Shown here: piece after piece, positions 1 through 64,000 of the stretch | Layout of the letters: every line of letters begins with the position of its first letter | Position numbering within the stretch: the stretch's first letter is position 1 | Origin: a virus | IMG/VR virus record: IMGVR_UViG_3300032360_000001 | Span: 1 to 64,000 of that record | Strand: one strand, 5' to 3' | Length of the DNA: 64,000 nucleotides | The notes under the pieces: model-generated | What the model saw: only the letters and a program-made list of their open reading frames with translations | Databases searched by the model: none | What the model was told of the DNA's origin: nothing | Position numbers and translations under genes: made by a program

Positions 1-625
1 GTAACTATCGGTCCCCGTAATGTAGACCGTTCCAGTTGCATAACTGGTGGTTCCTGTTACATAAGCCGTCCCGGTTACGTAGCTGATACCCGAGGCATAT
101 ACGGTCCCGGTTGCGTAGGTTATGCCTGTGGCATAAGTTGTGCCAGTTATATAACTGACCCCTGTGGTGTAGATATTTTCTCCGGTTATGTATTGGGTTC
201 CCGTGGCATAGGTCGTTCCCGTCGCGTAGGTCGTCCCCGTTGCGTATATTGCGCCGGTTGCGTAGGTCGTTCCAGTTACGTAACTGATCCCCGTGGTGTA
301 AATGTTTTCGCCTGTTATGTATTGGGTTCCCGTGGCGTAAGCGGTGCCACTTATGTATTGAGTCCCCGTGGTATAAGCTGTACCCGTTATGTGCTGGGTT
401 CCCGTGGCGTAAGTTATACCCGTCGCGTAGGTGGTCCCCGTTGTGTAGATTGTACCCGTGGCATAGATCGTGCCCGTCGCATAGGTTGTTCCTGTGGTAT
501 AGACCGTACCCGTTGCGTAAGTTGTTCCAGTTGCGTATGTGTTGCCTGTAGAGTAAGTGATTCCTGTTGCGTAAATGTTACCCGTTGCATAGACTATGCC
601 TGTAGAATAGGTCGTGCCCGTTATA
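1..625 (-). repeat. tandem 18-bp/hexapeptide repeat (xYxTGT) array
   Basis: On the minus strand the sequence reads as an almost unbroken series of six-residue units such as TYATGT, IYATGT, QYITGT and VYTTGT, over thirty in the window, continuing past the left edge. Tyr sits at position 2 and Thr-Gly at positions 4-5 of nearly every unit. A higher-order unit is superimposed: the phrase QYITGENIYTTG followed by (I/V)SY(V/I)TGTTYATG occurs at least twice, about 96 bp or a small multiple of 18 bp apart. Strict hexad periodicity suggests a beta-solenoid or beta-roll. Confidence 0.85.
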
Positions 626-3600
626 TATGCGGTACCTGTTATTCTGCTATTGTCTCCGGTTATCCTAACGTCATTCCCGCTTATGTAGTTTGTTCCCCCG
701 GTTATAAAAAATTGTTGTCCAGATACTGTATTTGCACCGTCTGTAATAAATACAGTCGTACCGGTCACATCTGTATATGTCGAATCGCTTATCGACACTG
801 TCCCAAAGTTGTCAAGGTCAATATTCGAACCTGTTATATACGTGGTGGAATTGGGCTGAGCAACCACGCTTACCAAGGCTCCAGAAACATAACTATTTCC
901 GACGGACAGCATGGAAAGAGTTGAGTCGTCTATGTTTGCGTTTCCGAAAGACTGTACGATACTATCTTTAAGCTCATTTATTTCGGTGTTTAAACTATTA
1001 ACATCAATCGTTCCCCCCGACACGTAGGTGTTACCATCCCCCGTGATGGTCACGGTACTGCCCGTTATGAAGCCGTTATTAATAGTTACAAATCCAGTTA
1101 CGAAATTCTGATCTCCAGATACGGTTATATCAGAACCGGTTATGAAAAGGTTCCCGCCGGTGTTATATACTTTGTAATTTGTGCCTGTTAAATTGACAAC
1201 GCCGCCGGATTGATTATATATGCCTATTCCGTCCCCCGTAATTCCCATGCTAGCTCCGCTCTGCATACCTGATACGCTAAGCGTCTCTACTCCGGTTATA
1301 AGAATAAGACCAGTTATATTATTAAATATACTAGTACCCCTGTAGATTCTTGGAGAGCCCCCTTCTAGGTTGAAATTTTCAATTACATTATCTGCAATTG
1401 TTTCCACTACGGCTCCCGCGGCCACGGTAATATTGTCAGAATCAGTTACGGTGACGGTGCTTCTGTCGATCTCTGCGCTTTCCGTAATCACGCTGCTCAC
1501 TGTGTTGCTATTTGCAGTTAATCCTGTTACAATTATTTGATTACCCGTAACTGACTGGATAACCCCCCCGGTTATATAATTTATGTCGCCGGTTACGCTC
1601 ATGTATGCACCATCCTCATTAATGAGCATATTGTATGTCGTATTTGTGCCCCCAGTAATACTTACATTACCGCTTTGGAGAAGCGCGCTTGTTGACCCGC
1701 CTGTTACATATAAATCACTTCCGCTTTGTACTGTTATGGTATTGACTCCTCCAGTAACCCCTATTCCTACCCCACTGAATATACTGGCTCCACTTTGCAC
1801 GAAAATGTGACTGCCAGTGACAAAGTTCGTTTGCCCGCTTAAGTTGACAGTTGACCCTGTTACAAACACAGACCCAGAGTTTGCCGTGATTGATCCCGTC
1901 GAATTCTGGAAACTTATATGCGCAGCGTTGGTCATTACCGCGCTTATGTTGCCTCCACTGGTTGCCATCAAGTTTCCTGATACCGTGGCGGTACCAGAAG
2001 TAAACAAATTTGTCCCTCCTGTTATGTTAATTGGTTGTTCTTTTGCAGAATAGAATACACCCGTGGAACTAGTCACGCTAATATGCTCTCCGCTAAATAC
2101 ACCCGTAGAATTTGATACGATCACTCTCCCCCCCGTTGCGTGAACGTTTTGTGATTGTCTTATATCAAAATTAATACCCGTAGCATCTATTCTTCCGGTG
2201 TGCAGGGTCAGCGTATTAGAATCGAAAAAGTTTCCACTAAAATAAAGAACACCAGTATCAAATTCTATATTTGTGGTGGAGCCTCTTCCGCTCACAATTA
2301 AACTGTTTATTTGGTGACCTGTTATGTTTACGGTCTCACTGTCGTTTGCAAAAATTGTTTCGGGGCCTTCTACGGTGACAAGCTGCGCGCTGTTTATTGA
2401 TCCTGCATTTCCGGTAATGTTTACCGTCGTTCCAGTAAGGCTTGACAAGGAGAAAGACGCGTTAGCGGTTATGTTCGCTGTCCCCGTGAGCGACGCATTG
2501 ACTGTCCCTCCTGTTACGTTTATGGTCGGACTTGTGCCGGTTATGAACGCCGTTGCTCCATCATTTATATTAAACGCGCTAGTGCTTAGAGTCGTACCGC
2601 TTATAGTCCCTAATATCGAAATGTCTGTTCCCGAAATATACTTTATTACCCCGTCGCCTGTATTGTAAATTACATTCGAGGTTCCACTTATACTTGTCGA
2701 TCCAGTGGGGTAAATAGTATTTACCGAATTGTAAATTTGTACACCATCCGTAGAGACGGTATGCGTACCACCAGTCATGGTAACATTTCCTGTTATCGTG
2801 TGGCCTCGACCCCCGGTTATATATACCCTTCCCTGACCGGTATTGGCATATATGATTATATCTTCTCCCCCAGTGATGTAACTCACTGTTCCCTCGTTTG
2901 CCACAAACACATTTGGTGCCAGCGAATAAGCCTTCACCTCAGAACCGGGCTCGTTGAATAGGTTCGTGGCGGTAGCTAAAGCTTGGTTATAAATGTGGGT
3001 TGAGACACCAGAGTACTCGTTTCTTACTGAAGATACAGAGCCGGTTATGCTTACATCGCTGTCGTATATATTATAGTTTTCTATCTGTAACTCGTCTACG
3101 CTACCCGTGAATTGGATCGCTGTCCCGGTTGACAAATCAGTCATGGTCAGATTCTGGCCAGATCCGGTCATGAACAGATTTATATTATACTGAATTGGTG
3201 TCGGGACTATAGTGTCAGTAAATTGCCGTATGAGTATCTCTTCCGCTACGTTTGGCGTTTGAGAGAAGACCACCCCCGTAAGATTGTCTATTGTGTAGTC
3301 TGTTGTCGGGGTTAGCGTCGATCCATCAAGAGAGACCCAAACGTTTTTAATGTTGTCTTCTGTTAATTCAAGGTGGAATGCATTTGTTACCCCATCTCCC
3401 ACGTGAGATGCGGACCCAGCTACATTTCCAACCCCTGTTCCTTCCCCGAACCGTAGAGTCAAGTCTCTTCTTACTCCAGAAAGGTCAAACTGTATATTGG
3501 TTCCTGTTATATTTTGAAAAAGATATTCTGCTGCAGGCAAGACCTCATCATCGTTAATGAAAAATTGAGCCCCCGATCCAGACAGGAACATTTTATTGTC

Positions 3601-6600
3601 CCTAATCAAAGCATAGTTTCCAGTATTTCCAAACTCAGATACCCGTAATGCCCCACCTGATATTTCCAAGTCTCTTTGCGGTACTACTATGGAAGTAAGC
3701 CTTCTGTAATTTTCATAAACATTATCTTGCGAAAGCGCTCCAGAATATAAGTGAACATTCTTTAGGAGCCCCTTGATGTGCTTTGTCGTGCTCGAGTTCG
3801 TTAATATATGAAAATCCTTTATGGGCACGCTTGGGTCTACGTAATCAATAGTTTTTGATCCTACGCTATCCGAGCTAACAAGAGCTCCATCTAGGTATAA
3901 GCTGTGAGTACTTCCATCCCAAGTTGTGTTAACAACGGAATACTGTCCGGTCTCTACTGGGTCGGTAAATAATGTAGATGATTTATCATCTGGATCTCCT
4001 CCCTCGTTAAATGTTACCTTTGAATAAAATCTCTTGTTTACGTCGAAGGTTATCTCATAGGATGCCGCTACCGTACCATGAGTATTGGGCACCTGTATAA
4101 GCGGGTCTCCAACCGTTCCTCCTAACTCTAGTGGCATAAACATGACCCCAAGAGTAAATGTTTCCGGCTTCAGGTCGTCTGTTATCGGAATTATTGCGTG
4201 CTGATCAGTTCCATCAAATTCAAGAGTGTTAGTAATTAATGCTGGAGAATTATAAAGTGTCGCGTCGTGGTTGTAGGTAGTGAGGTCTTGCCAAGTTCCG
4301 TCGCCGGTATAACTGTTTTTCGTTTCGGCGCTTAGGTGAAGAAGTTTATTCTCTAGTATTATTGCCTTGTGAAGCTTGTGCTCTATTGTGTCTTCTATGG
4401 GTACTGAGTCAACAAAGTATCTTCCAGACACGTTGACGTTATTTTCTACAACCGTATCCCCCAACACGGTTAATTTACCATATACGGTGGTGTCACCTTC
4501 GTATACTATGAAATCTCCAAGCTGACTTGACTCTGCGCCGATCTGATCGGTGGTTACTCTGACCTTAAAGTCCTGCGGGAACGTAACTAAACCTGAAGGA
4601 ACGAGTCCGGTTAAGTATGTTCCACCTGCGCCGTCATCAAGCTTGGCCCATATGGGTGAACTATATACATCACCATCTAAATTTGATATAAACTGAAAAT
4701 CAGAAGCGTGATGAAGCATTTCTCCATAGACATAAACTACCGTTTTTCCGACCACCCCCTCTTTCGGGTCGAAACTCGTCATTGTTGGAGACTTAATAGC
4801 ATTTAATAGGCCCAAAGAACCCATGTCCGCATTGGAATCTGACGAAAATGCTGATTGAGCAAATAGTGTTCCGCTTGCGTTTCCTGTGCCCGCTGGGATT
4901 GGAAAGTCAGAAGGAATCTGAAAATATAAATTATTGTATTCTTTGTTCGCTAAACTACTACTGGCGTCGTACTGGTCAAAATTCGATATTCCATACCCAC
5001 TGTCTCTCATAAACAAACCAGTTACGTTTGCCAATCCAGTGCCGTATAGCCTTATTTGTTGGCCGCGGTATCCACTTGTGGGTTCCGTAAATCCTACGGC
5101 TAATATTTCTGGCTCAATTATAATTGGAAGCCTGAATAATAAATCGTTTCCTAATCTTTGGTAAGTTTCCGTACCTGTCCATCCGCTATAAAAGCTTCCT
5201 TCTTTCTTGTGGATGTTTGTGGTTCCGGCTGCCCCACTCCAGTAGAATAAGTCCTCGGCGGTTACTTGTCCGTCTTGGTTTACATCAACCGTATCGTAGA
5301 ATCTTGGTGTCCCTGCTATGTTTTCTCTATATAATTGCCTAAGTGGCTTAGCAAAGCTCTGTTCGAAAATTGTTTGGCCACTTTTGTATACGGTGTCTTC
5401 GTCTAACCAGAAGAATAAAAATCCTGTTCCTACGAAATTGTCTGATATTGTTATTGGTATGTTATATAGGCCGGTTTTCTTCACGCCCTCGTCTCTTAGC
5501 CCGCTTGTATGTATGTGTCTTCTTATCTCTGCATTCCATATGTGCCCTAATGGATCGGAGTTATCTAGCAACTCGAATGGACTGTTCGGAATGAAGTAAT
5601 CCCCCAGATTAAACCAAGTGGCCTCGCTTCCGTCTTGAAAAAGCAGGTCTTGTCTCGTGCTGAATTTACTAAGAAACTCTATTTCTCTGCTTCCCGCATC
5701 TTCTTCTCCGGGGTGAGCTAACCCTGTTCCGCTAATTCCTATGGCATTAATGAAGGTTTTTTCGGCGTTTATTCCCGAGACGTATAGTGTTTGTCCTACT
5801 CTAATTGTCGTTGCTGAAATGCCAGATATAGCTGGGTACGCAGTTATATTTGTCGACAGGTCCTGATAGTCAGTTACAGTAAGGTCAATATCCGCCTTGT
5901 CTCGCCTTGACGTAAATAGCCTCGCGTCTTCGAGAAGGCAAGCTGGAATTTGAATCTCTACATACTCCGCGCCATCTGCCCCATACTTATATACATCATC
6001 TCCGTTTAATGGTTTTATGTAATCCCACGTTGGGTGCTTGTTTAGTCTGACTTCGGCAGCTGCATCAAAAACTCCTCCGCCTACTCCCCCTCCTTGAGTT
6101 TTCAAAAAGGATGGGCCTTCTTCCGCTGATGAAAATGACCCTACCCCACTAGAGATATTCGACATATCCATATGTCCACTTGAATACCCCTGAAACCAAT
6201 ATTTGGACTGATGAGTATCTGACCCACTTAGTATTATCGAATCCCCGTATATGCCTGTCCCGGGTTGAGCAAGATCCAGTGACACTACTTCGAAAACCTC
6301 TATTGGCAAAACGCTTTGCGCGTTTGTAAATTCGCCCATGAGCATGGGCTTGCCGTCTTCTGCGTCTATGGGTACTCTTATGTTTAATCCCGTCTTTGGA
6401 AAATCAAATCCCGTCGGCTCGAGTAAGGAATAGTAACTGTCCGGGGATACCGCCACTGTTGTCTGGGTATCATTTTTCCCCGTAAACCTTACCCCTGTAA
6501 CCAACTCCAAATTCGCACCAGATATTTTTAGGAAGTCGCTTCTTGCAACTAAGTCCGGATAATGACCACTGTAAAATATGCTATCTGGTATTGTCTGAAA

Positions 6601-8340
6601 CCTTTCCGTGGTGGTTACCGTTCCACCTGCTGCGGATACCCTTATTGGGGCTTCGAGTTCGCGATACAAATAATCATTAGTTAAGTAAGTGTGCTTCGGC
6701 GGTATTTCAAAACTTATTCCAGTTCCCCTTGACCCCAGAGTAGAGTAGGTCGTTACCGGTGTATTACCATGGTAAATTGATAGTAAGTTTACCAAGCTTG
6801 TTCCGCTTATTATCACTGTGCTTTCGTGTGCTCCAGAAGTAGGAGAAAATCCAGAAATTTCTGGTTCAGCAAAGAACCCGAAATACTGCCCCTCTGGACT
6901 TGTGGATTTTCCGACGCTGTTATCCACAACTATGGCGAAGTTGGAATCTTCAGACAAACCGGGAACGTACACGCTCATTACCTGAAGGCCAGTATCGGGA
7001 GTACCCTCTATTCCCGATATGCTTGCTGATATATTCCCAGAGAAGCCTCCGTGATCAACCAACCCACTAAAATATACAGCCGTTTCGGAATCATCAAAGA
7101 ATCCGCTACCAGTTATGTCTATTTTGTTTCCTTTAAAATCGCTTTTCGGTGAAAATCCTTTTACAAACGGGGGGTACTTTATGTATAAAGAGTCTTGTCC
7201 AGTTACAGATCCCCTTGGGGTTTCTATTACTATGTCGCAGTCTCTGTATCTTCCCGTTCCTGTTGGCAGGGTAAAGTCTATTTGGGTGTTGCTTTTGTTC
7301 GTTCCGTATGATATTACTAGCGAGTTAATTAAGTTTTCTTTATGATCTCCGTCTCTTTGCCCTGTTGGGTAGACATACAAGCCTGTAGTGTTGCCAAAAA
7401 ACTCTCCAGACATCGTTACGTAGTCGCCTCGATCACGTACTATGGAATGATCCCGATTCCCTCCATGGCTGCCCGCGGGTTTGCCAGTAACTGGAGTTAC
7501 TGACGATATAACGGGTGGCCCGGGAATCACATAAAAATCAATCCCGCTAGCATGATAACCCCCAAGTGAACTTCTTATTGACAGAAGACCTGAGTTCGCG
7601 CTTGAGGGTATCTTACCGGTTAGCCCTGTCGTTCCTACTAGCCCAAATCCGGTCTCTGCCCCATTGAAATCCACCAACCAACGGTTATAGTCTTGACTAG
7701 ACGAGTCGGTTGACGCCCTTACTAAAGCCCCTGTTACGAAGTTTTCTCCAGAAATTACGACATCATCAAATGGCTGCTCTCCCCCTCCGGGTCTATGCCT
7801 CTCCCCAGAAGAGGGTTGAACCCCCGTGATTATTACGTTTGTTTTCATCGTGGGGTACGTAGCACTCAGCCCGCTTTGCCCCACTATTTTCAAAGGTCCA
7901 TCTATATGCCCATAAGGGACAGTGAGTGGCAGAAAATTTATATCGACCATTCCGCTGTGCACGGTTGTCGCCGGCAATTGCCCTGTGCCAAAAAATGCCC
8001 CAGTAACCCCCGACAACGCTTGACCACTCACGCTCATTTGTGATCCGGGGACTGGCCTTTCCGTGGTTACCCCTAAAATTTGGGGCATTGGGACAAAATA
8101 TTCGCTTGCAGTTCCTGTTTGCTTCCTAAGTGTAGAGCCTACCTTTGGGTTCCCCCATTGAGCGGCTGATGGAATTGTGGCAATTAATAGCTCTTCATTA
8201 ACCCAATCGAAATTAGCAAAAACATAGTCTATCCCGCCGATGGTATCCGCATTAGGTTTATAGGGGAAAGAGACGCTGTCGATTTGGACAAACCCCTGCC
8301 CTTCGATCCTAACTGTCTGGCCTATTATTCCTGATGACAT
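1..8340 (-). CDS. giant tail-associated adhesin-like protein, partial (at least 2780 aa)
   Basis: The frame opens with ATG at 8338-8340 and stays free of stops to the left edge, so the gene is truncated by the window. Residues 1 to about 1290 hold roughly eleven IPT/TIG-like immunoglobulin folds, recognised by repeated units of the type SPTSG-x-xG-xx-VxIxGxxF followed by a GTG or FSG turn. An EF-hand loop DVNQDGQVTAEDLF lies near residue 1020. A laminin-G/ConA-like domain (LEFDGTDQH, SLYLDG, VHLYSGALS) spans about 1330-1545. From about 1700 the chain becomes a Thr/Ser/Gly-rich repeat with recurring ITGGT and VSG turns, suggesting a beta-solenoid, and it ends in YATGTT hexapeptides. The start lies 2 bp after the stop of an upstream tube-like gene that itself ends in a TIG domain. 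A surface fibre or tail decoration role is inferred; the IPT/TIG and LamG assignments rest on motif reading. Confidence 0.85.
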   Translation of the reverse strand, partial: MSSGIIGQTVRIEGQGFVQIDSVSFPYKPNADTIGGIDYVFANFDWVNEELLIATIPSAAQWGNPKVGSTLRKQTGTASEYFVPMPQILGVTTERPVPGSQMSVSGQALSGVTGAFFGTGQLPATTVHSGMVDINFLPLTVPYGHIDGPLKIVGQSGLSATYPTMKTNVIITGVQPSSGERHRPGGGEQPFDDVVISGENFVTGALVRASTDSSSQDYNRWLVDFNGAETGFGLVGTTGLTGKIPSSANSGLLSIRSSLGGYHASGIDFYVIPGPPVISSVTPVTGKPAGSHGGNRDHSIVRDRGDYVTMSGEFFGNTTGLYVYPTGQRDGDHKENLINSLVISYGTNKSNTQIDFTLPTGTGRYRDCDIVIETPRGSVTGQDSLYIKYPPFVKGFSPKSDFKGNKIDITGSGFFDDSETAVYFSGLVDHGGFSGNISASISGIEGTPDTGLQVMSVYVPGLSEDSNFAIVVDNSVGKSTSPEGQYFGFFAEPEISGFSPTSGAHESTVIISGTSLVNLLSIYHGNTPVTTYSTLGSRGTGISFEIPPKHTYLTNDYLYRELEAPIRVSAAGGTVTTTERFQTIPDSIFYSGHYPDLVARSDFLKISGANLELVTGVRFTGKNDTQTTVAVSPDSYYSLLEPTGFDFPKTGLNIRVPIDAEDGKPMLMGEFTNAQSVLPIEVFEVVSLDLAQPGTGIYGDSIILSGSDTHQSKYWFQGYSSGHMDMSNISSGVGSFSSAEEGPSFLKTQGGGVGGGVFDAAAEVRLNKHPTWDYIKPLNGDDVYKYGADGAEYVEIQIPACLLEDARLFTSRRDKADIDLTVTDYQDLSTNITAYPAISGISATTIRVGQTLYVSGINAEKTFINAIGISGTGLAHPGEEDAGSREIEFLSKFSTRQDLLFQDGSEATWFNLGDYFIPNSPFELLDNSDPLGHIWNAEIRRHIHTSGLRDEGVKKTGLYNIPITISDNFVGTGFLFFWLDEDTVYKSGQTIFEQSFAKPLRQLYRENIAGTPRFYDTVDVNQDGQVTAEDLFYWSGAAGTTNIHKKEGSFYSGWTGTETYQRLGNDLLFRLPIIIEPEILAVGFTEPTSGYRGQQIRLYGTGLANVTGLFMRDSGYGISNFDQYDASSSLANKEYNNLYFQIPSDFPIPAGTGNASGTLFAQSAFSSDSNADMGSLGLLNAIKSPTMTSFDPKEGVVGKTVVYVYGEMLHHASDFQFISNLDGDVYSSPIWAKLDDGAGGTYLTGLVPSGLVTFPQDFKVRVTTDQIGAESSQLGDFIVYEGDTTVYGKLTVLGDTVVENNVNVSGRYFVDSVPIEDTIEHKLHKAIILENKLLHLSAETKNSYTGDGTWQDLTTYNHDATLYNSPALITNTLEFDGTDQHAIIPITDDLKPETFTLGVMFMPLELGGTVGDPLIQVPNTHGTVAASYEITFDVNKRFYSKVTFNEGGDPDDKSSTLFTDPVETGQYSVVNTTWDGSTHSLYLDGALVSSDSVGSKTIDYVDPSVPIKDFHILTNSSTTKHIKGLLKNVHLYSGALSQDNVYENYRRLTSIVVPQRDLEISGGALRVSEFGNTGNYALIRDNKMFLSGSGAQFFINDDEVLPAAEYLFQNITGTNIQFDLSGVRRDLTLRFGEGTGVGNVAGSASHVGDGVTNAFHLELTEDNIKNVWVSLDGSTLTPTTDYTIDNLTGVVFSQTPNVAEEILIRQFTDTIVPTPIQYNINLFMTGSGQNLTMTDLSTGTAIQFTGSVDELQIENYNIYDSDVSITGSVSSVRNEYSGVSTHIYNQALATATNLFNEPGSEVKAYSLAPNVFVANEGTVSYITGGEDIIIYANTGQGRVYITGGRGHTITGNVTMTGGTHTVSTDGVQIYNSVNTIYPTGSTSISGTSNVIYNTGDGVIKYISGTDISILGTISGTTLSTSAFNINDGATAFITGTSPTINVTGGTVNASLTGTANITANASFSLSSLTGTTVNITGNAGSINSAQLVTVEGPETIFANDSETVNITGHQINSLIVSGRGSTTNIEFDTGVLYFSGNFFDSNTLTLHTGRIDATGINFDIRQSQNVHATGGRVIVSNSTGVFSGEHISVTSSTGVFYSAKEQPINITGGTNLFTSGTATVSGNLMATSGGNISAVMTNAAHISFQNSTGSITANSGSVFVTGSTVNLSGQTNFVTGSHIFVQSGASIFSGVGIGVTGGVNTITVQSGSDLYVTGGSTSALLQSGNVSITGGTNTTYNMLINEDGAYMSVTGDINYITGGVIQSVTGNQIIVTGLTANSNTVSSVITESAEIDRSTVTVTDSDNITVAAGAVVETIADNVIENFNLEGGSPRIYRGTSIFNNITGLILITGVETLSVSGMQSGASMGITGDGIGIYNQSGGVVNLTGTNYKVYNTGGNLFITGSDITVSGDQNFVTGFVTINNGFITGSTVTITGDGNTYVSGGTIDVNSLNTEINELKDSIVQSFGNANIDDSTLSMLSVGNSYVSGALVSVVAQPNSTTYITGSNIDLDNFGTVSISDSTYTDVTGTTVFITDGANTVSGQQFFITGGTNYISGNDVRITGDNSRITGTAYITGTTYSTGIVYATGNIYATGITYSTGNTYATGTTYATGTVYTTGTTYATGTIYATGTIYTTGTTYATGITYATGTQHITGTAYTTGTQYISGTAYATGTQYITGENIYTTGISYVTGTTYATGAIYATGTTYATGTTYATGTQYITGENIYTTGVSYITGTTYATGITYATGTVYASGISYVTGTAYVTGTTSYATGTVYITGTDSY
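626..3200 (-). repeat. Thr/Gly-rich beta-solenoid-like repeat region of the giant protein
   Basis: About 850 residues with irregular but constant recurrence of short strands ending in ITGGT, VTGxT, VSGxx, NITG or ITVQSG. Asn, Thr, Ser and Ile/Val dominate and long hydrophobic helices are absent. This looks like a parallel beta-helix with variable loop length, grading into the strict hexapeptide array on its C-terminal side. Fold assignment is an inference. Confidence 0.55.
3700..4360 (-). other. LamG/ConA-like lectin domain inside the giant protein
   Basis: About 220 residues contain LHLSAET, LEFDGTDQHAII, TWDGSTHSLYLDGALV and KNVHLYSGALSQDNVYENY. The order of strands and the closing phrase (structure on the surface followed by 'N-Y') match the laminin-G/concanavalin-A-like superfamily seen in phage fibres. 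Sugar binding is inferred from the fold only. Confidence 0.65.
4460..8340 (-). repeat. array of about eleven IPT/TIG-like domains in the giant protein
   Basis: Successive units share a start such as ISGFSPTSG, KGFSPKSD, SSVTPVTG, GFTEPTSG or TSFDPKEG, followed about ten residues later by VxISGxxF/L and a short GVxFxG strand. These are the hallmarks of IPT/TIG immunoglobulin-like folds. Spacing is roughly 90-130 residues. Divergence between copies is high, so they are old duplications rather than recent DNA repeats. Exact borders were not computed. Confidence 0.7.
5235..5300 (-). other. EF-hand/dockerin-like calcium loop inside the giant protein
   Basis: Translation of the minus strand gives DTVDVNQDGQVTAEDLFYW. 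It has the D-x-N-x-D-G-x-V-x-x-x-D spacing of a dockerin or EF-hand calcium loop. Only one such loop was seen, whereas dockerins carry two, so a structural calcium site between TIG units is more likely than a cohesin-binding module. Confidence 0.6.
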
Positions 8341-8342
8341 GC

Positions 8343-9452
8343 TTACCTTATTCTAGTTATTTGTATAGTAGAAGATAAAGACTTAAATGCCATAGTTGAT
8401 GCATTAGCGTTGTCTCCATTCTTTAAATATATTGTCCCGTCGGCTCCAGCTGTTTCCTCTGGAACTGTGAATCTTATTAAATTGTCGTTAACATATTGAC
8501 ACTCAAACAACTCAAAACTACCAATCCATACATCTGGATAGCTTAAAAAATTTATTCCACTTATGTCTATCGTTTCTCCCGGTGCTCCACCCGTGGGTCC
8601 CCACCCTTCTCCACCATTATCTGGGTGGTCTACTTCTTTCCCTGTTATTTTAGCTAAAAAGCTTGGAGCGTCTTGAGTTACCCGTATTGAGTTTTTTGCA
8701 AAACTTTGATTATCTGCTTGTATATTTTTTACATTTGTAAAGCCCCTAGCCTCGTAGTACACCTGTCTTGACAATGTTTCTCTGTCTCTTAACTCTATCC
8801 CAAGTATCGTGTTTTCCCCTTGCATCCTCATAGCCCCACTTAAGTTATCGATGGTTACGGCTGTTTCTAATTTTTTTGGACCGAAAGAGATGCTGTCTGG
8901 CTTTATGTTATAGAGTCCGGTTCCTGTTACTAAATTATAGACGGGTTTTACGTCCATTGAATAACTGAATGAAGCGTCTACTACCGAAGAGTTGGCGTCT
9001 GTTAGGCCTGTCCCGTTAATCGTCGCGTCTATGAAATTCAGCATGGTTTTGTCTTGACTCGGCTTTTCTGTACTCGGCGTAAACGAGCCTGACCCAAGTT
9101 GGCCTTCAAAATCAAAAAACGCTATCTCCACACTTGCCCGCGCCATGGTGTTGGGTGAGGCGCTTATTCTGTAGCTTGTGAGATGTCCGCTAGGAAAGCT
9201 CATCTGCCCAAAATTTCCTTCTATTCCTATATTTTCTTTATATATTAAATCATGAAAATAATCCTGCCCGGTTAGAACGTATGAAAAAGCCATGGTTCCA
9301 TTTACCGCTTCTGACGCTTGGTAAGAATGAGAGTATTTTTTGCTTGCGAAATACCGCGCTTCTAAGTTGGAATTTATATCAAATGAAAGATTAGCAGCAA
9401 CGAAAGATCGATTGTTTAAAAGTACGGTACAATTTTTATATGTATAAAACAT
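8343..9452 (-). CDS. tail-tube-like protein with C-terminal IPT/TIG domain
   Basis: A 369-residue protein. Residues 1-270 follow the two-half pattern of the major tail tube protein at 44194-45501: a first half with a SFDIN strand, a FSYVLTG phrase and a GHLTSYRISASP strand, then a second half with FSYSMDVKPVYNL. Residues about 285-365 are an added Ig-like IPT/TIG domain (GGAPGETIDISGINF, IRFTVPEETAG). The start ATG overlaps the upstream stop by one base (TAATG), so it is translationally coupled to the next tube-like gene. It probably forms part of the tail shaft or a tail-end ring that displays the extra domain. No membrane segment or signal peptide is visible. Confidence 0.65.
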   Translation of the reverse strand: MFYTYKNCTVLLNNRSFVAANLSFDINSNLEARYFASKKYSHSYQASEAVNGTMAFSYVLTGQDYFHDLIYKENIGIEGNFGQMSFPSGHLTSYRISASPNTMARASVEIAFFDFEGQLGSGSFTPSTEKPSQDKTMLNFIDATINGTGLTDANSSVVDASFSYSMDVKPVYNLVTGTGLYNIKPDSISFGPKKLETAVTIDNLSGAMRMQGENTILGIELRDRETLSRQVYYEARGFTNVKNIQADNQSFAKNSIRVTQDAPSFLAKITGKEVDHPDNGGEGWGPTGGAPGETIDISGINFLSYPDVWIGSFELFECQYVNDNLIRFTVPEETAGADGTIYLKNGDNANASTMAFKSLSSTIQITRIR

Positions 9453-10369
9453 TAATGGTACCTCCTAAGCGTGTACGAGGCTTTTGCGAAATCGTTTGTG
9501 TCTACAGATATGTCCGCGCTTTCTATTTTCATTCCTGAAAAATCAAATTCCATAAAATGCGAAGAAGTGTCGCATAAACCACTTAATGGTTCAATTCTTA
9601 CCCTAGGTGGAGACTCGGCGTCGTATTCATTAAAATATGATCCGTCCTCTAGCTGTCCACTAAATAAAGCCCATCCGCTTTCTCCGTAAAAAGTAACCGG
9701 ATGAGAGTCTGGCCCTTGACCGTCTACATTTATAGAGCAGGTATCTTTAACCACACTCGCGGTCTCCTCTGCGGTTAGAAGTTGTACTTGTTTCGGGTAT
9801 TTTTGCCCCAACACGTAAACTGGATTTATTACCCCCCTAAAATCATAGGAAAAATCATAGACTGGAGCCAATATTGTCCCATCGCTGGCGAGAAGGGACG
9901 TTGTCCAAGAGTGAGCCAAGCCGCTAAAGCTTTCCGCGTACCCTTTGTCAACTATACCTGATCGCTTGATTACCGTACCCGTGGGTGGCACAAACCCCAC
10001 GTATGAAGCGTTAGCTCTGACCAACTCGTTTGATGACACACTTACATTGTAGCTATCTAAGAAGTAGACTCCAGTTACCCCAGCCACGCCTATTACATTC
10101 GGCGGGATATCGTGATAATTTGGGTTTACCGTGTTGTGAACCAAGCTCAAGTAATCTAAAACATTTGCGTAAACCGGATCTTTTTCAACCTCTAAGTAGT
10201 AAGAAAAGCGCACAGCAGCTGCATATTGTCCGTCTGGATCGGATCCTTCCGCGAGGTTTTTGCCCATAGCGCGGACAGCGACAATGGCATTAGAAGTAGA
10301 CAGCGATACCTGCTCGGCCATTACCCCTGTACCGTTTACCACTACATCGCAATTATTGAAAAAAATCAT
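9452..10369 (-). CDS. tail-tube-like protein, paralogue 2
   Basis: A 305-residue protein. It starts with IFFNNCDVVVNG, and contains VRFSYYLEVEKDPVYANVL, an Ig-like strand series around SYNVSVSSNELVRANASYVGF and a second-half phrase YDFSYDFRGVINPVYVLG. That last phrase closely parallels the FSYSMDVKPVYNLV stretch of the downstream neighbour. This supports a shared tube-protein ancestry and a two-fold internal layout. A GTGTAATT motif lies 27 nt upstream of its start. It probably acts as a tail shaft or distal-tail ring component; specialised function is unknown. Confidence 0.6.
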   Translation of the reverse strand: MIFFNNCDVVVNGTGVMAEQVSLSTSNAIVAVRAMGKNLAEGSDPDGQYAAAVRFSYYLEVEKDPVYANVLDYLSLVHNTVNPNYHDIPPNVIGVAGVTGVYFLDSYNVSVSSNELVRANASYVGFVPPTGTVIKRSGIVDKGYAESFSGLAHSWTTSLLASDGTILAPVYDFSYDFRGVINPVYVLGQKYPKQVQLLTAEETASVVKDTCSINVDGQGPDSHPVTFYGESGWALFSGQLEDGSYFNEYDAESPPRVRIEPLSGLCDTSSHFMEFDFSGMKIESADISVDTNDFAKASYTLRRYH

Positions 10370-10396
10370 TTACCAAAAACCTTGTGCCTCTTTATC

Positions 10397-10404
10397 AATT
10401 ACAC
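10397..10404 (-). promoter_or_regulatory. GTGTAATT late-promoter-like octamer
   Basis: The minus strand reads GTGTAATTGATAAAG, 27 nt before the ATG of the 305-residue tube-like gene, inside a 41-bp intergenic gap. It matches the octamer seen before other tail and neck genes in this window. Promoter function is inferred from position and recurrence. Confidence 0.45.
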
Positions 10405-10410
10405 TGGAAA

Positions 10411-11364
10411 TTAGTTAGTAATTGTAACTAATTGTGGAGTATTGAGGTTTCCGGTCTCGGTCAGAAGGTTCTCTATGTATACCTTATATCTGGCTTGTAT
10501 TTTTAAGTTATTATTAACGTCTACTGAGTAATTTTCACCTACTAAAGTAGCTCCCGTGAAATTAAATTGCGTTATTACTTGATAGGTTTGGTAGTCTTTT
10601 ATTCTAACATCAAAATTCTTAAGTTTTGCTTTGCATGGATACCCCCTGAATGTGCTCCCCGAGTACCCCACGTCAGAGCCATTGACCTCAATTGTGAAAT
10701 CTGCTGTTGCCACCACGGGATAGTCTATTTCCACGGAAAATGGACTCCTTCTTCCTATTTTATAATAATCTTTCCTTGGTATATCTAGCCCCAATGTGAA
10801 ATTATTTACAATATTGGCGTCAAAATCATCCATTGTTATCTCAACGCTTGTCGGGGCACCAATTCTGTATCCCCCATCACCCGGATTATCTGCGAATCCT
10901 GTGGGCGCGGTTTGGGCAACGGTTGAACCAGTTATATACCTCAATTCTTGCACTGCTTGGGCTGGTAGCGACCCAGATGGAATTTTTCCCATATCCCCCA
11001 CTACCCTAAAGGTTCCGTTTACTTCAGGTAATGCGTCGACGGCGCATGATAGGGTGTATCTTGTCAAATACCCCGAATAAAAACTATAAAACCTAGTGGA
11101 ATCTTTCCTATCGTCGGTTATAAACCCATTGAACCCCCCGCTATGTATACATTTCACAAGGGGATCAGTATCCACAACCAGCGTATTGATTGAAAAATCC
11201 CCTATTTGTGGCCCTTGCGGAACTACGATGGAATTTGATTGGCCTATGAATTCAAGCGGCGATTCTGGTATTTGCCAATTATACGATAAGGACTGCGCTC
11301 CATGTACCTGCCCAGACCCTATAAAAACCTCCTGTTTCTCTCTATTGACTATCTTAAATGCCAT
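10411..11364 (-). CDS. tail-tube-like protein, paralogue 1
   Basis: A 317-residue protein. It aligns by eye with the major tail tube protein in order and spacing: a SLSYNWQIPESPLEF strand matches ANYSFNIPRTDINQF; SGYLTRYTLSCAVDALP matches GNGFITSYTTECSVGNFP; LGLDIPRKDYYKIGRRSPFSVEIDYP matches ISLDMAREPINRLGSRFAFSREITFP; and LKNFDVRIKD matches LKNCKVNSQ. It is the first gene of a minus-strand group facing the tail-tip genes across a 66-bp divergent gap, with GTGTAATA 7 nt upstream of its ATG. It may be a tail-end or tip-proximal tube ring; major or minor status cannot be read from sequence. Confidence 0.7.
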   Translation of the reverse strand: MAFKIVNREKQEVFIGSGQVHGAQSLSYNWQIPESPLEFIGQSNSIVVPQGPQIGDFSINTLVVDTDPLVKCIHSGGFNGFITDDRKDSTRFYSFYSGYLTRYTLSCAVDALPEVNGTFRVVGDMGKIPSGSLPAQAVQELRYITGSTVAQTAPTGFADNPGDGGYRIGAPTSVEITMDDFDANIVNNFTLGLDIPRKDYYKIGRRSPFSVEIDYPVVATADFTIEVNGSDVGYSGSTFRGYPCKAKLKNFDVRIKDYQTYQVITQFNFTGATLVGENYSVDVNNNLKIQARYKVYIENLLTETGNLNTPQLVTITN

Positions 11365-11371
11365 CGAATAC

Positions 11372-11379
11372 TATTACAC
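11372..11379 (-). promoter_or_regulatory. GTGTAATA late-promoter-like octamer
   Basis: The minus strand reads GTGTAATAGTATTCG directly before the ATG of the 317-residue tube-like gene, with 7 nt between motif and start. It sits in the divergent gap 11365-11430 and is paired with a plus-strand copy 20 bp away. Confidence 0.45.
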
Positions 11380-11399
11380 TGCATATATTTGGCTACTAC

Positions 11400-11407
11400 G
11401 TGTAAAT
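11400..11407 (+). promoter_or_regulatory. GTGTAAAT late-promoter-like octamer for the tail-tip operon
   Basis: The plus strand reads GTGTAAATAAATC, 23 nt before the ATG of the M-like gene, with an AGGAAAAAGG ribosome-binding stretch between them. It is the only non-coding gap ahead of the plus-strand genes, so it probably drives the whole M-L-K-K-I-J group. Confidence 0.5.
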
Positions 11408-11430
11408 AAATCAGGAAAAAGGCGTGGCGT

Positions 11431-11976
11431 ATGGGTACTAACATTTATAATATAGAAGAGTTCAATGCTGGAACAGAATATAAGAAAAACGACATAGTCT
11501 GGTACGACCTTACGGTAAGTTCTAAAACACGCAAATACTATTGGTATGCCTCTGTTCCCGGGGTGCTTAGCGCACCGTCGCTTTCAAACCACCAGTGGGC
11601 GGGAGTAAAATTTGACAGCGTCAAAACCACAACCAACAAGCCGCATTTTTGGTGGAAGCCTTCCTATAATTTTACCATAGAAAATAAACCGAGAGTTATC
11701 CGTCATTCCTATGGAGACGGCTACGAACAAAGAGTTATCGATGGCATAGAAAGCGTTCTGTTAAGAGCCACGATTAACTTCGAGACTAGAGACGCGGCTG
11801 AAGCTAAAGCAATTACCCATTTTTTTCACATGAGAAAAGCTCAGGAATCTTTCCTGTGCATGCTCCCCGCACCGTATAATATTGATAAATTGTATGTCGC
11901 CAGAGATTGGGGCGTGACTTTCAATTTCTATGACAATTATACCATACGAGCAACCTTCGAAGAAGTAACAAACTAA
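11431..11976 (+). CDS. minor tail protein M homologue with N-terminal CBM5/12-like module
   Basis: A 181-residue protein. Residues about 70-181 match the lambda gpM family: KPRVIRHSYGDGYEQRVIDGI, then a FETRDAAEAKAITHFF helix and a WGVTFNFYDNYTIRATFEEV end. The family forms the ring that joins tube to tip. Residues 1-60 (GTEYKKNDIVWYD, KYYWYAS, HQWAG) look like a small chitin-binding (CBM5/12) type module absent from lambda gpM. The ATG has a good upstream AGGAAAAAGG. It is first in the plus-strand tail-tip operon and 9 bp precede the L-like gene. Confidence 0.8.
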   Translation: MGTNIYNIEEFNAGTEYKKNDIVWYDLTVSSKTRKYYWYASVPGVLSAPSLSNHQWAGVKFDSVKTTTNKPHFWWKPSYNFTIENKPRVIRHSYGDGYEQRVIDGIESVLLRATINFETRDAAEAKAITHFFHMRKAQESFLCMLPAPYNIDKLYVARDWGVTFNFYDNYTIRATFEEVTN

Positions 11977-11985
11977 CACCATAAC

Positions 11986-13269
11986 ATGTCAAGTGATAAA
12001 AAATTAAGCGATTTCTCTAAGGTCAGAATAGATAAAACAAAACATTCTGCGAAAAAAATTATTAGCGAGATGGGTAGGGTTGCCCCGTCTTCTGTCGTGA
12101 CTCTATACGAAATAGATTTAGAAGATTTGCTGATAGACGAAAACATGCCCTATCTCGAAACTACTTTAGCCGGAGAAGCCGTTTTCAGATTCCACAACAA
12201 CCTAAAGCTTACTAAACAAAAATTATACTGGAAGGGCGAAGAGTACCATCCCTTACCTGTGTACGTGGAGGGGTTCGACAGCAATACGAGGGGCTCCGCA
12301 CCCACCCCTAGAATGAGTATGGTGGCGAATGAAAAAGATGACAACCAATCGATGTTCAGGTCCTTTAAGCTAATGGTAAGACAGCTAGATGATCTAATTG
12401 GCGCTAAGGTAACAAGAGTAAGGACCTTTGCTAAATACCTCGACGTGAAAAACTTTTACGATATTCAACAAGGAGGAGGAAGGGTTACCTTGGGCGACGA
12501 CACTTTAATACCCGAAGGGTTTACGCCAGACCCATTAGCGGAATTCCCTAGGGAAATATTTTTCATAAACAGAAAAAGCGTAGAGAACAAAAATGGATTA
12601 GAATTCGAGTTGGGTTCTTTTATTGATTTTGAAAGTCTAAAGCTCCCAACCAGACTGGTTATTTCAAGGTATTGTCAATTTCAGTATAGGGGAGAGGGTT
12701 GCATTTATGAATACCAGAGCAACGGAGACGTCATGACCGACGACCAACTTATCTCGGCCTTTGGCACGGATAGTACTAACGAACTTAAATTTCCTTGCAA
12801 AGCTCCCCCTATAGCAGACGAAAATGACGAGCTTTTCACAGACGAACTCGACGTAAACTACAACCCACAACAACAGGCAACAGCGTATGATCCTGCTAGC
12901 AGCTATACTATAGGGCAAAATATTTATTTAACTAAAAATGATATAAAATATTATTTTATAGCGAAAGGAACCGTGCCCGCCGCTGAAGGGGGAACTTTAT
13001 CGACAATTCCACCCAACAACAATTACTGGCTGGAAGACAAGTGTTCCAAAACAATAAAAGGGTGCAAATTAAGATGGTCAGACGAGTACAAAAAGCACAC
13101 AGATATACGTGTTTTCGGCGCAGCCACAGATACAATGATTGGCACCTCAACTACCTGCGGCGTCTACTCAATGAGTAACCCATGCGGTGGCTGCGGCACA
13201 AATACGCATGCCGGTTGCTTACCATTTGGGGGTTTTCCTGCCGTCGAAAAACTAGCTGGTGGAGCTTAA
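11986..13269 (+). CDS. minor tail protein L homologue (iron-sulfur type), enlarged
   Basis: A 427-residue protein, roughly twice the usual length of lambda gpL. It has the family order: TLYEIDLEDL near residue 40, the SMVANE/DLIGAKVTRVRTF core, then RYCQFQYRGEGCIYE, CSKTIKGCKLRW and the conserved GCLPFGGFPAVEKL end. In lambda gpL four cysteines bind a [4Fe-4S] cluster; the CxxxxxxxxC and CxxxxxxC pairs here are the likely equivalents. Between the two pairs lies an insert of about 120 residues that contains a second CBM5/12-like stretch (YDPASSYTIGQNIYL, KYYFIAKG, NNYWLED). It is expected to sit at the tail tip next to M. Confidence 0.85.
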   Translation: MSSDKKLSDFSKVRIDKTKHSAKKIISEMGRVAPSSVVTLYEIDLEDLLIDENMPYLETTLAGEAVFRFHNNLKLTKQKLYWKGEEYHPLPVYVEGFDSNTRGSAPTPRMSMVANEKDDNQSMFRSFKLMVRQLDDLIGAKVTRVRTFAKYLDVKNFYDIQQGGGRVTLGDDTLIPEGFTPDPLAEFPREIFFINRKSVENKNGLEFELGSFIDFESLKLPTRLVISRYCQFQYRGEGCIYEYQSNGDVMTDDQLISAFGTDSTNELKFPCKAPPIADENDELFTDELDVNYNPQQQATAYDPASSYTIGQNIYLTKNDIKYYFIAKGTVPAAEGGTLSTIPPNNNYWLEDKCSKTIKGCKLRWSDEYKKHTDIRVFGAATDTMIGTSTTCGVYSMSNPCGGCGTNTHAGCLPFGGFPAVEKLAGGA

Positions 13270-14006
13270 TGATGAAAGACTACATTAAAAAACATATAAG
13301 AGACCACGCTCTAGAAGAGTCACCCTACGAGTGCTGTGGAATTTTATACCAAGAGGAGGACTCCCTTCGGCTTAAAGCTTTAAGATGTAGAAATATAGCC
13401 GAAAACAAACGCATGATGTTTTCAATTGATCCAAGCGACTACTTGAAAGCCGCGAATTTTGGCGAAATAATTTCCTTTTATCACTCACACATAAACAGTA
13501 GTGAATTTTCTGATTACGACAAAATACAAAGCGAACACCACGAAATAAAATTCATAATGTATAGCCTTAAGAGTCAAAAGTTCAAAGAATACGAACCAAA
13601 GGGGTGTGAGTCTTTTTACATAGGTAGAGACTTTTGTTTGGGAAAAAATGATTGTTATACTTTAGGGCGTGATTACTACAAAGAAGAATTAAATATTGAT
13701 TTGCCAGAAAAAGAAAGGAACTTCGAGTATATCACATCAAACCCAAGTTGGTTTACCGATGGCTATTCCGAGGAAGGGTTTAAAACTGTCCTAGAGGGAG
13801 AAGTTACCGACGGATCTATACTAAAAAAACACGACGCAATCCTAATGAAATGCTATGGAAAGAGGAACCCCAGTCATGGCGCTATTTATGTTGGTAATGA
13901 TTTAATTTTACACCACCAAATAAATTGCTACTCCAGAATCGAAGAGTACAATAAAGAATTTAAAAAAAGAACCACACACGTACTTAGACACGAAAGTCAA
14001 TTTTGA
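13269..14006 (+). CDS. tail assembly protein K homologue, copy 1 (JAMM plus NlpC/P60)
   Basis: The start is taken as the ATG at 13269, which overlaps the L stop as TAATG; a longer frame from 13182 would run through the end of the L gene. The 245-residue product begins with a JAB/MPN domain: ECCGILY, then SFYHSHINSSEFSDYD carrying His-x-His and the Ser-x-x-Asp of the metal site, with six rather than the usual seven residues between. The second half is NlpC/P60-like: NDCYTLGRDYY provides the Cys nucleophile, SHGAIYVGNDLILHH the His region. In lambda, K processes or assembles the tip, and its P60 domain cleaves peptidoglycan-type bonds. It overlaps the next gene by 4 bp. Confidence 0.85.
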   Translation: MMKDYIKKHIRDHALEESPYECCGILYQEEDSLRLKALRCRNIAENKRMMFSIDPSDYLKAANFGEIISFYHSHINSSEFSDYDKIQSEHHEIKFIMYSLKSQKFKEYEPKGCESFYIGRDFCLGKNDCYTLGRDYYKEELNIDLPEKERNFEYITSNPSWFTDGYSEEGFKTVLEGEVTDGSILKKHDAILMKCYGKRNPSHGAIYVGNDLILHHQINCYSRIEEYNKEFKKRTTHVLRHESQF

Positions 14007-14857
14007 AAATAACAAAAAAAGTCAAAGAAAGCATCAAGAAACATTCCTTGGAAGAATCTCCAAACGAATGCTGTGGTATTGTTTTGAAAAATAATGGTCG
14101 TTTTATTACCAAAAAATGTAAAAATATATCAGAAAACCCCACCTATCATTGCGTCGTCTCCGAAGAAGATTTAAAAAATAAAATTGGGGATTCAGATCTT
14201 TTTGCTATTTACCATTCTCATTTTGATGAAAAAGAGCTATCTTGGGCTGATAAAAACGAAGGCGAAAGATTAAAAACAAACATTATTCTTTATTGCGTCA
14301 AGGATGATTGTTTCGATTCTCACGAGCCAGATGGTTTTGTCGCTCCTTTTGTGGGCAGAGAATGGACTTCGGGTATTACCACATGTATAGATTTGTTGGA
14401 GGACTACTATCGAAAACTCTTTAACATAGGACTTACTGGACACGAAAAATTTTTACTGCCCATAATTGAGGAAGCTCGTAGCGGATCATTATCACGGCTG
14501 GAGGGATCATGCGCCATGTCCTTGTTTTTTAAATCCGCAGAAGATAGCGAGGAAGGAAGACGCCTAAAAAAAATGATTGAAAAGTATAAGAAAATCCCTG
14601 CATATTTAAATTTTCTCAAACACAACGAATTTTATGAAGTTAAAGCTCTCGAAAAACATGACGTAATTTTAACTAAAACTTGGAACGAAAAATGGAACAA
14701 AAAATACAACATATACCATGGAATACACTCTATGGTCTATCTTGGCGACGGCAAGGTATTGCATCACCCATGGAAACAGACCTCAAGAATAGAAAAGCTC
14801 AATACTAATCATAAACTAGCTATAACAAACATTTTAAGACATGAAAAAGCCCGTTGA
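14003..14857 (+). CDS. tail assembly protein K homologue, copy 2 (JAMM plus NlpC/P60)
   Basis: It starts with TTG inside a TTGA overlap with the stop of copy 1; no in-frame ATG lies early enough. The 284-residue product repeats the layout of copy 1: NECCGIVL, then AIYHSHFDEKELSWAD with the same HSH and SxxD, then TTCIDLLEDYY (Cys) and YHGIHSMVYLGDGKVLHHP (His). Between the two NlpC/P60 motifs it has about 50 additional residues (around 150-210), rich in Lys and Glu. Both sets of catalytic residues survive, so neither copy appears to be a dead duplicate. The last 17 bp overlap the I-like gene. Confidence 0.85.
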   Translation: MKITKKVKESIKKHSLEESPNECCGIVLKNNGRFITKKCKNISENPTYHCVVSEEDLKNKIGDSDLFAIYHSHFDEKELSWADKNEGERLKTNIILYCVKDDCFDSHEPDGFVAPFVGREWTSGITTCIDLLEDYYRKLFNIGLTGHEKFLLPIIEEARSGSLSRLEGSCAMSLFFKSAEDSEEGRRLKKMIEKYKKIPAYLNFLKHNEFYEVKALEKHDVILTKTWNEKWNKKYNIYHGIHSMVYLGDGKVLHHPWKQTSRIEKLNTNHKLAITNILRHEKAR

Positions 14858-15533
14858 AATTAAACTCCACGGAAAACTGGGGAGAAAAACAGGAATGAAA
14901 ACTTGGAACTTGCACGTGCAAAGCGTCTCGGAAGCGCTACATGCAATTAATAAACTGTCAGACGGCAAGCTATTCAGACAACTCGGTAGAGAGCAGAAGA
15001 AAAATCAAAAATTTAAAATATTAATTAATGATGAGCCATGGAAATCAGACTCAGATGTTCGACTTGATCGCATATATGACGACGAAGCCGAATCACGAAA
15101 GCAACTAGAACTTATAAATAATTCCGAGCTTAAGATTAAAAACCCCAAGCTAAAAAAAATAGATATAGTTCCCGTGGTTGAGGGGGCGGATGAAGTTTTT
15201 ACTATAATTTTTGCTATTATAATTATTATCGTAGGCTTTATGGTTATAGCAGCAGGCCATGCTGAGATTGGAGCGCAGATAATAATGGCTGGAATTGGCC
15301 TTTTGGCCGCGGGTATAGCAGCATTACTTATGGAACCCCCCGAAATGGACGAACTGAAGAATTTCGAGGGGGCCACATCAGCTTCCTACCTATTTAATGG
15401 TCCAGTAAACATCGTAAAAGAAGGTGGTCCCGTACCCATTTGCTACGGCGAACTTTTATGCGGTAGTCAGACACTTGCCGCTTATTATGATATATACGAC
15501 GTAGAAGCAGCGTCAAGCTCAATAAGTAACTAA
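14841..15533 (+). CDS. tail assembly protein I homologue
   Basis: A 230-residue protein. Residues 1-110 form a ubiquitin-like/ThiS-like N-terminal domain (IKLHGKLGRKTG...WNLHVQSVSEALHAI, FKILINDEPW), as in lambda gpI. It is followed by strongly hydrophobic segments at about 118-140 (FTIIFAIIIIIVGFMVIAAG) and 145-165 and ends with the family phrase GPVPICYGELLCGSQ. In lambda, I helps assemble or load J and is not found in the mature virion. It sits directly between K and J in lambda order and ends 4 bp before J. Confidence 0.85.
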   Translation: MKKPVEIKLHGKLGRKTGMKTWNLHVQSVSEALHAINKLSDGKLFRQLGREQKKNQKFKILINDEPWKSDSDVRLDRIYDDEAESRKQLELINNSELKIKNPKLKKIDIVPVVEGADEVFTIIFAIIIIIVGFMVIAAGHAEIGAQIIMAGIGLLAAGIAALLMEPPEMDELKNFEGATSASYLFNGPVNIVKEGGPVPICYGELLCGSQTLAAYYDIYDVEAASSSISN

Positions 15534-15537
15534 TCAA

Positions 15538-18500
15538 ATGAAAAGAAAGCCCAAAATCAAGAAGACGAGATACCCTATCACGCTTGGGCCTAATGGAGAA
15601 ATTCAATTCTTTAAGGGGGGCGGAGGAGGGTCTCAACCAAATCCCAGAGATGTTGTTCACGAGCCGGAAGGAGTAGACACTCCTGAATTCCCTCGTCCAT
15701 CTGATGACGATTCTCAGGGTAAACCCCCGGGTGCGGTATCTCTTTCTACAGTAGAAGTCCTAGACTGCTTAGGCGAAGGCCCCATTGATGGGCTCACTTC
15801 GGGTTATTATCACAAGTCTGGTTACGTAGGAGAAACCGGCTACAGGTTGGTAAAATTTAAACCATACGTGTCTGGTACCGCTGCTCAGATTCAATCCGGG
15901 TGGGCCAGATCCGTATATTATAATGGCATACAGGTCCTATCACAAGCTGGCTATAGGAATTTTCAAAATGTTGATGTGACCCATTCTAAAGGTGAGCCCG
16001 CGGGTGAAAATTTAATATTAGATTCTAATTCCGAGGACACCTTGCAGATTCAAAGGTCTTTAGGGGAAAGACTACGTGGTCCGGAGCTTAAATATAAAGA
16101 TTCAAATTACTCCGCCGACTCCATGATTCTTAAACCCGGGGAGGACAGTCTCGGCAGAAGCGAGGGCCTCCCAAAATACTACAACATAACAAATAAAAGA
16201 TGCACAGCTTTCGTAATGGTTGTACGGGTGTCAATGCTCTCAGAGACCCTAATGACCGGGTCCACAGAGAAAGGCACTAAGACTGGAAAGGGTGACGTAA
16301 AGCAAACCTCCGTCACTTACCGCATAGACCACAAGCCATATTATTCTGACGACACAAAAAACACGGACTTCTTTCCGAGGAATAGCGCAGGCGACGTAGT
16401 GCAACAACCTCTTACTAACGTCACATCAAAAACAATTCGCGGTAAGATTACAGATGGGTATGCGCAGTCAACAAAAATAACTCCCAACCCCACTTCCTTT
16501 GGATCCCAGTACGGGTATTCCGACGTAACGGAAGATCCTGATTTTATAGGCTGGCGTATTGCCGTATATAGGGAGACCTTTGATTCTTTTAGGGGATCTT
16601 TAAGGAATCAAACCTTCGTCGATTCTCTCACTGAAATATACGAAGAAAAATTCTGCTACCCAACCTCCGCGTTTATAAGACACAAATTCAGAGCGGATAC
16701 ATTCGGGCAAGTTCCAGCAAGAACCCACCAGATAAGAGGGCTTCGAGTAAAGGTTCCGAACAACTACAACCCCATTATGCGCACATATGGGGGAATCCTA
16801 GGCGGTACCGCCGCTGGGCTTCCACCGGTGAACGAGGGAGACCCCCTGCTTGACACAACAACCACGGTTTGGGATGGAGACTGGAAGCGTCACGCTGCAG
16901 GCACTGAAGCAGGCAAGCTGAAAAAAGAATGGACAGATAACCCTGCTTGGATTTACTACGACATCATAACAAATAAAAGATACGGTTTAGGAAAATACAT
17001 CGGAGAAGATCGAGTCGATAAATGGTCGATGTTTAAAATCGCACAATATTGTGACGAGCTTGTCCCCAATGGCTTCACAGCGCAAGATTATGATGACGAA
17101 CCCGGTAAAGACTTTGGTGAAGCTAGATTTACAGCAAATATTTACATCGCCAACCAAGAAGACGCTTTTTCCGTAATCAATAATATTGCTAGCGTATTTA
17201 GGGGGCTTACTTTTTATAGCGCCGGTAAGCTTCAAGCAACGCATGATGCGCCCAAGGAACCGACGTACCTATTTAACAATTCAAATGTCATGGATGGCGA
17301 CTTTTTGTACAGTAGTTCCGCTAAGAAAGCCAGACATTCAGTTTGTCTAGTGAGATACAACGACGAAGCAAACAAGTACAAACCCAGCATAGAATATGTT
17401 GAGGACGTCGATTCTATCAAAAAATACGGAATAAGAGTCAAAGATGTAACCGCCTTTGGTACGACCTCAAAAACTCAAGCGCAAAGATGGGGACAGTGGA
17501 CCCTAGCAACTGAAAGGCTCGAAACAGAGACCTGCAACTTTACAGCAGGAATAGAAGGAGCTTATCTTCAGGCAGGTGATATTATTGCTACGTCAGACGA
17601 AAATAGGGGGACATATCAAGACGTAGCTACAAGGAGAAGAGGAGGAAGAGTCCTTAATTTTCAGATTTCTTCTGGTCGTAACATGGACGGTCAACCGAAC
17701 TGGACAGGGAGAGCAGTTCTTGATAGCTCGATATCTGGCTGGATCGATGGTGGTTCTTATTATTCAATACCCGAGGTTGGCCAAAAGGGTGAATTACATT
17801 TTAGCATCGTAACCCCCCCAGCGTATGGTGATCCTTTAACAAGCGATCTTAGTACAAGCGACTTGGCGAATCTTTATAGCAGAAAATCCGCCGTTCAGAA
17901 GCTTAGTTTCAGAAAAGCAGATGCTGGCGTTGGAACATCAGCCAACTTCGTGGGAGAAAGTGGCTGGGCCACCAATGACTTAATGGCCGATGGATCATTA
18001 TCAATTTCTGACTACGATAGAACATCCATTGAAAACCACACTATAATACATTTCACGGGGCTATATCATAACGGAACAAACGTACTCAACGACAAAGACT
18101 ACAACATAACAGGGTTCACGGGGTTACTTTACGACAACAACGGGAACGAACAATTAGCTCCTGACGGTTCCAACTATTCTGGGTTCGTAGAGAACCCGCC
18201 GGACAATTTTCTCTGGGCGGTGGAATACACAGGCGCTTTACTTCAGGGGCACGGCGGTAAACCAGATCGAGAGCTCTGGAAAATCATCGGGGTAGAAGAA
18301 AAAAATAATTTCAAATACGCAGTCCAATGCATTTCGCATGACCAGTCTAAGTTCGATTTTGTTGACAGACAATATGAGCCCCTCGTGGGGGAATCCATAG
18401 GCACCCCAAATGCCCCTACGTTCTCGTCTAATCCATTTACCATTACTCAGCTAGGTAGCCTAACAGCAAAAAAGGTTACGGTTAGATGGAACAAGCCAAG

Positions 18501-20598
18501 CCCTGACACTAATTTGGCTGGCTATAATATTTATATAAAAAGAGACGCCGACTTCGTTGACAGCACTGATTTTCATGAAGATATATGGGGAGCCCACCCA
18601 AACGGTGCATTTTTTAGTAGGTTCGTCCCAGACGAGGGTAGCGCTCCATTCTCATATTTCATTCCATTCCAAAACGGAACATACTATGTAAGGATTTACT
18701 CGGTAAACAAGCACGGAAGATCAGAAGGTAGGAATGCTCACTGTTCGTCTAGCGTAACCGTCAACGGCATCAACCTTATTGAGGATATATCCGTGTCTGC
18801 GCTTTCTTTAGCTGGCGCCACAGATTTATCAGACTTTACACAGCAGGTATCAGAAGCTGCAAATTACGCGTTATCTAACGCCTCCAACCTTCCCGGAAAC
18901 AAGGACGGCTGGCCCTATTATCATCTTGAGAACGCCAACCTAGCTTGGCAATGCGGTTTTGCTGGTGATCCAGCTGAACTAGCAGGACTGGCCCTTCCCC
19001 AAGACTATACATTTAGGCTAACGTTCAGGAAACCATCTGGTCCCGGAAATGATTTCCCAGACGCCTTGATCCATAAGGAAGTTACTGGCCAAACTGCCAG
19101 TGACCTTAATTATTCTCTTTCTTTAGTTGATAATATAGACATTACTTTGCCCGCTAATTACGATTATCCCCCCGTAGGAGGGGAAACAGTCACCCCTCTT
19201 AGAGCACTGGATGTCGTTGTGGAAGCTATAGATTCAGACGGTAACTCTTCTGCCGGAGGTCAAGTTATATATGATGCAGGCGGCAACCTCACTCAGGACT
19301 CCTCTTATGCTGTAAATCCAGCTGGATATGATATATTATATATTCAAAATACACCCGCAAGTGGAGTAAGATTAAGTCGCCGAATTGCAGAAGGGCCCGG
19401 CCAAGATTCAGAAAACTGCTTACACGCAAACACTGCCGATTACTGCACAGACCAATGGTTAAACGCCGACGGAACCCTGAATTTCATCCTTAAAAAAGAT
19501 ATCCCGGGGCGCGTTACTGGGCAAGCTGATATCTCAAATGCCGCCTTCTTAATTTCGAGAAGTCACTTTACCACCGCTGATATACCGACGATGCTCCAAG
19601 ACGGCCTTATAGATGACGATGGAAGCCTTGGCGGCGACAACTCAGCAGAACTGAAGAGTCCATACAAGCTCAATTTGAGTAACGAGACGTATCTCATTAT
19701 GGGGGAAGGGTTTACCTCCTCGACGGATAACTCACTCACCGTACCAACCCCGTTCCAGAACATTCAATCCGAGAGTACTGTAGGAGATGTTGGAGCATTT
19801 ACGCACCTTTATATGGGGGTTGCGTTTGTTGATCATTTTTTATCGGAAGCAGGAAAACAAAAGCCCACCAAAAAAGATTTAGTTAAAAAATTATTATGGG
19901 GCGACGAGTTTTCCGATAACGTTGTCAAGATTGGAGCGAGAAACGCCTTCTTAGCTGGCTCTTTATCGTGGAGAGCTTGGGCAGTCGTAAACGTTAACTG
20001 GGATTGCGCTACAGATCTTGCCTATCACCTAGGAGGGTTCGATACAATCACCCTTGTGGATTACGCGGGAGATTATCAAATAAGAAGAGCTTGGAGCACC
20101 GGGGGTAAAAGCCCACAAACAAAATATAACTTCACAACAATCCAAGCATACAGACAAGCTCGCAAATTTACATTTACTACGCCACAACCAACAGATCAGT
20201 ATGAAATAGTTGTTTGGTTTTCTTCGACGCCCAAATGGAGAAGGCCAACTGAACAATACCAAGCAACAGACAGAATCCCCGTTTATGGGAATGACTCATC
20301 TCTTTCTCCAAATATGCAAATACTCACAAAGGATGGCGTTCTCCAAAAGACAACAACCCACTTCACTCTCAAAGACTCTGCGCTTGGAGGCTTCGGTCAA
20401 GGCAGCAGGCCAGTACAAGGAAATCTTTTTGTTGGTATCTTACTCGGCGCGCCTTTCCCGCCGGGAGGAGAAAACCTTGGTGGATTTGGCCAAATAAGTT
20501 CTGATCCAGTTTTCGATTACAATTTCGATACTTGGGACACGACAAAAGCAACCAAGTACGGACAAGACCAAGATATTGATACTTACACATTAAGTTAA
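15538..20598 (+). CDS. central tail tip/host specificity protein J homologue
   Basis: A 1686-residue protein, longer than lambda J (about 1130). The N-terminal region contains LSTVEVLDCLGEGPIDGL, the classic opening of J-family proteins, and residues about 465-505 (NPAWIYYDIITNKRYGLG, WSMFKIAQYCDELV) match the next conserved block. A fibronectin type III-like domain begins near residue 957 (VRWNKPSPDTNLAGYNIYI). The last 600 residues are novel, with many Asp, Gly and Tyr, and would hold the receptor-binding part. The protein forms the trimeric tip below the tube and decides host recognition. It is preceded by I and followed after 2 bp by another structural gene. Confidence 0.9.
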   Translation: MKRKPKIKKTRYPITLGPNGEIQFFKGGGGGSQPNPRDVVHEPEGVDTPEFPRPSDDDSQGKPPGAVSLSTVEVLDCLGEGPIDGLTSGYYHKSGYVGETGYRLVKFKPYVSGTAAQIQSGWARSVYYNGIQVLSQAGYRNFQNVDVTHSKGEPAGENLILDSNSEDTLQIQRSLGERLRGPELKYKDSNYSADSMILKPGEDSLGRSEGLPKYYNITNKRCTAFVMVVRVSMLSETLMTGSTEKGTKTGKGDVKQTSVTYRIDHKPYYSDDTKNTDFFPRNSAGDVVQQPLTNVTSKTIRGKITDGYAQSTKITPNPTSFGSQYGYSDVTEDPDFIGWRIAVYRETFDSFRGSLRNQTFVDSLTEIYEEKFCYPTSAFIRHKFRADTFGQVPARTHQIRGLRVKVPNNYNPIMRTYGGILGGTAAGLPPVNEGDPLLDTTTTVWDGDWKRHAAGTEAGKLKKEWTDNPAWIYYDIITNKRYGLGKYIGEDRVDKWSMFKIAQYCDELVPNGFTAQDYDDEPGKDFGEARFTANIYIANQEDAFSVINNIASVFRGLTFYSAGKLQATHDAPKEPTYLFNNSNVMDGDFLYSSSAKKARHSVCLVRYNDEANKYKPSIEYVEDVDSIKKYGIRVKDVTAFGTTSKTQAQRWGQWTLATERLETETCNFTAGIEGAYLQAGDIIATSDENRGTYQDVATRRRGGRVLNFQISSGRNMDGQPNWTGRAVLDSSISGWIDGGSYYSIPEVGQKGELHFSIVTPPAYGDPLTSDLSTSDLANLYSRKSAVQKLSFRKADAGVGTSANFVGESGWATNDLMADGSLSISDYDRTSIENHTIIHFTGLYHNGTNVLNDKDYNITGFTGLLYDNNGNEQLAPDGSNYSGFVENPPDNFLWAVEYTGALLQGHGGKPDRELWKIIGVEEKNNFKYAVQCISHDQSKFDFVDRQYEPLVGESIGTPNAPTFSSNPFTITQLGSLTAKKVTVRWNKPSPDTNLAGYNIYIKRDADFVDSTDFHEDIWGAHPNGAFFSRFVPDEGSAPFSYFIPFQNGTYYVRIYSVNKHGRSEGRNAHCSSSVTVNGINLIEDISVSALSLAGATDLSDFTQQVSEAANYALSNASNLPGNKDGWPYYHLENANLAWQCGFAGDPAELAGLALPQDYTFRLTFRKPSGPGNDFPDALIHKEVTGQTASDLNYSLSLVDNIDITLPANYDYPPVGGETVTPLRALDVVVEAIDSDGNSSAGGQVIYDAGGNLTQDSSYAVNPAGYDILYIQNTPASGVRLSRRIAEGPGQDSENCLHANTADYCTDQWLNADGTLNFILKKDIPGRVTGQADISNAAFLISRSHFTTADIPTMLQDGLIDDDGSLGGDNSAELKSPYKLNLSNETYLIMGEGFTSSTDNSLTVPTPFQNIQSESTVGDVGAFTHLYMGVAFVDHFLSEAGKQKPTKKDLVKKLLWGDEFSDNVVKIGARNAFLAGSLSWRAWAVVNVNWDCATDLAYHLGGFDTITLVDYAGDYQIRRAWSTGGKSPQTKYNFTTIQAYRQARKFTFTTPQPTDQYEIVVWFSSTPKWRRPTEQYQATDRIPVYGNDSSLSPNMQILTKDGVLQKTTTHFTLKDSALGGFGQGSRPVQGNLFVGILLGAPFPPGGENLGGFGQISSDPVFDYNFDTWDTTKATKYGQDQDIDTYTLS

Positions 20599-20600
20599 TT

Positions 20601-21560
20601 ATGCAAATTTTAGTTATATTTTTTAATCCCGAGAATAAAAATGAAGCTCCTCGGTCTGAGATGCACATTCTAAGGCCCGGGCAAGACGTCGACTTCCTTT
20701 TTCACTACACCCTCGATACCAATAAAAAGTCGATGGACGACGTTCTTCACGCTACGGTTGTTGATTCAGGAGAGAAAGTCATACCTGAATTTTACTTGCC
20801 ATGTCTCGTCTATGATCGCCCAACAGATTCCGTAAAGTGGGATTCCGCTAAAATGATAGAATTAAATTTTAATTATTGGATGCCGCAAAGAAGGGAGCTA
20901 CTCAGGGATTTGGATATTCAATTCATGCGGGCTCTAGAAAAAAATGACGAAAAAGAAAGAAAAATAATAGTTACCAACAAAGAATTCCTAAGAGATTTGC
21001 CGAACTTTGTACTCACAAAATGGGCCGAGACCCTTGAGGTTGTAAAAAGCAATGGAGAGTGGACGGGTATATCTCAGAACGATTCTAGATTTAGCCAAAG
21101 AGATGGTCAAATTTATTACAAAGGTACACCCGTCGGTTTAGTCGATTCCTTCGATGCGTTTACCACCTCTCAACAGAGATTCTACGTAGAGCTTTTCAAC
21201 CAAAGATACAGCAGACAAGACGCCTTAAGATTTACGCCATTCCACAATATTTTAATCGTGGATATTCTGAGTGGCGGGTCAGGCTACACAACCTCACCGA
21301 CTATAGAGTTTCAGTGCGAATACGCTGGGGCTATGCCCCCTAAATGTCAATGTGTGATAGAAAACGGTTCGTTAACCGAGGTCATAGTTATAACACCCGG
21401 ATGCGGATACATAGAAGACCCCAAGCTTATCGTGTCCAAACCGACTTCGCCTAATGGCAAACAAGCCGTTGTTTCCGCCAAGGTTTATAATAGAGTCATA
21501 CAAGAATACCCTAGTTTCACACAGGAAGAACTAGAAGACAGATTACCCAAAGAGTTTTAA
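20601..21560 (+). CDS. structural protein with GxGY repeat module, downstream of J
   Basis: A 319-residue protein, start ATG 2 bp after J. The first 190 residues show no recognised family. Residues about 215-300 contain a module common in phage virion proteins: VDILSGGSGYTTSPTIEF, IENGSLTEVIVITPGCGY and a final DPKLIVSKP strand. A YYKGTPVGLVDSF and a RFYVELFNQRYSRQDALRF helix separate the two parts. It is the last gene of the plus-strand tip operon and its stop codon overlaps the stop of the opposing gene. A fibre-associated or tip-associated role is inferred from position only. Confidence 0.6.
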   Translation: MQILVIFFNPENKNEAPRSEMHILRPGQDVDFLFHYTLDTNKKSMDDVLHATVVDSGEKVIPEFYLPCLVYDRPTDSVKWDSAKMIELNFNYWMPQRRELLRDLDIQFMRALEKNDEKERKIIVTNKEFLRDLPNFVLTKWAETLEVVKSNGEWTGISQNDSRFSQRDGQIYYKGTPVGLVDSFDAFTTSQQRFYVELFNQRYSRQDALRFTPFHNILIVDILSGGSGYTTSPTIEFQCEYAGAMPPKCQCVIENGSLTEVIVITPGCGYIEDPKLIVSKPTSPNGKQAVVSAKVYNRVIQEYPSFTQEELEDRLPKEF

Positions 21561-22453
21561 TCCGTTTTTTCTTTTAGGCTTTTGATTTCTTTTTCGAGCA
21601 TACTTATTTTCTTATCTAAAACTATCATAGCCTTATTGTATACCAACGGCACAGACAAACTATTCTCTAGCATCAATGGTACCCCGCAATTAGGCGTAAA
21701 GTCTACTATAAGTTGAAAATGCTCCGACCATTTTGTCATAGAAACATAAGTGGAATTTAAAATCAATTTATGTTTTTTACAAGAAAGCTTACCCCCAAGG
21801 ACATTAGGAGGAAGACTGTTCGAAAAAATTACCCTCCAACCTCCTTCTGCAACCTCCAGTAAGGTAACCTCCCTTGTCATCGCGGACCTATAATCCGTTG
21901 TCTTATATACTAAGGCTAGTTCTGCGCCTTTTCCTGAACCACCTTTCGGTTCCCAGCCCAATGAAACTTGCTCCGGTGGAGATTCCCAATATTTCCCGCA
22001 ATCAGAAACTTTAACTTTTTTAATACAGCCATCTTCGTCTACCTCGATTACTTCAATTATTGCATGGCTTTTTTCTTCACTTATTACATCTTCCGCTGGC
22101 ACACCGTCGTCTACGGCAAAAGTGTCGCCCTTTGAGTATCCTTCTCCCTCATTCATTATGTTTACAGAGGTTGAGAGCTCGTACTCTTTGTATGAAACTT
22201 CCACTAGGTCTCCCGCGACCAATCCCATGGCGTCTTCATTTTTTACGAAAACCCTATCTGGTATTATTGTTTCGAAATCAAGTATGCAAAAAAACGGCTC
22301 CATTTTTGCTATTTGGTACATCTCATTGTCGCCATAGAACCTTATGTAAGACCCGGCCCTTGCGTGTGTTGGCGCGTGAAATCTTGATTGGCAGATAACC
22401 GTGTTACCGCCTTCTTTTACTGAGCCCCGATTATAAATTGATTCTTTTGCCAT
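21557..22453 (-). CDS. structural protein with GxGY module and C-terminal coiled coil
   Basis: A 298-residue protein starting 28 bp after the tape measure stop. Residues about 95-175 hold the same repeat type as the opposing plus-strand gene (NIMNEGEGYSKGDTFAVDDG, VKVSDCGKYWESPPEQV, GKGAELALVY). The C-terminus is a heptad-rich helix (IVLDKKISMLEKEIKSLKEK), which suggests trimerisation. The N-terminal part has strands around ARAGSYIRFYGDNEMYQIAKM. Stops of this gene and its convergent neighbour overlap in a TTAA. It is likely a minor tail protein or a chaperone-like fibre piece; the function is not recognised. Confidence 0.55.
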   Translation of the reverse strand: MAKESIYNRGSVKEGGNTVICQSRFHAPTHARAGSYIRFYGDNEMYQIAKMEPFFCILDFETIIPDRVFVKNEDAMGLVAGDLVEVSYKEYELSTSVNIMNEGEGYSKGDTFAVDDGVPAEDVISEEKSHAIIEVIEVDEDGCIKKVKVSDCGKYWESPPEQVSLGWEPKGGSGKGAELALVYKTTDYRSAMTREVTLLEVAEGGWRVIFSNSLPPNVLGGKLSCKKHKLILNSTYVSMTKWSEHFQLIVDFTPNCGVPLMLENSLSVPLVYNKAMIVLDKKISMLEKEIKSLKEKTD

Positions 22454-22481
22454 TTTCTATTATATCCTTATTTAACTTAAT

Positions 22482-25400
22482 TTATCCCTTTTTATACAAT
22501 AAACCTCCCGGCCTCTGTTCCTCGACTATTGTCTGCAGAACAACCCCCTGCATTAACTCTGCAAATCTTTCGTGTTTGTCTGCGTCGTCTTCTCCATCTT
22601 CACCCGCGCCTTCGTTCCCGCCTTCTGAGGATGACGACGCGGTTGCTTCTGCTGTACCGTCGCTGTTTACATTAACTGTTACCGCAACGTTGTTTGTTAT
22701 CTCTTGATTTACACCACCAGTGCCATCCTGAGTGCCGTTTTGCTCTCCAGCGCGTTTTTCTCTTTGTTTTTCGTCTGTTTCTTTATCAACTGTATCTCTT
22801 ATTGATTGAACTATATCAACCAATTGCATGAGAGAATCCGTCATTCCTTCGGCTCCCTGCCCCACATTTAGACCTAAAGCGCCACCAGTTGCGGAAGCGA
22901 TAGGAGAGGTGGGGGCAAATTGAGATTGCCTTCCAACCATTCCCCCCTCTGCAAACCTTGCAACTTGACCTCCATGTTTTGCTATGTCGTTGTACTTGAG
23001 GAGCGCGTTTGCTCCGCCGGGGAATTGATCAACTCCCTCCTTGCTGATCACAAACTCTCCCCTCGTAAGTAAGGCTTTAATTGTGTCCTCGCCGGGAGGT
23101 CCATCCGCGTCAGTTATTAGTCCTCCTTGGGCTTTTCTTGGTACAGGAAACCCGCCCATGTTGCCGCCGGGCTTCAGCATCCGCCCAAGCATGTCCTCGT
23201 TTTCGTTCATGCCCTCCAACTGGTTTCTTCTTACCGTCGCCGCTTCTTTACTTCTTGCCCACCCGAGCTTAATTGCTTTAAGATTTGCTCTTTCTTTGTC
23301 GTTCATCCCCCACACATTATTAGCGTTCTTCTCAAGAAGGCCCGGGTGAAGAGCTTGGCTGTTTGCAAGGAAGGCTTGCTTACCCGCTTGGACATGTCGT
23401 AATTTATCTGCGTGGGCCTTGGCAGTCTTTTCGGCCAATGCGCGTCTTGGCCCTCCGGGCTCGCTTTCATTTATAACGTCGGTCCACTTATCTATACCTC
23501 TCTGCGCCTTATTCTCTTCCTTAACCCACTGCTTGAGTTGCGTTTCGGTTCCGTGAAATGCAATGCTTTGTTCCGCGGCTGTTATTTCTTCGGGTTTTAG
23601 GTGTTTCTTCCACCGGTCTAATGCAGCCTGCTGAACCGCGGGATCGCTGCTGTTCAAGGCATTCTGTTCCGCCTTGCCCAGCCCCTTAATTTTCGCGTAG
23701 GATGTTATAGCAGCCGTTGCTGCTGCTGTTCCGGCAGTCAGGGCTAATTCCTCTTTTTCCAAGCCCATGCCCCAGCCTATAAGGGCTGTTGATCCGCCTG
23801 CTATTACCGACGACCCTACGGGGCTATCCGCCCATTTCATTTTCTTCGCCCACGAGTCATGCGCTGCTTGATTGACATAATCTCCTGCCTTTACCCCTTG
23901 CGGCGCGCCGTCCATAGACTTAAATTGAGCCGGATTGTCCGCGACTTGTTGATCCGTACCATATTTTTTATTTGCTGATTGCGACTTGGCCGCTACTCCA
24001 ACCTGCACCGCTGCGACAGCAAACTGAATCCACGCCGACGTGAGCATCTGTTTCTTTTTCGTCTTGAACTCGTCCCATTGTTCTTTTCTATTTTCGTATT
24101 CTTCTTTAAGGTAGATTTTATAATCAACGAACATCTTCCTTCGTTTCTCACGCATCTCATTCTGCTTGTTATTTTTGTCTCCCATGGCATACGCGCTCAT
24201 TTTGTGATCCACGAAAAATCTTCCTAATGATGGTTTGTCGGGGTCATTCACAGCGAATGCGTTTGTCCCCCCGTATTTAAATCCTTTCCCAAATCGTTCT
24301 TCCACCACCTCGGCAACACGCGTCATGCCTTCACCCGGCATATTTCCAGAGTTATACCACTTTTTATCTTGTGTTGCTATGCCTTCCATTTTAAATCCAC
24401 CGGGAGAGCCCTGCCATGCTTCCGCAAGGTTATCCCCGTATTTTTCATTCAGGCTTGGTGGGTTCCTCTCTCCAGTCTCCTCTCCTTCGCTCTCTTGATT
24501 TTCTTCAGTCGCCTCGTTGGCTTTCTGAATTAGTTCCTCATCAACTTCGCCACCTTCTTCCATGCGTATTCTTCCCGCCTCTATGTCCTTAAAATACTGG
24601 ACGCCATTATCTTTTACTGCTTTCTGGGTCATCACCATTTCGCCCTTTTTCAGATACACCGGTACGTCATCTGTCGTTCCCGAGCCAGCGGTAATCAATC
24701 CTCCTCTTTGTCTTCGTTCAGGAGCCACTCTTCCCCGACGGGTGGGCAAGCCGCGATCACTGCGCTGCTTATCATTAGCTCTGGATTGCCACTCTGTGGT
24801 GTAATCAGGTCTCCACATCCAAAATGGACCTATATTTTGCGTCATGGCCGTAGGCTTCATTCCACTGTTAAATTCTGTGCCCATTGGTATCTGCCAAGAT
24901 TTATACCATTCTTCATCTGAATCTAATAAACCTGATTGCCGCTGGCCGGGCACAGTTACTCCTCTTGCTAGTCTTTTATCTGTTGCTGATTGTTCTAGGG
25001 ATTTTTTCCATACATTTTGAATGTCTTCGCGTGCACCGATCCACCCGTTAGTCGCATTGCCCAGAACATCGCTTCCGTAATGCGTTCTGTATCGCTCTGT
25101 AACGGCGCGTGCCGCATCACCCCCGCTGAGCCAAGTATTCATGTCGTTAAACCCCTGTGGGCTTTGTTGGAATACCGACAGTCTTCCGGATAAATGCCAA
25201 TTATCGTTATCCGCGTCGCCAATGGCGCTAAATTGTTGTGCTTGTCTGACGTTTCCGGAAGTGGGCTTGAATCCCCCCGGCGCACCCTGCCACGCGATAT
25301 CTCTCATGCTAATCTCGCTTGCCGTCGTCGCTTCTCCCGGTTGTGCGGCGCGCCAACTAAATCCCCTCCTCGTCGGCGCTTGAACCCACCACGCGCCATT

Positions 25401-28400
25401 TCTCACCTCAGCTGGATATCTGGAACCGCCAACCGATATTCCGTACCCAGTAGAAATGCCGTGCCTTGTTCTTGATGCTTGATTATTGTATCTATTTCTC
25501 ATTGCGTCCCCAACGGCAAACACAAGATCTGGGTGCTGTGGTCCGACTTCTGAAAATATTACCCTAGCTACGTCTTTATCTACAGCTGACGGGTGTACTC
25601 CCCACGCTGCAAAGTCTGGGGTTTCTTCTCTTTGGAAATATCTTCCTCGATTCCTCATCGCGTTGCGATGCGCTGCTGTCGGCGGGCCTATTCTGGCTAC
25701 TCCACCACGATCAATATTACCCCCCACTAGAGTGCTTGCTTCTGGCCCCCGCGTATATCTATATCCACCGGGAGAAACGCCGTGTGCTCCACGTGTTGCT
25801 CTCACGCGTGGAGCAGCCATGTGGCCGTGAATTCCGGCGCGATATCTTTCCGTAGCTAACGCTAATCGATTGGGGCCGGCAGCAGTAGCATTGTAGGTGT
25901 CTCGCCAAAAGTCACGGAGTCTATTATTCCATGCTTGGTGTTTCGGTAGCAATGTCTGGTTACGGCCAGTAGCAGGAATTTCAAGTGCTGATTGTCTTCT
26001 AAATTGATTCGGAACAGAGCCCCCACCTCTGGGATTCCAAACAAAACCGCCTGCGCCATATTCTACGGGCTGCATTGTGCCATATATAGTTGACATCTTA
26101 TTAAACTGCTCCCACCACCCTTGCCTAAAGCCCGGGAACGGTTTCCCATCAAGCATACCCGGTCTTTTGTCTGCTTCCGGATTGAACAAATGTTCCCCTC
26201 CCGGTATAAGAACAACGTCATTTGGCTTAAGGAATTTACTAATATCAGGTTTCCCCCCGGCTCTCGTCTTTAACGCTTTCATTAATTCCGGATTGGCCGC
26301 CGCCAGTGCCGCAGAAATAGTAACTCCATTTGCGCCCATGCTGATTGCCTTGGCGGTAGTCATTTCTTCTCGGTATTGCTGACCTATAGAGGTAAGACCT
26401 TCTCCCACCTTTACCACGTGACCTAGTCCCTTTCCGGGAATTATTTCGTATCTTGACGGAAAACCTTCATTTTCGTCGAAAAATTTGTTTTTAGGATCCA
26501 ATTCCCATTTAGCCTCTGGATCGAAGCCCCCTGTATGCGGCAAGCCAGTATATGGATGCACCTCCACTTCAGCGCGGTTCTTCGATTTAAAATGTTTTTT
26601 GGTCAAAAACCCGCTGGGTGCCCTACCTTTCCACCCGGCTTTGGACATGCCAGAGTAGCCCACCACCATACCTAATGCCTCTCTAGTCTTCTTGTCGCCC
26701 TCGATTCTGCTTGGTACTGGAACTCTGTGTGGCCCTTTGGGCTTAGGATTTATTGGCGACCTCCGTGCTCGTTCTTCCGTCAGTGTTGATCGACGTGTCG
26801 GGGTCGGTATACCTTTTTTCTTTCGGAATAATGTTAATGCCTCAGTAGTAGCGGCTCCAGCGTAGCCGTCAATCTTGAGAGGCTTAATCTGACCGGCTTT
26901 AGGATTTGGCGACATGAGACCCATGCTGGTTAAATGTTTATTAAGAGCTCTTTGTTGATCTTTCCTTTCGCTCTCGCCGGTGAAGAACGCGTTAATGCCA
27001 CCCCCTTGCTCACCAGCGGCCCCCGGAAAATTTGTCATATCCTGACCCCATAATCCCGTATAGCCTCCGCTCTTTATGCTAAACCATTCGTTTAATACTC
27101 CAAAAGCTTCTGGTTCAATCCACCCGGCAGCCATCATGTCATTCGCTACGCCGGGTTGCATACCGTTTTCCCATTCCGAAAAACCGGCTGGGTGCATCAG
27201 CTGACTCATTCTTTTTCCCGGTTTTAATTTAATCTTTTCGGCGTGACGAATCATCTTCATGTAAGCTGACTCAAATGTATCGTTCTTTGTAAACCCAAAT
27301 CTTTCTATATTATTTGGATCTTTTATCCAATTTAATATGTGGGAGTTATTAGCCAACTTCTTTATATAATTCTTGTCTAATTTTGGTACTTTCGCCCTGA
27401 ACGTGTCTCTAGCCGTTACTACGCCACCCGCACCGAATTGTGGTACGTCCCGATCCGGTCCACGACGTAGGTTTTCTAATTCCTCCATCAGATCTAGATT
27501 TAGAGGAAGCGCATTACCCTTGTTCTTACGGGGGTCGGGCCCAACCCCTGCCCCCCATCCGCGTTTATTGAGGGCCCAAGGTGCTGGGTGAACGCCTTCG
27601 GGCCATGGGTCACCACCCAACGGCATGCCAAATGGACCAAATCCCGCATCCCTCATCCCATCGATCTCGTTCTCACGATCAAGCATGGCCAGATGGTCAG
27701 CTAATTGTTGTTGGCGTACTGGATCATCTTTCCTTGCTCCCCCCCACTCAGCAGCGGTTGGCCCAAAGGCGTTGTTACCTGAGGAGCCGCCTACACGGCT
27801 GAAGCCGCGACGACGCGGGTCCACGCGGTCCCAAAACGGCAGTTTATCGTTGAATTTGCGCGCCGGTGAGTCGCTCCATGGATAAGCAGTACCAACGATA
27901 CCACCATCTCCAAATCTTGGAACCCCCTCCCCAAGACCGGGCATCGTTGAATTCCGGTCCCTCAGGTCCGGCCTAGGAAGACCCGTGGCGGGATCAATCT
28001 CAAACGGCCATGGTATCTGTGGTGGCATTGGCGTGCTTGGGCCTTGTTGCCGGTTTCGGCGCGAAGGTATGCGATGCATACCCTTTGGGAGTGGCGCAAA
28101 GGGGTCATTCCACCATCTGCCCTGACCGGGATCAGGTTCCAAACCCATTGCACTTGTAGGTGAGTCGGGGCTTCCAACAGGCAGCGCATTTGGCGCTTGA
28201 ATAAATTTATTGTACCACGCGTTTCCCTTCCCCTGCATAAGACGGTCCTTCAAAAGTCTTTTATGAAGAGCGTAGTTTTCACTCCATCTATGCTGCGATC
28301 CAATCCCTATTTTATCCAACTCCGAAATGGATGCCGAGATCTTTGGATCCATTAGCAATCCCGAAGTGCCCATTTCTGTAAATATTCTTTTGTTATAATC

Positions 28401-31400
28401 TCCTATATGGGGTATAAGTTCGGGCATGGATTCATCCAGTAACTCTTTCTCACTAAGAATATGGCGTGGGTTCTGCGTTTGCCTTTTCATGAGGAACTTG
28501 TATATTCTGCTTGCTTGCGAATTGCCCTGATGAAAAGCCCCCATGTTATCGGCCTGCTCAAACTCACCGATGAGGCCCTTCTCCTTCATAAACGAGTGGA
28601 ACCACAATCTCTCGCTCATCATGCCGGGGGTGGCCCTATCTTTGGTCCTGTTCGAAGTCGAAGTGTGCCGAGTTTGAGTACCTATCCTCTGCCCAAACAT
28701 AGTTCTAGGTATCTCCATACCCGGCGGCGCAAACATCGCAACCCCCCTGTTGCTAGAGGAGGCAGCGCTCCTCATTTTGTTTTCGGTCCGGAATTCCAGA
28801 TTGATCCTAGCCATGCGTTTTTTCTCGGCTTCTAATTCGGCCCTCTTCGCCAGAGCCTCCTTAGACAAGTTATACCATTCGTCACCTCTGGGTATTTCAG
28901 TGGATAGATCACCCCTCCCAGACTTTATGAGCGCTTCTCTTAAACCTTCTTCTGTCATGGGTCCCCGCTTGTGGAGGGGTTGACCAAAGAAACCCTTACT
29001 TGGAATTTGTCCCGTAATTTGAAGCATTTGTCTTTGCTGGATCTTCTTCTCCCAAGCATTTTGATATTGCGTAACGGGACCTCCGTCTTGATAAACCTGT
29101 GGGTTAGCCCATCCGGATTTATTTTTTCTCCACCACTGATTTAGATGAGCAAAGGCTAAAGGGTTTCTCTCTTGAAAGATTTGTAGCTCTTCTCTGGCGG
29201 CTATCTCTCTCTCGTTAAGACGAGCCGGAAATCCCGCTATGGGCAAGCCGTTAACGCCAATTCGTTCCGCGAATGTCAACAATGTGTGCTCTTTCTCATG
29301 ATCGTAACCGCCCTCGGCAATGTTTCGCCTCATATTGCGCATCTTTTGCGAGGCAAGGTCCTTGGGGGTACCCTTGTGACGAAATGGATTACCCGGAATT
29401 CCAATTTCCCGTCTGAATAATTCTTGCATCTCCATTTGGGATTGCACCTCATGAAACGCTGGCGGAGCTTTGTCAAAAGCAAATTGTCCGTGCTCACCGC
29501 CGGGATTGCCCGGCGCACCGGGCAAAACTTTCACTCCCCTTAATGGGTTCCGGCCCAAGTTTAAATTGCCGCCAAGCTGCTGGCCGCCGCCCCACCCCGG
29601 CATAAGTGGTTGCTGCTGCGCCCAAGTATTTGGGTGCCGCCAAGGATTTTGAGGCACCGGACCACCTTGTTGGAACATCCTTCCTTCATTTATCTCGCGT
29701 AAATGACCCAGCACTCCGGGCTTTCTGACTTCGCTTTTTCTGACTATGAATTCTCCGCCCTCTGCTTCGAGCTTAATGCCTCCCCTCGAGTGAGAAGGAC
29801 CATGAAGCTCTCCACCTGACTGTTGTTGCGGTAAGCTTGGCCTCCCATAGTTTCCAAAGCCACCGCTCATCAAGTTCCCCATAAATCTACCTATCGTAGC
29901 GTTATAGAACGCTTGGTTTATCATCTTTAAAAAACCTCGAGCCCACGCTTTCGCCGTCTCGGTGGCGCTTTCGCCCTCTACTGCAAAAGCTGCCCAACCG
30001 TCTGCGAAAGACGAAATCATTCCTTCTCTTATCTCAATCATGTCGTCGAGGACCCTTTCCTTCCATCCTCTTGACATTGCCTCACCCTTCTCAAACGTGT
30101 CCGCTCCAAACGCTTCCCAGACACCTATTTTTCCCGTTCTTAGTTGCTGACGGGTTATATCCTGTTCTCTTTGGTATGTATCTGCAGGTGTTCCTATGCC
30201 CGCTGCTTCTTCTAGTCTGGCTTGTTTTGCTGCTAGCCTTAATTGAACCTCTGTCAGTTTTTTTGTTGAGTTTAATAATTCTTTGAATTTTTTGGGGTCA
30301 TCCATTATGGACAAACTCATTGTTGTATTCGCTATCTGCGTGTCGAGTGCCTCCATCCTCTTCACGTGCTCTGCGGTTACAAATCTTTTTTGTATTTCTA
30401 TAGCTGCCTGAGTTACCGATCCCCAGTTATCGATAATTACCTTTTGAGCATTCAGCGCATCTGTGTGTGATTGTTTTGCTTTTCTTAATTCATTTTCAGC
30501 ATCTTTTCCTGCGTTTATAATGTTTATGTAGTCAGCGTATGTTGCGTTATGCGCGTCGAGTTGATTTGTTTCATTTTTTCTTGCTAACGCTGACGCTTCG
30601 GTTGCTGCCTCCAGATCATCGTTGACCTTCTTAAGCTCTTCTTTAGTATCGTCGCTCTGCTCCTTCCTTAGTATTACAGCTTTCTCGTTAAGCAACCTAA
30701 CCACATTATCCTCCGCGGTCTTCTTCTCATTAGCCGTTACCCCCAACGCCGCATCACTTTTCTCAAAATCTTTGAATTTCGCTGTCCGCATCATGTGGGC
30801 CTTTAAAACATTTGCTTCCGCCACCTTACTCTCTGCGAGAGCTTCTTTTCTTCCCCCCGCGGCTGCTTCTTTTTCAATGGTCAAAATTTTCTCCATCTCT
30901 CTCTTGAGGTTCCGCTGCTGGGTTTCCCCCACTCTTGATGGTGAAATCGCGCTAAATGTCTGCGCGGCAAATGCGCCACCCGGCTGTGATGTCCTTGGGC
31001 TGCGCATCTGTTGCAATAGGTTTTCCCTCGGTAAGCCCTCTTGTCTTATAAGCTCCTGATCGAGCTCGAAAGGAGACATGTCTTGCAAATCTTTTGAGGA
31101 AATACCAATTGCTTTAGAGAACTTTTCAAGCGCGGCACTGGCTTCGAGCAAAGCGTCTCTTTCTGCTTGTAAAGAGTCAACAAGCCCCTTAGACTGCTCG
31201 TTTGCTGCCTGATTTAGAGCTATTTGGTCCGCGGCTGCCTTTGCTCTTGGGTCAGTAATCTCGCTGGGAAGTAGCGCCGCGCCACCACGCGCCTCTATGG
31301 TTTTTTGGAGCATGGCCGATTGGTCTGTTCTTTCTTTTATAGCCCTCTGTTCTAAAGCTGTTCTTAATACCACCGCATTATGCCGCGCTCTTATGTTTCT

Positions 31401-34400
31401 GTCCCCAATTTTCGACTCTGCCACTAGCAGCCGCTTTTGCACTTCGGTTAGCTTCGATTCAATCAGCGTTCTCTGAGCGTATAAAGCCTTTAATTTGTCT
31501 TGTGCTTTGCCAGCCTCAATCGTTCTGTTTTTTATTTTTTCTTCTATTGCCGCAATCTCCTTAGCGTTGTCTGTTATTTTTTTCTGGGCTACATTCGCCT
31601 TGTGTATTTCGTTATGGTATGCTACGCCTTCTTTAAATTGTTTGTCGAGTTGTGCAGCAATTTTCTTTTGTTGATTGGCGGTGAGTTTCTGCCCCAGCGT
31701 GTGTTCAATACTATATTGGGCCGGGATATTCATTTTGTCCCCAGCATTAATTCTATTAATGTTTGCAATTTGGGGATTTGCCCCTTTTAAATTGTCTAGA
31801 GAGACTCCGTAGGTTTGCGCAATTGCATTAGCTGTATCGCCACCCAGTATTGTGTGCTCCCGCGCTGCCGTAAATCCAAGTGCCGGTGGCCCCCCGACAT
31901 TTCCGCCGGGTGCTGTTATCATCCGTTGATGAGCCTTGCCCTGACTTAGATTAGTCAAAAATCTGTACGCCATGTCTCGCTTATCACCAAACGTGGCCGG
32001 GTCGTTTTGCATACCTGAGATTTTCCATATACTACCGGGGCCCAGCATTGAGTGTTCGTAGTCACGGGTGCGGTCCGGGGTGAACACCCCCCCTTCTTTT
32101 CTCACTGCTGCCCGTCGCCACAAGGCATCTTGGTTCAGTTTACCGCCAAACAAACCCCCTTCGAAAGTACCGGGTGACAAACCCTCGGGGCCCATGCCTG
32201 TGACCTTGCCAGCAATGTCCGGCATCGCGTCCTTTAGCTTATCCATCCATTGCCCCCCAACTCTTTTTGCCACGTTGACCTGTTGAGGCCCCCTGAAGGC
32301 CGCAAGCAGATTCTGATTTATGAAAACGTTGGCCATCTCCATCGTGTGCCTACCTAGCGTTCTTGCCATAGCAGATGCTTTCTGCGTGGCGGCGGTTTGG
32401 ACCCGTTTGACGGCGGACATATCTTTGTTCGCAGCTTCTAAACCTTTTTCTAATTCTTGGAAAGGCAGATCGCCCAAAAACGGTGCCAATTTATGAATTT
32501 CATCAATCATTTCCGCGTTGTCGCCCATTAACCGTTCCGCGGCTTGTCGCGCTATATCATGTATTTTATCCGAGCCAGTCTTCAGCTTAGTTAGGTATAT
32601 AACGCTTGCCCTTCCGCCGGGGTCGCTTACCTCTGGAGACGCTTTCTCTACGTCCTTCATCATTTTATCTATCTCGCTAGGATCAGGAATATTCTTAAAC
32701 GCTTTATCCGGGTCGATACCTAAAAGTTCCTTTACGCTTGGTAATCCGCTTCTCGGCCCCTGATAGCCTTTATTTCCTCTTAAGAATGATCTTCCGTATT
32801 TACCAAATGTTTGTCTAGCCATTGTGGTAAGTGGCTGAGTAGTTTGTTCTGTTCCTCTTCGTACTTGACCAGCAAGCATACTACCCGGAATAAGAGGTGG
32901 GGGTATTGGTGCTGATGTAGTTTGTTTCCTGAGGTCAAAAAGTTTGTCTCTTAGTAGTCTTGAGCTAGACCTTCCCTCTATTTCATCCATTGCCCTTTTG
33001 TATTGCTCCGGCAACAGATGGAGTGCGTTTTTTATTTCTTCTCGTTGACTTTTTGAAACAGTTTCGTCGGATAGTATAGCTTCAAGTATGTTAGTGAGAA
33101 CATTTATAACTATATCTTCTTTATTATTAAGAGCATTTTTTGTGTCTTCGTTTTCGCTTGAATTAAGTTTACTCAAGGCGTCTATCGATTGCTGTATAGC
33201 TAATAAAGGAGTTTCAAGCGGGTCTGCCGATATCGCTAATTCGGTATCTGCAAGCTCGTCAATGGTAGCATTAAGAATTTCCATGCCGTTTGAGAAATTA
33301 TCTGCATAGTCTGCAAAACTGTTCAAGGCATCGCTGATATTATTCCCAACATCCATGGTGTTGACTGAAAAAATCCATTCCTTCATGGTATTTTCAGCCG
33401 CCTTGGAAAACGAATTTGTCCATTCTTTCACTGCATCCACAGTGCCGCCACCTTTAGGCCTGTCCGGAACACCCCCTCCAAGATCTATCGTTGATGACCT
33501 GAATGGTTTAAGCTCCTTTATCTGCTTGCTCAAAAGAGCCGCTATCTGTTCTGCTAATTTTTTATCTACTACAATCCCTTTGTTTGGATCAATAATTGCC
33601 TTAAGACTGGCTTGAAACGCATCTGTTATTGTGTCGAATTGTTCTAAGAGCGGTTTAATATCCCCCTCCCTCTCAAAGAAGCCCTCCTCGTCACCGGTTC
33701 TTAAAGCCACGCCTTCTAAGACCTTTCTGATCCGAGCCTCTTGACCTTCGAACTTGTCTAGAGCAGCCTTAATCAACTTAGCCTCTGAGACGTCTACTGT
33801 CCTCCCCTCCTTAAAGGTCTTTTGAAAATTAGTAAATAGCAGCTTCCCTGCGGAGCGGTAATCCTCCATCATGTCGCTGACCCCGACCATCATGCCCTCA
33901 TATTCGCCTTGCTCCAGCGGCTGTTGTACCCTAATGAGTGGTATTTCATTATAATAAGACGCATCGGTTCGCCCACCACGCTGCTGCGTCTGATCCCATG
34001 TTTCACCGCCACCAATGCCGGGTGAGAGTACTTGTCGCGTTCCTCTGGTATATATCTGACCCGGTTGACTCGGGTGAACTCCGATCACGGCTGTTTGTAT
34101 AGCCAATAATGCTGTAAGAAGTTTCTTCGGGTCGCTCTGCAATTCATACGCTTCGAATCCCTTTTTGCCCGGAAGTAGAGCTACGACATCTGTCAACTTG
34201 GATAGTGCAGATATCATGTTCGGCTGCCAATTTCCGGAGTCTCCCTCGAAAACCATATCCTTTAAATCTTTTGTTAATATCTTTATCGCCTCAGAAGGGC
34301 TGGCGGAGGTTCCCATCCATGTCTGGGTTTTTTCCCAGTCATTTAAGTCCAATGGCAGAGTACCGCGCACCCTAGTCTCACCCGTGGGCAACTCCGTTCT

Positions 34401-37400
34401 TTCAATTAGTCCCTGCTCCTCTGTTACTTCACTTATTCTAGCGAAGGACCTCAGCAAGGCTTCCTGTGCTCTTACGAGGGATATCTTCATCTGACTGTCC
34501 TGCGGGACATTTGCATCAGTTAAAGTGGATTTATACGCCTCAAAGGCGACTGTCATTTTGCCTACGTCCTCAGCATTTCCGCCAGTTCGGACCCTCTCCA
34601 TGAATTTTGCCATATTTATGTCAAAACTACTATCCTTCACTTCCTGTTTCGACACAGCCCAAACGTCCATCTTCTCCGTAATGTTTTCCCACGTCATAGA
34701 CTCTCCCGGCAAAAGGCTCCCAGCCGCCGCGTCAATGTGCTTTACAAGCCAAGTATTTGCCTTGTGCAAACTCCATAGAATTCCACCTTTATCAAAGATT
34801 TCCTCATGTTGTGGAGGGACCATCGAGAATTTAGTGCCCTTGCTCAAGTTGGCCATCATATCCTCGGCACCGGCTGTTTTACCCTCTAAAGAGGCGAAGG
34901 CCTTTTCTTGGTTTATTCTAGTATGCTGCAGGCTTTGTTCTCCCCTAAATACCTCTACCGCCTGCATGAACCCTGTGTTCGCCTTGGACATGATTTCGCC
35001 CATTTTTGACACGGCCCCAGTCATCGCAGTGTCTATCGCGGCTTTATAAACTTGATCATTAGTTCTTCGCTGGTTTGCCCCGAATTCCTCTGCTGCCATT
35101 GCCGCGCTGCCAAGTTTTTCATTTGAAACTATAAGATCGTAATTACTGCCAATAAGTAAAGCCGTTACGTCAACATTTGCACCCAGACTCTCCACCAACA
35201 TGTTTCTGTTTTTGAACTCGGCCTCTAGAAGTTTAGCTTTATATGCTCGTTCTTCTGACGCAATTTTTGACAAATTAGCTGAGTCCATAACCTCCGCCAT
35301 CATTCCGCCTTGAGCAGAATTCATGCTTTCTATTATACTTTTCCCTATGTCTGGATTAAAGTTGCTATTAATGACTCTACTTACGTTTTCCGGGCTCATT
35401 CCAAGGGCCTCTAAAGCGTCGGGGGCTTCTGCCCTAAAGGTTCTTTCCAGAAGGCTCTCTTTCATGGCCTTACCTATGCCATTTGCGAAATCAAATCCCA
35501 TTTTTTCCAGATCTCTTAGCCCCTGCATCTGCATCATTGCCGCTTTTGACCTCTCGCCCCTAGTTGGAAGCCCCGCCACAGTCGTTAACTTCTTCAAGGC
35601 GTCAATAATGCCTCCTCCGCCAAAACCTCCCCCCGCTGTCATGGATTCCTGCAGGGTTCTTCTTCTTTGAAACGCCCTGTTCGATTCTGCAATTTGATTT
35701 TGAATTATCAGAAGCCTATTTGATTGGGCAAGATTTAAATTGTTTTCTTTTATTTCGTATTCTGCTTTGGAAAGTGCATCTTCTAGTTTTCTACCCTGCT
35801 CTCTTCCGACCCCCCCTTCCTTGTCATTGATTATTCCTCTGTATATATCCGCGGCAAGATCAGCTGGGCCGACTATCATTTGCCGCGCCAAGACTTGAAG
35901 TTGCTGCAATCCGCCGGGCAAGCTTCCCCCTGCGCTGCTTTTTTCCATGGTCATCTTAAGGATTGCGTCGTGAAATCTTTTTTGCAACAGGGTATTTTTT
36001 AAGGTGTTAGTTTCTATATTCTTGAGTATATTGCCGGCAACTCCAAATCTTTCCCTGCGTTCCCTACCAATCGTTTCGTCCCCCGTTACGGCACTTGATA
36101 ATTCCTTGCTCACTTTCTGACTGTGGTCAAAGAGAGATTTTGATACATTCATTAAATGTTCAAATGAATTTGATATTTGTGATAACCTATAGTTTAGATC
36201 AGCCGTAGCTAGTGCCATTCTTTCTATCGATTCTACAGATTTTGAAGTTTCTGCTTCGAGCTCTTCATACCCTCGGGCTTGAGCCATTATCTGCGGTATA
36301 AGACCTTGATTTTCTTCTCCAAGCGCTTCTATCATGTCTGCGGCTTCTTTAGCTCCAACGCCCATTTCTTCAAGCTTAGCCGTTAGATCAGCGCCGGATT
36401 TACCCATGAGTTCCCAACTCTTAATTCCTTTTAATTCGAATGCAGAAGATAAGGTTTTCGCCAAGTCCTTCATTACTCCTCTTTGCGCTGCGCCGCCTTC
36501 CCCCGCTTTCGCCGCTAATACGCCCATCGAACCTTTCTTTTCCTGCATGGAAATAGTTTCCTGCACTTTAGCCATGGCTTCTCGCATTTTGCTTTCATCA
36601 CCAGCAGCACCAATTAGCTCTCTCCTTAGTCCCGCATCCTCGATTTGCATGAGTTGTTCTCTCATTTGTCTGCGCATCATCCCCGTTTCGGCAGGACCAG
36701 CGCCCCTATTAAACATGCCGGTTAATCTCCCCTGCAGTTTAATATATGCCTCCGCGCCGAGTAAGGCTTTCTTTCTCGCCTCCGTCTCTTTTTGAATAGC
36801 TTTCGCGTAGTCTTCCGCTGTTTTCTTGCTGGCTTTTTGATGGTCCATGAACGCCAGCCCGGCACCAATAGCTAAGCCCGCTGCCGCGCCCCAAGGACCG
36901 CCAATCATTGCGCCAGTTCCGGCCATCCCTGCCGCGGTGCCAACTCCTCTAACTTTTGCTTTCTCTGCTCTTTCTTCTGGGGTTTCGCCTTTGCCTCCAA
37001 CAAATTGTTCGGCCACTCCAGCCATCATTTGAATACCTATTCCCAGCCCAAAGCCTTTTTGTTTGATCCACTTACTCGCGGCACCTTTCGTGTCCGGTTT
37101 TAGTGCTGCGGCCTTTTCTGCCGCTTTTGCTTCTGCGTGTTTTGCGGCGGCTACTTTCCTTGAGGTCGTTGCCATTTTCTTGTCCATCGCCCAAATTTTT
37201 GCTTGAGCGGCGGCCTTTTTTTCGTTTGCTGCGTTTGCTCGATCAGCAGCGCGGGCTTCAGCCTCTCTCGCCTTTTGAAGAAGTAAGGTTTTTTTGGTTA
37301 GGTCCTTGGCTGCTTTATCGCCGGAATGTTCGCCGACGGATCCCCTTGGGGTTCTTCCTGAAGTATCTACGGATTGTGAAATTATTTTACCAGCTTGGGC

Positions 37401-40400
37401 GTGGCCTTGTTGTCTTAGCTTTTCGATTTTTGCATTGTATGCTGGGGTGTGTGGAAGACCAGTAGAAGGATTTATTCCGGGAACGCCACCAACGGTGCCT
37501 CGCTCTGCGCGTAACCCAGTCATTCCTAGTCCCGCTGGTCCGGAATGCGCCATTCCAGCGCCTCGCGGCCCCGGGGTACCGTGCATTATTGCCCTGTTCA
37601 CTTCTCTTCGAACTATTCTATCTGCTGCTTTTTGCTGCGCCGCTTCAGCTTGCTTTACGCCTCCCGTTCTCTCCCCCCCCGGAGTGGTTCTCGTTCCGAA
37701 TTTGGCCTCCATTCGGCTCTTGGTCGCCTTCTGAGCGTCGCGCCCATGCTCCTTGACCTCCGTTTGTAATCTAGTTTTTTCTTTTTGTTGGGCTTTTCGT
37801 GCTCTTTCTTGTTTTTTAGCGGCTGCTTTCGCTTTTTTCTTTATATCTTTTTGTTTTTCGTGATCCGCCTTTTGATCGGCCAGCATTTTTGTTTCTTGAG
37901 CGCTGTCTCCGCCCATTTGCATCATCATTCCTGCCATCATCATTCCTGATGTCATGGCCATGTAATCAACGCTATCTGCAGCATAGTTGGGTATGTAACC
38001 CCCACTTGCCCTCGAGCCCGCTTTAGCTGGGTCTGGGTGAGATCTAACAGCTTTAATTAGATCCGCCTTTGTCCGTTCATCTCTCTTATTTCCTACCGCC
38101 AAACCTTTGTATTCTGGAGTATCTATGGAAGCTGCATAAAGTTGATTTTCGGGTAACCCGGTGGCTTTCTTTTCCCTTCTAAACGCATCCGCTAGTGCAT
38201 CGCCTTTGCTGAAACTAGGAATGAGCCCTTGGCCAGCTGGATTAACCTGCCCCCAATTACTGCCATAATTTACTATTCGGGGCCGTATATTCATATCTTT
38301 GCTTGCACCTCTTAGTGCCGCGTAATATGCGTTTGCCCGTGAGTCTTCATAGAACTTTGCGTTTTGTAAATGTGGGCGTTCAAAAATTTCATAGGCCTTC
38401 TTCTGGTGAGTTTTCTCTATCCCTTTGGGGTATTTTCTGCTTCCAGTAGCTATTACTTCCCTGTATGGAATTTTTTGGGCTTTTAACCAAGTCTGAATAT
38501 ATGGAATTGAATCTTCCCCTCTTGCGGTTAAAACCGTCATTGGCTCTTTATTTTTTGAGGCTGCCTTCGCTAATTTAGTTGGTACCATATGACCGACAGA
38601 CCAACCATGCCACGTATCCCCTTCTCGCATTTTTCTCATACCTGTTGGGGTGGTAACCATCCCTTTTGGAGGTACTCCCAACGTCCCATCAAAATCAAAA
38701 ATGTTTCCCTTTCCGCGTCCACGGGCTGCGGCTGCCATCGATCCTCCCCGCATTAAATTAGGAATGAAACCTTGGGCCGCACCAAAATGCGTCATTAGTT
38801 TATCATAATTCGATGCCGATGGACTCCCTTGAAGGATCTTCATTATATCCTTACCAAAAATATCTTTTATTTGTGTAGCGCCTTTGGCCCCCTCAAGCGT
38901 AACTTCACTTTGGGAAACTCTTTGCATTCTTTGGAAGTCTGCCGTTTTTGCGGTATCTATATAGTTATCTAATTTTGTTAGATCGCCCTGCAACTTCTGC
39001 GGACTGTGGAATGTGCCGGCTTTATCTTTGTAGCCGCCGCGGGCAATATTCTTTTCTATTCCTGTCCGTAAAAAATGCAATAGTCCGCCCTCTTTACCCG
39101 AGTCAGAAGAGAATAACGATTTGTACGACAGGCTTCCTCTGGCGTCTCTGCCGGACATCCCCGCATGAAAACTTGGTTTGAATTCAGCAGGTCCAATTAT
39201 TTTCCCCCCTTTTATAGCTATTGCATCTAGAATTGTTTCTCCTTGCCCCCCCTTTACATTGCTAAACGGCAGAAGTTGATGGCCGCTACCACGACCAACA
39301 AGGGCTTTTTCTATTAAACTAGAATGAGTTAATTCCGCTTTTGCAAAAAATGAGCCTTTAGCAGCGGGGTTGTTACCTAGCACCTCCATTGCCCTTTCTC
39401 TTGCCCCCAAGAATGACCGTGCTGTCCCGCTTGGGTGGTATACTATATCTTGTGCTATACGCGACGCGTTACCCGCACCCCCAACTGAATCGACGAAGCC
39501 CTTGTACGCCGTCTTACCAACCGCCGGAGATAATAGATCATTGTAAAATCGTTTTGCAACATCGCTTGGCATTGTAGCTCTCGCAACTGCTACTTCTCCT
39601 ATTTCTCCTAACGCTATTTTTCCCTTTGCGGCTGACACACCATGACCCGATATTGCATGATCATAAGCGGTCCTTAATACGTTTTTTTGCCCCTTAGGAA
39701 CCTTGGGTCCGGATTTATGGAATCTCCCTATTCCGAAACTTTCTAAAGAAGCGGCTGCTCCTTTTCCGGGCATGGCTACTGTACCCAACCCCAGTTTGCC
39801 TCGACCAAATAAAGAAAGCATCGCTGGGTTGGCGAAATTTGGAACTGAATAAGGATCGACACCAGTTTTGGCCATTGATTTTTCTCTATGTTGCCTACCG
39901 GCCTTCGAGTGCTGTGGTGGATTAATGAATGGCTGAGCAAAGCCGGGTACATGTTTAACCTGTTCTTTTGAGTTGTAGGTCATTGTTCCAAGCCCGGGCA
40001 TTTTCATTTGTTTTATGGCTCCTGCTTTGTACCCGCCTTCTGCTGCGCTTATTATTTCACTTACAGCGCTTTCTCTCTTGTTAAAATTCGGTATGTGTCC
40101 CCGCGCCGAGTGTTTGGGCGGTCTACCCCTCATATACGCCGGTGCCTGTACTTGTCCTGCACCACTTACGGTTACCCCGCCCTTTACCATCATGCCAGCC
40201 ATTCTTGCGGCAACCTTCTCCATGTTCTGCATCACAAGGGTCTCTTGCTCGAGCATAGCGATTATTTCTCTTTCTACCTGCACTCTTGCTTGCGATGACT
40301 GCGCTGCTCTTGCTATAAGTTGTGGCTGAGCTTCCAATATTTTGGCTATTCCTTCTTGCAAGCTTTTTTGTTGTACAGCAGCGGTGTTCAAACCCATGAA

Positions 40401-41771
40401 TTGGGCTCCTGATTCCTTGACGAATTTTGCTAAATTCATTCCAAGTTTTCCAAGGAATCCAGTTAATAAAAGAAGTCCCGGGCCTTGCAAGAAATTTCCA
40501 ATTCCGGACAACATTCCTTGCGCAATTTTTCCCCCCACATCTTTCGTGTCCTTTTCGTTTATGTCGCCTAAAACTTTTTGCATAACTCCAACCACCCTCT
40601 CTGTGACTGGTCTTAACGTTAGGTCTCCTACTTTCTTTGCTGCCTGCGTGGCTAGAGCCATCGTCTTTTTTACTTGAGCGTCGAGAGTTTTGTTGAGCAG
40701 TTCATTTCTTAATATCGCTTCGTTTGTCGATCCCGTCGATACCTTAACGGCTTTATCGTAAATCGAATATTCTTGTCCAAGGTCAGAGAGTATCGCTCTT
40801 AAGTTATTCATTTGGAATACGCCAGCAGTAACCTCAGCAGTATGAGCTTGTTGAGCCTTAGATAGCGTAGGAAACTTTTTGGCCAAATTGCCAAGAACAT
40901 TCATTGCGGGCATCATTTGCCCCTCCAAGTCTCTCACCTTCACCCCTAATTCTTCCAAGAGATTAAGAGTGTCTTTTCTTTGGATTCTTGTAAATATACT
41001 TTTTAACGCGTTACCAATAACGGGACCACCACGGGCCGTTGTTTGCTGAACGGAAGCTGTGATTGCAAGAAGTTGATCAAAGGATACGCCAACGTCCTGA
41101 GCGGTACTTCCCACACGCCTCATGGATTGAGCTAAATCATCTGTGCTTACGGCAAATGCCGCATCCACATTGGCAAGCTTATTAATTACCTGAGTAGAAC
41201 TTAATGCCTCCCTATTGAACGTATTTAATGCTGCCGTTAAGGAAGAAACTGATGCCGCCGCATCCATACCGGAAAGTCTCGTAAGAATGAGGGCGTCGCT
41301 TGTTCTCTGAAGCGTCTCTTCGGTTGACAAACCTTGCCTAGCTAATTCTGTCGCTGCTTCAGCTACAGTATCGAAACTTTGTGCCGTTTTTTGCGCTATT
41401 GTGAAAAGGCTGTTTCCGAACTTTGCGAGGCCTCGATCTGTTTGTCCTAAAATTACATTGACATCCTGAAGTCTTTTCTCGACCTCAATAGTACTTTTAA
41501 GTAAAAATTCAAATGCCCTTTGGACTTGAAAAATCGCCCCAGCAGAAGCTCCAAACGCTAAAACACGCGCATTTGATGCTTCGAGTGATCTTGTGAATTC
41601 ATTTGTGGCACCAGTGATTTTCCCAAGGGGCCTAGTAAATTTCCCAGAGTCAACGCTAACGTTAACCCCTCGCCTTTCTACTTGGGTAATAGCGCTGTTT
41701 ATTTGCCTTAAAGTGGCTTGTAGTGACGCGCTATCTAACCTTGTTCCTAGTGTGATAAAACTATCCGCCAT
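22482..41771 (-). CDS. giant tail tape measure protein (6429 aa) with embedded enzyme-like domains
   Basis: The start ATG at 41771 follows AGAAAAGG. Residues about 85-330 are a TP901-type phage tape measure domain (GLAKFGNSLFTIAQKTAQSF, LARQGLSTEETLQRTSDALI, STDDLAQSMRRVGSTAQDVGV). Later segments hold IPNF-type motifs near 557, 640, 1000, 1180 and 1257; a PD-(D/E)XK-like region; a HAD domain (DFDGTL); alpha-helical Ala/Lys coiled coils (about 1270-3900); LysM-like domains near 3303 and 5115; a PG_binding_1 motif near 4940; and a SleB-like hydrolase near 5384. Three GGEFVI/GGLIT hinge units near 3985, 5685 and 6210 resemble the usual C-terminus of tape measures. The protein sets tail length and enters the cell envelope with the genome. 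The longest tape measures known are near 5000 residues; at 1.5 A per residue this one would reach about 960 nm if wholly helical. Confidence 0.95.
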   Translation of the reverse strand: MADSFITLGTRLDSASLQATLRQINSAITQVERRGVNVSVDSGKFTRPLGKITGATNEFTRSLEASNARVLAFGASAGAIFQVQRAFEFLLKSTIEVEKRLQDVNVILGQTDRGLAKFGNSLFTIAQKTAQSFDTVAEAATELARQGLSTEETLQRTSDALILTRLSGMDAAASVSSLTAALNTFNREALSSTQVINKLANVDAAFAVSTDDLAQSMRRVGSTAQDVGVSFDQLLAITASVQQTTARGGPVIGNALKSIFTRIQRKDTLNLLEELGVKVRDLEGQMMPAMNVLGNLAKKFPTLSKAQQAHTAEVTAGVFQMNNLRAILSDLGQEYSIYDKAVKVSTGSTNEAILRNELLNKTLDAQVKKTMALATQAAKKVGDLTLRPVTERVVGVMQKVLGDINEKDTKDVGGKIAQGMLSGIGNFLQGPGLLLLTGFLGKLGMNLAKFVKESGAQFMGLNTAAVQQKSLQEGIAKILEAQPQLIARAAQSSQARVQVEREIIAMLEQETLVMQNMEKVAARMAGMMVKGGVTVSGAGQVQAPAYMRGRPPKHSARGHIPNFNKRESAVSEIISAAEGGYKAGAIKQMKMPGLGTMTYNSKEQVKHVPGFAQPFINPPQHSKAGRQHREKSMAKTGVDPYSVPNFANPAMLSLFGRGKLGLGTVAMPGKGAAASLESFGIGRFHKSGPKVPKGQKNVLRTAYDHAISGHGVSAAKGKIALGEIGEVAVARATMPSDVAKRFYNDLLSPAVGKTAYKGFVDSVGGAGNASRIAQDIVYHPSGTARSFLGARERAMEVLGNNPAAKGSFFAKAELTHSSLIEKALVGRGSGHQLLPFSNVKGGQGETILDAIAIKGGKIIGPAEFKPSFHAGMSGRDARGSLSYKSLFSSDSGKEGGLLHFLRTGIEKNIARGGYKDKAGTFHSPQKLQGDLTKLDNYIDTAKTADFQRMQRVSQSEVTLEGAKGATQIKDIFGKDIMKILQGSPSASNYDKLMTHFGAAQGFIPNLMRGGSMAAAARGRGKGNIFDFDGTLGVPPKGMVTTPTGMRKMREGDTWHGWSVGHMVPTKLAKAASKNKEPMTVLTARGEDSIPYIQTWLKAQKIPYREVIATGSRKYPKGIEKTHQKKAYEIFERPHLQNAKFYEDSRANAYYAALRGASKDMNIRPRIVNYGSNWGQVNPAGQGLIPSFSKGDALADAFRREKKATGLPENQLYAASIDTPEYKGLAVGNKRDERTKADLIKAVRSHPDPAKAGSRASGGYIPNYAADSVDYMAMTSGMMMAGMMMQMGGDSAQETKMLADQKADHEKQKDIKKKAKAAAKKQERARKAQQKEKTRLQTEVKEHGRDAQKATKSRMEAKFGTRTTPGGERTGGVKQAEAAQQKAADRIVRREVNRAIMHGTPGPRGAGMAHSGPAGLGMTGLRAERGTVGGVPGINPSTGLPHTPAYNAKIEKLRQQGHAQAGKIISQSVDTSGRTPRGSVGEHSGDKAAKDLTKKTLLLQKAREAEARAADRANAANEKKAAAQAKIWAMDKKMATTSRKVAAAKHAEAKAAEKAAALKPDTKGAASKWIKQKGFGLGIGIQMMAGVAEQFVGGKGETPEERAEKAKVRGVGTAAGMAGTGAMIGGPWGAAAGLAIGAGLAFMDHQKASKKTAEDYAKAIQKETEARKKALLGAEAYIKLQGRLTGMFNRGAGPAETGMMRRQMREQLMQIEDAGLRRELIGAAGDESKMREAMAKVQETISMQEKKGSMGVLAAKAGEGGAAQRGVMKDLAKTLSSAFELKGIKSWELMGKSGADLTAKLEEMGVGAKEAADMIEALGEENQGLIPQIMAQARGYEELEAETSKSVESIERMALATADLNYRLSQISNSFEHLMNVSKSLFDHSQKVSKELSSAVTGDETIGRERRERFGVAGNILKNIETNTLKNTLLQKRFHDAILKMTMEKSSAGGSLPGGLQQLQVLARQMIVGPADLAADIYRGIINDKEGGVGREQGRKLEDALSKAEYEIKENNLNLAQSNRLLIIQNQIAESNRAFQRRRTLQESMTAGGGFGGGGIIDALKKLTTVAGLPTRGERSKAAMMQMQGLRDLEKMGFDFANGIGKAMKESLLERTFRAEAPDALEALGMSPENVSRVINSNFNPDIGKSIIESMNSAQGGMMAEVMDSANLSKIASEERAYKAKLLEAEFKNRNMLVESLGANVDVTALLIGSNYDLIVSNEKLGSAAMAAEEFGANQRRTNDQVYKAAIDTAMTGAVSKMGEIMSKANTGFMQAVEVFRGEQSLQHTRINQEKAFASLEGKTAGAEDMMANLSKGTKFSMVPPQHEEIFDKGGILWSLHKANTWLVKHIDAAAGSLLPGESMTWENITEKMDVWAVSKQEVKDSSFDINMAKFMERVRTGGNAEDVGKMTVAFEAYKSTLTDANVPQDSQMKISLVRAQEALLRSFARISEVTEEQGLIERTELPTGETRVRGTLPLDLNDWEKTQTWMGTSASPSEAIKILTKDLKDMVFEGDSGNWQPNMISALSKLTDVVALLPGKKGFEAYELQSDPKKLLTALLAIQTAVIGVHPSQPGQIYTRGTRQVLSPGIGGGETWDQTQQRGGRTDASYYNEIPLIRVQQPLEQGEYEGMMVGVSDMMEDYRSAGKLLFTNFQKTFKEGRTVDVSEAKLIKAALDKFEGQEARIRKVLEGVALRTGDEEGFFEREGDIKPLLEQFDTITDAFQASLKAIIDPNKGIVVDKKLAEQIAALLSKQIKELKPFRSSTIDLGGGVPDRPKGGGTVDAVKEWTNSFSKAAENTMKEWIFSVNTMDVGNNISDALNSFADYADNFSNGMEILNATIDELADTELAISADPLETPLLAIQQSIDALSKLNSSENEDTKNALNNKEDIVINVLTNILEAILSDETVSKSQREEIKNALHLLPEQYKRAMDEIEGRSSSRLLRDKLFDLRKQTTSAPIPPPLIPGSMLAGQVRRGTEQTTQPLTTMARQTFGKYGRSFLRGNKGYQGPRSGLPSVKELLGIDPDKAFKNIPDPSEIDKMMKDVEKASPEVSDPGGRASVIYLTKLKTGSDKIHDIARQAAERLMGDNAEMIDEIHKLAPFLGDLPFQELEKGLEAANKDMSAVKRVQTAATQKASAMARTLGRHTMEMANVFINQNLLAAFRGPQQVNVAKRVGGQWMDKLKDAMPDIAGKVTGMGPEGLSPGTFEGGLFGGKLNQDALWRRAAVRKEGGVFTPDRTRDYEHSMLGPGSIWKISGMQNDPATFGDKRDMAYRFLTNLSQGKAHQRMITAPGGNVGGPPALGFTAAREHTILGGDTANAIAQTYGVSLDNLKGANPQIANINRINAGDKMNIPAQYSIEHTLGQKLTANQQKKIAAQLDKQFKEGVAYHNEIHKANVAQKKITDNAKEIAAIEEKIKNRTIEAGKAQDKLKALYAQRTLIESKLTEVQKRLLVAESKIGDRNIRARHNAVVLRTALEQRAIKERTDQSAMLQKTIEARGGAALLPSEITDPRAKAAADQIALNQAANEQSKGLVDSLQAERDALLEASAALEKFSKAIGISSKDLQDMSPFELDQELIRQEGLPRENLLQQMRSPRTSQPGGAFAAQTFSAISPSRVGETQQRNLKREMEKILTIEKEAAAGGRKEALAESKVAEANVLKAHMMRTAKFKDFEKSDAALGVTANEKKTAEDNVVRLLNEKAVILRKEQSDDTKEELKKVNDDLEAATEASALARKNETNQLDAHNATYADYINIINAGKDAENELRKAKQSHTDALNAQKVIIDNWGSVTQAAIEIQKRFVTAEHVKRMEALDTQIANTTMSLSIMDDPKKFKELLNSTKKLTEVQLRLAAKQARLEEAAGIGTPADTYQREQDITRQQLRTGKIGVWEAFGADTFEKGEAMSRGWKERVLDDMIEIREGMISSFADGWAAFAVEGESATETAKAWARGFLKMINQAFYNATIGRFMGNLMSGGFGNYGRPSLPQQQSGGELHGPSHSRGGIKLEAEGGEFIVRKSEVRKPGVLGHLREINEGRMFQQGGPVPQNPWRHPNTWAQQQPLMPGWGGGQQLGGNLNLGRNPLRGVKVLPGAPGNPGGEHGQFAFDKAPPAFHEVQSQMEMQELFRREIGIPGNPFRHKGTPKDLASQKMRNMRRNIAEGGYDHEKEHTLLTFAERIGVNGLPIAGFPARLNEREIAAREELQIFQERNPLAFAHLNQWWRKNKSGWANPQVYQDGGPVTQYQNAWEKKIQQRQMLQITGQIPSKGFFGQPLHKRGPMTEEGLREALIKSGRGDLSTEIPRGDEWYNLSKEALAKRAELEAEKKRMARINLEFRTENKMRSAASSSNRGVAMFAPPGMEIPRTMFGQRIGTQTRHTSTSNRTKDRATPGMMSERLWFHSFMKEKGLIGEFEQADNMGAFHQGNSQASRIYKFLMKRQTQNPRHILSEKELLDESMPELIPHIGDYNKRIFTEMGTSGLLMDPKISASISELDKIGIGSQHRWSENYALHKRLLKDRLMQGKGNAWYNKFIQAPNALPVGSPDSPTSAMGLEPDPGQGRWWNDPFAPLPKGMHRIPSRRNRQQGPSTPMPPQIPWPFEIDPATGLPRPDLRDRNSTMPGLGEGVPRFGDGGIVGTAYPWSDSPARKFNDKLPFWDRVDPRRRGFSRVGGSSGNNAFGPTAAEWGGARKDDPVRQQQLADHLAMLDRENEIDGMRDAGFGPFGMPLGGDPWPEGVHPAPWALNKRGWGAGVGPDPRKNKGNALPLNLDLMEELENLRRGPDRDVPQFGAGGVVTARDTFRAKVPKLDKNYIKKLANNSHILNWIKDPNNIERFGFTKNDTFESAYMKMIRHAEKIKLKPGKRMSQLMHPAGFSEWENGMQPGVANDMMAAGWIEPEAFGVLNEWFSIKSGGYTGLWGQDMTNFPGAAGEQGGGINAFFTGESERKDQQRALNKHLTSMGLMSPNPKAGQIKPLKIDGYAGAATTEALTLFRKKKGIPTPTRRSTLTEERARRSPINPKPKGPHRVPVPSRIEGDKKTREALGMVVGYSGMSKAGWKGRAPSGFLTKKHFKSKNRAEVEVHPYTGLPHTGGFDPEAKWELDPKNKFFDENEGFPSRYEIIPGKGLGHVVKVGEGLTSIGQQYREEMTTAKAISMGANGVTISAALAAANPELMKALKTRAGGKPDISKFLKPNDVVLIPGGEHLFNPEADKRPGMLDGKPFPGFRQGWWEQFNKMSTIYGTMQPVEYGAGGFVWNPRGGGSVPNQFRRQSALEIPATGRNQTLLPKHQAWNNRLRDFWRDTYNATAAGPNRLALATERYRAGIHGHMAAPRVRATRGAHGVSPGGYRYTRGPEASTLVGGNIDRGGVARIGPPTAAHRNAMRNRGRYFQREETPDFAAWGVHPSAVDKDVARVIFSEVGPQHPDLVFAVGDAMRNRYNNQASRTRHGISTGYGISVGGSRYPAEVRNGAWWVQAPTRRGFSWRAAQPGEATTASEISMRDIAWQGAPGGFKPTSGNVRQAQQFSAIGDADNDNWHLSGRLSVFQQSPQGFNDMNTWLSGGDAARAVTERYRTHYGSDVLGNATNGWIGAREDIQNVWKKSLEQSATDKRLARGVTVPGQRQSGLLDSDEEWYKSWQIPMGTEFNSGMKPTAMTQNIGPFWMWRPDYTTEWQSRANDKQRSDRGLPTRRGRVAPERRQRGGLITAGSGTTDDVPVYLKKGEMVMTQKAVKDNGVQYFKDIEAGRIRMEEGGEVDEELIQKANEATEENQESEGEETGERNPPSLNEKYGDNLAEAWQGSPGGFKMEGIATQDKKWYNSGNMPGEGMTRVAEVVEERFGKGFKYGGTNAFAVNDPDKPSLGRFFVDHKMSAYAMGDKNNKQNEMREKRRKMFVDYKIYLKEEYENRKEQWDEFKTKKKQMLTSAWIQFAVAAVQVGVAAKSQSANKKYGTDQQVADNPAQFKSMDGAPQGVKAGDYVNQAAHDSWAKKMKWADSPVGSSVIAGGSTALIGWGMGLEKEELALTAGTAAATAAITSYAKIKGLGKAEQNALNSSDPAVQQAALDRWKKHLKPEEITAAEQSIAFHGTETQLKQWVKEENKAQRGIDKWTDVINESEPGGPRRALAEKTAKAHADKLRHVQAGKQAFLANSQALHPGLLEKNANNVWGMNDKERANLKAIKLGWARSKEAATVRRNQLEGMNENEDMLGRMLKPGGNMGGFPVPRKAQGGLITDADGPPGEDTIKALLTRGEFVISKEGVDQFPGGANALLKYNDIAKHGGQVARFAEGGMVGRQSQFAPTSPIASATGGALGLNVGQGAEGMTDSLMQLVDIVQSIRDTVDKETDEKQREKRAGEQNGTQDGTGGVNQEITNNVAVTVNVNSDGTAEATASSSSEGGNEGAGEDGEDDADKHERFAELMQGVVLQTIVEEQRPGGLLYKKG
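25002..25622 (-). other. SleB/CwlJ-like cell wall hydrolase domain in the tape measure
   Basis: Residues about 5384-5590. VDKDVARVIFSEVGPQHPDL and FAVGDAMRNRYNN resemble the Hydrolase_2 (SleB/CwlJ) opening IxExRGEPxxGxxAVAxVxxNR, with the catalytic Glu in FSEV. A long tail with WQGAPGGFKPTSG follows. It would cut peptidoglycan during DNA entry. A lysozyme-like assignment is the main alternative. Confidence 0.5.
26196..26429 (-). other. second LysM-like segment in the tape measure
   Basis: Residues about 5115-5192: GHVVKVGEGLTSIGQQYREE, then a longer insert and LKPNDVVLIPGG. The ends match LysM, but the middle is expanded by about 30 residues, so this is either an interrupted LysM or a related domain. 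Confidence 0.5.
26802..26963 (-). other. PG_binding_1 peptidoglycan-binding motif in the tape measure
   Basis: Residues about 4937-4990. LNKHLTSMGLM, then IDGYAGAATTEALTLFRKKKG, matches the PG_binding_1 family in length and with the D-G-x-x-G-x-x-T and F hallmark positions. It sits about 450 residues upstream of a hydrolase-like domain in the same chain. Confidence 0.7.
31722..31865 (-). other. LysM domain in the tape measure
   Basis: Residues about 3303-3350. The segment EHTILGGDTANAIAQTYGV, followed by LDNLKGANPQI and GDKMNIP, follows the LysM consensus closely, with the first-strand hydrophobics and the closing IP. LysM binds N-acetylglucosamine-containing peptidoglycan or chitin, which fits a protein that meets the cell wall on infection. 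Confidence 0.75.
38247..38712 (-). other. HAD-superfamily phosphatase domain in the tape measure
   Basis: Residues about 1020-1175, between GFIPNLM and GLIPSFS motifs. All four HAD signatures are present in order: IFDFDGTL with both Asp residues (motif I), MTVLTARGED (motif II), a Lys in KGIEKTHQKKA (motif III) and NAKFYEDSRANAY (motif IV). The fold fits small phage or bacterial HAD phosphatases. The substrate is unknown. Confidence 0.75.
38778..39839 (-). other. PD-(D/E)XK nuclease-like cassette in the tape measure
   Basis: Residues about 645-998, bounded by VPNFANP and GFIPNLM. The region contains ALGEIGEVAVA, matching the N-terminal Glu helix of restriction-like folds, then LDAIAIKGGKIIGPAEFK, where Asp, Glu and Lys sit in the order and spacing of D-x(13)-E-x-K. 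A PS-F-H and an S-R-D follow. The fold is inferred from these residues; a non-catalytic relative is possible. If active it could act on host DNA or on tail-associated nucleic acid after injection. Confidence 0.45.
40782..41519 (-). other. TP901-type tape measure core domain
   Basis: Residues about 85-330 of the tape measure. Helical repeats with VAEAATELARQGLS, AALNTFNREALSSTQVINKL and LLAITASVQQTTARGGPVIG are typical of PhageMin_Tail family proteins. This is the anchor for the tape-measure assignment. Confidence 0.9.
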
Positions 41772-41790
41772 GGCCTTTTCTGTTTTTATT

Positions 41791-41798
41791 AATTACAC
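41791..41798 (-). promoter_or_regulatory. GTGTAATT late-promoter-like octamer before the tape measure gene
   Basis: The minus strand reads TAGTGTAATTAATAAAAAC, 19 nt before the tape measure ATG, in a 34-bp gap. It has the same core as sites before other tail genes. Confidence 0.5.
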
Positions 41799-41805
41799 TA
41801 AAAAA

Positions 41806-42831
41806 TCAGTGCCCATGTAACTTTATAAGTTCCTCCATATTAAGTGATCCTCCCTTTTTCATAGCCTCTTGAGCTAAGTCGACGAACTTCTCTCCTTCAT
41901 CTATGGCTCCAAGTTTATTCATTTCGTCCTTGGATGCACCCACTATTGAGCTTCCGCCCACGTTACCGGAGTCCTTAACCTTATCAAACGCAGCTTGAGA
42001 CGCCTTGCTGGACTCATACCAGTCTATAATGGCATCTGGGTCATCCATTATGTCGTGTGGGGGCTTGTTTTTTGAATCTTGAAGTATCGATTTGAAATAT
42101 TTTGCATGACCAAAAAGTTCAGCCTGATAAAAGGTCAAGTTTACCGCCGCCTTACCGAAGAATGTCATCGGGTTATCATCACACAAATAAAAGAAATTAA
42201 GAAAAAAGCCCGATAAAGCTATCTTTTTTAGATTTCTTGGAAAAAATGGCTCCATTTTATTATTGTAAAGAGTAACTAAATAAAAAATATCCTGAGTGCT
42301 TAACTCGTCGAATTCTTCCTCAGAGAGCAAATGCTCAGAACATTCGGGGTTTTTAAATAATGATTGAAATATATAGTGTTCGTTTGATTTTTTTGAGCTA
42401 TAAGAGTTACAAGTCATCCCTATAAACTCTGACCTTCTGTTCTCTTTTATCTGTATTTCGCCTTCTGTTTCTCTTATTTGGTTAGTTAGTTGATTCTTGT
42501 CTTTCTCTAAAAAAAGTTTGGATTTGTTTACTTTTAGTTGTTTAACCCAGCTTCTTAGTCCATCCAACTCATTGTCTTGTTGTTTCGTCCAATCCCCCTC
42601 TTTATGGAGGTACTCAAGCTTGTCTTCTTCTGTTGGTAGTCCTTCTTTTTTAGCCTCTTCGTAGTACCTATTTTTTATTTGATCCATGCCGGCAGCGTCA
42701 ATAGTACCGAGGTGTTTGATGTGTGTGCTTTTATATTTTTTGTCTTCAGTCTTAGAGTAGCCGTTTATTATATCAGCATAAAGAAGCCTCAGCGAGGCGC
42801 TATTCATTCTTTCTTTCTCTTTGTCGTTCAT
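41806..42831 (-). CDS. protein upstream of the tape measure, tail-assembly-chaperone position
   Basis: A 341-residue charged protein of no recognised family. Residues 1-130 are Lys/Glu-rich and helical, the middle has Phe/Tyr-rich helices (NLKKIALSGFFLNFFYLCDD, FFGKAAVNLTFYQAEL) and the end is acidic. It lies immediately upstream of the tape measure, where siphoviruses keep gpG/gpGT-type chaperones, so a tape-measure chaperone role is inferred from place. A second ATG at codon 9 (42807) is preceded by an AGAAAGA stretch and could be the true start. A terminator lies in its 5' gap, so it is probably transcribed with the tape measure or from readthrough. Confidence 0.55.
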   Translation of the reverse strand: MNDKEKERMNSASLRLLYADIINGYSKTEDKKYKSTHIKHLGTIDAAGMDQIKNRYYEEAKKEGLPTEEDKLEYLHKEGDWTKQQDNELDGLRSWVKQLKVNKSKLFLEKDKNQLTNQIRETEGEIQIKENRRSEFIGMTCNSYSSKKSNEHYIFQSLFKNPECSEHLLSEEEFDELSTQDIFYLVTLYNNKMEPFFPRNLKKIALSGFFLNFFYLCDDNPMTFFGKAAVNLTFYQAELFGHAKYFKSILQDSKNKPPHDIMDDPDAIIDWYESSKASQAAFDKVKDSGNVGGSSIVGASKDEMNKLGAIDEGEKFVDLAQEAMKKGGSLNMEELIKLHGH

Positions 42832-42837
42832 ATGTAT

Positions 42838-42863
42838 AAAAAAACCCCCACCTTAGGCGGGGG
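42838..42863 (-). terminator. rho-independent terminator between the two chaperone-position genes
   Basis: The minus strand has a stem CCCCCGCC-UAA-GGUGGGGG (one G-U pair) followed by seven U residues. It sits 22 nt after the stop of the 317-residue gene and 7 nt before the ATG of the next one. Confidence 0.9.
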
Positions 42864-42885
42864 AGTTCAGGTTAGTTTTCCATTA

Positions 42886-43839
42886 TTACTCTGTATCTTG
42901 TTGCTCCGTAGGTTCTTCAGGATTATTATCATTCTTAGGATCTTTTTTTACGGAAGCTTTCTTTTTTGTTTTTTTGCTTTTTTTAGGTTTGACCTCGGGT
43001 TCTTCTTCCTCCGGTTTCTCTTCGCTCACTACGTTCTCAAGGACTATATCTTGCATTTCTTTGGCTATTTCTTCAGCTGGGAGTTCTTCTTGTGCGTCAA
43101 GGTCTTCTTCTTGTAGGCCTTGTTCCCTAAGCATGGCGTCGAACTCTTCTTGCGTGGATGCCCTACCCACAAACCAAAAACTTACAAAGTACGTAAGTCT
43201 TTGAATCACAGTATTTATAAAAATGTCTTCCTCTTCGCTTAATTCGTCATATACGGCAAGTCTATCTTCAAACGTTTTGCCGGGAAAATATGCGTTATTG
43301 TCATCCCCATATGACAGTTGTAAAATCCACCATAAGATGGTTTTATTTCTGGCCCTAACTTCCGCTGTCTGTTCATACAGACTCTGCTGTTCCATCTCAA
43401 ATTGGGTCAGGGTACTTCGTGACTCCGTCAATTCCTTTTCTAGTCGCGCCATTTCGTCCCGGTCTTCTTCGGACAAATTTTCTTCGTCTTTTATTAATAG
43501 CTTTTGATATTCGTCTGTTCTTCTGTAGAAATCTAGGTATAAGTTGCCATATCTTTCTATTTCTCCGTCGCTTAAAGAGCCGCCGTCGTTTTCGTACCTT
43601 TTGGCTAGAAGGGCCTTTGTGAGTAATCCAGCCTTAATGCCCTTGGAAAGCTCTATACCGTAAAATAACTCGGCCTCGTCATAAAGGGACCTAGTGGGTT
43701 TTCTCAGGAAAAATTGATGTTTGACCTTCTCATCTACGCTTTTTTCCGTGGTTACCTTCTCGCCTTTTTCGTTAGTGGTAGTGTCCTTCTTTACGACGGA
43801 CTCTACTTTAGTTACTGCAAATTCATATAGTTTTTTCAT
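42886..43839 (-). CDS. tail-assembly-chaperone-position protein with coiled coil and acidic/Lys-rich tail
   Basis: A 317-residue protein. The N-terminal 110 residues (FFLRKPTRSLYDEAELFYGI, LSKGIKAGLLTKALLAKRY) form a compact helical domain. Residues 125-200 are a long coiled coil (DRDEMARLEKELTESRSTLT, RNKTILWWILQLSYGDD). The C-terminus is acidic with a Lys block (KPKKSKKTKKKASVKK). The start overlaps the stop of the 81-residue gene as ATGA. It sits between tail tube and tape measure, where chaperones are usual. No frameshift site joins it to the next gene, since a strong terminator separates them. Confidence 0.55.
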   Translation of the reverse strand: MKKLYEFAVTKVESVVKKDTTTNEKGEKVTTEKSVDEKVKHQFFLRKPTRSLYDEAELFYGIELSKGIKAGLLTKALLAKRYENDGGSLSDGEIERYGNLYLDFYRRTDEYQKLLIKDEENLSEEDRDEMARLEKELTESRSTLTQFEMEQQSLYEQTAEVRARNKTILWWILQLSYGDDNNAYFPGKTFEDRLAVYDELSEEEDIFINTVIQRLTYFVSFWFVGRASTQEEFDAMLREQGLQEEDLDAQEELPAEEIAKEMQDIVLENVVSEEKPEEEEPEVKPKKSKKTKKKASVKKDPKNDNNPEEPTEQQDTE

Positions 43840-44081
43840 AACTTTAGTTCAATATCAAATTTTTCTAAATTTTCCTCAATTTCCCTTATGGTGTCATTCC
43901 CGTAGTCAAGAATTCTTTTTCTTATTCTTTGAAACTCTTCCTCTGGAATATCATAGCCAGCCTTTTCTAAATCTTCTAAAATAAAAAGATAATTTTTATA
44001 AAGATTGACTACCTTACGGCGTAATTGAAATACTAAGAAGTCCTTGGACTTTTCGTCCCCTTTGTTCATGTCTCCATGCAT
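43836..44081 (-). CDS. small helical protein, first gene of the chaperone-position unit
   Basis: An 81-residue product that is almost entirely helical and charged (KVVNLYKNYLFILEDLEKAG, EEEFQRIRKRILDYGND). It overlaps the next gene as ATGA, which couples their translation. M1 is chosen for the AGG stretch about 10 nt upstream; an ATG at codon 5 (44069) with GGAG is possible. Upstream lie a GTGTAAAT octamer and a terminator for the tube gene. The function is not recognised; position suggests a tail assembly role. Confidence 0.6.
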   Translation of the reverse strand: MHGDMNKGDEKSKDFLVFQLRRKVVNLYKNYLFILEDLEKAGYDIPEEEFQRIRKRILDYGNDTIREIEENLEKFDIELKL

Positions 44082-44106
44082 TCCTTTTAACCTTTTTCCT
44101 GCAAAG

Positions 44107-44114
44107 ATTTACAC
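44107..44114 (-). promoter_or_regulatory. GTGTAAAT late-promoter-like octamer
   Basis: The minus strand reads TGTGTAAATCTTTGCAGG 25 nt before the 81-residue gene. It lies between the tube-gene terminator and the start, so it could re-start transcription for the chaperone-position genes. Confidence 0.5.
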
Positions 44115-44137
44115 ATTTTAACCACAACCTGTAAAAT

Positions 44138-44164
44138 AAAAAAACCCCCGGTTTGCACCGGGGG
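44138..44164 (-). terminator. rho-independent terminator after the tail tube gene
   Basis: The minus strand has a perfect 7-bp stem CCCCCGG/CCGGGGG with a TGCAAA loop followed by TTTTTTTATTTT. It lies 30 nt after the tail tube stop codon. Confidence 0.95.
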
Positions 44165-44193
44165 CTGGTTAAGGTTTAGTTGCTTAATTCGGC

Positions 44194-45501
44194 TTAGGAA
44201 TCAGCACTCGCGTCTCTCTGCATGGAGAGATATCCAGTCGAGATACCACTCATATACAGGCCTTGGTTCTTCTGGTTCGGTCCACCAACCTGAGTTGCGA
44301 ACTCGAGAGTCACACTCTTGTTGCTGCCGATATCCGAGCTAAACGCTTGGCTATTCACTTTGCAGTTCTTCAACCAATACTGGGCGAAGACATCCTTTGC
44401 GGTTCCATCAGTAAGCGTGCCGGGGCAGCTTGTAGGACGCAGAAGGTTAACTACAATATCGTAAGAATCATCACAATTGATGATATCCGACAAACTACCA
44501 GTGGTCAGATCGGCCACCAGAGCGTCAATCGAGCAGGTCACGGACATCGGGAATGTGATCTCACGAGAGAACGCAAACCGGCTTCCGAGTCTGTTGATTG
44601 GCTCTCTTGCCATATCTAGACTGATGTTGTAGCTTTGGATCTTAGCGTGTGCCTTGGAATCCATATTTCCGAGGTGTGCACCGGGAGCATCGTAGTTGTC
44701 TTGATCCGCAGTCACTGAATCAAAGAGATGTCCAGATAATGAGACGGACTCTCTATCAGCTTTCGCGAAGGCGAAGGTGATGTCTCCGGGGCGCAGGGCG
44801 CTTGTGGACATAATGCCACTGTCGGCGCTACCTGTGGTAGTCGGAAGAATGTACTTGAAATGCTCGAGTCTTGTTCCACTTTCGGGCTTCACCGCGGGGC
44901 TTGCGCCACTCACGCCGCTCTCGAAAGTCATGTTAAGACCCTCAACATTTACTGTAACGGTTGGGAAATTACCCACTGAACACTCTGTGGTGTATGAGGT
45001 AATGAATCCATTTCCAATTCCAATTACAAACTCGTAATCGCCTTCGATTGCGATAGCATCTTTTTCGGGTCCAAGATCTCCGACGGCGTCAACGCCCTCA
45101 CCAACAGTCTTGATGAAGTAGTTTTTCTCGTCATTAGTCTTATTAAGAATCCCAGAAATGCAGCTAGCATGTCCATCCGTAACAAATCCAAGATTCGTTT
45201 CGTTTTCCATGGTCGCTAGAATGTAGCTGAAGTCCAATGCTACCGTTGGAGTGTCCATTACAACTCTGTCGATAGCAGCCAATTCGCCAAACTGGTTAAT
45301 GTCTGTGCGCGGTATATTAAACGAATAGTTAGCGGTCTGAATTCTGTGCAACTGCCTTACTTGGTTTCCAGACGGATGCAGCGGAGGGCTGATATATCCT
45401 TCTGCTCCAACGGCAGTTTTGTCAGTAAAGAAGCCACTAACAGCCGGTGATTGACTCACATAAAGAGCCTCACTTTGATAAATAACTCTGTTTCTTGCCA
45501 T
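44194..45501 (-). CDS. major tail tube protein
   Basis: A 435-residue protein beginning ARNRVIYQSEALYVSQSPAVSG. It lacks Pro/Gly-rich fibre repeats and is built from two related halves: residues 50-200 with ANYSFNIPRTDINQF, VALDFSYILATMENE and NGFITSYTTECSVGNFP, and residues 270-420 with ISLDMAREPINRLGSR, FSREITFPMSVTCSIDALV and WLKNCKVNSQAF. It is preceded by a strong AGAAAGGA site and followed by a tight terminator, and its base use looks less AT-rich than its neighbours, as expected for the most abundant virion tail protein. It lies directly upstream of chaperone-position and tape genes, the standard siphovirus order. Confidence 0.8.
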   Translation of the reverse strand: MARNRVIYQSEALYVSQSPAVSGFFTDKTAVGAEGYISPPLHPSGNQVRQLHRIQTANYSFNIPRTDINQFGELAAIDRVVMDTPTVALDFSYILATMENETNLGFVTDGHASCISGILNKTNDEKNYFIKTVGEGVDAVGDLGPEKDAIAIEGDYEFVIGIGNGFITSYTTECSVGNFPTVTVNVEGLNMTFESGVSGASPAVKPESGTRLEHFKYILPTTTGSADSGIMSTSALRPGDITFAFAKADRESVSLSGHLFDSVTADQDNYDAPGAHLGNMDSKAHAKIQSYNISLDMAREPINRLGSRFAFSREITFPMSVTCSIDALVADLTTGSLSDIINCDDSYDIVVNLLRPTSCPGTLTDGTAKDVFAQYWLKNCKVNSQAFSSDIGSNKSVTLEFATQVGGPNQKNQGLYMSGISTGYLSMQRDASADS

Positions 45502-45521
45502 GATTTATAATCCTTTCTTTT

Positions 45522-45529
45522 TATTACAT
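45522..45529 (-). promoter_or_regulatory. ATGTAATA variant of the late-promoter-like octamer, tail tube gene
   Basis: The minus strand reads ATATGTAATAAAAAG, 20 nt before the tube gene ATG and followed by the ribosome-binding stretch AGAAAGGA. It differs from the other copies at one base. A short AGTTT/AAACT inverted repeat lies upstream. Confidence 0.35.
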
Positions 45530-45560
45530 ATTTTTTAGTTTATAGGGAAAACTTTTTTTG

Positions 45561-46475
45561 TTATTGTAGATCCTGATTTCTATTTGCTTTTCGAGGGTAC
45601 CTAGGTTTTGTAACCTCAAAGTCAATTACACCATTAAAGACATCCGGGTTTAAATTATTTACCTTAACGTTCACATCTCTAGAAAATTTGGAAATTCCTA
45701 CGTTTTCTATGAAAATGTAACTGTTTTCTTCATAACTCGCTTTCTTCCCGGTATAGCTCCAAGGCACGCCGCTTTTATAGTCGCCAAGAGTGTTGTAAGG
45801 CATATCCCCTGTACCAAACAACGTAAAAAATGTTCTTACTTTGTCCCTCATTATGGAACAAACCGCATCTAAGTTAAATTGATTATCAGCCAAGACTACC
45901 GCCCTTAGGTTTATGGTTGTCATGTCGTACCCACCAAATGCTAATGGCTCGCTGTGGGAGCCGTTATATCTTAAGAAAATAGCTGGATAGGTTATCGCGT
46001 TAGGAGCCAAGCCTGTTTGTATTTCTGCGGTTCTAGGCCTTAGGTTGAACTTCGTCTCAAAAAGCAATTTTTCTTCTGGCTCGTTAGTTAGATATACATT
46101 AAAATCTTTTACGGCATAATCACCACTTATCCTCGTCTCGGGGGATGTTATTTGTGTTCCAAAATAAACTTGTCCCTGCTCGTAATTTATGCCGCTAAAA
46201 TTATTTGTTCCTGTTCCTATAAGGGAACCATCTAGGTAGATTCCTGTAGGAATCTGCACTGTCGTGTTGGCAAATGCCGCGCCGGTTCCTGTTATAGAAA
46301 AATCACTCACAAACTGTTTGAACGGAGCGCCATATGTATACAGGTTATTATGCAGACTCTGCACGGGATAAAACCAACTAGAGGTATCTGTAAATGCTTC
46401 ACCTTCTCTAAGCAGCGTGTGGTCAAACCACAGCAAGAAGCTGGACATCACTCTATTGTCAAATTGTGCTTTCAT
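45561..46475 (-). CDS. tail terminator or tail-associated structural protein
   Basis: A 304-residue product of no recognised family, beta-rich, with a VSDFSITGTGAAFANTTVQI strand pair, INYEQGQVYFG and a Pro-rich end. It lies directly between the tail-completion candidate and the major tail tube, the position of tail terminators and tail tube-associated proteins. Its start is adjacent to the upstream stop with no gap. Secondary structure is mixed and no membrane segment is seen. A tail terminator or collar role is inferred from position only. Confidence 0.5.
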   Translation of the reverse strand: MKAQFDNRVMSSFLLWFDHTLLREGEAFTDTSSWFYPVQSLHNNLYTYGAPFKQFVSDFSITGTGAAFANTTVQIPTGIYLDGSLIGTGTNNFSGINYEQGQVYFGTQITSPETRISGDYAVKDFNVYLTNEPEEKLLFETKFNLRPRTAEIQTGLAPNAITYPAIFLRYNGSHSEPLAFGGYDMTTINLRAVVLADNQFNLDAVCSIMRDKVRTFFTLFGTGDMPYNTLGDYKSGVPWSYTGKKASYEENSYIFIENVGISKFSRDVNVKVNNLNPDVFNGVIDFEVTKPRYPRKANRNQDLQ

Positions 46476-47063
46476 TTATCTTCTAAAATTTAAAAAGAAC
46501 GTTCTCAGTAACGAGCTTACGTATTTAGTGGGCCTATAGGCTCCTCCCCTGTATGATGTTTTTGCCTGTAAACCTCCTCCTGACCTACTTCCGATTGCCC
46601 CCATCAGCGCTAAATAGTTTCCCAACCCGCTCATTCCTCTCTCTACGCCCCTTACCCAACTTTTCCCAAGCCAGCTTAGATATGTCGCCGCTTCAATTTC
46701 TTCGATAGTTGGGCCAGTTACTCTAAATTGAAAGTCTACCCCGGTATTCCTTTTAACTATCTTTGGCGACATAATATTGATTCGGTAACTATTTAGCATC
46801 TCTCTTAGCGTAGCCATTGGATTTGTTCCTTCTTGAAAACCTATGAAGCTAAATAGATTTCCTACCCCTCCAAGCGTACCAGAGATGTTTCCTCCCCCGG
46901 CTCCGCCTTCTAACTCTTGAGTAATTGAGTGGCTTTCGAATTCAGTTATCATCTCGCTCTTTGACCGGTTGAACTTTCTTTTAGCTTCCATTTTAACCCT
47001 TTCAGGAACCTTATTCAAGTTCTTTATGATCCTTCTTTTGACTTTTATTGGGTTTATTCTCAT
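46476..47063 (-). CDS. head-tail joining/tail completion protein candidate
   Basis: A 195-residue protein with a basic, Arg/Lys-rich start (INPIKVKRRIIKNLNKVPERV) and a helical block KRKFNRSKSEMITEFESH. This resembles HK97 gp10/tail-completion type proteins with their basic N-terminus and helices. The C-terminus has GVERGMSGLGNYLALMGAIG and ends with basic residues. The start overlaps the upstream stop by one base (TAATG). The role is inferred from its place between neck genes and the tube gene. Confidence 0.5.
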   Translation of the reverse strand: MRINPIKVKRRIIKNLNKVPERVKMEAKRKFNRSKSEMITEFESHSITQELEGGAGGGNISGTLGGVGNLFSFIGFQEGTNPMATLREMLNSYRINIMSPKIVKRNTGVDFQFRVTGPTIEEIEAATYLSWLGKSWVRGVERGMSGLGNYLALMGAIGSRSGGGLQAKTSYRGGAYRPTKYVSSLLRTFFLNFRR

Positions 47064-47503
47064 TATGCGGTAAATTGTAGATGGAAAACATAGAGCTTTA
47101 TTCCGAAAAAATACTTCACAGATTCTTCAGTCATTAGCTGAAAGTCTTTTCCGTCTATCGTAATCTTTTCTGTTTTCCCATCTTTTATGTAGTCTTTTGT
47201 TTCTTCGTCAACTTTTACTCTTACGTCTCCAGCGAAATAGGTTAAGTTAACGTTTTCCATTTCGTCTGCGTCCTGCCTGTCTTTGTATAGAACCATACAA
47301 TCAAAATCTTGGGACACCGGAGAATATGTATAGTTAACCTGATCAGCTGGCTCGCCGTAGCCATGCAGAAAATCAGTGTTGATTTGTTTTATTATCCTTT
47401 TAGGAGCCTTGTGCACCGTGATCGACCTCTTGAAAGTATCAAACAGGTTCTGGAAGTCGCCGGTAAACGAATCAATCTCCGTAGCTGAAACTAAACTCGC
47501 CAT
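47063..47503 (-). CDS. neck protein candidate
   Basis: A 146-residue protein. TEIDSFTGDFQNLFDTFKRS, YSPVSQDFDCMVLYKDR and KYFFGIKLYVFHLQFTA suggest a beta-barrel fold like phage head-tail joining proteins (stopper type). It is tightly packed between two other neck genes (2 bp from the upstream gene, 1-base overlap with the downstream one). Assignment is by position and fold appearance. Confidence 0.5.
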   Translation of the reverse strand: MASLVSATEIDSFTGDFQNLFDTFKRSITVHKAPKRIIKQINTDFLHGYGEPADQVNYTYSPVSQDFDCMVLYKDRQDADEMENVNLTYFAGDVRVKVDEETKDYIKDGKTEKITIDGKDFQLMTEESVKYFFGIKLYVFHLQFTA

Positions 47504-47505
47504 AA

Positions 47506-48015
47506 TTAGTATTTCCTAATTCTCGTATATTCTCTATTCGGAAGTACATGTGATGACTGATCATCGTCCCCTGCCACCTGCAATGGTTGCACGTCGTTTA
47601 GCTTGTATTGCCCCACCATGCGCTCCAATTCCGCTTGACTTGAGGATCGTATGCCTGCGTAGAGTTTTGCTTGTTCGTTTTTGTTAATTTTTCTAATTGA
47701 TGACCCGTCTGAAGACAAAGCGATAACCGCATCTGAGGTTGCTGCGGATAATACGCTCCTCAGCTTGTTGTCGTAATAGTGTATTTGATACATTTTTTTG
47801 AGTATGCCCCCCTCATTAATACCTATTACGGTTGCTGTGCCATTAATGTCCCTCTCTATTTCATAAGAGGACTGATTGATTGCATAGCTAGTATTCAGAT
47901 AGTTATTCAACGCGCCGATGTTTGTACGTACCCAAAATGATATGGCGGCTATGCCTAGGTCTGTCGGGCTTCCTAATTCTCTGTGGATTTGGTCTGCAAT
48001 GTCAACGGCTTTCAT
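47506..48015 (-). CDS. head-tail connector/adaptor candidate
   Basis: A 169-residue protein from the ATG at 48015; a TTG one codon upstream at 48018 is less likely. KAVDIADQIHRELGSPTDLGIAAISFWVR is helical and followed by NIGALNNYLNTSYAIN and a mid-domain with IHYYDNKLRSVLSAATSDAV. The start of the chain resembles gp6/gp7-like connector proteins of siphoviruses, which bind the portal. It follows the 83-residue gene after a gap with a GTGTAATG octamer 7 nt before the start. Confidence 0.55.
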   Translation of the reverse strand: MKAVDIADQIHRELGSPTDLGIAAISFWVRTNIGALNNYLNTSYAINQSSYEIERDINGTATVIGINEGGILKKMYQIHYYDNKLRSVLSAATSDAVIALSSDGSSIRKINKNEQAKLYAGIRSSSQAELERMVGQYKLNDVQPLQVAGDDDQSSHVLPNREYTRIRKY

Positions 48016-48022
48016 CAATTAA

Positions 48023-48030
48023 CATTACAC
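48023..48030 (-). promoter_or_regulatory. GTGTAATG late-promoter-like octamer, connector gene
   Basis: The minus strand reads CCGGTGTAATGTTAATTG directly before the ATG at 48015, with 7 nt between. No Shine-Dalgarno-like sequence is visible there, which is unusual among the genes carrying this motif. Confidence 0.45.
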
Positions 48031-48040
48031 CGGAAAGAGC

Positions 48041-48292
48041 TCAACTAATCCATTGTTCTGTAAAATATGGAAATTTACCGTCAGAAACCCTTCTCCCGGG
48101 CTGATCGTACCTTATTGAACCCAGTCTGTCTATGTCCAACCTTCTTGTTCTAGCCCTGACATCTCTCTGCAAGGGCCACCCGGGGTGTATTAGTTCCCCC
48201 CCACGAGCAGAGCAGATCTTTTTGCCGGGGTCACCATCCCATTCCACCGTACAGTTAGTTTTGAGTAGGTTTACGCTGTCATAGTAGGGCAT
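48041..48292 (-). CDS. small unknown protein in the neck gene cluster
   Basis: An 83-residue protein with two Cys residues, a WDGDPGKKICSARGGELIH phrase and a basic, Arg-rich central stretch (RDVRARTRRLDIDRLG). It is not recognised. It lies between sulfotransferase and connector genes with a GTGTAAAT octamer 6 nt before its ATG. A small neck or head-tail component is the most likely role from place alone. Confidence 0.45.
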   Translation of the reverse strand: MPYYDSVNLLKTNCTVEWDGDPGKKICSARGGELIHPGWPLQRDVRARTRRLDIDRLGSIRYDQPGRRVSDGKFPYFTEQWIS

Positions 48293-48298
48293 GCTCTT

Positions 48299-48306
48299 AT
48301 TTACAC
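48299..48306 (-). promoter_or_regulatory. GTGTAAAT late-promoter-like octamer, small neck gene
   Basis: The minus strand reads AGGTGTAAATAAGAGC directly before the ATG at 48292, inside a 14-bp gap. It begins the neck-tail group after the modification island. Confidence 0.5.
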
Positions 48307-49056
48307 CTATTCATAACCAAAAATTTCGAAATCTCTTTTATATATGGATTTAACCATGTCTCTTGTTTTTTTGTTATAGTAAGTAGTATATATTTCATGC
48401 TTGGTAGCGTTTACCTTTTTGAACAGGAGCTCTTCATCGTATTCTACTTTTAGATTATCCAATAGCGTAGCCAAGTCCGTGGAGAAGTCTTCAAATCTAC
48501 CTAGAAAATCTACCATTAATTTGCCCCTGCTGTTGCAAATGAATTTATATTGGGGCTTGTAGAATGGCGAATTCAAAAACCAGTCGAGAGACATGTAATT
48601 TTCTACAGCACCACGGATATCCGGCTCTCCTCTTTTTTTATATAGAAACCCAACAAAGTCCTCAAACCTAGAAAAATATTTATATCCCAGCCAAAAATAT
48701 ACAGAAACAACCCTGTCAAGTGGGTTTCTAACAAAAGCAAATTTATAACATCTGTTGAATAAGGCTTTATCCACCTGCCCGAACTCTAGTATCTGTCTGT
48801 ATGTTAGGTGCTGCAGTTCGTAGAGGGATCTGCGTGATTGCCCCTCTCTGTGTTTCATAATAACGAGTGCTCCGCTGGAGTCATACCAATGTCCGTTTCC
48901 ACGCCGATCCTCTATCTGCACGAATCCGAATAATTTTTCAATTGCCATCCTTGGGTCATCCCCGCCAAACTTCATGCCGAGTATATTCTCCACTTTTGAT
49001 CCGCCGGTTTTAGGGACATGAATAAAGAGGAGTTCCTTTTCTCTATTAATTGGCAT
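48307..49056 (-). CDS. sulfotransferase, carbohydrate type (copy 1)
   Basis: A 249-residue protein. LFIHVPKTGGSKV near residue 10 is the 5'-phosphosulfate-binding loop of the Sulfotransfer_2 group, and FAFVRNPLDRVVSVYFWLG near residue 110 is the 3'-phosphate-binding motif, with conserved Arg, Asn-Pro and Ser. Such enzymes move sulfate from PAPS to a sugar or other hydroxyl. It is not a kinase, since no kinase motifs follow the loop. It is the first of three sulfotransferases in the island and the nearest to the neck genes. The substrate is unknown; phage glycan or host surface glycan are both possible. Confidence 0.85.
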   Translation of the reverse strand: MPINREKELLFIHVPKTGGSKVENILGMKFGGDDPRMAIEKLFGFVQIEDRRGNGHWYDSSGALVIMKHREGQSRRSLYELQHLTYRQILEFGQVDKALFNRCYKFAFVRNPLDRVVSVYFWLGYKYFSRFEDFVGFLYKKRGEPDIRGAVENYMSLDWFLNSPFYKPQYKFICNSRGKLMVDFLGRFEDFSTDLATLLDNLKVEYDEELLFKKVNATKHEIYTTYYNKKTRDMVKSIYKRDFEIFGYE

Positions 49057-49059
49057 ATC

Positions 49060-50172
49060 TTAGTAACCTATATCCCAGTCGATTGTCTTGATTCTTTCTC
49101 TATCCCAGCCACGTATGTCGTCTAGGTAATCGTTCATGTTCCAGCCATTAGAAATATTAGCGATAGGGATGTTTGCTATCGTTTCTTTTTTGTGCTCGAG
49201 CCCATATCCATTAAGCCAACTCTTAAATCCTGAATGATTTAAAAACTTGTTAAGGCCATTATTTTGATCGACGCAAAGGCACGCAGCGTGACGCAAGTCG
49301 ATATTACATATATCTACGTTAGTCGGGTCGTCTTCGTCCAGCCAACATTGGTGGTAATCTTTACCAAGTATATCTTTTAGTAGCCATATGTCGTGGTTTT
49401 CAAACGAGCAATACCTTCTCCATTCTTGTTTAAAGTTGTTTTGGTCGCTTGGCAATATCATACCGCACCCATTATCCGCTCTTACGTCGAAACGTTGGGT
49501 TATGTGCCATGATTCTTCTTCGGAAATTATATCCCTAATTTTATGTTTGTTGCTGGTTTCTGTGTAAGATTCAAAATTGTGAATGTCTCTATTAATAATA
49601 TGGACTAATTCCTTGAACCTGTTAACAGGAGCTTCTAGCGGGACTTTAGCTAGGCTACCCTTGGGAGCAAATAAATCACAGAACCAGTCTCGATCAGATT
49701 CTTTCGCCTCAACCAAATGTTCGTGTTCACATTCAAGTGGGAATTTCCACATGACGCTACGCAAGAATCCTTTACCATGTTGTTCGGGGTCTCGATCCTT
49801 ATCACAAGCCACATACTTCATTTCAGACGTAGTAAAACAACGATGGATAAGATTGCATTCTGGTTGCTGCATCTCGACAAAAGCGTGGGGCTTAGGAAAA
49901 TCTAAACCAAATTCAGTTTTTAGATTTGCTATGGCCTCATTGATATTGTTAACGAGCTCCTGCTTTCTTGCTAAAATCTTTTCTGCGGGCCAATTTTCTT
50001 TGTCATATGTTAAGGGGGTGTGTCTCCAGTACCCAGTTTTGGTGTCCGCTAATTTCTTACCATACTTTTTTTGTTCTTGAAATAATTCGCAGAATGCTTC
50101 GGTAAAATCATTTTCAATTATGTTCGCTTCCAATTCGGACCCGTTATTAAATTTCATGTACAGTTTCTTCAT
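49060..50172 (-). CDS. unknown protein in the modification island
   Basis: A 370-residue protein that matches no family I can name. The N-terminus has a LYMKFNNGSELEANI strand pair; the middle contains many His, Cys and Asp residues (QPECNLIHRCFTT, CEHEHLVEAKESDRDWFCD, DICNIDLRHAACLCVDQ) that could bind metal. No signal peptide or membrane segment is visible. It is embedded between two sulfotransferase genes, with 2-3 bp gaps on both sides, so it is likely co-expressed and connected to the same modification. An oxygenase or amidase-like role would be speculation. Confidence 0.4.
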   Translation of the reverse strand: MKKLYMKFNNGSELEANIIENDFTEAFCELFQEQKKYGKKLADTKTGYWRHTPLTYDKENWPAEKILARKQELVNNINEAIANLKTEFGLDFPKPHAFVEMQQPECNLIHRCFTTSEMKYVACDKDRDPEQHGKGFLRSVMWKFPLECEHEHLVEAKESDRDWFCDLFAPKGSLAKVPLEAPVNRFKELVHIINRDIHNFESYTETSNKHKIRDIISEEESWHITQRFDVRADNGCGMILPSDQNNFKQEWRRYCSFENHDIWLLKDILGKDYHQCWLDEDDPTNVDICNIDLRHAACLCVDQNNGLNKFLNHSGFKSWLNGYGLEHKKETIANIPIANISNGWNMNDYLDDIRGWDRERIKTIDWDIGY

Positions 50173-50174
50173 AG

Positions 50175-50894
50175 TTAAAATGCATATTTGAATCTATCAA
50201 TATCCTCTTCGTAGTGTTTTCCTACATCGTCTATCAATTTTTGATTAGTATAAAAGTCTTTGTAGGTTTTGCCGCTTTTAGCTAACTGTTTTTGTTCCCA
50301 TGGAACCTCGTCAATGGGAGCTCCGATAATACCCGCTACGTGCTTCAAATCTTTTTCGAATGTTTCCAATCTACCAATAAAATCATAGTCAGATATACGC
50401 GTCTTTCTTTTTTTATCTTCAAGTTCAAATAAGCGTATTAGACGACATTGGCTCATCCAGTGACAATTTGTTTTAGCATGTTGCTCCTCAATGTTAATAA
50501 CAAAGTCAGCGAAAGCGTCAAAAGTTGGAGGGTCTTCTCTCGAAGAGATAAGCTCAGTCATTTGCGGTATAGTTAATCTCTTTTCGTTAGCCCATTTCTT
50601 GTTTTGCCGCACTGCCCCGGGGTAGCCAGCGTTGGTTGATTCAAGATATTTAAGAAACTCGTAGTAACCAGAGACCAGTCGAGACCATGGGTTTCTCACA
50701 AAACTAAATATATAATAATCTTTTGGAATGATTCCGCTGCGCTTCTCCCACTCATTGCGGAGTGTACTCCCGCCGGAGTCATGCCACTTAATTGGCTGCA
50801 CATCGAGAAGATCTGCGAAATAATGACACACCGACGTTGAACCGCTCTTAGGGACGTGTTGATACCCACACTTATATTCGTCAATTATTATCAC
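50175..50894 (-). CDS. sulfotransferase, carbohydrate type (copy 2)
   Basis: A 239-residue protein that begins with GTG and overlaps the radical SAM gene by 14 bp. GYQHVPKSGSTSVCHYF near residue 10 is the 5'-phosphosulfate-binding loop and FSFVRNPWSRLVSGYYEFL near residue 65 the 3'-phosphate-binding motif. The middle has KTNCHWMSQCRLIRLFELE, and FIGRLETFEKDLKHVAGIIG closes the family domain, as in Sulfotransfer_2 proteins. Its sequence is clearly diverged from copy 1, so it probably has another acceptor. Confidence 0.85.
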   Translation of the reverse strand: MIIIDEYKCGYQHVPKSGSTSVCHYFADLLDVQPIKWHDSGGSTLRNEWEKRSGIIPKDYYIFSFVRNPWSRLVSGYYEFLKYLESTNAGYPGAVRQNKKWANEKRLTIPQMTELISSREDPPTFDAFADFVINIEEQHAKTNCHWMSQCRLIRLFELEDKKRKTRISDYDFIGRLETFEKDLKHVAGIIGAPIDEVPWEQKQLAKSGKTYKDFYTNQKLIDDVGKHYEEDIDRFKYAF

Positions 50895-51945
50895 GCTTAT
50901 ACTCTGTTAAATTTCCAAGATCCACGATAGGATCGTTAAAAATTGGATTTTGTAAAATTTTAATAAACTCATTAAATTCCGGGTGATTCTTTCGCCAAAC
51001 CGCTTCTTTTTTAAAGCCTCTTTTACTGAAGGCTCCCCAGTTTATTATACGTGAAAAATATACGCTGTCTACTTTATATTTTTTTCCTATTTCTACAACC
51101 AAAGGCATTTCTTTGTAGTTGCCTACTTGCGTAACGACATCCAGCCTTAATTTTTTAACTTTGTTTTGCTGCCTTAGTTCAGAAATGAATTCTAGATTGC
51201 GATGTAATTGGTCCCAATCTCCCCCACGCCTGATAACATCATAAGTTTCCTTTGTTCCCGCGTCAATTGAGATAATGACGGTATTGATGTTGTTCTGAAT
51301 TTTTTTCATTTTATCCCAGTATTTGGGGGTAAACATCACGCCATTAGTTTGAAGATTGAAAAAGACCCTAGGGAATTTCGCGCCATCTATATTAAATAAT
51401 AATTCTCTAAATAGCTTTGAGCCAAATGGGTCACCCGAGCCAGTCACGTTAACCAAGCAATACTCATTATGAGGTTTACCAAATACTTCTTTTATAATTT
51501 CATTTTGAATTTCTAAGCTCTTTTCGTATGCGGAGCCGCAAGTATTACTGATTTTATCTGTTCTGCAACTGGGGCAACTCAAATTACAAGAGTAATCATA
51601 ACACAAATTATAAAATTTAGGCCTTAGGTCGTCTATAATTTTATTGTCAACGATTTCCTTGAAGCGGGGCTCAACTTTTTCTTTTTCGGGTAGGGAATCG
51701 TTTTGTATGAGCGGGCACAGGCCCCAGTTGCAATACTTAAAACTTCCGTCATGAATGCTTGTTCTTATTTTTTTTGCTACGTCTGAATTAAACACTTCCT
51801 TAACGGAGTTGTTCTTATCTATCTTACCGGCGTGGTGAGGCAGCCATGAGAAGCAGCAAAGCGAAACCTTGCCATCGGGGGCAACCTCGAAATGCTCAAA
51901 CGGCTTAGAACAGAACTTATTCTTTAAGCTGCGCATGCCATTCAT
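50881..51945 (-). CDS. radical SAM/SPASM-type enzyme
   Basis: A 354-residue protein. CNLSCPSCR near residue 118 is the canonical radical SAM CxxxCxxC motif; VTGSGDPFGSKLFRELL is the glycine-rich SAM-binding stretch. FNLQTNGVMFTPKYW and VIISIDAGTKETYDVIRRGG are the usual barrel strands. At the N-terminus CSKPFEHFEVAPDGKVSLCC matches the SPASM auxiliary-cluster type (usually C-terminal), here placed first. It could modify a sugar, a nucleotide or a peptide. Its start overlaps the P-loop-type sulfotransferase by 29 bp and its end overlaps the next sulfotransferase. Confidence 0.85.
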   Translation of the reverse strand: MNGMRSLKNKFCSKPFEHFEVAPDGKVSLCCFSWLPHHAGKIDKNNSVKEVFNSDVAKKIRTSIHDGSFKYCNWGLCPLIQNDSLPEKEKVEPRFKEIVDNKIIDDLRPKFYNLCYDYSCNLSCPSCRTDKISNTCGSAYEKSLEIQNEIIKEVFGKPHNEYCLVNVTGSGDPFGSKLFRELLFNIDGAKFPRVFFNLQTNGVMFTPKYWDKMKKIQNNINTVIISIDAGTKETYDVIRRGGDWDQLHRNLEFISELRQQNKVKKLRLDVVTQVGNYKEMPLVVEIGKKYKVDSVYFSRIINWGAFSKRGFKKEAVWRKNHPEFNEFIKILQNPIFNDPIVDLGNLTEYKRDNN

Positions 51946-52783
51946 GAATCTCTTTTATGTTCGGGATCTTTTCGTAGTGATTTTTTTGGTGTTGTTTCGT
52001 TTCGGGGCTTAATGCGCTTGTAATTATTTCATTGTCTATATACTCCAGCCCAATAAATTCTAGTACGTTTTTGAAAAAGCTTACGCGTTCTTCTAACCCA
52101 ATAGAGGGCCCGAGAAAGTCTTCATAACACACATCAAGATATTCAAGGCTTTTGAACTCCAAATAGGTTGGATATGTTTCACTTAGTCTGCTCATCTTTT
52201 CATACTCCGCCCCGACCCAATTCATTGGGATCGGTTCGTATTCGGTAGAGTCAACTACTTTTCTGTTATCTTTGTCAAGGGCGTGCCATATTCCTTCCTG
52301 CTTAGCTGCCCCTTTTGAGAGTATGATATCAAGAATACCCTTCCTATGTGCGTATAATATTTTTATATCATGATCCGCCGCGTAATCAAGTATAATTTTA
52401 TTATTCTGTATTGAAATTACATCATGTAAGTGCTTTATACCATGAAATTTTGCATAGAATTCATCAAGTAGTTTATATATTTGGCCCGCGGTTAATTTTC
52501 TGATTACGGTTACTCCACCTTTTTTATCAAGGACGAGTTTATGTAGCAGGCCAGCTTTTTCGAAGCAGCGCGCTATGCTATGACCGTCTTGCTTGTTTAA
52601 ACGGGGCTTTCTTAGGGGGTTATTCAATGGCTCATCTATAAAAAGGCTATTTGCTAAGTGTTGGCTGCTGCCCGGATCGGGAGGCGCTGCCCGATTACAG
52701 TTAAGGAGCATGGTATTTCTAATGCAATGGGAAAGTGTCGTTGTTCCCGTTCTAGCACCACCGAATATCAATACTTTGTTCAT
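51917..52783 (-). CDS. sulfotransferase-like P-loop protein (copy 3)
   Basis: A 288-residue protein that starts with KVLIFGGARTGTTTLSHCI, a phosphosulfate-binding loop of the classic sulfotransferase type rather than the HVPKTGG type of copies 1 and 2. LYAHRKGILDIILSKGAA in the middle replaces the usual RNPxxR 3'-phosphate-binding motif with H-R-K, which is atypical. The end is a helical EHE/WHAQLKE stretch. The ATGA overlap with the glycosyltransferase stop couples the two genes. A kinase is a weaker alternative. Confidence 0.7.
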   Translation of the reverse strand: MNKVLIFGGARTGTTTLSHCIRNTMLLNCNRAAPPDPGSSQHLANSLFIDEPLNNPLRKPRLNKQDGHSIARCFEKAGLLHKLVLDKKGGVTVIRKLTAGQIYKLLDEFYAKFHGIKHLHDVISIQNNKIILDYAADHDIKILYAHRKGILDIILSKGAAKQEGIWHALDKDNRKVVDSTEYEPIPMNWVGAEYEKMSRLSETYPTYLEFKSLEYLDVCYEDFLGPSIGLEERVSFFKNVLEFIGLEYIDNEIITSALSPETKQHQKNHYEKIPNIKEIHEWHAQLKE

Positions 52784-55059
52784 AGGCTTTTGTATATCTC
52801 ACTTTCTTCGAAGGTCGCCCTAAAATGTTCTTGAGATATTTTTTTTCTGATCTCGCAATTTTTAAGGTATTTATGAGTTTCCCCAACAAGATCTAAATTC
52901 TCTGCTTTTCTCGCGCACTCCTCTAATGAATCATAATATAATGGATAATCCTTACCTAGGTATTCCATCACCGCAGGCAATGGATTAACAAGGAGCGGCG
53001 TTGCCCGCGCAATGCACTCTATCACTGCATTATTTGCGCTAGAATCATAAAGATCTAAAAAAACTATATTTTCAGAAAGAAGTATATCATAGTCCTCGTT
53101 GGAGAGGGAGCTACTTGTCTCCGTGTTGTCTATGTATTTTTGTTCTATTTCTATCTTATATATACCTTTTTCTTTCTGCAGCATCCCGTTTATTACCTCA
53201 AGCGGCCTAGCGGAAGAATAGGGTATCAACCTAAGCTTGGTGTATTGATTGCCTTGCGCGATTGGCACCGAATAAATGGAGTTCAGTTTCCTTAACCAAT
53301 AACCAATGTTTACTATTCGTTTGTTTTTATTTTTTAAAAATTTATCATAGTCGAAAAGAGTTTCGGGTATTTCTGTTGGATGAATGAGTGAGCATACCGT
53401 TTTTCCCGTCGTTTCCCTTAGGTACTTTGCGTGGTACTCTGATAACGTGAACAACCCCGCACAATGCTCTAGGCTTTCTTGGAACTCGTCTCCCGCGATA
53501 ATGTTCTGCAAGGAATACTTGTTGAAAAACCAAGGGGGCATGTTTTGTGGGTTATGGAAAAATCCGATCCAAGGAATCTTGTAGGGTATAACTTTTTTTT
53601 CTCTCCTGTGTTCTTCTAAGTGCCAAGCGAAATTATTCTCCAAGAAGCCGTCCAACAGAACTCCATTTTTATTGTGCAAAGAAGTTAACGCGCCCACGGC
53701 GTATCTCCAGCCGCTCCTATGGGAATCGAAAACGGTTTGTAAGCCTAAGTTTATTTTCCCCTTGGGGTTTGACGCTCCGAACTTAAAGTTCTCCTGTCTC
53801 CCTCCCCACCCACTATCTATTTGCTTTATGAATTCTAATATTTCTTTGTGTTTTTTGTTTTCGCTATTGGTTAGAAATTTAATGGTTTTTGATTTTAACC
53901 TTTTGTTTTCGACGTTAAGCCTCGCGTGTTTTTGTAAATTTTGATTTTCTACCGCGTGCACATGGATACTCTTGGGCTGAATTTTCGAGCTAAAGCTTTT
54001 TCTCCAAAACCCTATATTATGAAGCTTGTCAAAAAGCCCGACGTCGAACTTTTCACATATCTGATTCATGCATTCTTGTTCAAAAAAATCAGAATTATTT
54101 ATATAAGCATCTTTCCAGAAATTTGGTAAATCCGAGTCCGCACAGAACACGTATCCCGCGTTAAAGAACCCATAGTCAATAGAGTTGCCCGCGTCAGACG
54201 AACCCGCCTTATGATAGTGTGGAGACAGAAAAATATCTTTATCAAATTTCTCCTGAAGGGAATCTAGCACAATCATATCACTGTCCAAAAAGAATACATT
54301 ATCATGATTCTCTAGCGCGTAACTCATGCAATCCATTTTTTTTATAATACATTCTGGGCGATGGTAATCATTTTTTCTTTCGAAATTATATTTCTCATTT
54401 ATAGAGTCTAGAGTTTTTTGTTCCATTTCGGCCCTAAAGAAAACATTACCCAAGTCCAAATTTAGACAAGATAGGAAGTACTCGGTTTCTTTATCGCAGA
54501 CAACATATATAGGCTCATCATGGAACCCCCTTAAGCTTTTGATTAAAATCGCCGACTCTTCTTTCACTTCTTTCGTTGCCACGAAGCAAAAGCTTTGTAT
54601 CTTGTGGTCAATTTCCGAGGAGCCTTTCCCTTCAAAAATTAACTTGTATGGATATTCCTTTTCGTAGATATCCGCTATCTTGTCTATAGCTTTATAAGCA
54701 GACGTTTCGTCTTCGGAATGTTTAAGCTTTATTGGGAAAAGCGTACTTGCAGAAGTGGTGTGCCGCTTTATTGTTTCGAAAGCCTCTCGGTCTTCTGAGT
54801 AGTCTGCGACAAAGAAAATCCATTTTTTACCAAGCATTTGTTCTTCTATGTCGTTCAGAAGTTCCGTGGTCTCTTCCGCGTTGCTTGCTGTATATAGACA
54901 GACCCTAAACTTGTCCGTTAAGTGTGATTTCTCGGTTTTGTTTAAAATAGATTCAAAAATTTTTGAATTTTTGGGTCCAAGTGTGCCGTCGCTTAGTCTG
55001 CGTAAGCCAATCTTCACCTCCCCTAGGGTTAGCGTGTCTGCTGTCTCTAGAGAGTCCAT
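52780..55059 (-). CDS. multidomain glycosyltransferase (GT-A plus GT-B)
   Basis: A 759-residue protein with three parts. Residues 1-145 look like a truncated or degenerate GT2-type module (CLYTASNAEETTELLNDIEE, KKWIFFVADYSEDREAFETI). Residues 150-385 are a GT8-like GT-A domain: FCFVATKEVKEESAILIKSL, then VFFLDSDMIVLDSL with the metal-binding DxD, and a FNAGYVFCADSDLPNFW strand typical of GT8. Residues 425-759 are a GT-B-type glycosyltransferase: AGLFTLSEYHAKYLRE, RIVNIGYWLRKLNS, and a final NAVIECIARATPLLVNPLPAV donor-binding stretch. It overlaps both neighbours. It would build a glycan that the sulfotransferases downstream could sulfate. Confidence 0.85.
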   Translation of the reverse strand: MDSLETADTLTLGEVKIGLRRLSDGTLGPKNSKIFESILNKTEKSHLTDKFRVCLYTASNAEETTELLNDIEEQMLGKKWIFFVADYSEDREAFETIKRHTTSASTLFPIKLKHSEDETSAYKAIDKIADIYEKEYPYKLIFEGKGSSEIDHKIQSFCFVATKEVKEESAILIKSLRGFHDEPIYVVCDKETEYFLSCLNLDLGNVFFRAEMEQKTLDSINEKYNFERKNDYHRPECIIKKMDCMSYALENHDNVFFLDSDMIVLDSLQEKFDKDIFLSPHYHKAGSSDAGNSIDYGFFNAGYVFCADSDLPNFWKDAYINNSDFFEQECMNQICEKFDVGLFDKLHNIGFWRKSFSSKIQPKSIHVHAVENQNLQKHARLNVENKRLKSKTIKFLTNSENKKHKEILEFIKQIDSGWGGRQENFKFGASNPKGKINLGLQTVFDSHRSGWRYAVGALTSLHNKNGVLLDGFLENNFAWHLEEHRREKKVIPYKIPWIGFFHNPQNMPPWFFNKYSLQNIIAGDEFQESLEHCAGLFTLSEYHAKYLRETTGKTVCSLIHPTEIPETLFDYDKFLKNKNKRIVNIGYWLRKLNSIYSVPIAQGNQYTKLRLIPYSSARPLEVINGMLQKEKGIYKIEIEQKYIDNTETSSSLSNEDYDILLSENIVFLDLYDSSANNAVIECIARATPLLVNPLPAVMEYLGKDYPLYYDSLEECARKAENLDLVGETHKYLKNCEIRKKISQEHFRATFEESEIYKSL

Positions 55060-55298
55060 TCTGAGCCGTTAATTATTTCTAAAAATTCTTGGTGAGAATA
55101 CTCTTTTCTTCCTATCAAATCTTTTGTAATTTCAAATATAAAGTTGGGCTGCTCTCCCTTGTATTTTACAAATGTTTTGCTCCGGTCTATAGAATACCTC
55201 ATTGTTGATGGGCTGCTTTGCAGGACATCTGCGAAATCGATATAGTCTATTTCATCCGCGTCTAGTATAACATATTTTACGTCTTCTCTTAATCTCAT
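55047..55298 (-). CDS. small protein between fibre genes and glycosyltransferase
   Basis: An 83-residue protein with VILDADEIDYIDFADVLQSS, RSKTFVKYKGEQPNFIFE and a final HQEFLEIINGSEW. It has no recognised family. Its stop overlaps the start of the glycosyltransferase by 13 bp, and it is 16 bp after the LamG-like fibre gene. A fibre assembly chaperone or a small structural protein is possible. Coding status is supported by the tight fit and the gene order. Confidence 0.6.
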   Translation of the reverse strand: MRLREDVKYVILDADEIDYIDFADVLQSSPSTMRYSIDRSKTFVKYKGEQPNFIFEITKDLIGRKEYSHQEFLEIINGSEWTL

Positions 55299-55314
55299 TG
55301 TGTTTTTCTTTTAT

Positions 55315-56364
55315 TTAATGATTTGGGTGATTTGGGCCAATAGCGCCGCCTTGACGCCATGGGTAATATATATGATTTAGTGCTAAGTAGTTTTGTCTTA
55401 ATTCTGAGTGTTTTAGGGCTCTATCATAAACTAAAATGTGACCGACCCCGCCGTTTAGCGCGTAGTTTACCGACCCCAAGAAACCTTCATACTCTTCCGC
55501 CATCGCCATGGCGATTATCGACTGCGTTCCGCCAATAACCCCGGCAGGAACCATTTCTCCTCCGTGATTTGTGCCGGCTTGACAATTCGATCCCGGAATT
55601 AACCTTTGATAAACTCCATTTACATACAAAGTAATTCTATCCTTGTCCTGATAGGAACTTTCACCCTCGCCTATGATATTCCCCGTTTCTTTCACTAATG
55701 AAAACATATACCATTTATTAAACTCAAGCTTCTGTCCGATTGAACGGCGAGCACTAAACATTGGCATCGAGAATTGTAACGGGTCTCCGCAGAAGAGGGC
55801 AATTCTCATGCCTTGGGAGTCATTGTCCTCCATGATTCCAACTGAGCATCCGCCGTTGGAGTAGTCGTTCATGGCACCAACCCCAATGAGACCCTGCTGT
55901 CTTACACACGCCCCCTTGGACCCCGGGAATGAGCTTGTGAAACCCCAGATATTTAAGGTAAAATCACCTGCCGCGTTAAGCGTGAAATTATCTGAATACC
56001 CCCCATCGCATTGGTGTAAATGATTATCGATTCCATCCCCTACCATATACCCTTCGGAGGTAGTCGTCGGTCCTTCAAAATCGGGTGCCCCAGATTCTCC
56101 AGCTGGCGTCGTCTCCATGCTAATAAGACATAAATCCTCTCCCCCCTCCACTAAATTCTCGTATACATCTCCCCCATTTGAATCGTCGTAAGAATCGCTA
56201 TTGTTCGGGTCAAAGTGGCCAATAAGATTTTTGCTTATGAGCCCTCCGCTATCTCCACCTTCGCCTACGCTTTTTGGCCTGAACCAATCGTCAGAGACAA
56301 TTGAGCTAGACTTCTGCCCCAGTGCTCGTAACCAAGCAGTGCTTTTCCAATCTGTTATATGCAT
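55315..56364 (-). CDS. LamG/ConA-like tail fibre protein 2
   Basis: A 349-residue protein. After a short N-terminus (KSTAWLRALGQKSS) the body shows NLIGHFDPNNSDS, EGYMVGDGIDNHLHQ and LNIWGFTSSFPGSKG, then ITLYVNGVYQRLIPGSN and a final VGHILVYDRALKHSELRQNY. This is the strand order of laminin-G/ConA-like domains, which bind sugars. It shares phrases with the 332-residue protein two genes upstream, indicating duplication. It probably sits at the end of a fibre. Confidence 0.7.
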   Translation of the reverse strand: MHITDWKSTAWLRALGQKSSSIVSDDWFRPKSVGEGGDSGGLISKNLIGHFDPNNSDSYDDSNGGDVYENLVEGGEDLCLISMETTPAGESGAPDFEGPTTTSEGYMVGDGIDNHLHQCDGGYSDNFTLNAAGDFTLNIWGFTSSFPGSKGACVRQQGLIGVGAMNDYSNGGCSVGIMEDNDSQGMRIALFCGDPLQFSMPMFSARRSIGQKLEFNKWYMFSLVKETGNIIGEGESSYQDKDRITLYVNGVYQRLIPGSNCQAGTNHGGEMVPAGVIGGTQSIIAMAMAEEYEGFLGSVNYALNGGVGHILVYDRALKHSELRQNYLALNHIYYPWRQGGAIGPNHPNH

Positions 56365-56366
56365 CC

Positions 56367-57314
56367 TTAATCCTGTATCCCGTATGCCGCTAAGACCCCG
56401 CTTGGAAGCGTATTGTGCTCATGAGGAGAAATCCCCGGGCCCCCTGTACCAAAGCAAGTAAAAACAAGCATGCCTGTTTTCCCAGAGTGAAAAGCTACAG
56501 GTTTTTCTCCTATGAATGAGAATTCATTCATGAAGCTCACGTTGTTACCCGTTGGACAGGTCACCATTATCGTGGCTGCTGCGCCAGTTGTAAACCCGGA
56601 CATATTAAATCCAGTTATATCTCCCGTCACCATCATCTGTGAAAACGAGTGCTCAAAGCTTCCCGTAAATCCGCTTTGTTCAATCATGCCAATTCCGCTA
56701 TCTTCCGAATTTGTTCCTCCGCTATAAATATGGTGACCCGTGTAGCCACCACCCCCTCCGCCGCCTCCGCCACCCCCGGCGCTGGCGCTATTATTTCCGC
56801 TTATAATTAATCTGCCCGTGTCACCTGTGATAATAATATTTCCGGCACCACTTAGGCTTCTGAATCGAAAAATACTTGTTCCATCTTCCGTTACGCCTAT
56901 ACCGCTGAATACGCCGCTTAGGCCCGTGGCCGAGTCATCAGTGCCTATATTGTGTCCCGTTGGAGATGGTTTTCCGGTGAAGTCTATCACCAAATCTCCT
57001 GTGTAGCCAGTAATCTGTATACCGCTACCACCCACCATTGATTTAAAAAGAAAAGTATTCTGAACTTTCACTATGAATAGCCCTGAGCCGCTTACGCCAT
57101 CGCCGCTCACATTCCTCACCTCCGCCAGCTGGTTTGTGGAGGCAATGTCGCCGCTAATCATAAACCTATCTCCCTCCGAAGAAATAAATATTCCGTCCCC
57201 CGGGCTTCCTATTTTGAAAATATTCTCATAATCAGTATGAGCTCCGCCTTGTTCCCATCCTGATGTGCTTATTTGTTTTACAAATATTTGCTTATTTTTC
57301 TTTCCTAGATCCAT
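56367..57314 (-). CDS. tail fibre/virion protein with glycine spacer and shared C-terminal domain
   Basis: A 315-residue protein. The N-terminal half is beta-solenoid-like with ITGYTGDLVIDFTG and IIITGDTGRLIISG repeats. A poly-Gly run near residue 185 separates it from the C-terminal half, where FSQMMVTGDITGFNMSGF and NEFSFIGEKPVAFHSGKTGMLVFTCFGTGG match the end of the collagen-like fibre (NNFSFIGIEPHTLEIGKVGMLTITAYG). The poly-Gly looks like a flexible hinge. The start follows an AGAAGAAGAAG stretch. Fibre or decoration role is inferred from this sharing and from neighbours. Confidence 0.65.
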   Translation of the reverse strand: MDLGKKNKQIFVKQISTSGWEQGGAHTDYENIFKIGSPGDGIFISSEGDRFMISGDIASTNQLAEVRNVSGDGVSGSGLFIVKVQNTFLFKSMVGGSGIQITGYTGDLVIDFTGKPSPTGHNIGTDDSATGLSGVFSGIGVTEDGTSIFRFRSLSGAGNIIITGDTGRLIISGNNSASAGGGGGGGGGGGYTGHHIYSGGTNSEDSGIGMIEQSGFTGSFEHSFSQMMVTGDITGFNMSGFTTGAAATIMVTCPTGNNVSFMNEFSFIGEKPVAFHSGKTGMLVFTCFGTGGPGISPHEHNTLPSGVLAAYGIQD

Positions 57315-57362
57315 CTTCTTCTTCTTATTTTAGATATTAAATTGCGTTCTTGCTAATTATTT

Positions 57363-58361
57363 TTAGATAGTAAAGGTATCATTCGGGTCTTCTACAAAGA
57401 ATTGATTTTTTTCCCCGCTGTGCCTGTTGTAGTCTTCTCTTGTCGCTATATAATTTTGTATAATTCTGTTAATTCCTATGTTCCCGCTATATATCATAAT
57501 TTTTCCGAACTTCGCGCCTGATCTAGCATACTCATAGCTCCTTTCAATGACCTCTGCTTCCACTTCGTATTGCGAGTAGCTTGCACCTATGTATATCGGG
57601 GTACTATCGCCGTTTATCTCAAAGGGCCCGTTATCATTCTTAAGGGGTTGGATCTTACCGTCGACGGCCATCGTCCAACTCCTCGCGGCGTTTTCAATGG
57701 TCCTAGTGCCATCTTGTCCATACGCAACGAAATACCACCTCTCTTTTTCTATTGTCTTGAGATATGTTTTGGAAGTTGTTCCCCCCGCATTTTGTCCAAA
57801 GTCGTAATTATATCCCGTCTGAAATGCATACGCTGCGACTCCACCCCAGCTTAAGCTGGGTGACTGTGGCCCGCAGCTAAATATCATACTGCCGCTGCTG
57901 TTCCAAGATTGCTCAGGAAAGTTTACCCACATGCATACCGTCCAAGAACCTGCAAAATTCAAATTAAGGCCTGTCTCTTCGCCGTAGCTAAGCGACTCTG
58001 TGGGCCCCAAATAATCATCTACCCCATCTGCCTCAAAATAACGAGTAAGTCTAAAATCTGCCGAGCCGCTTGTCTCGCTATGGAAACCCGCTCCATTTAC
58101 ATACCCGCTGTTGTAAGACATCCCGTTATGGATAACTAAATGAGGATATTCATCGCTAACAAGATTCTTGTATTCCGCACCTACAACAGTACTTGTATCA
58201 TTTGGGGCAAAATATCCAACTAATTTTGTGCCATCAATTGGCGCTCCCAATTTTCCTCTCTCCGCCCTCCCAAGCCCCGGTAAAGGAGTCCCGTCACCAG
58301 AAAATATTCCTGATGGTATGCTTCCAATAAGCGCGCAATTCCGTGGCTGTGTAGAGAACAT
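57363..58361 (-). CDS. LamG/ConA-like tail fibre protein 1
   Basis: The ATG at 58361 is chosen because it starts just after the stop of the collagen-like gene; a further in-frame ATG at 58421 would overlap that gene by 59 bp. The 332-residue product contains LVGYFAPNDTSTV, YFEADGVDDYLGPTESL and GSWTVCMWVNFPEQSW, then WTMAVDGKIQPL and a FGKIMIYSGNIGINRIIQNY end, as in laminin-G/ConA-like domains. It resembles the protein at 55315-56364 at matching points (LIGHFDPN/LVGYFAPN; GDGIDNH/ADGVDDY). It is expected at the distal end of a fibre, binding sugars. Confidence 0.7.
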   Translation of the reverse strand: MFSTQPRNCALIGSIPSGIFSGDGTPLPGLGRAERGKLGAPIDGTKLVGYFAPNDTSTVVGAEYKNLVSDEYPHLVIHNGMSYNSGYVNGAGFHSETSGSADFRLTRYFEADGVDDYLGPTESLSYGEETGLNLNFAGSWTVCMWVNFPEQSWNSSGSMIFSCGPQSPSLSWGGVAAYAFQTGYNYDFGQNAGGTTSKTYLKTIEKERWYFVAYGQDGTRTIENAARSWTMAVDGKIQPLKNDNGPFEINGDSTPIYIGASYSQYEVEAEVIERSYEYARSGAKFGKIMIYSGNIGINRIIQNYIATREDYNRHSGEKNQFFVEDPNDTFTI

Positions 58362-58362
58362 G

Positions 58363-61300
58363 TTAAAGCGTGTAGTCTGATTCGGCCCAATGACACACAC
58401 AAGAGCCGGTAGTACTACCATACGCGGTTATCGTTAACATTCCGACTTTTCCTATTTCTAAGGTATGAGGCTCAATTCCTATAAAGCTAAAATTGTTTCC
58501 GCTTAAGAACCTAAAGTAATTCTCACCCACAGAATAAGCATCTACCGCGGTAACCTGAATCGTTATTGAGCGCCCCGCTTCTATGTTCACCAAGTTAAGT
58601 CCGTGAGCATGGTATGATAAATTAAACTTCTTTAAATTGCTGCCGGCCATATTAATATTGAAACTGGAGCCCCCTGCGCCTATAGCGTATGGATCTGGTG
58701 CCCACCCCGTAGACTTGAATTCACCCAAGTCTTCTACGCATTGATTAACCTGTCCACAGAATGTCAAATCTCCCACGGAGGAGCCAGCGTCATGGACATC
58801 AAATATTGTTTCACCCGCGTCATCTGTTATGCTCAAGCCTGATACGAGGGTCCCAGATTGTCCAGAGAACAAAGTGGTTTGAAGAACTGGTGAGGTTACT
58901 TTAGCGTTGGAAAGAGTTGTTTGTCCTCCCTCTTCGCTTTCGGTTGATATAGATATCTCTCCTTCGCTGGTTGCCCTTAGTGTCGTAGCCTCTGACGCTG
59001 AATCACCAGAGAGCCTTAGGTCAGCTAAGGTATTGGGAGAATAACCCGTTACGGGTGTTCCGCTTAGTGTTACTTCGTTTCCTGTTTTGGGCGCGCTTAT
59101 CCTAAGGTTATGATCGTTATCGAATCCTATATGTACTGCACCGCTCATGCCTACGCCAGACATTACCAAACTGTTATTGTTTAAATATAAACTATTCCAA
59201 TATAAATCAGGAGTACCAAGATCTGCTCCTCCATCCCACTGAGGAGAAAAGTGCATACAATTCTCGTGCAGGAAAATTCCATGGAAAGATGTGTCTACTG
59301 CCGGCGATCCCATGTAATCTGACCATGAACCTAATGTATCATAGTAGCCAGTTGGTGAAGTTATTATCCCATTACCGCCCTCAAACGTCATTGGGTCATA
59401 CGTGCCAACACTTATTTTTGCGGGGGGATGGCCCAACGCACCCGTGACATGTATTCCTCGGGTTTCTAAATTATTAATATACCCGTAGTCCGCGAGAACT
59501 TCGAACCACCATTTACCATTTTCAAAATTTCCGGGCTCGAAGCCTTCTTCGCCTTTATCACCAAGGCTATAAGCTCCGCTTTGGTGGGGAATTAAACTTC
59601 CGCTGGAATAAATGTCTCCCCTCACATCCAGCGTTCCAGACATGCCGGTGAGCAGTTCCCACGCTTGCGTTGAGCCAACCTCCATCCCGAAGAATTCCCC
59701 AACGCCTATTGAGTTAGAACGCGTAAAGCACCCGCAAACCGCTTCGTAAGCCAGCCCTTGCCAAAGCGCATTTGAACCAGACAATGAACCGGGACCAAGG
59801 CGGTCTCCCTCCAGACTCAGGACAATATCGCCACCATGGAATTGAAATGCGCCAGTATATCCTGTGGCCGGAGCTCCTGCGCCGCCACCGCCGCCTTCTC
59901 CAGCAGCGCCTGATCCCCCTGAGGGGCCTGCTGGAACGAAAGAGACTACGGTTTCCCCGGAATGAGTAAACACGCCTCCATCAACATCTCGGACAGTGTT
60001 ACTTGACGAGGATTTCCATGTAACTCCTACGCTATGATGGTAACCATGGTACGCAGGCTCGCCAGTAATCAAAAATGCAGCCCAATTTACATTGACTTTA
60101 TCTCGATGGAATAATTTTAATATGCCTCTATTTGCTACATCACCATAGTTTCCAAAATCATCAAGCCACTGAGAGGCATCTCCCCCGCGATAATTAGTAT
60201 GAGATATATCTATGCCCGACGTATCACGCATATCATCATTCGGGGTCACAAGCTTAAGCCCGCTGGTTCCCGGTCCCTCGGACCAAAGAGCTTCTGAATA
60301 CCCGCTATTAAAATAGAAACTAAAACTATATCCCCCGAAATCTCCGGTTGCTCCCGTTGCTCCCGTAATACCCGCCCCCGTGGCCCCCGTGACCCCTGTA
60401 GCGCCAATGCTCCCTACCTGCCCGGTGGGGCCAGCAGGAACAAAAGAGATCACGGTTTCCCCGGAATGAGTAAACGGGAAGTTCTCCTCCGAAGAGGTTC
60501 TCCATGAAGCTCCTATGTTTACCCAAGGTGCTGACGTTTTGGGCATGTTGTAGCGAACCGTGGGATTACCAGTAATCGTAAATGACATCCAATTTTCATT
60601 TACTTTATCTCTTGTAAATATTTTTAATATACCTCTATTTGTTTCGTCACCATAACTTCCAAAATCTAGAAGCCAACCAGAAACGGCACCTCCGCGATGA
60701 TTAAAATAAGATACATCTATGCCTGTCGTGTCGGGTGGAATAGCTGAGGCGAAGAGCTTAAATCCGCTGTCTCCCGGCCCATCAGCCCAATGAGCCGCTG
60801 TGTACCCGCTGTTATAATAGAAACTGAAACTGTCTCCACCGAAGTCTCCTGTTCCCTGCCCCGCCGCGCCTGTAGCGCCTGTAGCGCCTGTGGGTCCCGC
60901 TACGGTACTATCTGCGCCGGCTGGTCCCTGTATGCCTTGCGGTCCTTGCGGTCCAACTTGCGCATAAGACATTATTACCGGTTCTCCACTAAAAAAGGCT
61001 CCAGTATAGCCAGTGTAGGCCATCCCAGAAGAGACCCCCGTAACGGGTATTATGTTGTACCCTGTTATGTTATTTCCGGTTTGGAACGGGTCTCCCGAGT
61101 GGTGCACGATAGATCCAGTTATTTTATAAACTACAAATTGCGAAGAACCGGTTGCGCTATAGATTCTTAGTCTTCCTTTTATGTCTCCATCTGCATCGTC
61201 ATCAAATGACTGTACCCATCCCGATATATCTATCATATCGATTTGCTGATCGTCTACGTGTATACCTGAAACTTTTAGATAATCTATGCCAGAAGGTAGA

Positions 61301-63615
61301 GCACGATTATGTGGAGCCTGAGCAAAACCTAAGTACCCAGATCCGGGGTCTTGATATCCACTATTTGCATACCCAGAGTTGAACCAGAACATCATGCTGT
61401 CGCCACCAAATTGTCCTGTCGTGCCCGTATGGCCCGTGGCCCCGGTTGCGCCTGTGGCTTGTATATCTAATGGGCCTATATTCCCCGGAAGGTCGGTAAG
61501 AAAATAGACCCCAGTTCCAAACCCGCTTACTCCCGTAATAGATATGCCCGTCGCGCCTGTGACCCCCGTTGCTCCAACTGGTCCCGGATGTCCCGGTGCT
61601 CCGCTAGCTGCTGGCGCAAAACTTACGGACACTTCTTCAAGGTTCGTAAAGGAATCGCTATGAGCTATATAGTGAACATTAAGTTGTTTAGCGCCGCCCA
61701 AGTCGGTGTTGTCTGTTGCTATTCTAAATATGGCCCATTTTTCCGCAGTGCTTGTGTCAAAAATTTTGAATCTTGAGCCTGTTACGTGGTCGAAAGAACT
61801 AATCCAGTCGATTACTGAATCTCCTCCCCTTTCCAGATTGTCAATAATAACCTTCTGGACGTTTGGATAAGTTGTAGTATCAAACCTTATGTTCCCATTT
61901 CCGGGATCGGCAACACTCGTGTCAGTGCTCCAATTAAAATTAAAAGTATCTCCGCCAACAAAGCCTTGGATTCCTTGGTCTCCTTGAATCCCTTGAGACC
62001 CCTGAATGCCTTGGACCCCTTGAGGACCTGTGCTTCCCAGACCTCCCGGCATTCCAGAGATTCCCGTAGTTCCTTGTATGTTTATTGGCCCTAGAACGCC
62101 TCCTCCGGAGACAAAGAAGCTTGTCCCTGTCCCACTGCCACTTACGCCTGTAATGTGCGGCCCTATGGGTCCTACGGCCCCCGTGGCCCCCGTGGCCCCG
62201 CTTGGTCCTTGGATTCCCTGAATTCCTTGGTCACCTTGGTCGCCTTTGTCGCCTTTGTCGCCTTGGGCCCCTTGGGGACCTGTGCTTCCTAGACCTCCCG
62301 GCATTCCAGAGATTCCAGATAAGCCAGATAAGCCAGATGGGCCCTGTATATTTATTGGGCCAAGAGTTCCGCCGCCAGATAATAAAAAGCTTACCCCTGT
62401 TCCGCTCCCGCTTATGCCGGTGATTCCAATACCACTAGTTCCGGCGGCTCCTTGATCTCCCTGATCACCTTGAGCGCCCCCCGGCCCTGTCGGTCCAGTA
62501 TCCCCTTTCGGCCCTTGCGCTGCTGGCGCAAAAGTCATTGCCACTTCTTCGTCTGCGACAAAAAGATCGCTATGGCCTATATAAGTGACATTAATTTGAG
62601 TATAACCGACCTTCGCGGTGTTGTCTGAAACCACCTTGAAAACCGCCCACTTCTCTGCGTCGCTGGAAGAAAAAACTTTTACTCTTGATTGATAAACGTC
62701 ATCTAAGGAATTGACCCAGTCAGATATTGAGTCTCCACCCTTTTCTAAATCATCGACGTATATTTCGGTTGTGCTTGTGGGGCTAGAATTCCCAAATTTT
62801 AAATATCCATTTCCGGGGTCTGCATCTATTGTATCCGTACTAAAATAGAACTGAAAAGTGTCTCCACCGACGAGACCTTGATCTCCTTGACTGCCTTGTG
62901 GTCCCGTTGGTCCCGTACCCCCGGCGTCGCCTTGTGGCCCCGTGTCGCCTTTTAACCCTGATATCCCACTAACGCCTGTTGCACCGCTTGGTCCTTGTAT
63001 GTTTATTGGCCCGAGGATGCCTCCTCCGGAGACAAAGAAGCTTGTCCCTGTCCCACTGCCACTTACGCCTGTAATGTGCGGTCCTATGGGTCCTAAAGCC
63101 CCTACAGCCCCCGTGACCCCCGTGGCCCCGCTTGGACCCTGAATACCTTGGTCGCCTTGGTCGCCTTGGTCACCCTGAACGCCTTGAATGCCCTGTTCCC
63201 CCTGCATTCCAGAAATACCCGAAATGCCAGTAGCCCCAGAAGGGCCCTGAATGCCCTGCATTCCAGAAATACCCGAGGCTCCTGTAGCTCCACTCGGACC
63301 CTGAATGCCTTGGTCGCCTTGGTCACCCTGAGAGCCTTGTTCTCCTTGCATCCCAGAAATACCAGAGACTCCAGTCGCTCCACTTGGACCAACTGGGCCA
63401 GTGCCAGACAGGCCTGATATACCCTGCATACCAGATATGCCAGATGGTCCCGGAGGACCTTGAGGACCAACCATGATAACCTGCGCTTGATCAACCTTGG
63501 CGCTGGTTACCGTAGCAGAAGATGAAGATTGCTCTATGGAAGCGCCTATAGAAGTTGCAGCTTCTACACTTGCACTTGTCTGCGTAAGCTGTACGGATAC
63601 TTCCTTTTGAGCCAT
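58363..63615 (-). CDS. collagen-like tail fibre with five beta-repeat modules
   Basis: A 1750-residue protein with a short N-terminal anchor (residues 1-48). Gly-X-Y stretches (GPQGPPGPSGISGMQG, GDQGIQGPSGATG) form a triple helix and alternate with five copies of a beta-rich unit of 115-150 residues, each opening GGDxFxFxFxS and ending with a SFVPAGP-like phrase, near residues 247, 552, 735, 923 and 1090. The last 500 residues contain a baseplate-like part and a C-terminal domain (NNFSFIGIEPHTLEIGKVGM) shared with the 315-residue protein. A short AGGGAA precedes the ATG. It follows a BppU-like gene by 10 bp. A trimeric fibre with interrupted collagen shaft is inferred. Confidence 0.85.
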   Translation of the reverse strand: MAQKEVSVQLTQTSASVEAATSIGASIEQSSSSATVTSAKVDQAQVIMVGPQGPPGPSGISGMQGISGLSGTGPVGPSGATGVSGISGMQGEQGSQGDQGDQGIQGPSGATGASGISGMQGIQGPSGATGISGISGMQGEQGIQGVQGDQGDQGDQGIQGPSGATGVTGAVGALGPIGPHITGVSGSGTGTSFFVSGGGILGPINIQGPSGATGVSGISGLKGDTGPQGDAGGTGPTGPQGSQGDQGLVGGDTFQFYFSTDTIDADPGNGYLKFGNSSPTSTTEIYVDDLEKGGDSISDWVNSLDDVYQSRVKVFSSSDAEKWAVFKVVSDNTAKVGYTQINVTYIGHSDLFVADEEVAMTFAPAAQGPKGDTGPTGPGGAQGDQGDQGAAGTSGIGITGISGSGTGVSFLLSGGGTLGPINIQGPSGLSGLSGISGMPGGLGSTGPQGAQGDKGDKGDQGDQGIQGIQGPSGATGATGAVGPIGPHITGVSGSGTGTSFFVSGGGVLGPINIQGTTGISGMPGGLGSTGPQGVQGIQGSQGIQGDQGIQGFVGGDTFNFNWSTDTSVADPGNGNIRFDTTTYPNVQKVIIDNLERGGDSVIDWISSFDHVTGSRFKIFDTSTAEKWAIFRIATDNTDLGGAKQLNVHYIAHSDSFTNLEEVSVSFAPAASGAPGHPGPVGATGVTGATGISITGVSGFGTGVYFLTDLPGNIGPLDIQATGATGATGHTGTTGQFGGDSMMFWFNSGYANSGYQDPGSGYLGFAQAPHNRALPSGIDYLKVSGIHVDDQQIDMIDISGWVQSFDDDADGDIKGRLRIYSATGSSQFVVYKITGSIVHHSGDPFQTGNNITGYNIIPVTGVSSGMAYTGYTGAFFSGEPVIMSYAQVGPQGPQGIQGPAGADSTVAGPTGATGATGAAGQGTGDFGGDSFSFYYNSGYTAAHWADGPGDSGFKLFASAIPPDTTGIDVSYFNHRGGAVSGWLLDFGSYGDETNRGILKIFTRDKVNENWMSFTITGNPTVRYNMPKTSAPWVNIGASWRTSSEENFPFTHSGETVISFVPAGPTGQVGSIGATGVTGATGAGITGATGATGDFGGYSFSFYFNSGYSEALWSEGPGTSGLKLVTPNDDMRDTSGIDISHTNYRGGDASQWLDDFGNYGDVANRGILKLFHRDKVNVNWAAFLITGEPAYHGYHHSVGVTWKSSSSNTVRDVDGGVFTHSGETVVSFVPAGPSGGSGAAGEGGGGGAGAPATGYTGAFQFHGGDIVLSLEGDRLGPGSLSGSNALWQGLAYEAVCGCFTRSNSIGVGEFFGMEVGSTQAWELLTGMSGTLDVRGDIYSSGSLIPHQSGAYSLGDKGEEGFEPGNFENGKWWFEVLADYGYINNLETRGIHVTGALGHPPAKISVGTYDPMTFEGGNGIITSPTGYYDTLGSWSDYMGSPAVDTSFHGIFLHENCMHFSPQWDGGADLGTPDLYWNSLYLNNNSLVMSGVGMSGAVHIGFDNDHNLRISAPKTGNEVTLSGTPVTGYSPNTLADLRLSGDSASEATTLRATSEGEISISTESEEGGQTTLSNAKVTSPVLQTTLFSGQSGTLVSGLSITDDAGETIFDVHDAGSSVGDLTFCGQVNQCVEDLGEFKSTGWAPDPYAIGAGGSSFNINMAGSNLKKFNLSYHAHGLNLVNIEAGRSITIQVTAVDAYSVGENYFRFLSGNNFSFIGIEPHTLEIGKVGMLTITAYGSTTGSCVCHWAESDYTL
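59930..62875 (-). repeat. five homologous beta modules interspersed with collagen-like linkers
   Basis: Modules at residues about 247-365, 552-668, 735-883, 923-1062 and 1090-1228 share GGD(S/T)FxFxF, a D/G-rich turn, a W near the middle, a RGxLKIF or SRxKIF strand, a WxxFxI strand and an ending E-(T/E)-V-x-x-S/T-F-x-P-A. Copies 1 and 2 are closest to each other, as are 4 and 5; copy 3 is the most diverged and has an insert. Borders are approximate. Confidence 0.75.
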
Positions 63616-63625
63616 TTATCGTTCC

Positions 63626-64000
63626 CTACTGTAGTGATATTGTCACTTCTGGAACGACATTGAAATACCCCCTTACCACCTTTTCAGCTTCCCAATCGCC
63701 AGACGCAATAGGAACAGTCCTATATCTTTCGACATCATACACGCCTTGTACCACGGGCACGCCAGAGGTATCGGTTGGCCTGATGTAAACGTCAATAAAC
63801 CCGCTTGCGCCAAGGGTGGCATCAGAGTCGTTTCCAGAAATTACCTTTGGATTTAGATTTAACAGTGTACCAGTGCTTCCATACCCCATTCGGGCAACAC
63901 CCCTCGCTGAATATCCGCTTAAATTTACTGGATTTTCGTCTGAATCTGTGACCTTAAATCTGAGATCTAAAGTGTCTCCCTGCACGAGGGTAATGTCATA
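63626..64000 (-). CDS. BppU-like N-terminal domain protein, cut by the window edge
   Basis: The frame is open past the right edge, so the true start lies outside; the GTG at 63985 is only the first in-window candidate. YDITLVQGDTLDLRFKVTD is the opening of BppU-like baseplate/fibre anchors seen in many phages, followed by NPVNLSGYSARGVARMGYG and IDVYIRPTDTSGV. The product is at least 124 residues. It lies 10 bp upstream of the collagen-like fibre, so it likely anchors the fibre or forms its baseplate-proximal part. Confidence 0.65.
   Translation of the reverse strand, partial: YDITLVQGDTLDLRFKVTDSDENPVNLSGYSARGVARMGYGSTGTLLNLNPKVISGNDSDATLGASGFIDVYIRPTDTSGVPVVQGVYDVERYRTVPIASGDWEAEKVVRGYFNVVPEVTISLQ

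Follow-up and report, generated by a model that had tools for sequence, protein, structure and literature searches.

A giant TIG-array gene beside tail-tube paralogues, probably encoding a side fibre of an uncultured siphovirus

The long side fibres of phage T5 are based on a tail-tube paralogue of the tail tip, p140, which is surrounded by a collar of Ig-fold proteins (p132) that lies between tube and fibre and holds the side fibres (PMC10038345). According to the same study, these two genes are found only in T5-like phages, of which they are a landmark, and fibres must be anchored differently elsewhere (PMC10038345). The attachment of side fibres to lambda-like siphophage tails is not settled. 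Tail-tube proteins with C-terminal Ig domains have also been described, namely lambda gpV, T5 pb6 and SPP1 gp17.1* (PMC9022992, PMC8718954). T4 Hoc joins a virion-binding domain to a string of Ig-like domains, three in number and located on the capsid (PMC10385173).

We analysed a window of 64,000 nucleotides (positions 1 to 64,000 of the IMG/VR record IMGVR_UViG_3300032360_000001), in which a giant gene follows three tail-tube-like genes, tube1, tube2 and tube3. An earlier note on this DNA had suggested that the giant could be a long whisker or side fibre, and this remains the best reading: an uncultured siphovirus probably uses it as a side fibre (whisker), with a ring formed by a tail-tube paralogue as the anchor. 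T5 makes its collar (p132) and its L-shaped fibre (pb1) as separate, non-homologous proteins, and p140 is without an Ig domain, whereas here the tube protein itself bears the first TIG and the fibre carries on the array. A T5-type anchor, with a decoration-less tube paralogue and a separate Ig collar, was rejected, as tube3 has its own TIG. The architecture is shared with lambda gpV, T5 pb6 and SPP1 gp17.1*, in which a tail-tube fold is followed by a C-terminal Ig-like domain, but here this domain is a TIG and the array adds about 11 units and thousands of residues. The array is likewise far longer than that of Hoc, and lies on a tail-tube paralogue. We found no earlier account of side-fibre anchoring through a modified tail-tube protein. 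A literature search on phage tails with TIG arrays or giant ORFs likewise returned no description, a weak negative given that subscription journals are mostly outside its coverage.

Extent and domains of the giant protein

The giant ORF occupies positions 1-8340 of the window (-), with its ATG at 8340, and encodes 2,780 aa with the left edge open. The first base of the window is also that of its source record (89,345 bp), so that this truncation is an assembly edge and not a stop. In the sister contig IMGVR 3300031800_000001, which is 89% identical, at least 3,676 aa of the giant frame are free of stops. Scanning for the YATGT repeat pattern detected the downstream contig IMGVR 3300032360_000027, which shares 134 bp with the window edge at its end (99.3% identity) and in which the giant frame is open for 5,267 codons and then stops. 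The sister contig bridges this join, with a collinear alignment that runs 2.9 kb past the window edge. The joined gene has 24,009 nt and encodes about 8,003 aa, a length that is approximate, as two contigs of near-identical strains were joined and short-read assembly may have collapsed repeats; the window holds the N-terminal 2,780 residues, about one third. The true length, which the earlier note had left open, was thus resolved by extension of the left flank, and the stop immediately outside the window, which that note had named as a refutation, is absent.

Past the stop of the giant lies a convergent gene of 243 aa. Four other phage contigs have a homologue of it next to the same end of the locus, and one of these carries the entire locus. 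The giant gene does not continue at the other end of the record through circular closure, as an open frame that would carry it on is absent there. Comparison with the sister contig gave dN/dS values of 0.10-0.19 in every segment compared, the hexapeptide run described below included, and the giant is therefore a real protein under purifying selection. Among phage structural proteins about 8,000 residues is a very large size; of the PHROGs profiles encountered in this analysis, the longest has 6,136 positions. A PHROGs search with the giant and its relatives assigned no family.

From the N- to the C-terminus, the giant consists of about 11 TIG-like units with a calcium loop before the last two, a LamG domain, a T7-fibre-like domain, a probable beta-roll solenoid, a C1q-like insert and a C-terminus of fibre type. 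TIG-like units 2 to 10 (5761-8340, -; TIG1 being that of tube3) and units 11 and 12 (4501-5118, -) score below the Pfam threshold in the window and were called by their repeated motif and by alignment to relatives, in which the TIGs exceed the cut-off. The EF-hand/dockerin-like calcium loop, DVNQDGQVTAED, lies at 5251-5286 (-; residues 1019-1030) and has a counterpart at the matching place in a relative (contig L033), DFNGDGIVTQHD, where the EF-hand matches are weak and sub-threshold. The LamG/concanavalin-A-like lectin domain (3718-4341, -) passes the cut-off of PF13385 (41.8 bits, cut-off 27.6) and is also present in the relatives L028, L033 and L031. The T7 tail-fibre N-terminal-like domain (3211-3405, -) gives a weak match to PF03906 in the window (E 0.021), and the same family exceeds its cut-off in L028 with 31.9 bits.

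The region at 1-3138 (-) is TG-rich and probably forms a beta-roll solenoid, judging from its tandem repeats and their spacing. After the T7-fibre-like domain the joined giant has about 6,000 mostly TG-rich residues, with repeat spacing peaks at 7 and 6, and the final 627 bp of the gene within the window encode YxTGxx hexapeptides. Matches to LbR_Ice_bind in the downstream contig reached 29.0 and 23.5 bits, just under the Pfam gathering cut-off of 30, and no such match was found in a shuffled control. We therefore did not assign the giant to this family and retain a structural resemblance. In the grass antifreeze beta-roll fold each turn takes 14-15 residues (PMC5744647). The grass protein LpAFP, a member of LbR_Ice_bind, has seven turns (PMC5744647), whereas the giant, with its NYITGxx motif and 7-residue spacing, probably has hundreds if this resemblance from a sub-cut-off match is followed. 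If each turn of a beta-roll took up 14 residues and about 0.48 nm, the shaft would measure about 200 nm. For residues 1881-2780 AlphaFold gave a poor model (pLDDT 41), which was left out of the fold search, so that shape and length of the shaft are estimates, a point that weighs against the side-fibre reading. The downstream contig also encodes a C1q-like insert with a Pfam score slightly under the cut-off. The C-terminal motif YDxxWLYV...GW.R..L.PW is common to the relatives, and we take it to resemble the ends of phage fibres. The combination of TIG array, calcium loop, lectin domain and beta-solenoid proposed in the earlier note is thus recovered, with LamG above the Pfam cut-off, the TIGs and loop by motif and alignment, and the solenoid by the LbR_Ice_bind resemblance and the 6/7 periodicity.

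TIG, LamG and dockerin-like domains are common in bacterial surface proteins, and the giant might be read as a cell-surface or secreted adhesin that the phage brings to its host by lysogenic conversion and that is unrelated to the virion. We regard this as extremely improbable: no signal peptide was seen by eye at the N-terminus of the giant, the T7-fibre domain is above the cut-off in the relative L028, and another relative (L032) joins the TIG array and a tail-tube protein in one polypeptide. The bacterial adhesin locus that the earlier note had named as counter-evidence did not appear either, as a scan of genome_contigs with tube1 as the sole probe found no cellular relative of this protein.

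Tail-tube paralogues and the surrounding tail genes

The genes tube1, tube2, tube3 and the giant are all on the (-) strand, divergent from a lambda-like tail-tip operon of minor tail, K, I and J genes (11431-20598, +; PHROGs phrog_14, 18, 30, 32 and 31). Within the operon, two adjacent, overlapping K-like tail genes (13182-14857, +) are paralogues with 29% identity. Tube3 (8343-9452, -; 369 aa) ends, as had been noted before, in a TIG domain, TIG1 (8394-8597, -), which matches PF01833 with 25.2 bits against a cut-off of 20.9. Profile comparison by hhalign paired tube2 (9452-10369, -) with tube3 (94%), and tube1 (10411-11364, -), the best-conserved gene of the cassette, with a putative major tail-tube protein of 435 aa (44194-45501, -; 77%) that is encoded before the tape measure gene. 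A comparison of the same type between tube1 and tube2 did not give a convincing match, and PDB sequence searches with tube3 and tube1 returned nothing relevant.

The fold of tube3 was modelled on its homologue in L032, in which tube3 and at least six TIGs form one chain of at least 891 aa. In the AlphaFold model of this chain (pLDDT 70), residues 3-264 adopt a tail-tube fold, followed by a TIG at 264-347 and by further TIGs. The model matches the tubes of P74-26 (Z 16.1), SH-Ab15497 (Z 15.8) and T5 (Z 15.0) and the T5 tip ring protein (Z 14.5), with rmsd of 5.6-6.8 over 237-248 residues. The tube3 of the window aligns to this homologue with 36% identity, and it is thus predicted to combine a tail-tube fold with a C-terminal Ig-like (TIG) domain. 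This fold and the adjoining lambda-like tip genes agree with the former description of the giant as a phage-type gene beside tube paralogues.

The tape measure gene (22482-41771, -; phrog_4211, E 1.5e-51) encodes 6,429 aa, and a sister contig has a frame of 6,041 aa. Tape measure proteins account for about 0.15 nm of tail per residue, which puts the predicted tail length of this phage at about 0.96 micrometre. This predicted length exceeds the figure of >800 nm quoted for the tail of P74-26 (PMC9022992).

Tube3 has the same architecture as T5 pb6, a tube followed by a C-terminal Ig, and C-terminal Ig decorations line the whole tails of other siphophages (PMC9022992). Tube3 might on these grounds be an alternative major tail protein, with many giants coating the tail of about 1 micrometre. 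We find such whole-tail decoration unlikely, since the phage has a putative major tail protein apart from these, encoded at 44194-45501 ahead of the tape measure, and tube1 to tube3 lie beside, and divergent from, the tip genes, like p140 in T5. A virion would also have to bear a very large load if it displayed hundreds of 8,003-aa chains.

Shifting gene boundaries among relatives

Relatives were collected by scans with tube1 and with the LamG-to-solenoid region. The tube genes were found in 16 other viral contigs, one of which, 3300032048_000622, hardly differs from the window. Ten contigs show tube3 followed by a TIG ORF and one more (L032) a fusion, so that the arrangement which the earlier note had suggested searching for in other viral contigs does recur. 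In many of these contigs the cassette is divergent from the tail-tip genes. Among isolate phages in the collection searched, neither a DNA nor a protein match to the cassette was found. The ORF1 of a relative matched isolate phages of Synechococcus and Flavobacterium over a LamG-sized region only, and this cassette was not seen in the neighbourhoods of those matches.

The boundaries between the genes differ among lineages. In the window lineage a tube3 of 369 aa is followed by the giant of 8,003 aa, and TIG2 is divided by the gene boundary, its first strand being encoded by tube3 and the rest, from the next turn on, by the giant. In a split lineage (L028, L033, L041, L042 and L044) a tube3 of 356-365 aa is followed by an ORF1 of 2,149-2,309 aa and then by the solenoid in an ORF of its own (up to 3,774 aa), the boundary between ORF1 and ORF2 lying inside the repeat solenoid; the tube3/ORF1 boundary of this lineage is also seen in L029 and L031. 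In L017, tube3 has 625 aa with about three further TIGs, and the cut comes after about four TIGs. In these data one continuous TIG array spans both genes, with a gene boundary that moves along it. The earlier note had invoked recombination between the decoration modules of the two genes; this was not upheld, because the boundary shifts seen in L032 (fused), L017 and the window (both cut) are better explained by fission and fusion of a single array than by exchange of modules.

Starts at the tube3/giant-type boundaries abut or overlap the preceding stops, and the ORF1 stop and the start of the solenoid ORF do so exactly (TAAATG, TCATGA; L028 19441-19446, L033 19308-19311). The frame relation from the tube3 gene to its extension is -1 in the window and L031, +1 in L028 and L041, and 0 in L033. 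A programmed frameshift of the SPP1 gp17.1* type at the tube3/giant boundary was ruled out by this inconsistency; starts placed directly at stops, together with unconserved frames, fit translational coupling better.

A proposed fibre on a tail ring

Natural fusions such as that of L032 indicate that the TIG array belongs on tube3. We propose that tube3 would form a ring in or beside the tail tip, its TIG domain facing outward, and that the array would run on from tube3 into the giant, made from the next, coupled gene. The Ig-decorated tube architecture, the tip-gene context and the precedent of T5 p140 all argue for such a ring close to the tip; with T5-like symmetry it would bear about three projecting giant fibres. 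Following the TIGs, each fibre would comprise the calcium loop, the LamG lectin and the phage fibre domain, continue as a very long shaft of beta-roll-like build and end in a fibre-type tip, with a reach of perhaps 0.2-0.25 micrometre. The lectin-type domains may allow reversible binding to surface glycans ahead of engagement by J, the central tip protein. Natural gene fusions in an uncultured phage family point to a fibre that can grow from the Ig-like decoration of a tail-tube paralogue, and boundaries that move inside domains offer a testable model of fibre assembly.

The context of tail-tip genes in which the giant lies favours the side fibre. Against it, tube3 and the giant of the window lineage are separate polypeptides, whose association we infer. 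When the chains are separate, the strand that remains at the C-terminus of tube3 could possibly complete TIG2. More generally, and as a tentative idea that we would not call likely, assembly may proceed by strand complementation, the last strand of tube3 completing in trans the truncated first TIG of the giant and the halves of split solenoids stacking end to end. Such a fibre would be a non-covalent chain with joints inside folded domains, and its gene boundaries would be free to move while the final structure stayed unchanged.

T4 Hoc offers a parallel to a row of Ig-like domains with an adhesive part at its end (PMC10385173), and the giant could accordingly be a tail-tip or neck component other than a side fibre, for example a neck whisker for fibre retraction or environment sensing, like Hoc or T4 fibritin. 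This is quite improbable, as the genes are grouped with the tail tip and not with neck or head, and three tube paralogues are better suited to extra distal rings, for which T5 p140 and T4 gp54 are precedents. A further argument against the side-fibre reading of the giant is a collagen-like tail fibre of 1,750 aa (58363-63615, -; Pfam Collagen, 110 bits), which could be the real side fibre. Small proteins encoded after it (57363-58421 and 55315-56364) look LamG-like by eye.

Other genes on the tail side of the window form a cassette at 48307-55059 (-), which holds a sulfotransferase-like gene (phrog_3347) and a related gene, together with radical-SAM-like and glycosyltransferase-like genes recognized by eye. 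Also by eye, a flavin-dependent halogenase-like gene was seen in the sister contig L022 (6583-8223), and genes resembling GDP-mannose dehydratase and GDP-fucose synthase in the contig L035.

Follow-up and report, generated by a model that had tools for sequence, protein, structure and literature searches.

Three adjacent minus-strand genes of a phage (A, B and C) encode relatives of the protein presumed to build its tail tube (T). Their products are probably duplicates of the shaft protein that have turned into specialised rings of the tail tip, C anchoring a giant fibre (D), with the shaft itself built from T. The window, i.e. the whole stretch of DNA analysed, comprises bases 1-64000 of a linear IMG/VR virus record of 89,345 bases, whose source is an uncultured marine phage, probably a very long-tailed one. 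The tail region in the window is of siphovirus type, with a tape measure gene, T and a plus-strand tip block (11431-20598). The three reading frames lie exactly where the first-pass annotation had drawn them, adjacent and on the minus strand, as is T:

1-8340, minus strand: D, giant fibre of at least 2780 aa, extending past the window start (translation; continues C collinearly in relatives)
8343-9452, minus strand: C, tube paralogue (about residues 1-270) plus TIG domain (286-353), 369 aa (profiles; Pfam TIG; fusion with D in relatives)
9452-10369, minus strand: B, tube paralogue with a predicted duplicated tube fold, 305 aa (AlphaFold2 model; profile links to A and C)
10411-11364, minus strand: A, tube paralogue, 317 aa (profile links to T and B; gpM-like neighbour)
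11431-11976, plus strand: M, lambda gpM-like minor tail protein (Pfam Phage_min_tail, E 2.3e-15; phrog_14, E 1.8e-17)
11986-13269, plus strand: L, lambda gpL-like minor tail protein (tblastn match to 'minor tail protein L' of lambdoid phages)
13182-15533, plus strand: K1, K2 and I, tail-tip genes of the M-L-K-I-J block (order conserved in relatives; names K and I by position only)
15538-20598, plus strand: J, lambda gpJ-like tail hub (Pfam Phage-tail_3, E 5.8e-27; FNIII-A_GpJ, E 1.9e-4)
22482-41771, minus strand: tape measure protein, 6429 aa (PHROGs tape measure families, best E 2.8e-50)
44194-45501, minus strand: T, presumed canonical tail tube protein with a predicted duplicated tube fold, 435 aa (AlphaFold2 model; upstream of the tape measure gene)

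The A-B-C-D run begins 66 bases from the gpM-like gene, on the opposite strand. Its distance of 30 kb from T, to which the first-pass annotation had drawn attention, is readily understood, since A-D are grouped with the tip genes M-L-K-I-J. At 1.5 A per residue, the tape measure predicts a tail about 0.96 um long, roughly the length of that of P74-26, the longest tail known.

A, B, C and T form one family, in which A is joined to T by sequence, and B and C via A and the fold. Among single sequences, A-T is the sole pair supported against T (BLAST, E 2e-5); B-T and C-T are at chance in BLASTP. For profile-profile comparison, relatives of each protein were collected from viral contigs and aligned separately, and the profiles were domain-trimmed. 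With the relatives included, T-A scores 106 (E 2e-14) and B-C 107 (E 4e-15), followed by A-B, nearly full length, with 63.5 (E 2e-8) and A-C with 58.9 (E 1.2e-7). Null controls from the same alignments reach at most 26.9 (column-shuffled) and 23.4 (reversed), and no control profile from 29 other proteins encoded by the virus scores above 21 against any tube profile. T-C is weak and near chance (29.7); T-B is at chance (17), a sequence link undetectable even with profiles. B and C are therefore linked to T by sequence through A alone. The paralogy with the tube protein proposed in the first-pass annotation is confirmed in this form, directly for A and via A for B and C, together with the fold of B and T. 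T, A, B and C have no match in PHROGs or Pfam except for the TIG domain of C, and A and T have none among phage records (tblastn). A profile search of PDB sequences returns nothing relevant, with no detectable sequence resemblance to p140 or to a tube protein of solved structure, and the relationship of M to the tube family is at chance in profile comparison.

B and T were modelled with AlphaFold2, B from an alignment of nine B sequences alone (mean pLDDT 71, pTM 0.75) and T from 28 T and T2 sequences only (mean pLDDT 64, pTM 0.72), both models being of moderate confidence. The two input alignments share no sequence, and the top PDB neighbours common to both models are two-domain tube proteins. 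The B model matches the T5 tube over its full length (VIA Z 15.2, rmsd 4.9, 262 aligned), the T5 tail-tip chain 7qg9_G of 298 residues (Z 14.8), SH-Ab15497 (Z 14.7) and P74-26 (Z 14.7); next come Haloferax tailed virus 1 (Z 10.8) and single-domain tubes (Z 6.8 and below). Chain 7qg9_G, the non-pb6 chain with a tube fold in the T5 tip, we take to be p140. The T model matches the P74-26 tube, likewise full length (VIA Z 19.7, rmsd 4.8, 306 aligned), T5 pb6 (Z 19.6) and SH-Ab15497 (Z 18.6), and Z falls to 10.3 and 8.6 beyond the two-domain group. The models show for B and T a predicted duplicated tube fold of the T5 pb6/P74-26 type, i.e. two tandem tube domains; the two-half layout that had been read into all of these proteins stands for these two. 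By profile homology A, bracketed by T and B, and C, homologous to B, would share the duplicated fold.

The family has a fifth member in the same virus, beyond the 64-kb window. T2 (73308-74618 of the record, L044:9308-10618, minus strand, 436 aa) is related to T over its full length (profile E 9e-40) and directly follows the portal gene, whose end it overlaps. The earlier count of four tube proteins is thus too low, while all four counted are indeed relatives. T2 also stands directly after the portal gene in G001-G004, G023-G025, G028 and G029, one gene from it in G015, and at a distance of three genes in G014, where it is a tandem pair. Altogether, 12 of 13 portal-bearing viral records have T2 within three genes downstream of the portal gene, and only G006 is without it there. 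From the gene position, a role in the neck or as first ring may be guessed. The T2 homologue of G025 (L081:4889-6793) reaches 634 aa through an insertion between the two halves. T2 also adjoins a gene for an FtsZ/TubZ-like GTPase, recognised by the motif GAGGGTGGGT (L044:7935-9119, G000 71935-73119), whose product has a family of unknown function as its sole PHROG match; an FtsZ/TubZ-like gene lies beside T2 in L070 too.

Across the relatives, A is consistently associated with the tip gene M, whereas the presence of B and C varies and goes with that of the fibre D. Wherever the locus was read, A adjoins the gpM-like gene or lies one gene away from it. An A-B-C-D run divergent from M-L-K-I-J-fib is found in L038, L039, L040 (where the locus ends just past the start of B), L043 and L053-L058. 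L069, L071 and L072 possess A without B or C, still beside M and with unrelated genes next to it. Many relatives have ordinary T and tape measure genes but neither B nor C; where present, B and C are found together and, if the locus reaches far enough, are followed by a long fibre-like or unassigned gene. The exception is G041 (L078/L080), a contig binned with a Neomarinimicrobiota MAG, in which a single strand carries the order tape measure - A - B/C - M - L - K - I - J. The slot of A and B/C in G041, from the tape measure gene to M, is where genes for tip rings would be expected. The gpM-like protein of G041 (L080:7528-8496) has two M domains in one chain, which would make the M ring trimeric instead of hexameric. 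L061 has A upstream of M and L on one strand, and its opposite strand carries D-C-B together with a second gpM-like gene. Such a second gene beside B, on the B-C-D strand (L061:2719-3318 and L060:814-1413), looks as if the fibre module had a gpM ring of its own. The A homologue of L061 (3432-5114) is 560 aa long, its approximately 240 extra C-terminal residues being without a Pfam match.

The IPT/TIG domain that had been noticed in one of the three proteins is present in C, as Pfam TIG at residues 286-353 (E 1.6e-5). A-D all run in one direction and the start codon of C lies inside the TAATG that closes B, which suggests a single operon. In L038 and L039, C and D form a single reading frame, with collinear matches to C 1-368 and then to D from residue 2-3; in L043, the reading frame of C runs on through the first 280 residues of D. 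The C/D break thus shifts along the chain among relatives, and these reading frames are good evidence that C would be the root of the fibre. No Pfam match of D reached 0.01, and the domain names within it are given by eye: TIG-like repeats, a LamG-like region and long YATGT-type repeats, besides a dockerin-like EF-hand calcium-binding motif at about residues 1018-1031 (DVNQDGQVTAEDL).

Known tails offer several points of comparison. T would be the equivalent of the shaft proteins of T5 (pb6) and P74-26, with the same duplicated fold; the tube protein of P74-26 is two-domain and forms trimeric rings (PMC10034513). The present phage differs from both in having several paralogues per virus and no PHROGs or Pfam tube match. 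In T5, the last pb6 trimer is followed by a p140 trimer, the Dit hexamer and the hub (PMC10038345), and the premise of the first-pass annotation that a siphovirus tail uses one tube protein is therefore too strict. p140 has the pb6 fold and no Ig domain, and sits inside the side-fibre collar; p132, the collar protein, adopts an Ig fold rather than a tube fold, and the fibres attach via this outer collar around p140 (PMC10038345). DT57C has the same arrangement, with the protein named TTMP (PMC10713586). The proteins described here are like p140 and TTMP in their two-domain tube fold, as paralogues of the shaft protein and in being encoded with the tip genes. They are unlike p140 in that there are three tandem paralogues instead of one, and in the TIG (Ig-like) domain of C, which is continuous with a giant fibre in relatives; A and B have no extra Pfam domain, and the B model has poorly predicted loops. 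The tip block, unlike that of T5, is lambda-like (M-L-K-I-J). Sequence similarity to p140 is not detectable, but p140 and pb6 themselves share only 9% identity (PMC10038345), which keeps this negative result from being decisive. A would work like p140 rather than be p140: no testable defining feature excludes a p140-like role, and the position in the particle is read from the genes alone. SPP1 Dit is a weak Foldseek match to B (E 5e-3), and it is a hexamer with a single tube domain, whereas B has two. T4, a contractile-tail phage, is not known to have a fibre joined to its gp54. That protein likewise forms one more tube-like ring, adjoining the baseplate (PMC10038345). The hubs gpJ of lambda and pb3 of T5 combine tube-type and fibre domains in one chain (pb3: PMC10038345), like the fused C-D, but this phage has its own gpJ-like hub, from which C-D is separate.

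A, B and C would have descended by duplication from a two-domain tail tube protein. By C3 symmetry, three copies of each would make a pseudo-hexameric ring. The A ring would cap the last T ring and join it to the gpM ring, as the p140 ring of T5 joins pb6 to Dit, and at that site B and C would supply one or two more rings or a collar carrying the fibre. C would project its TIG domain and, covalently or tightly coupled, the TIG/repeat fibre D of several thousand residues, which would probe the cell surface; the shaft itself would be T. Ring formation, stoichiometry, the order at the tip, the attachment of D and any signalling role are points that we infer by analogy.

The tip-ring reading draws on the place of A beside M and on the order tape measure - A - B/C - M in G041, and of the three possibilities raised in the first-pass annotation, i.e. 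a tube of mixed composition, differently decorated segments and extra rings at the tip, it is the last that fits best; the first two find no support. The main rival to it would leave only A as a ring of the channel and make B and C tube-fold adaptors, or a collar outside the tube, on which D docks. Such an arrangement agrees with the fibre chains of L038 and L039, whose N-terminal part is C, and with the variable presence of B and C, which go with D; it also agrees with the attachment of T5 fibres through the outer collar around p140 (PMC10038345). B, however, keeps a full two-domain tube fold in its model, the T5 collar protein p132 does not have a tube fold (PMC10038345), and in the core tip operon of G041 the B/C protein, with no fibre gene adjacent, is encoded between A and M. 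We regard B and C as adaptors as rather unlikely on this evidence.

A shaft of mixed composition, with A, B and C forming segments of it or rings scattered along it, would be in keeping with their sharing the fold and family of T, but their genes sit with the tip genes and not with T, many relatives with ordinary T and tape measure genes lack B and C, and C bears a giant fibre in relatives, which together make such a shaft very improbable. That the whole resemblance reflects chance, or a shared beta-rich composition, is scarcely credible. The single-sequence comparisons of B or C with T would allow it, but the two checks that had been named for the paralogy, predicted folds and alignment scores, both speak against it: the independent B and T models match the tube fold full length and share the same top PDB neighbours, and profile scores of 59-107 stand against a null maximum of 27 and a control maximum of 21.

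With A, B and C as tip rings, the phage would have found the same solution as T5 within a family of uncultured phages, mostly marine, that looks unrelated and has lambda-type tip genes. The expansion to three copies, one of which would be an N-terminal fibre anchor, resembles what is known from T5 and extends it, and phages may in this way convert a protein of the shaft into a device for attachment. The positions of A beside M and of T2 beside the portal gene serve as annotation handles for a tube family that goes unrecognised by PHROGs and Pfam. We hold only tentatively, as a distinct possibility short of an expectation, that the virion contains five tube-fold proteins of one duplicated family, with T2 in the neck, T forming the shaft, A, B and C following one another as rings of the tip, and a fibre of several thousand residues continuous with one ring. 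If so, the fibre would be rooted in a tube ring itself, which could transmit contact with a receptor straight to the DNA channel.

Follow-up and report, generated by a model that had tools for sequence, protein, structure and literature searches.

A short linker motif marks the borders of exchangeable cassettes in the tape measure proteins of uncultured phages

Few phages are known to inject effectors other than host-wall enzymes, and tape measure proteins have so far been difficult to resolve into modules. The window analyzed here (the whole stretch of 64,000 nucleotides, positions 1 to 64,000 of IMGVR_UViG_3300032360_000001, an IMG/VR virus sequence of 89,345 bases) encodes a giant tape measure protein in which the initial annotation had noticed short IPNF-like motifs lying between what looked like enzyme domains. 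The locus thus raises two questions: whether these motifs are domain borders at which modules are swapped, and whether the modules are enzymes that travel to the host inside the tail.

The giant tape measure protein and its motif-bordered array

The protein matches Pfam PhageMin_Tail in its N-terminal region (E=7.1e-33), and PHROG 4211 together with other tail length tape measure PHROGs matched it with E-values down to 1.5e-51; SPbeta YomI and others were found by tblastn with the tape measure N-terminal region. This N-terminus (residues 1-540) is common to the window and to 84 of the loci among the matches listed. Lambda-like tail tip genes (Phage_tail_L, JAB-NlpC/P60 and Phage-tail_3/GpJ with GpJ FNIII) are located near the tape measure gene on the opposite strand, and a PHROG search of the genes adjoining the tape measure gave no match. 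The features of the window that concern us are the following, in the order in which the protein is read, with the tail tip genes at the end.

22482..41771, minus strand: giant tape measure protein, 6,429 aa, a single open frame (Pfam and PHROG)
40836..41396, minus strand: PhageMin_Tail domain, residues 126-312, inside the conserved N-terminus
40083..40100, minus strand: border motif 1, GHIPNF, residues 558-563; same place kept in many tape measures
39852..40082, minus strand: first unit, residues 564-640, small domain of alpha/beta type (phmmer, AlphaFold2)
39834..39851, minus strand: border motif 2, YSVPNF, residues 641-646
38772..39833, minus strand: putative nuclease cassette of PD-(D/E)XK-like type, residues 647-1000, with the residue pattern E821, D849, E863, K865
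38754..38771, minus strand: border motif 3, GFIPNL, residues 1001-1006
38229..38753, minus strand: putative HAD phosphatase-like cassette, residues 1007-1181 (three HAD motifs, PHROG)
38211..38228, minus strand: border motif 4, GLIPSF, residues 1182-1187
38001..38210, minus strand: last unit, residues 1188-1257, family 0
37983..38000, minus strand: border motif 5, GYIPNY, residues 1258-1263, the array end
11986-20598, plus strand: lambda-type tail tip genes, opposite to the tape measure strand

The 6,429 amino acids contain exactly five copies of the pattern [ILV]P[NS][FYLW], and all five fall between residues 560 and 1260 approximately, whereas composition shuffles predict 0.68 copies for the whole protein and 0.10 for residues 501-1300. 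A chance origin is ruled out by these shuffles and by a reversed-peptide scan (see below). Four units are framed by the five motifs, and the full array spans 37983 to 40100. All the copies in the window (5/5) sit at borders and none was found inside a domain, bearing out the initial claim that IPNF-like motifs delimit four units. The five motifs first reported are retained with their residue numbers corrected by 1-3, while the coordinates first given for the array, 38247-39839 (residues ~645-1175), cover the nuclease and HAD units only.

The outer units are widespread. The first unit (564-640) is present by phmmer in 47 ORFs and the last unit (1188-1257) in 69 loci, both among the matches listed, and family 0, to which the last unit belongs, has at least 123 members. 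In family numbers the order of the window array is 2-17-18-0. The next relative (L126), whose N-terminus is 51% identical, carries the same first and last units with a single family 1 nuclease between them. When the array was modeled with AlphaFold2 the first unit folded well, with pLDDT mostly 80-91 and low confidence at both flanking motifs; the nuclease and HAD units came out with low confidence, the alignment having too few related sequences there, only three close ones.

These two inner cassettes are common only to the window and two near relatives among the matches listed, and alignment-based scans for further relatives returned only the same two. The nuclease pattern E821 ... D849 ... 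E863-x-K865 is kept in both (L124 and L125), a comparison that covers three close sequences only. Searches of Pfam, PHROG and NCBIfam with the nuclease cassette gave no match, and profile comparison detected no relation to families 3 and 15 described below. The HAD cassette displays the motifs DFDGT (1026-1030), TVLTAR (1079-1084) and FYEDSRAN (1140-1147), also found in the two relatives; taken alone it matches PHROG 415, polynucleotide kinase, weakly (E=1e-4) and PHROG 1238 with E=0.0036. Its profile comparison with family 10, a second HAD-like family with the motif DWDGT, reached 58%, which is suggestive only. Foldseek on the low-confidence HAD model gave as best matches 4xru and 4xrp (RNA-repair Pnkp1) and 1xpj, none of them significant, and PDB profile searches with the nuclease and HAD families found nothing. 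We infer from the residue patterns that the window cassettes are a PD-(D/E)XK-like nuclease and a HAD phosphatase-like domain. The identities proposed initially thus agree with the catalytic-residue patterns and with the weak HAD profile match, while AlphaFold2 confirmed neither fold. The HAD cassette might act on nucleic acid ends, which we take as a lead only.

Other features of the protein and of the record were also observed. The window tape measure is 6,429 aa long compared with a median of ~2,270 aa in 46 complete relatives, and a tail of ~960 nm is predicted if it were all helical. It contains a LysM domain at residues 3307-3350 (window 31722-31853, minus strand, E=6.6e-7); visual inspection had also hinted at a SleB-like hydrolase at residue 5400, but follow-up did not bear this out. 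Alongside the tail tip genes there is a TIG-domain gene at 8346-9452 (minus strand). A sulfotransferase family protein, unusual for a phage, is encoded at 48310-49056 (minus strand, E=1.5e-19), and collagen triple-helix repeats occur in a protein of 1,750 aa, probably a fibre, encoded at 58366-63615 (minus strand). Beyond the window, the same record encodes a ClpP-type protease (G000:C1:70489-70965, minus strand, E=6.7e-29), which may be a capsid/prohead or tape measure protease.

Spread of the motif and the families of cassettes

A DNA pattern for GYIPNFA was scanned over 2.9 million IMG/VR viral contigs and gave at least 120 stretches, and a second pattern, for AxGFIPNFA, also gave at least 120. 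As a control, the reversed peptide AFNPIYG, of equal codon degeneracy, gave 8 stretches in the whole IMG/VR collection. The matches sit in long ORFs with several additional motifs. After removal of near-duplicates, at least 195 non-redundant ORFs from IMG/VR carry A(A/S)xG[YF][IV]PNFA; at least 186 of these hold two or more motifs, mostly 2-7, compared with 0.02 per ORF by shuffling. Other tape measures with differing modules separated by IPNF-like motifs, which the initial annotation had led us to look for, are therefore numerous. Among the GxxPxx matches the N is conserved in 98%, the F in 88% and the following A in 78%. The first motif is placed at residue ~550 or ~630, immediately past the conserved domain, and the last one at a median of 45% of protein length (46 complete ORFs).

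A stricter pattern gave 11 matches in prokaryote genomes. Relatives of these tape measures are found in four of the loci (L137, L139, L142 and L145), with MAG labels of Verrucomicrobiales, Flavobacteriaceae (two) and Woesebacteria; the Verrucomicrobiales and Flavobacteriaceae contigs (L137, L139, L142) give a hint of the hosts. Three more loci (L136, L138 and L143) encode Chloroflexi/Anaerolineae proteins of ~730-745 aa with GYIPNF near the C-terminus, and comparison of these proteins with the tape measures found no relation. A tblastn search of INPHARED with the window array, family cassettes, the last unit and two whole tape measures returned only the N-terminal domain, at less than 30% identity, and two SNase-like genes.

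The at least 195 ORFs contain at least 523 cassettes between motifs, which fall into at least 123 sequence families arranged in at least 101 orders, some of these orders being partial since contigs end early. The usual layout runs from the conserved N-terminus to a first unit (families 2, 6 and 7), a nuclease-like cassette (family 1 or 3), optional cassettes, including P-loop, HAD, SNase, GNAT and GHKL types, and a last unit of family 0. In the ORFs examined the cassettes are read through in frame, with no stop.

Families 1 and 3, which together have at least 104 members, show remote homology (hhalign 99.2%) and a common E...D...[DE]xK, and on these residues they bear a PD-(D/E)XK signature. 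In family 1 the D and K are invariant and the E nearly so over 23 sequences with 22% mean column identity. A loose E...D...(D/E)xK pattern was present in 64 of 74 family 1 members and 25 of 30 family 3 members, compared with 5-8% of shuffled sequences. The AlphaFold2 model of family 3 had a pLDDT of 69 with low confidence at the terminal motifs, and Foldseek gave no significant match, so that neither confirmed a nuclease fold. Families 11, 12, 15 and 30 resemble PD-(D/E)XK residues as judged by eye. When families 1, 3, 11, 12, 15, 17, 21 and 30 are tallied as nuclease-like, such a cassette comes first after the first unit in 70 of the 102 ORFs having an N-terminus, among the matches listed.

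Other enzyme types were detected above the Pfam cut-off: an SNase cassette in L099 (E=1.6e-8), a GNAT cassette in L054 (E=7e-5) and a cytidyltransferase-related region in L164 (E=1.3e-7); weaker matches include a GHKL ATPase in L156 (~1e-4) and a P-loop family. Many cassette families match nothing known, and since most are without known relatives the word enzyme holds for part of them only.

Exchange of cassettes at the motif

Among the matches listed, 241 ORF pairs reach an N-terminal identity of 70% or more, and 173 of them differ in their sets of cassette families, some of these differences stemming from contigs that end early. Four pairs illustrate what happens at the DNA level. L112 and L223 are 93% identical up to codon 633 and 98% identical again from codon 938/908, with motifs at 626 and 938/908; between these points a family 1 cassette is swapped for one of family 3, and the left junction is aligned. 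One 286-residue cassette is cleanly present in one and absent from the other of L180 and L191. The pair L207/L221 differs by a P-loop cassette cleanly inserted with a motif at either side, and in L150/L180 a family 30 cassette, with PD-(D/E)XK-like residues, is replaced by an SNase cassette of family 21.

Of 462 breakpoints, 88.5% fall within 8 codons of a motif centre, compared with 11.6% of positions drawn at random from that region. These pairs lack independence; with each ORF position counted once, the value is 86% of 255. These results show that the linker marks the cassette borders, and that cassettes of different families are substituted for one another, gained or lost there. The initial proposals that the motif is a domain border and that modules are swapped both hold: DNA identity between related tape measures breaks at the motif, and the same cassette families occur in many orders. 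A previous survey found tape measures prominent for sequence-level mosaicism with no genuine recent case confirmed (Smug et al. 2023, PMC10684548); in contrast, the pairs described here are clear recent tape measure cases with mapped junctions.

What the linker and its cassettes may do

Polymorphic toxins combine a constant delivery part with exchangeable toxin-type domains; they vary at the C-terminus and are accompanied by immunity genes. The tape measures resemble them in having a constant part and exchangeable domains, but a protein here holds several cassettes, at internal positions, the window array ending at residue 1263 of 6429. The closest known kinds are polyvalent proteins and the tape-measure-like CIS effectors Tme and Sle1. 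Polyvalent proteins of phages and conjugative elements hold unrelated enzyme domains in one long polypeptide, for which delivery with the DNA and early action against the host have been argued, and built-in peptidases are typical of them (Iyer et al. 2017, PMC5512222). They are not described as tape measures, a term absent from the main text of that work (PMC5512222). Several unrelated effector domains per polypeptide are likewise seen here at the sequence level, whereas our array lies inside a tape measure and has a fixed repeated linker. No built-in peptidase was found by Pfam in residues 1-1924, in the separate cassettes or in the rest of the protein, a search that very divergent ones may escape.

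Tme, an effector of the Streptomyces davawensis CIS, is a tape measure homologue with DUF4157 and one C-terminal EndA-type nuclease, whose endonuclease domain is active, and it is loaded in the tail-like particle (PMC11126660). It shares with our proteins a nuclease on a tape measure homologue; the phage cassettes differ in that several lie within one protein, belong to other families and have the motif at their borders, and profile searches for DUF4157 in the window tape measure gave no match. Sle1-type effectors of actinobacterial CIS have a tape-measure-like carrier with a variable domain that is experimentally swappable (PMC13277306). Such a carrier with a variable functional domain is common to both, but Sle1 has a single C-terminal module, while the phages have a tandem internal array with natural swaps mapped to the linker. 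The arrangement had been called undescribed, which has to be narrowed in view of Tme and Sle1; a search of open-access full-text literature turned up neither the motif nor a phage tape measure described as carrying a cassette array delimited by it.

Regarding the motif itself, the 445 copies of G[YF]IPNF among the matches listed are encoded by 166 DNA spellings that between them use every Gly and every Pro codon, pointing to selection on the peptide and not only on a DNA repeat. The low AlphaFold2 confidence at the flanking motifs of the window units and of family 3 fits a linker. Most likely, this linker is an unstructured spacer or a site recognised when the protein is threaded, bound by a chaperone or cut.

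We favor the reading, with a probability of about 0.65, that the tape measure holds linker-joined exchangeable cassettes past its N-terminal domain, which would ride the tail into the host to act there. The cassettes would be exchanged through recombination at the short conserved linker, and in-frame recombinants would survive since the linker functions whatever its surroundings. They would travel inside the tail tube, unfolded or loosely folded, exit with the tape measure before the DNA, fold inside the host and act at once. In siphoviruses the tape measure occupies the tail tube and exits ahead of the DNA (evidence summarised in PMC13190303 and PMC11126660), so that the cassettes would precede any other phage enzyme in the cell. 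Possible targets are host or rival DNA or RNA, or an early defence to be countered; the frequent exchange and the preference for nucleases suggest an arms race. A point against delivery is that a folded domain of ~180-350 residues would not be expected to fit a tail tube. More tentatively, and at slightly less than even odds, a major group of uncultured siphoviruses may use the tape measure as an effector magazine: a recombinable, linker-delimited enzyme array would pass through the tail by threading and reach the host before the genome does, and the linker would serve as a standard joint and perhaps also as a signal for cleavage or threading.

The motif could instead be a processing site where the protein is cut by a protease of the phage or the host, either while the particle assembles or once injection has taken place, which would free the separate enzymes. 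The peptide is kept whatever its neighbours and lies in low-confidence, linker-like stretches, the record encodes the ClpP-type protease mentioned above (E=6.7e-29), and polyvalent proteins are argued to be split by built-in peptidases (PMC5512222). However, residues 1-1924 contain no Pfam peptidase domain, the ClpP-like gene may be a mere prohead protease, and threading or chaperone binding could equally conserve the linker, so that we consider processing rather doubtful.

A different possibility is that the array is a fast-changing non-enzymatic region, swapped to evade host defences or the demands of entry proteins at injection. The rapid turnover of cassettes would agree with this, as would the SNIPE defence, which binds the siphovirus tape measure at injection and from which tape measure changes give escape (PMC13190303). 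Nevertheless, catalytic residues are kept in very divergent members (family 1, 22% mean identity), clear enzyme families such as SNase and GNAT are present, and one nuclease-like type takes the slot of another; this makes such a reading improbable. It is even harder to maintain that the motif has no protein role and is merely a short DNA homology used by recombination: breakpoints do fall in it, and its codons within one ORF agree in 63% compared with 54% predicted from codon usage, but the protein motif is kept despite the 166 spellings and the use of all Gly and Pro codons.

Least credible is that the cassettes are selfish homing-like elements whose nuclease cuts the motif DNA of cassette-free tape measures and spreads in frame, since motif DNA in 166 spellings makes a poor homing target, many mobile cassettes (e.g., families 5 and 9) have no nuclease signature and insertions are in frame in the ORFs examined, even if nuclease-like cassettes are the most common, insertions occur cleanly at motifs and tape measure genes are often targeted by homing endonuclease genes (PMC10448857).

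Returning to the favored reading of exchangeable cassettes carried in the tail, our analysis suggests, at the level of sequence, that the tail of these phages is loaded with a set of enzymes that would be injected ahead of the DNA. Since a short linker marks the module borders, the cargo of hundreds of uncultured phages becomes readable from sequence, and it becomes testable whether enzymes built into the tape measure reach the host by way of the tail tube. The cassettes also point to a supply of nucleases and other enzymes that have yet to be described and likely act early in infection.
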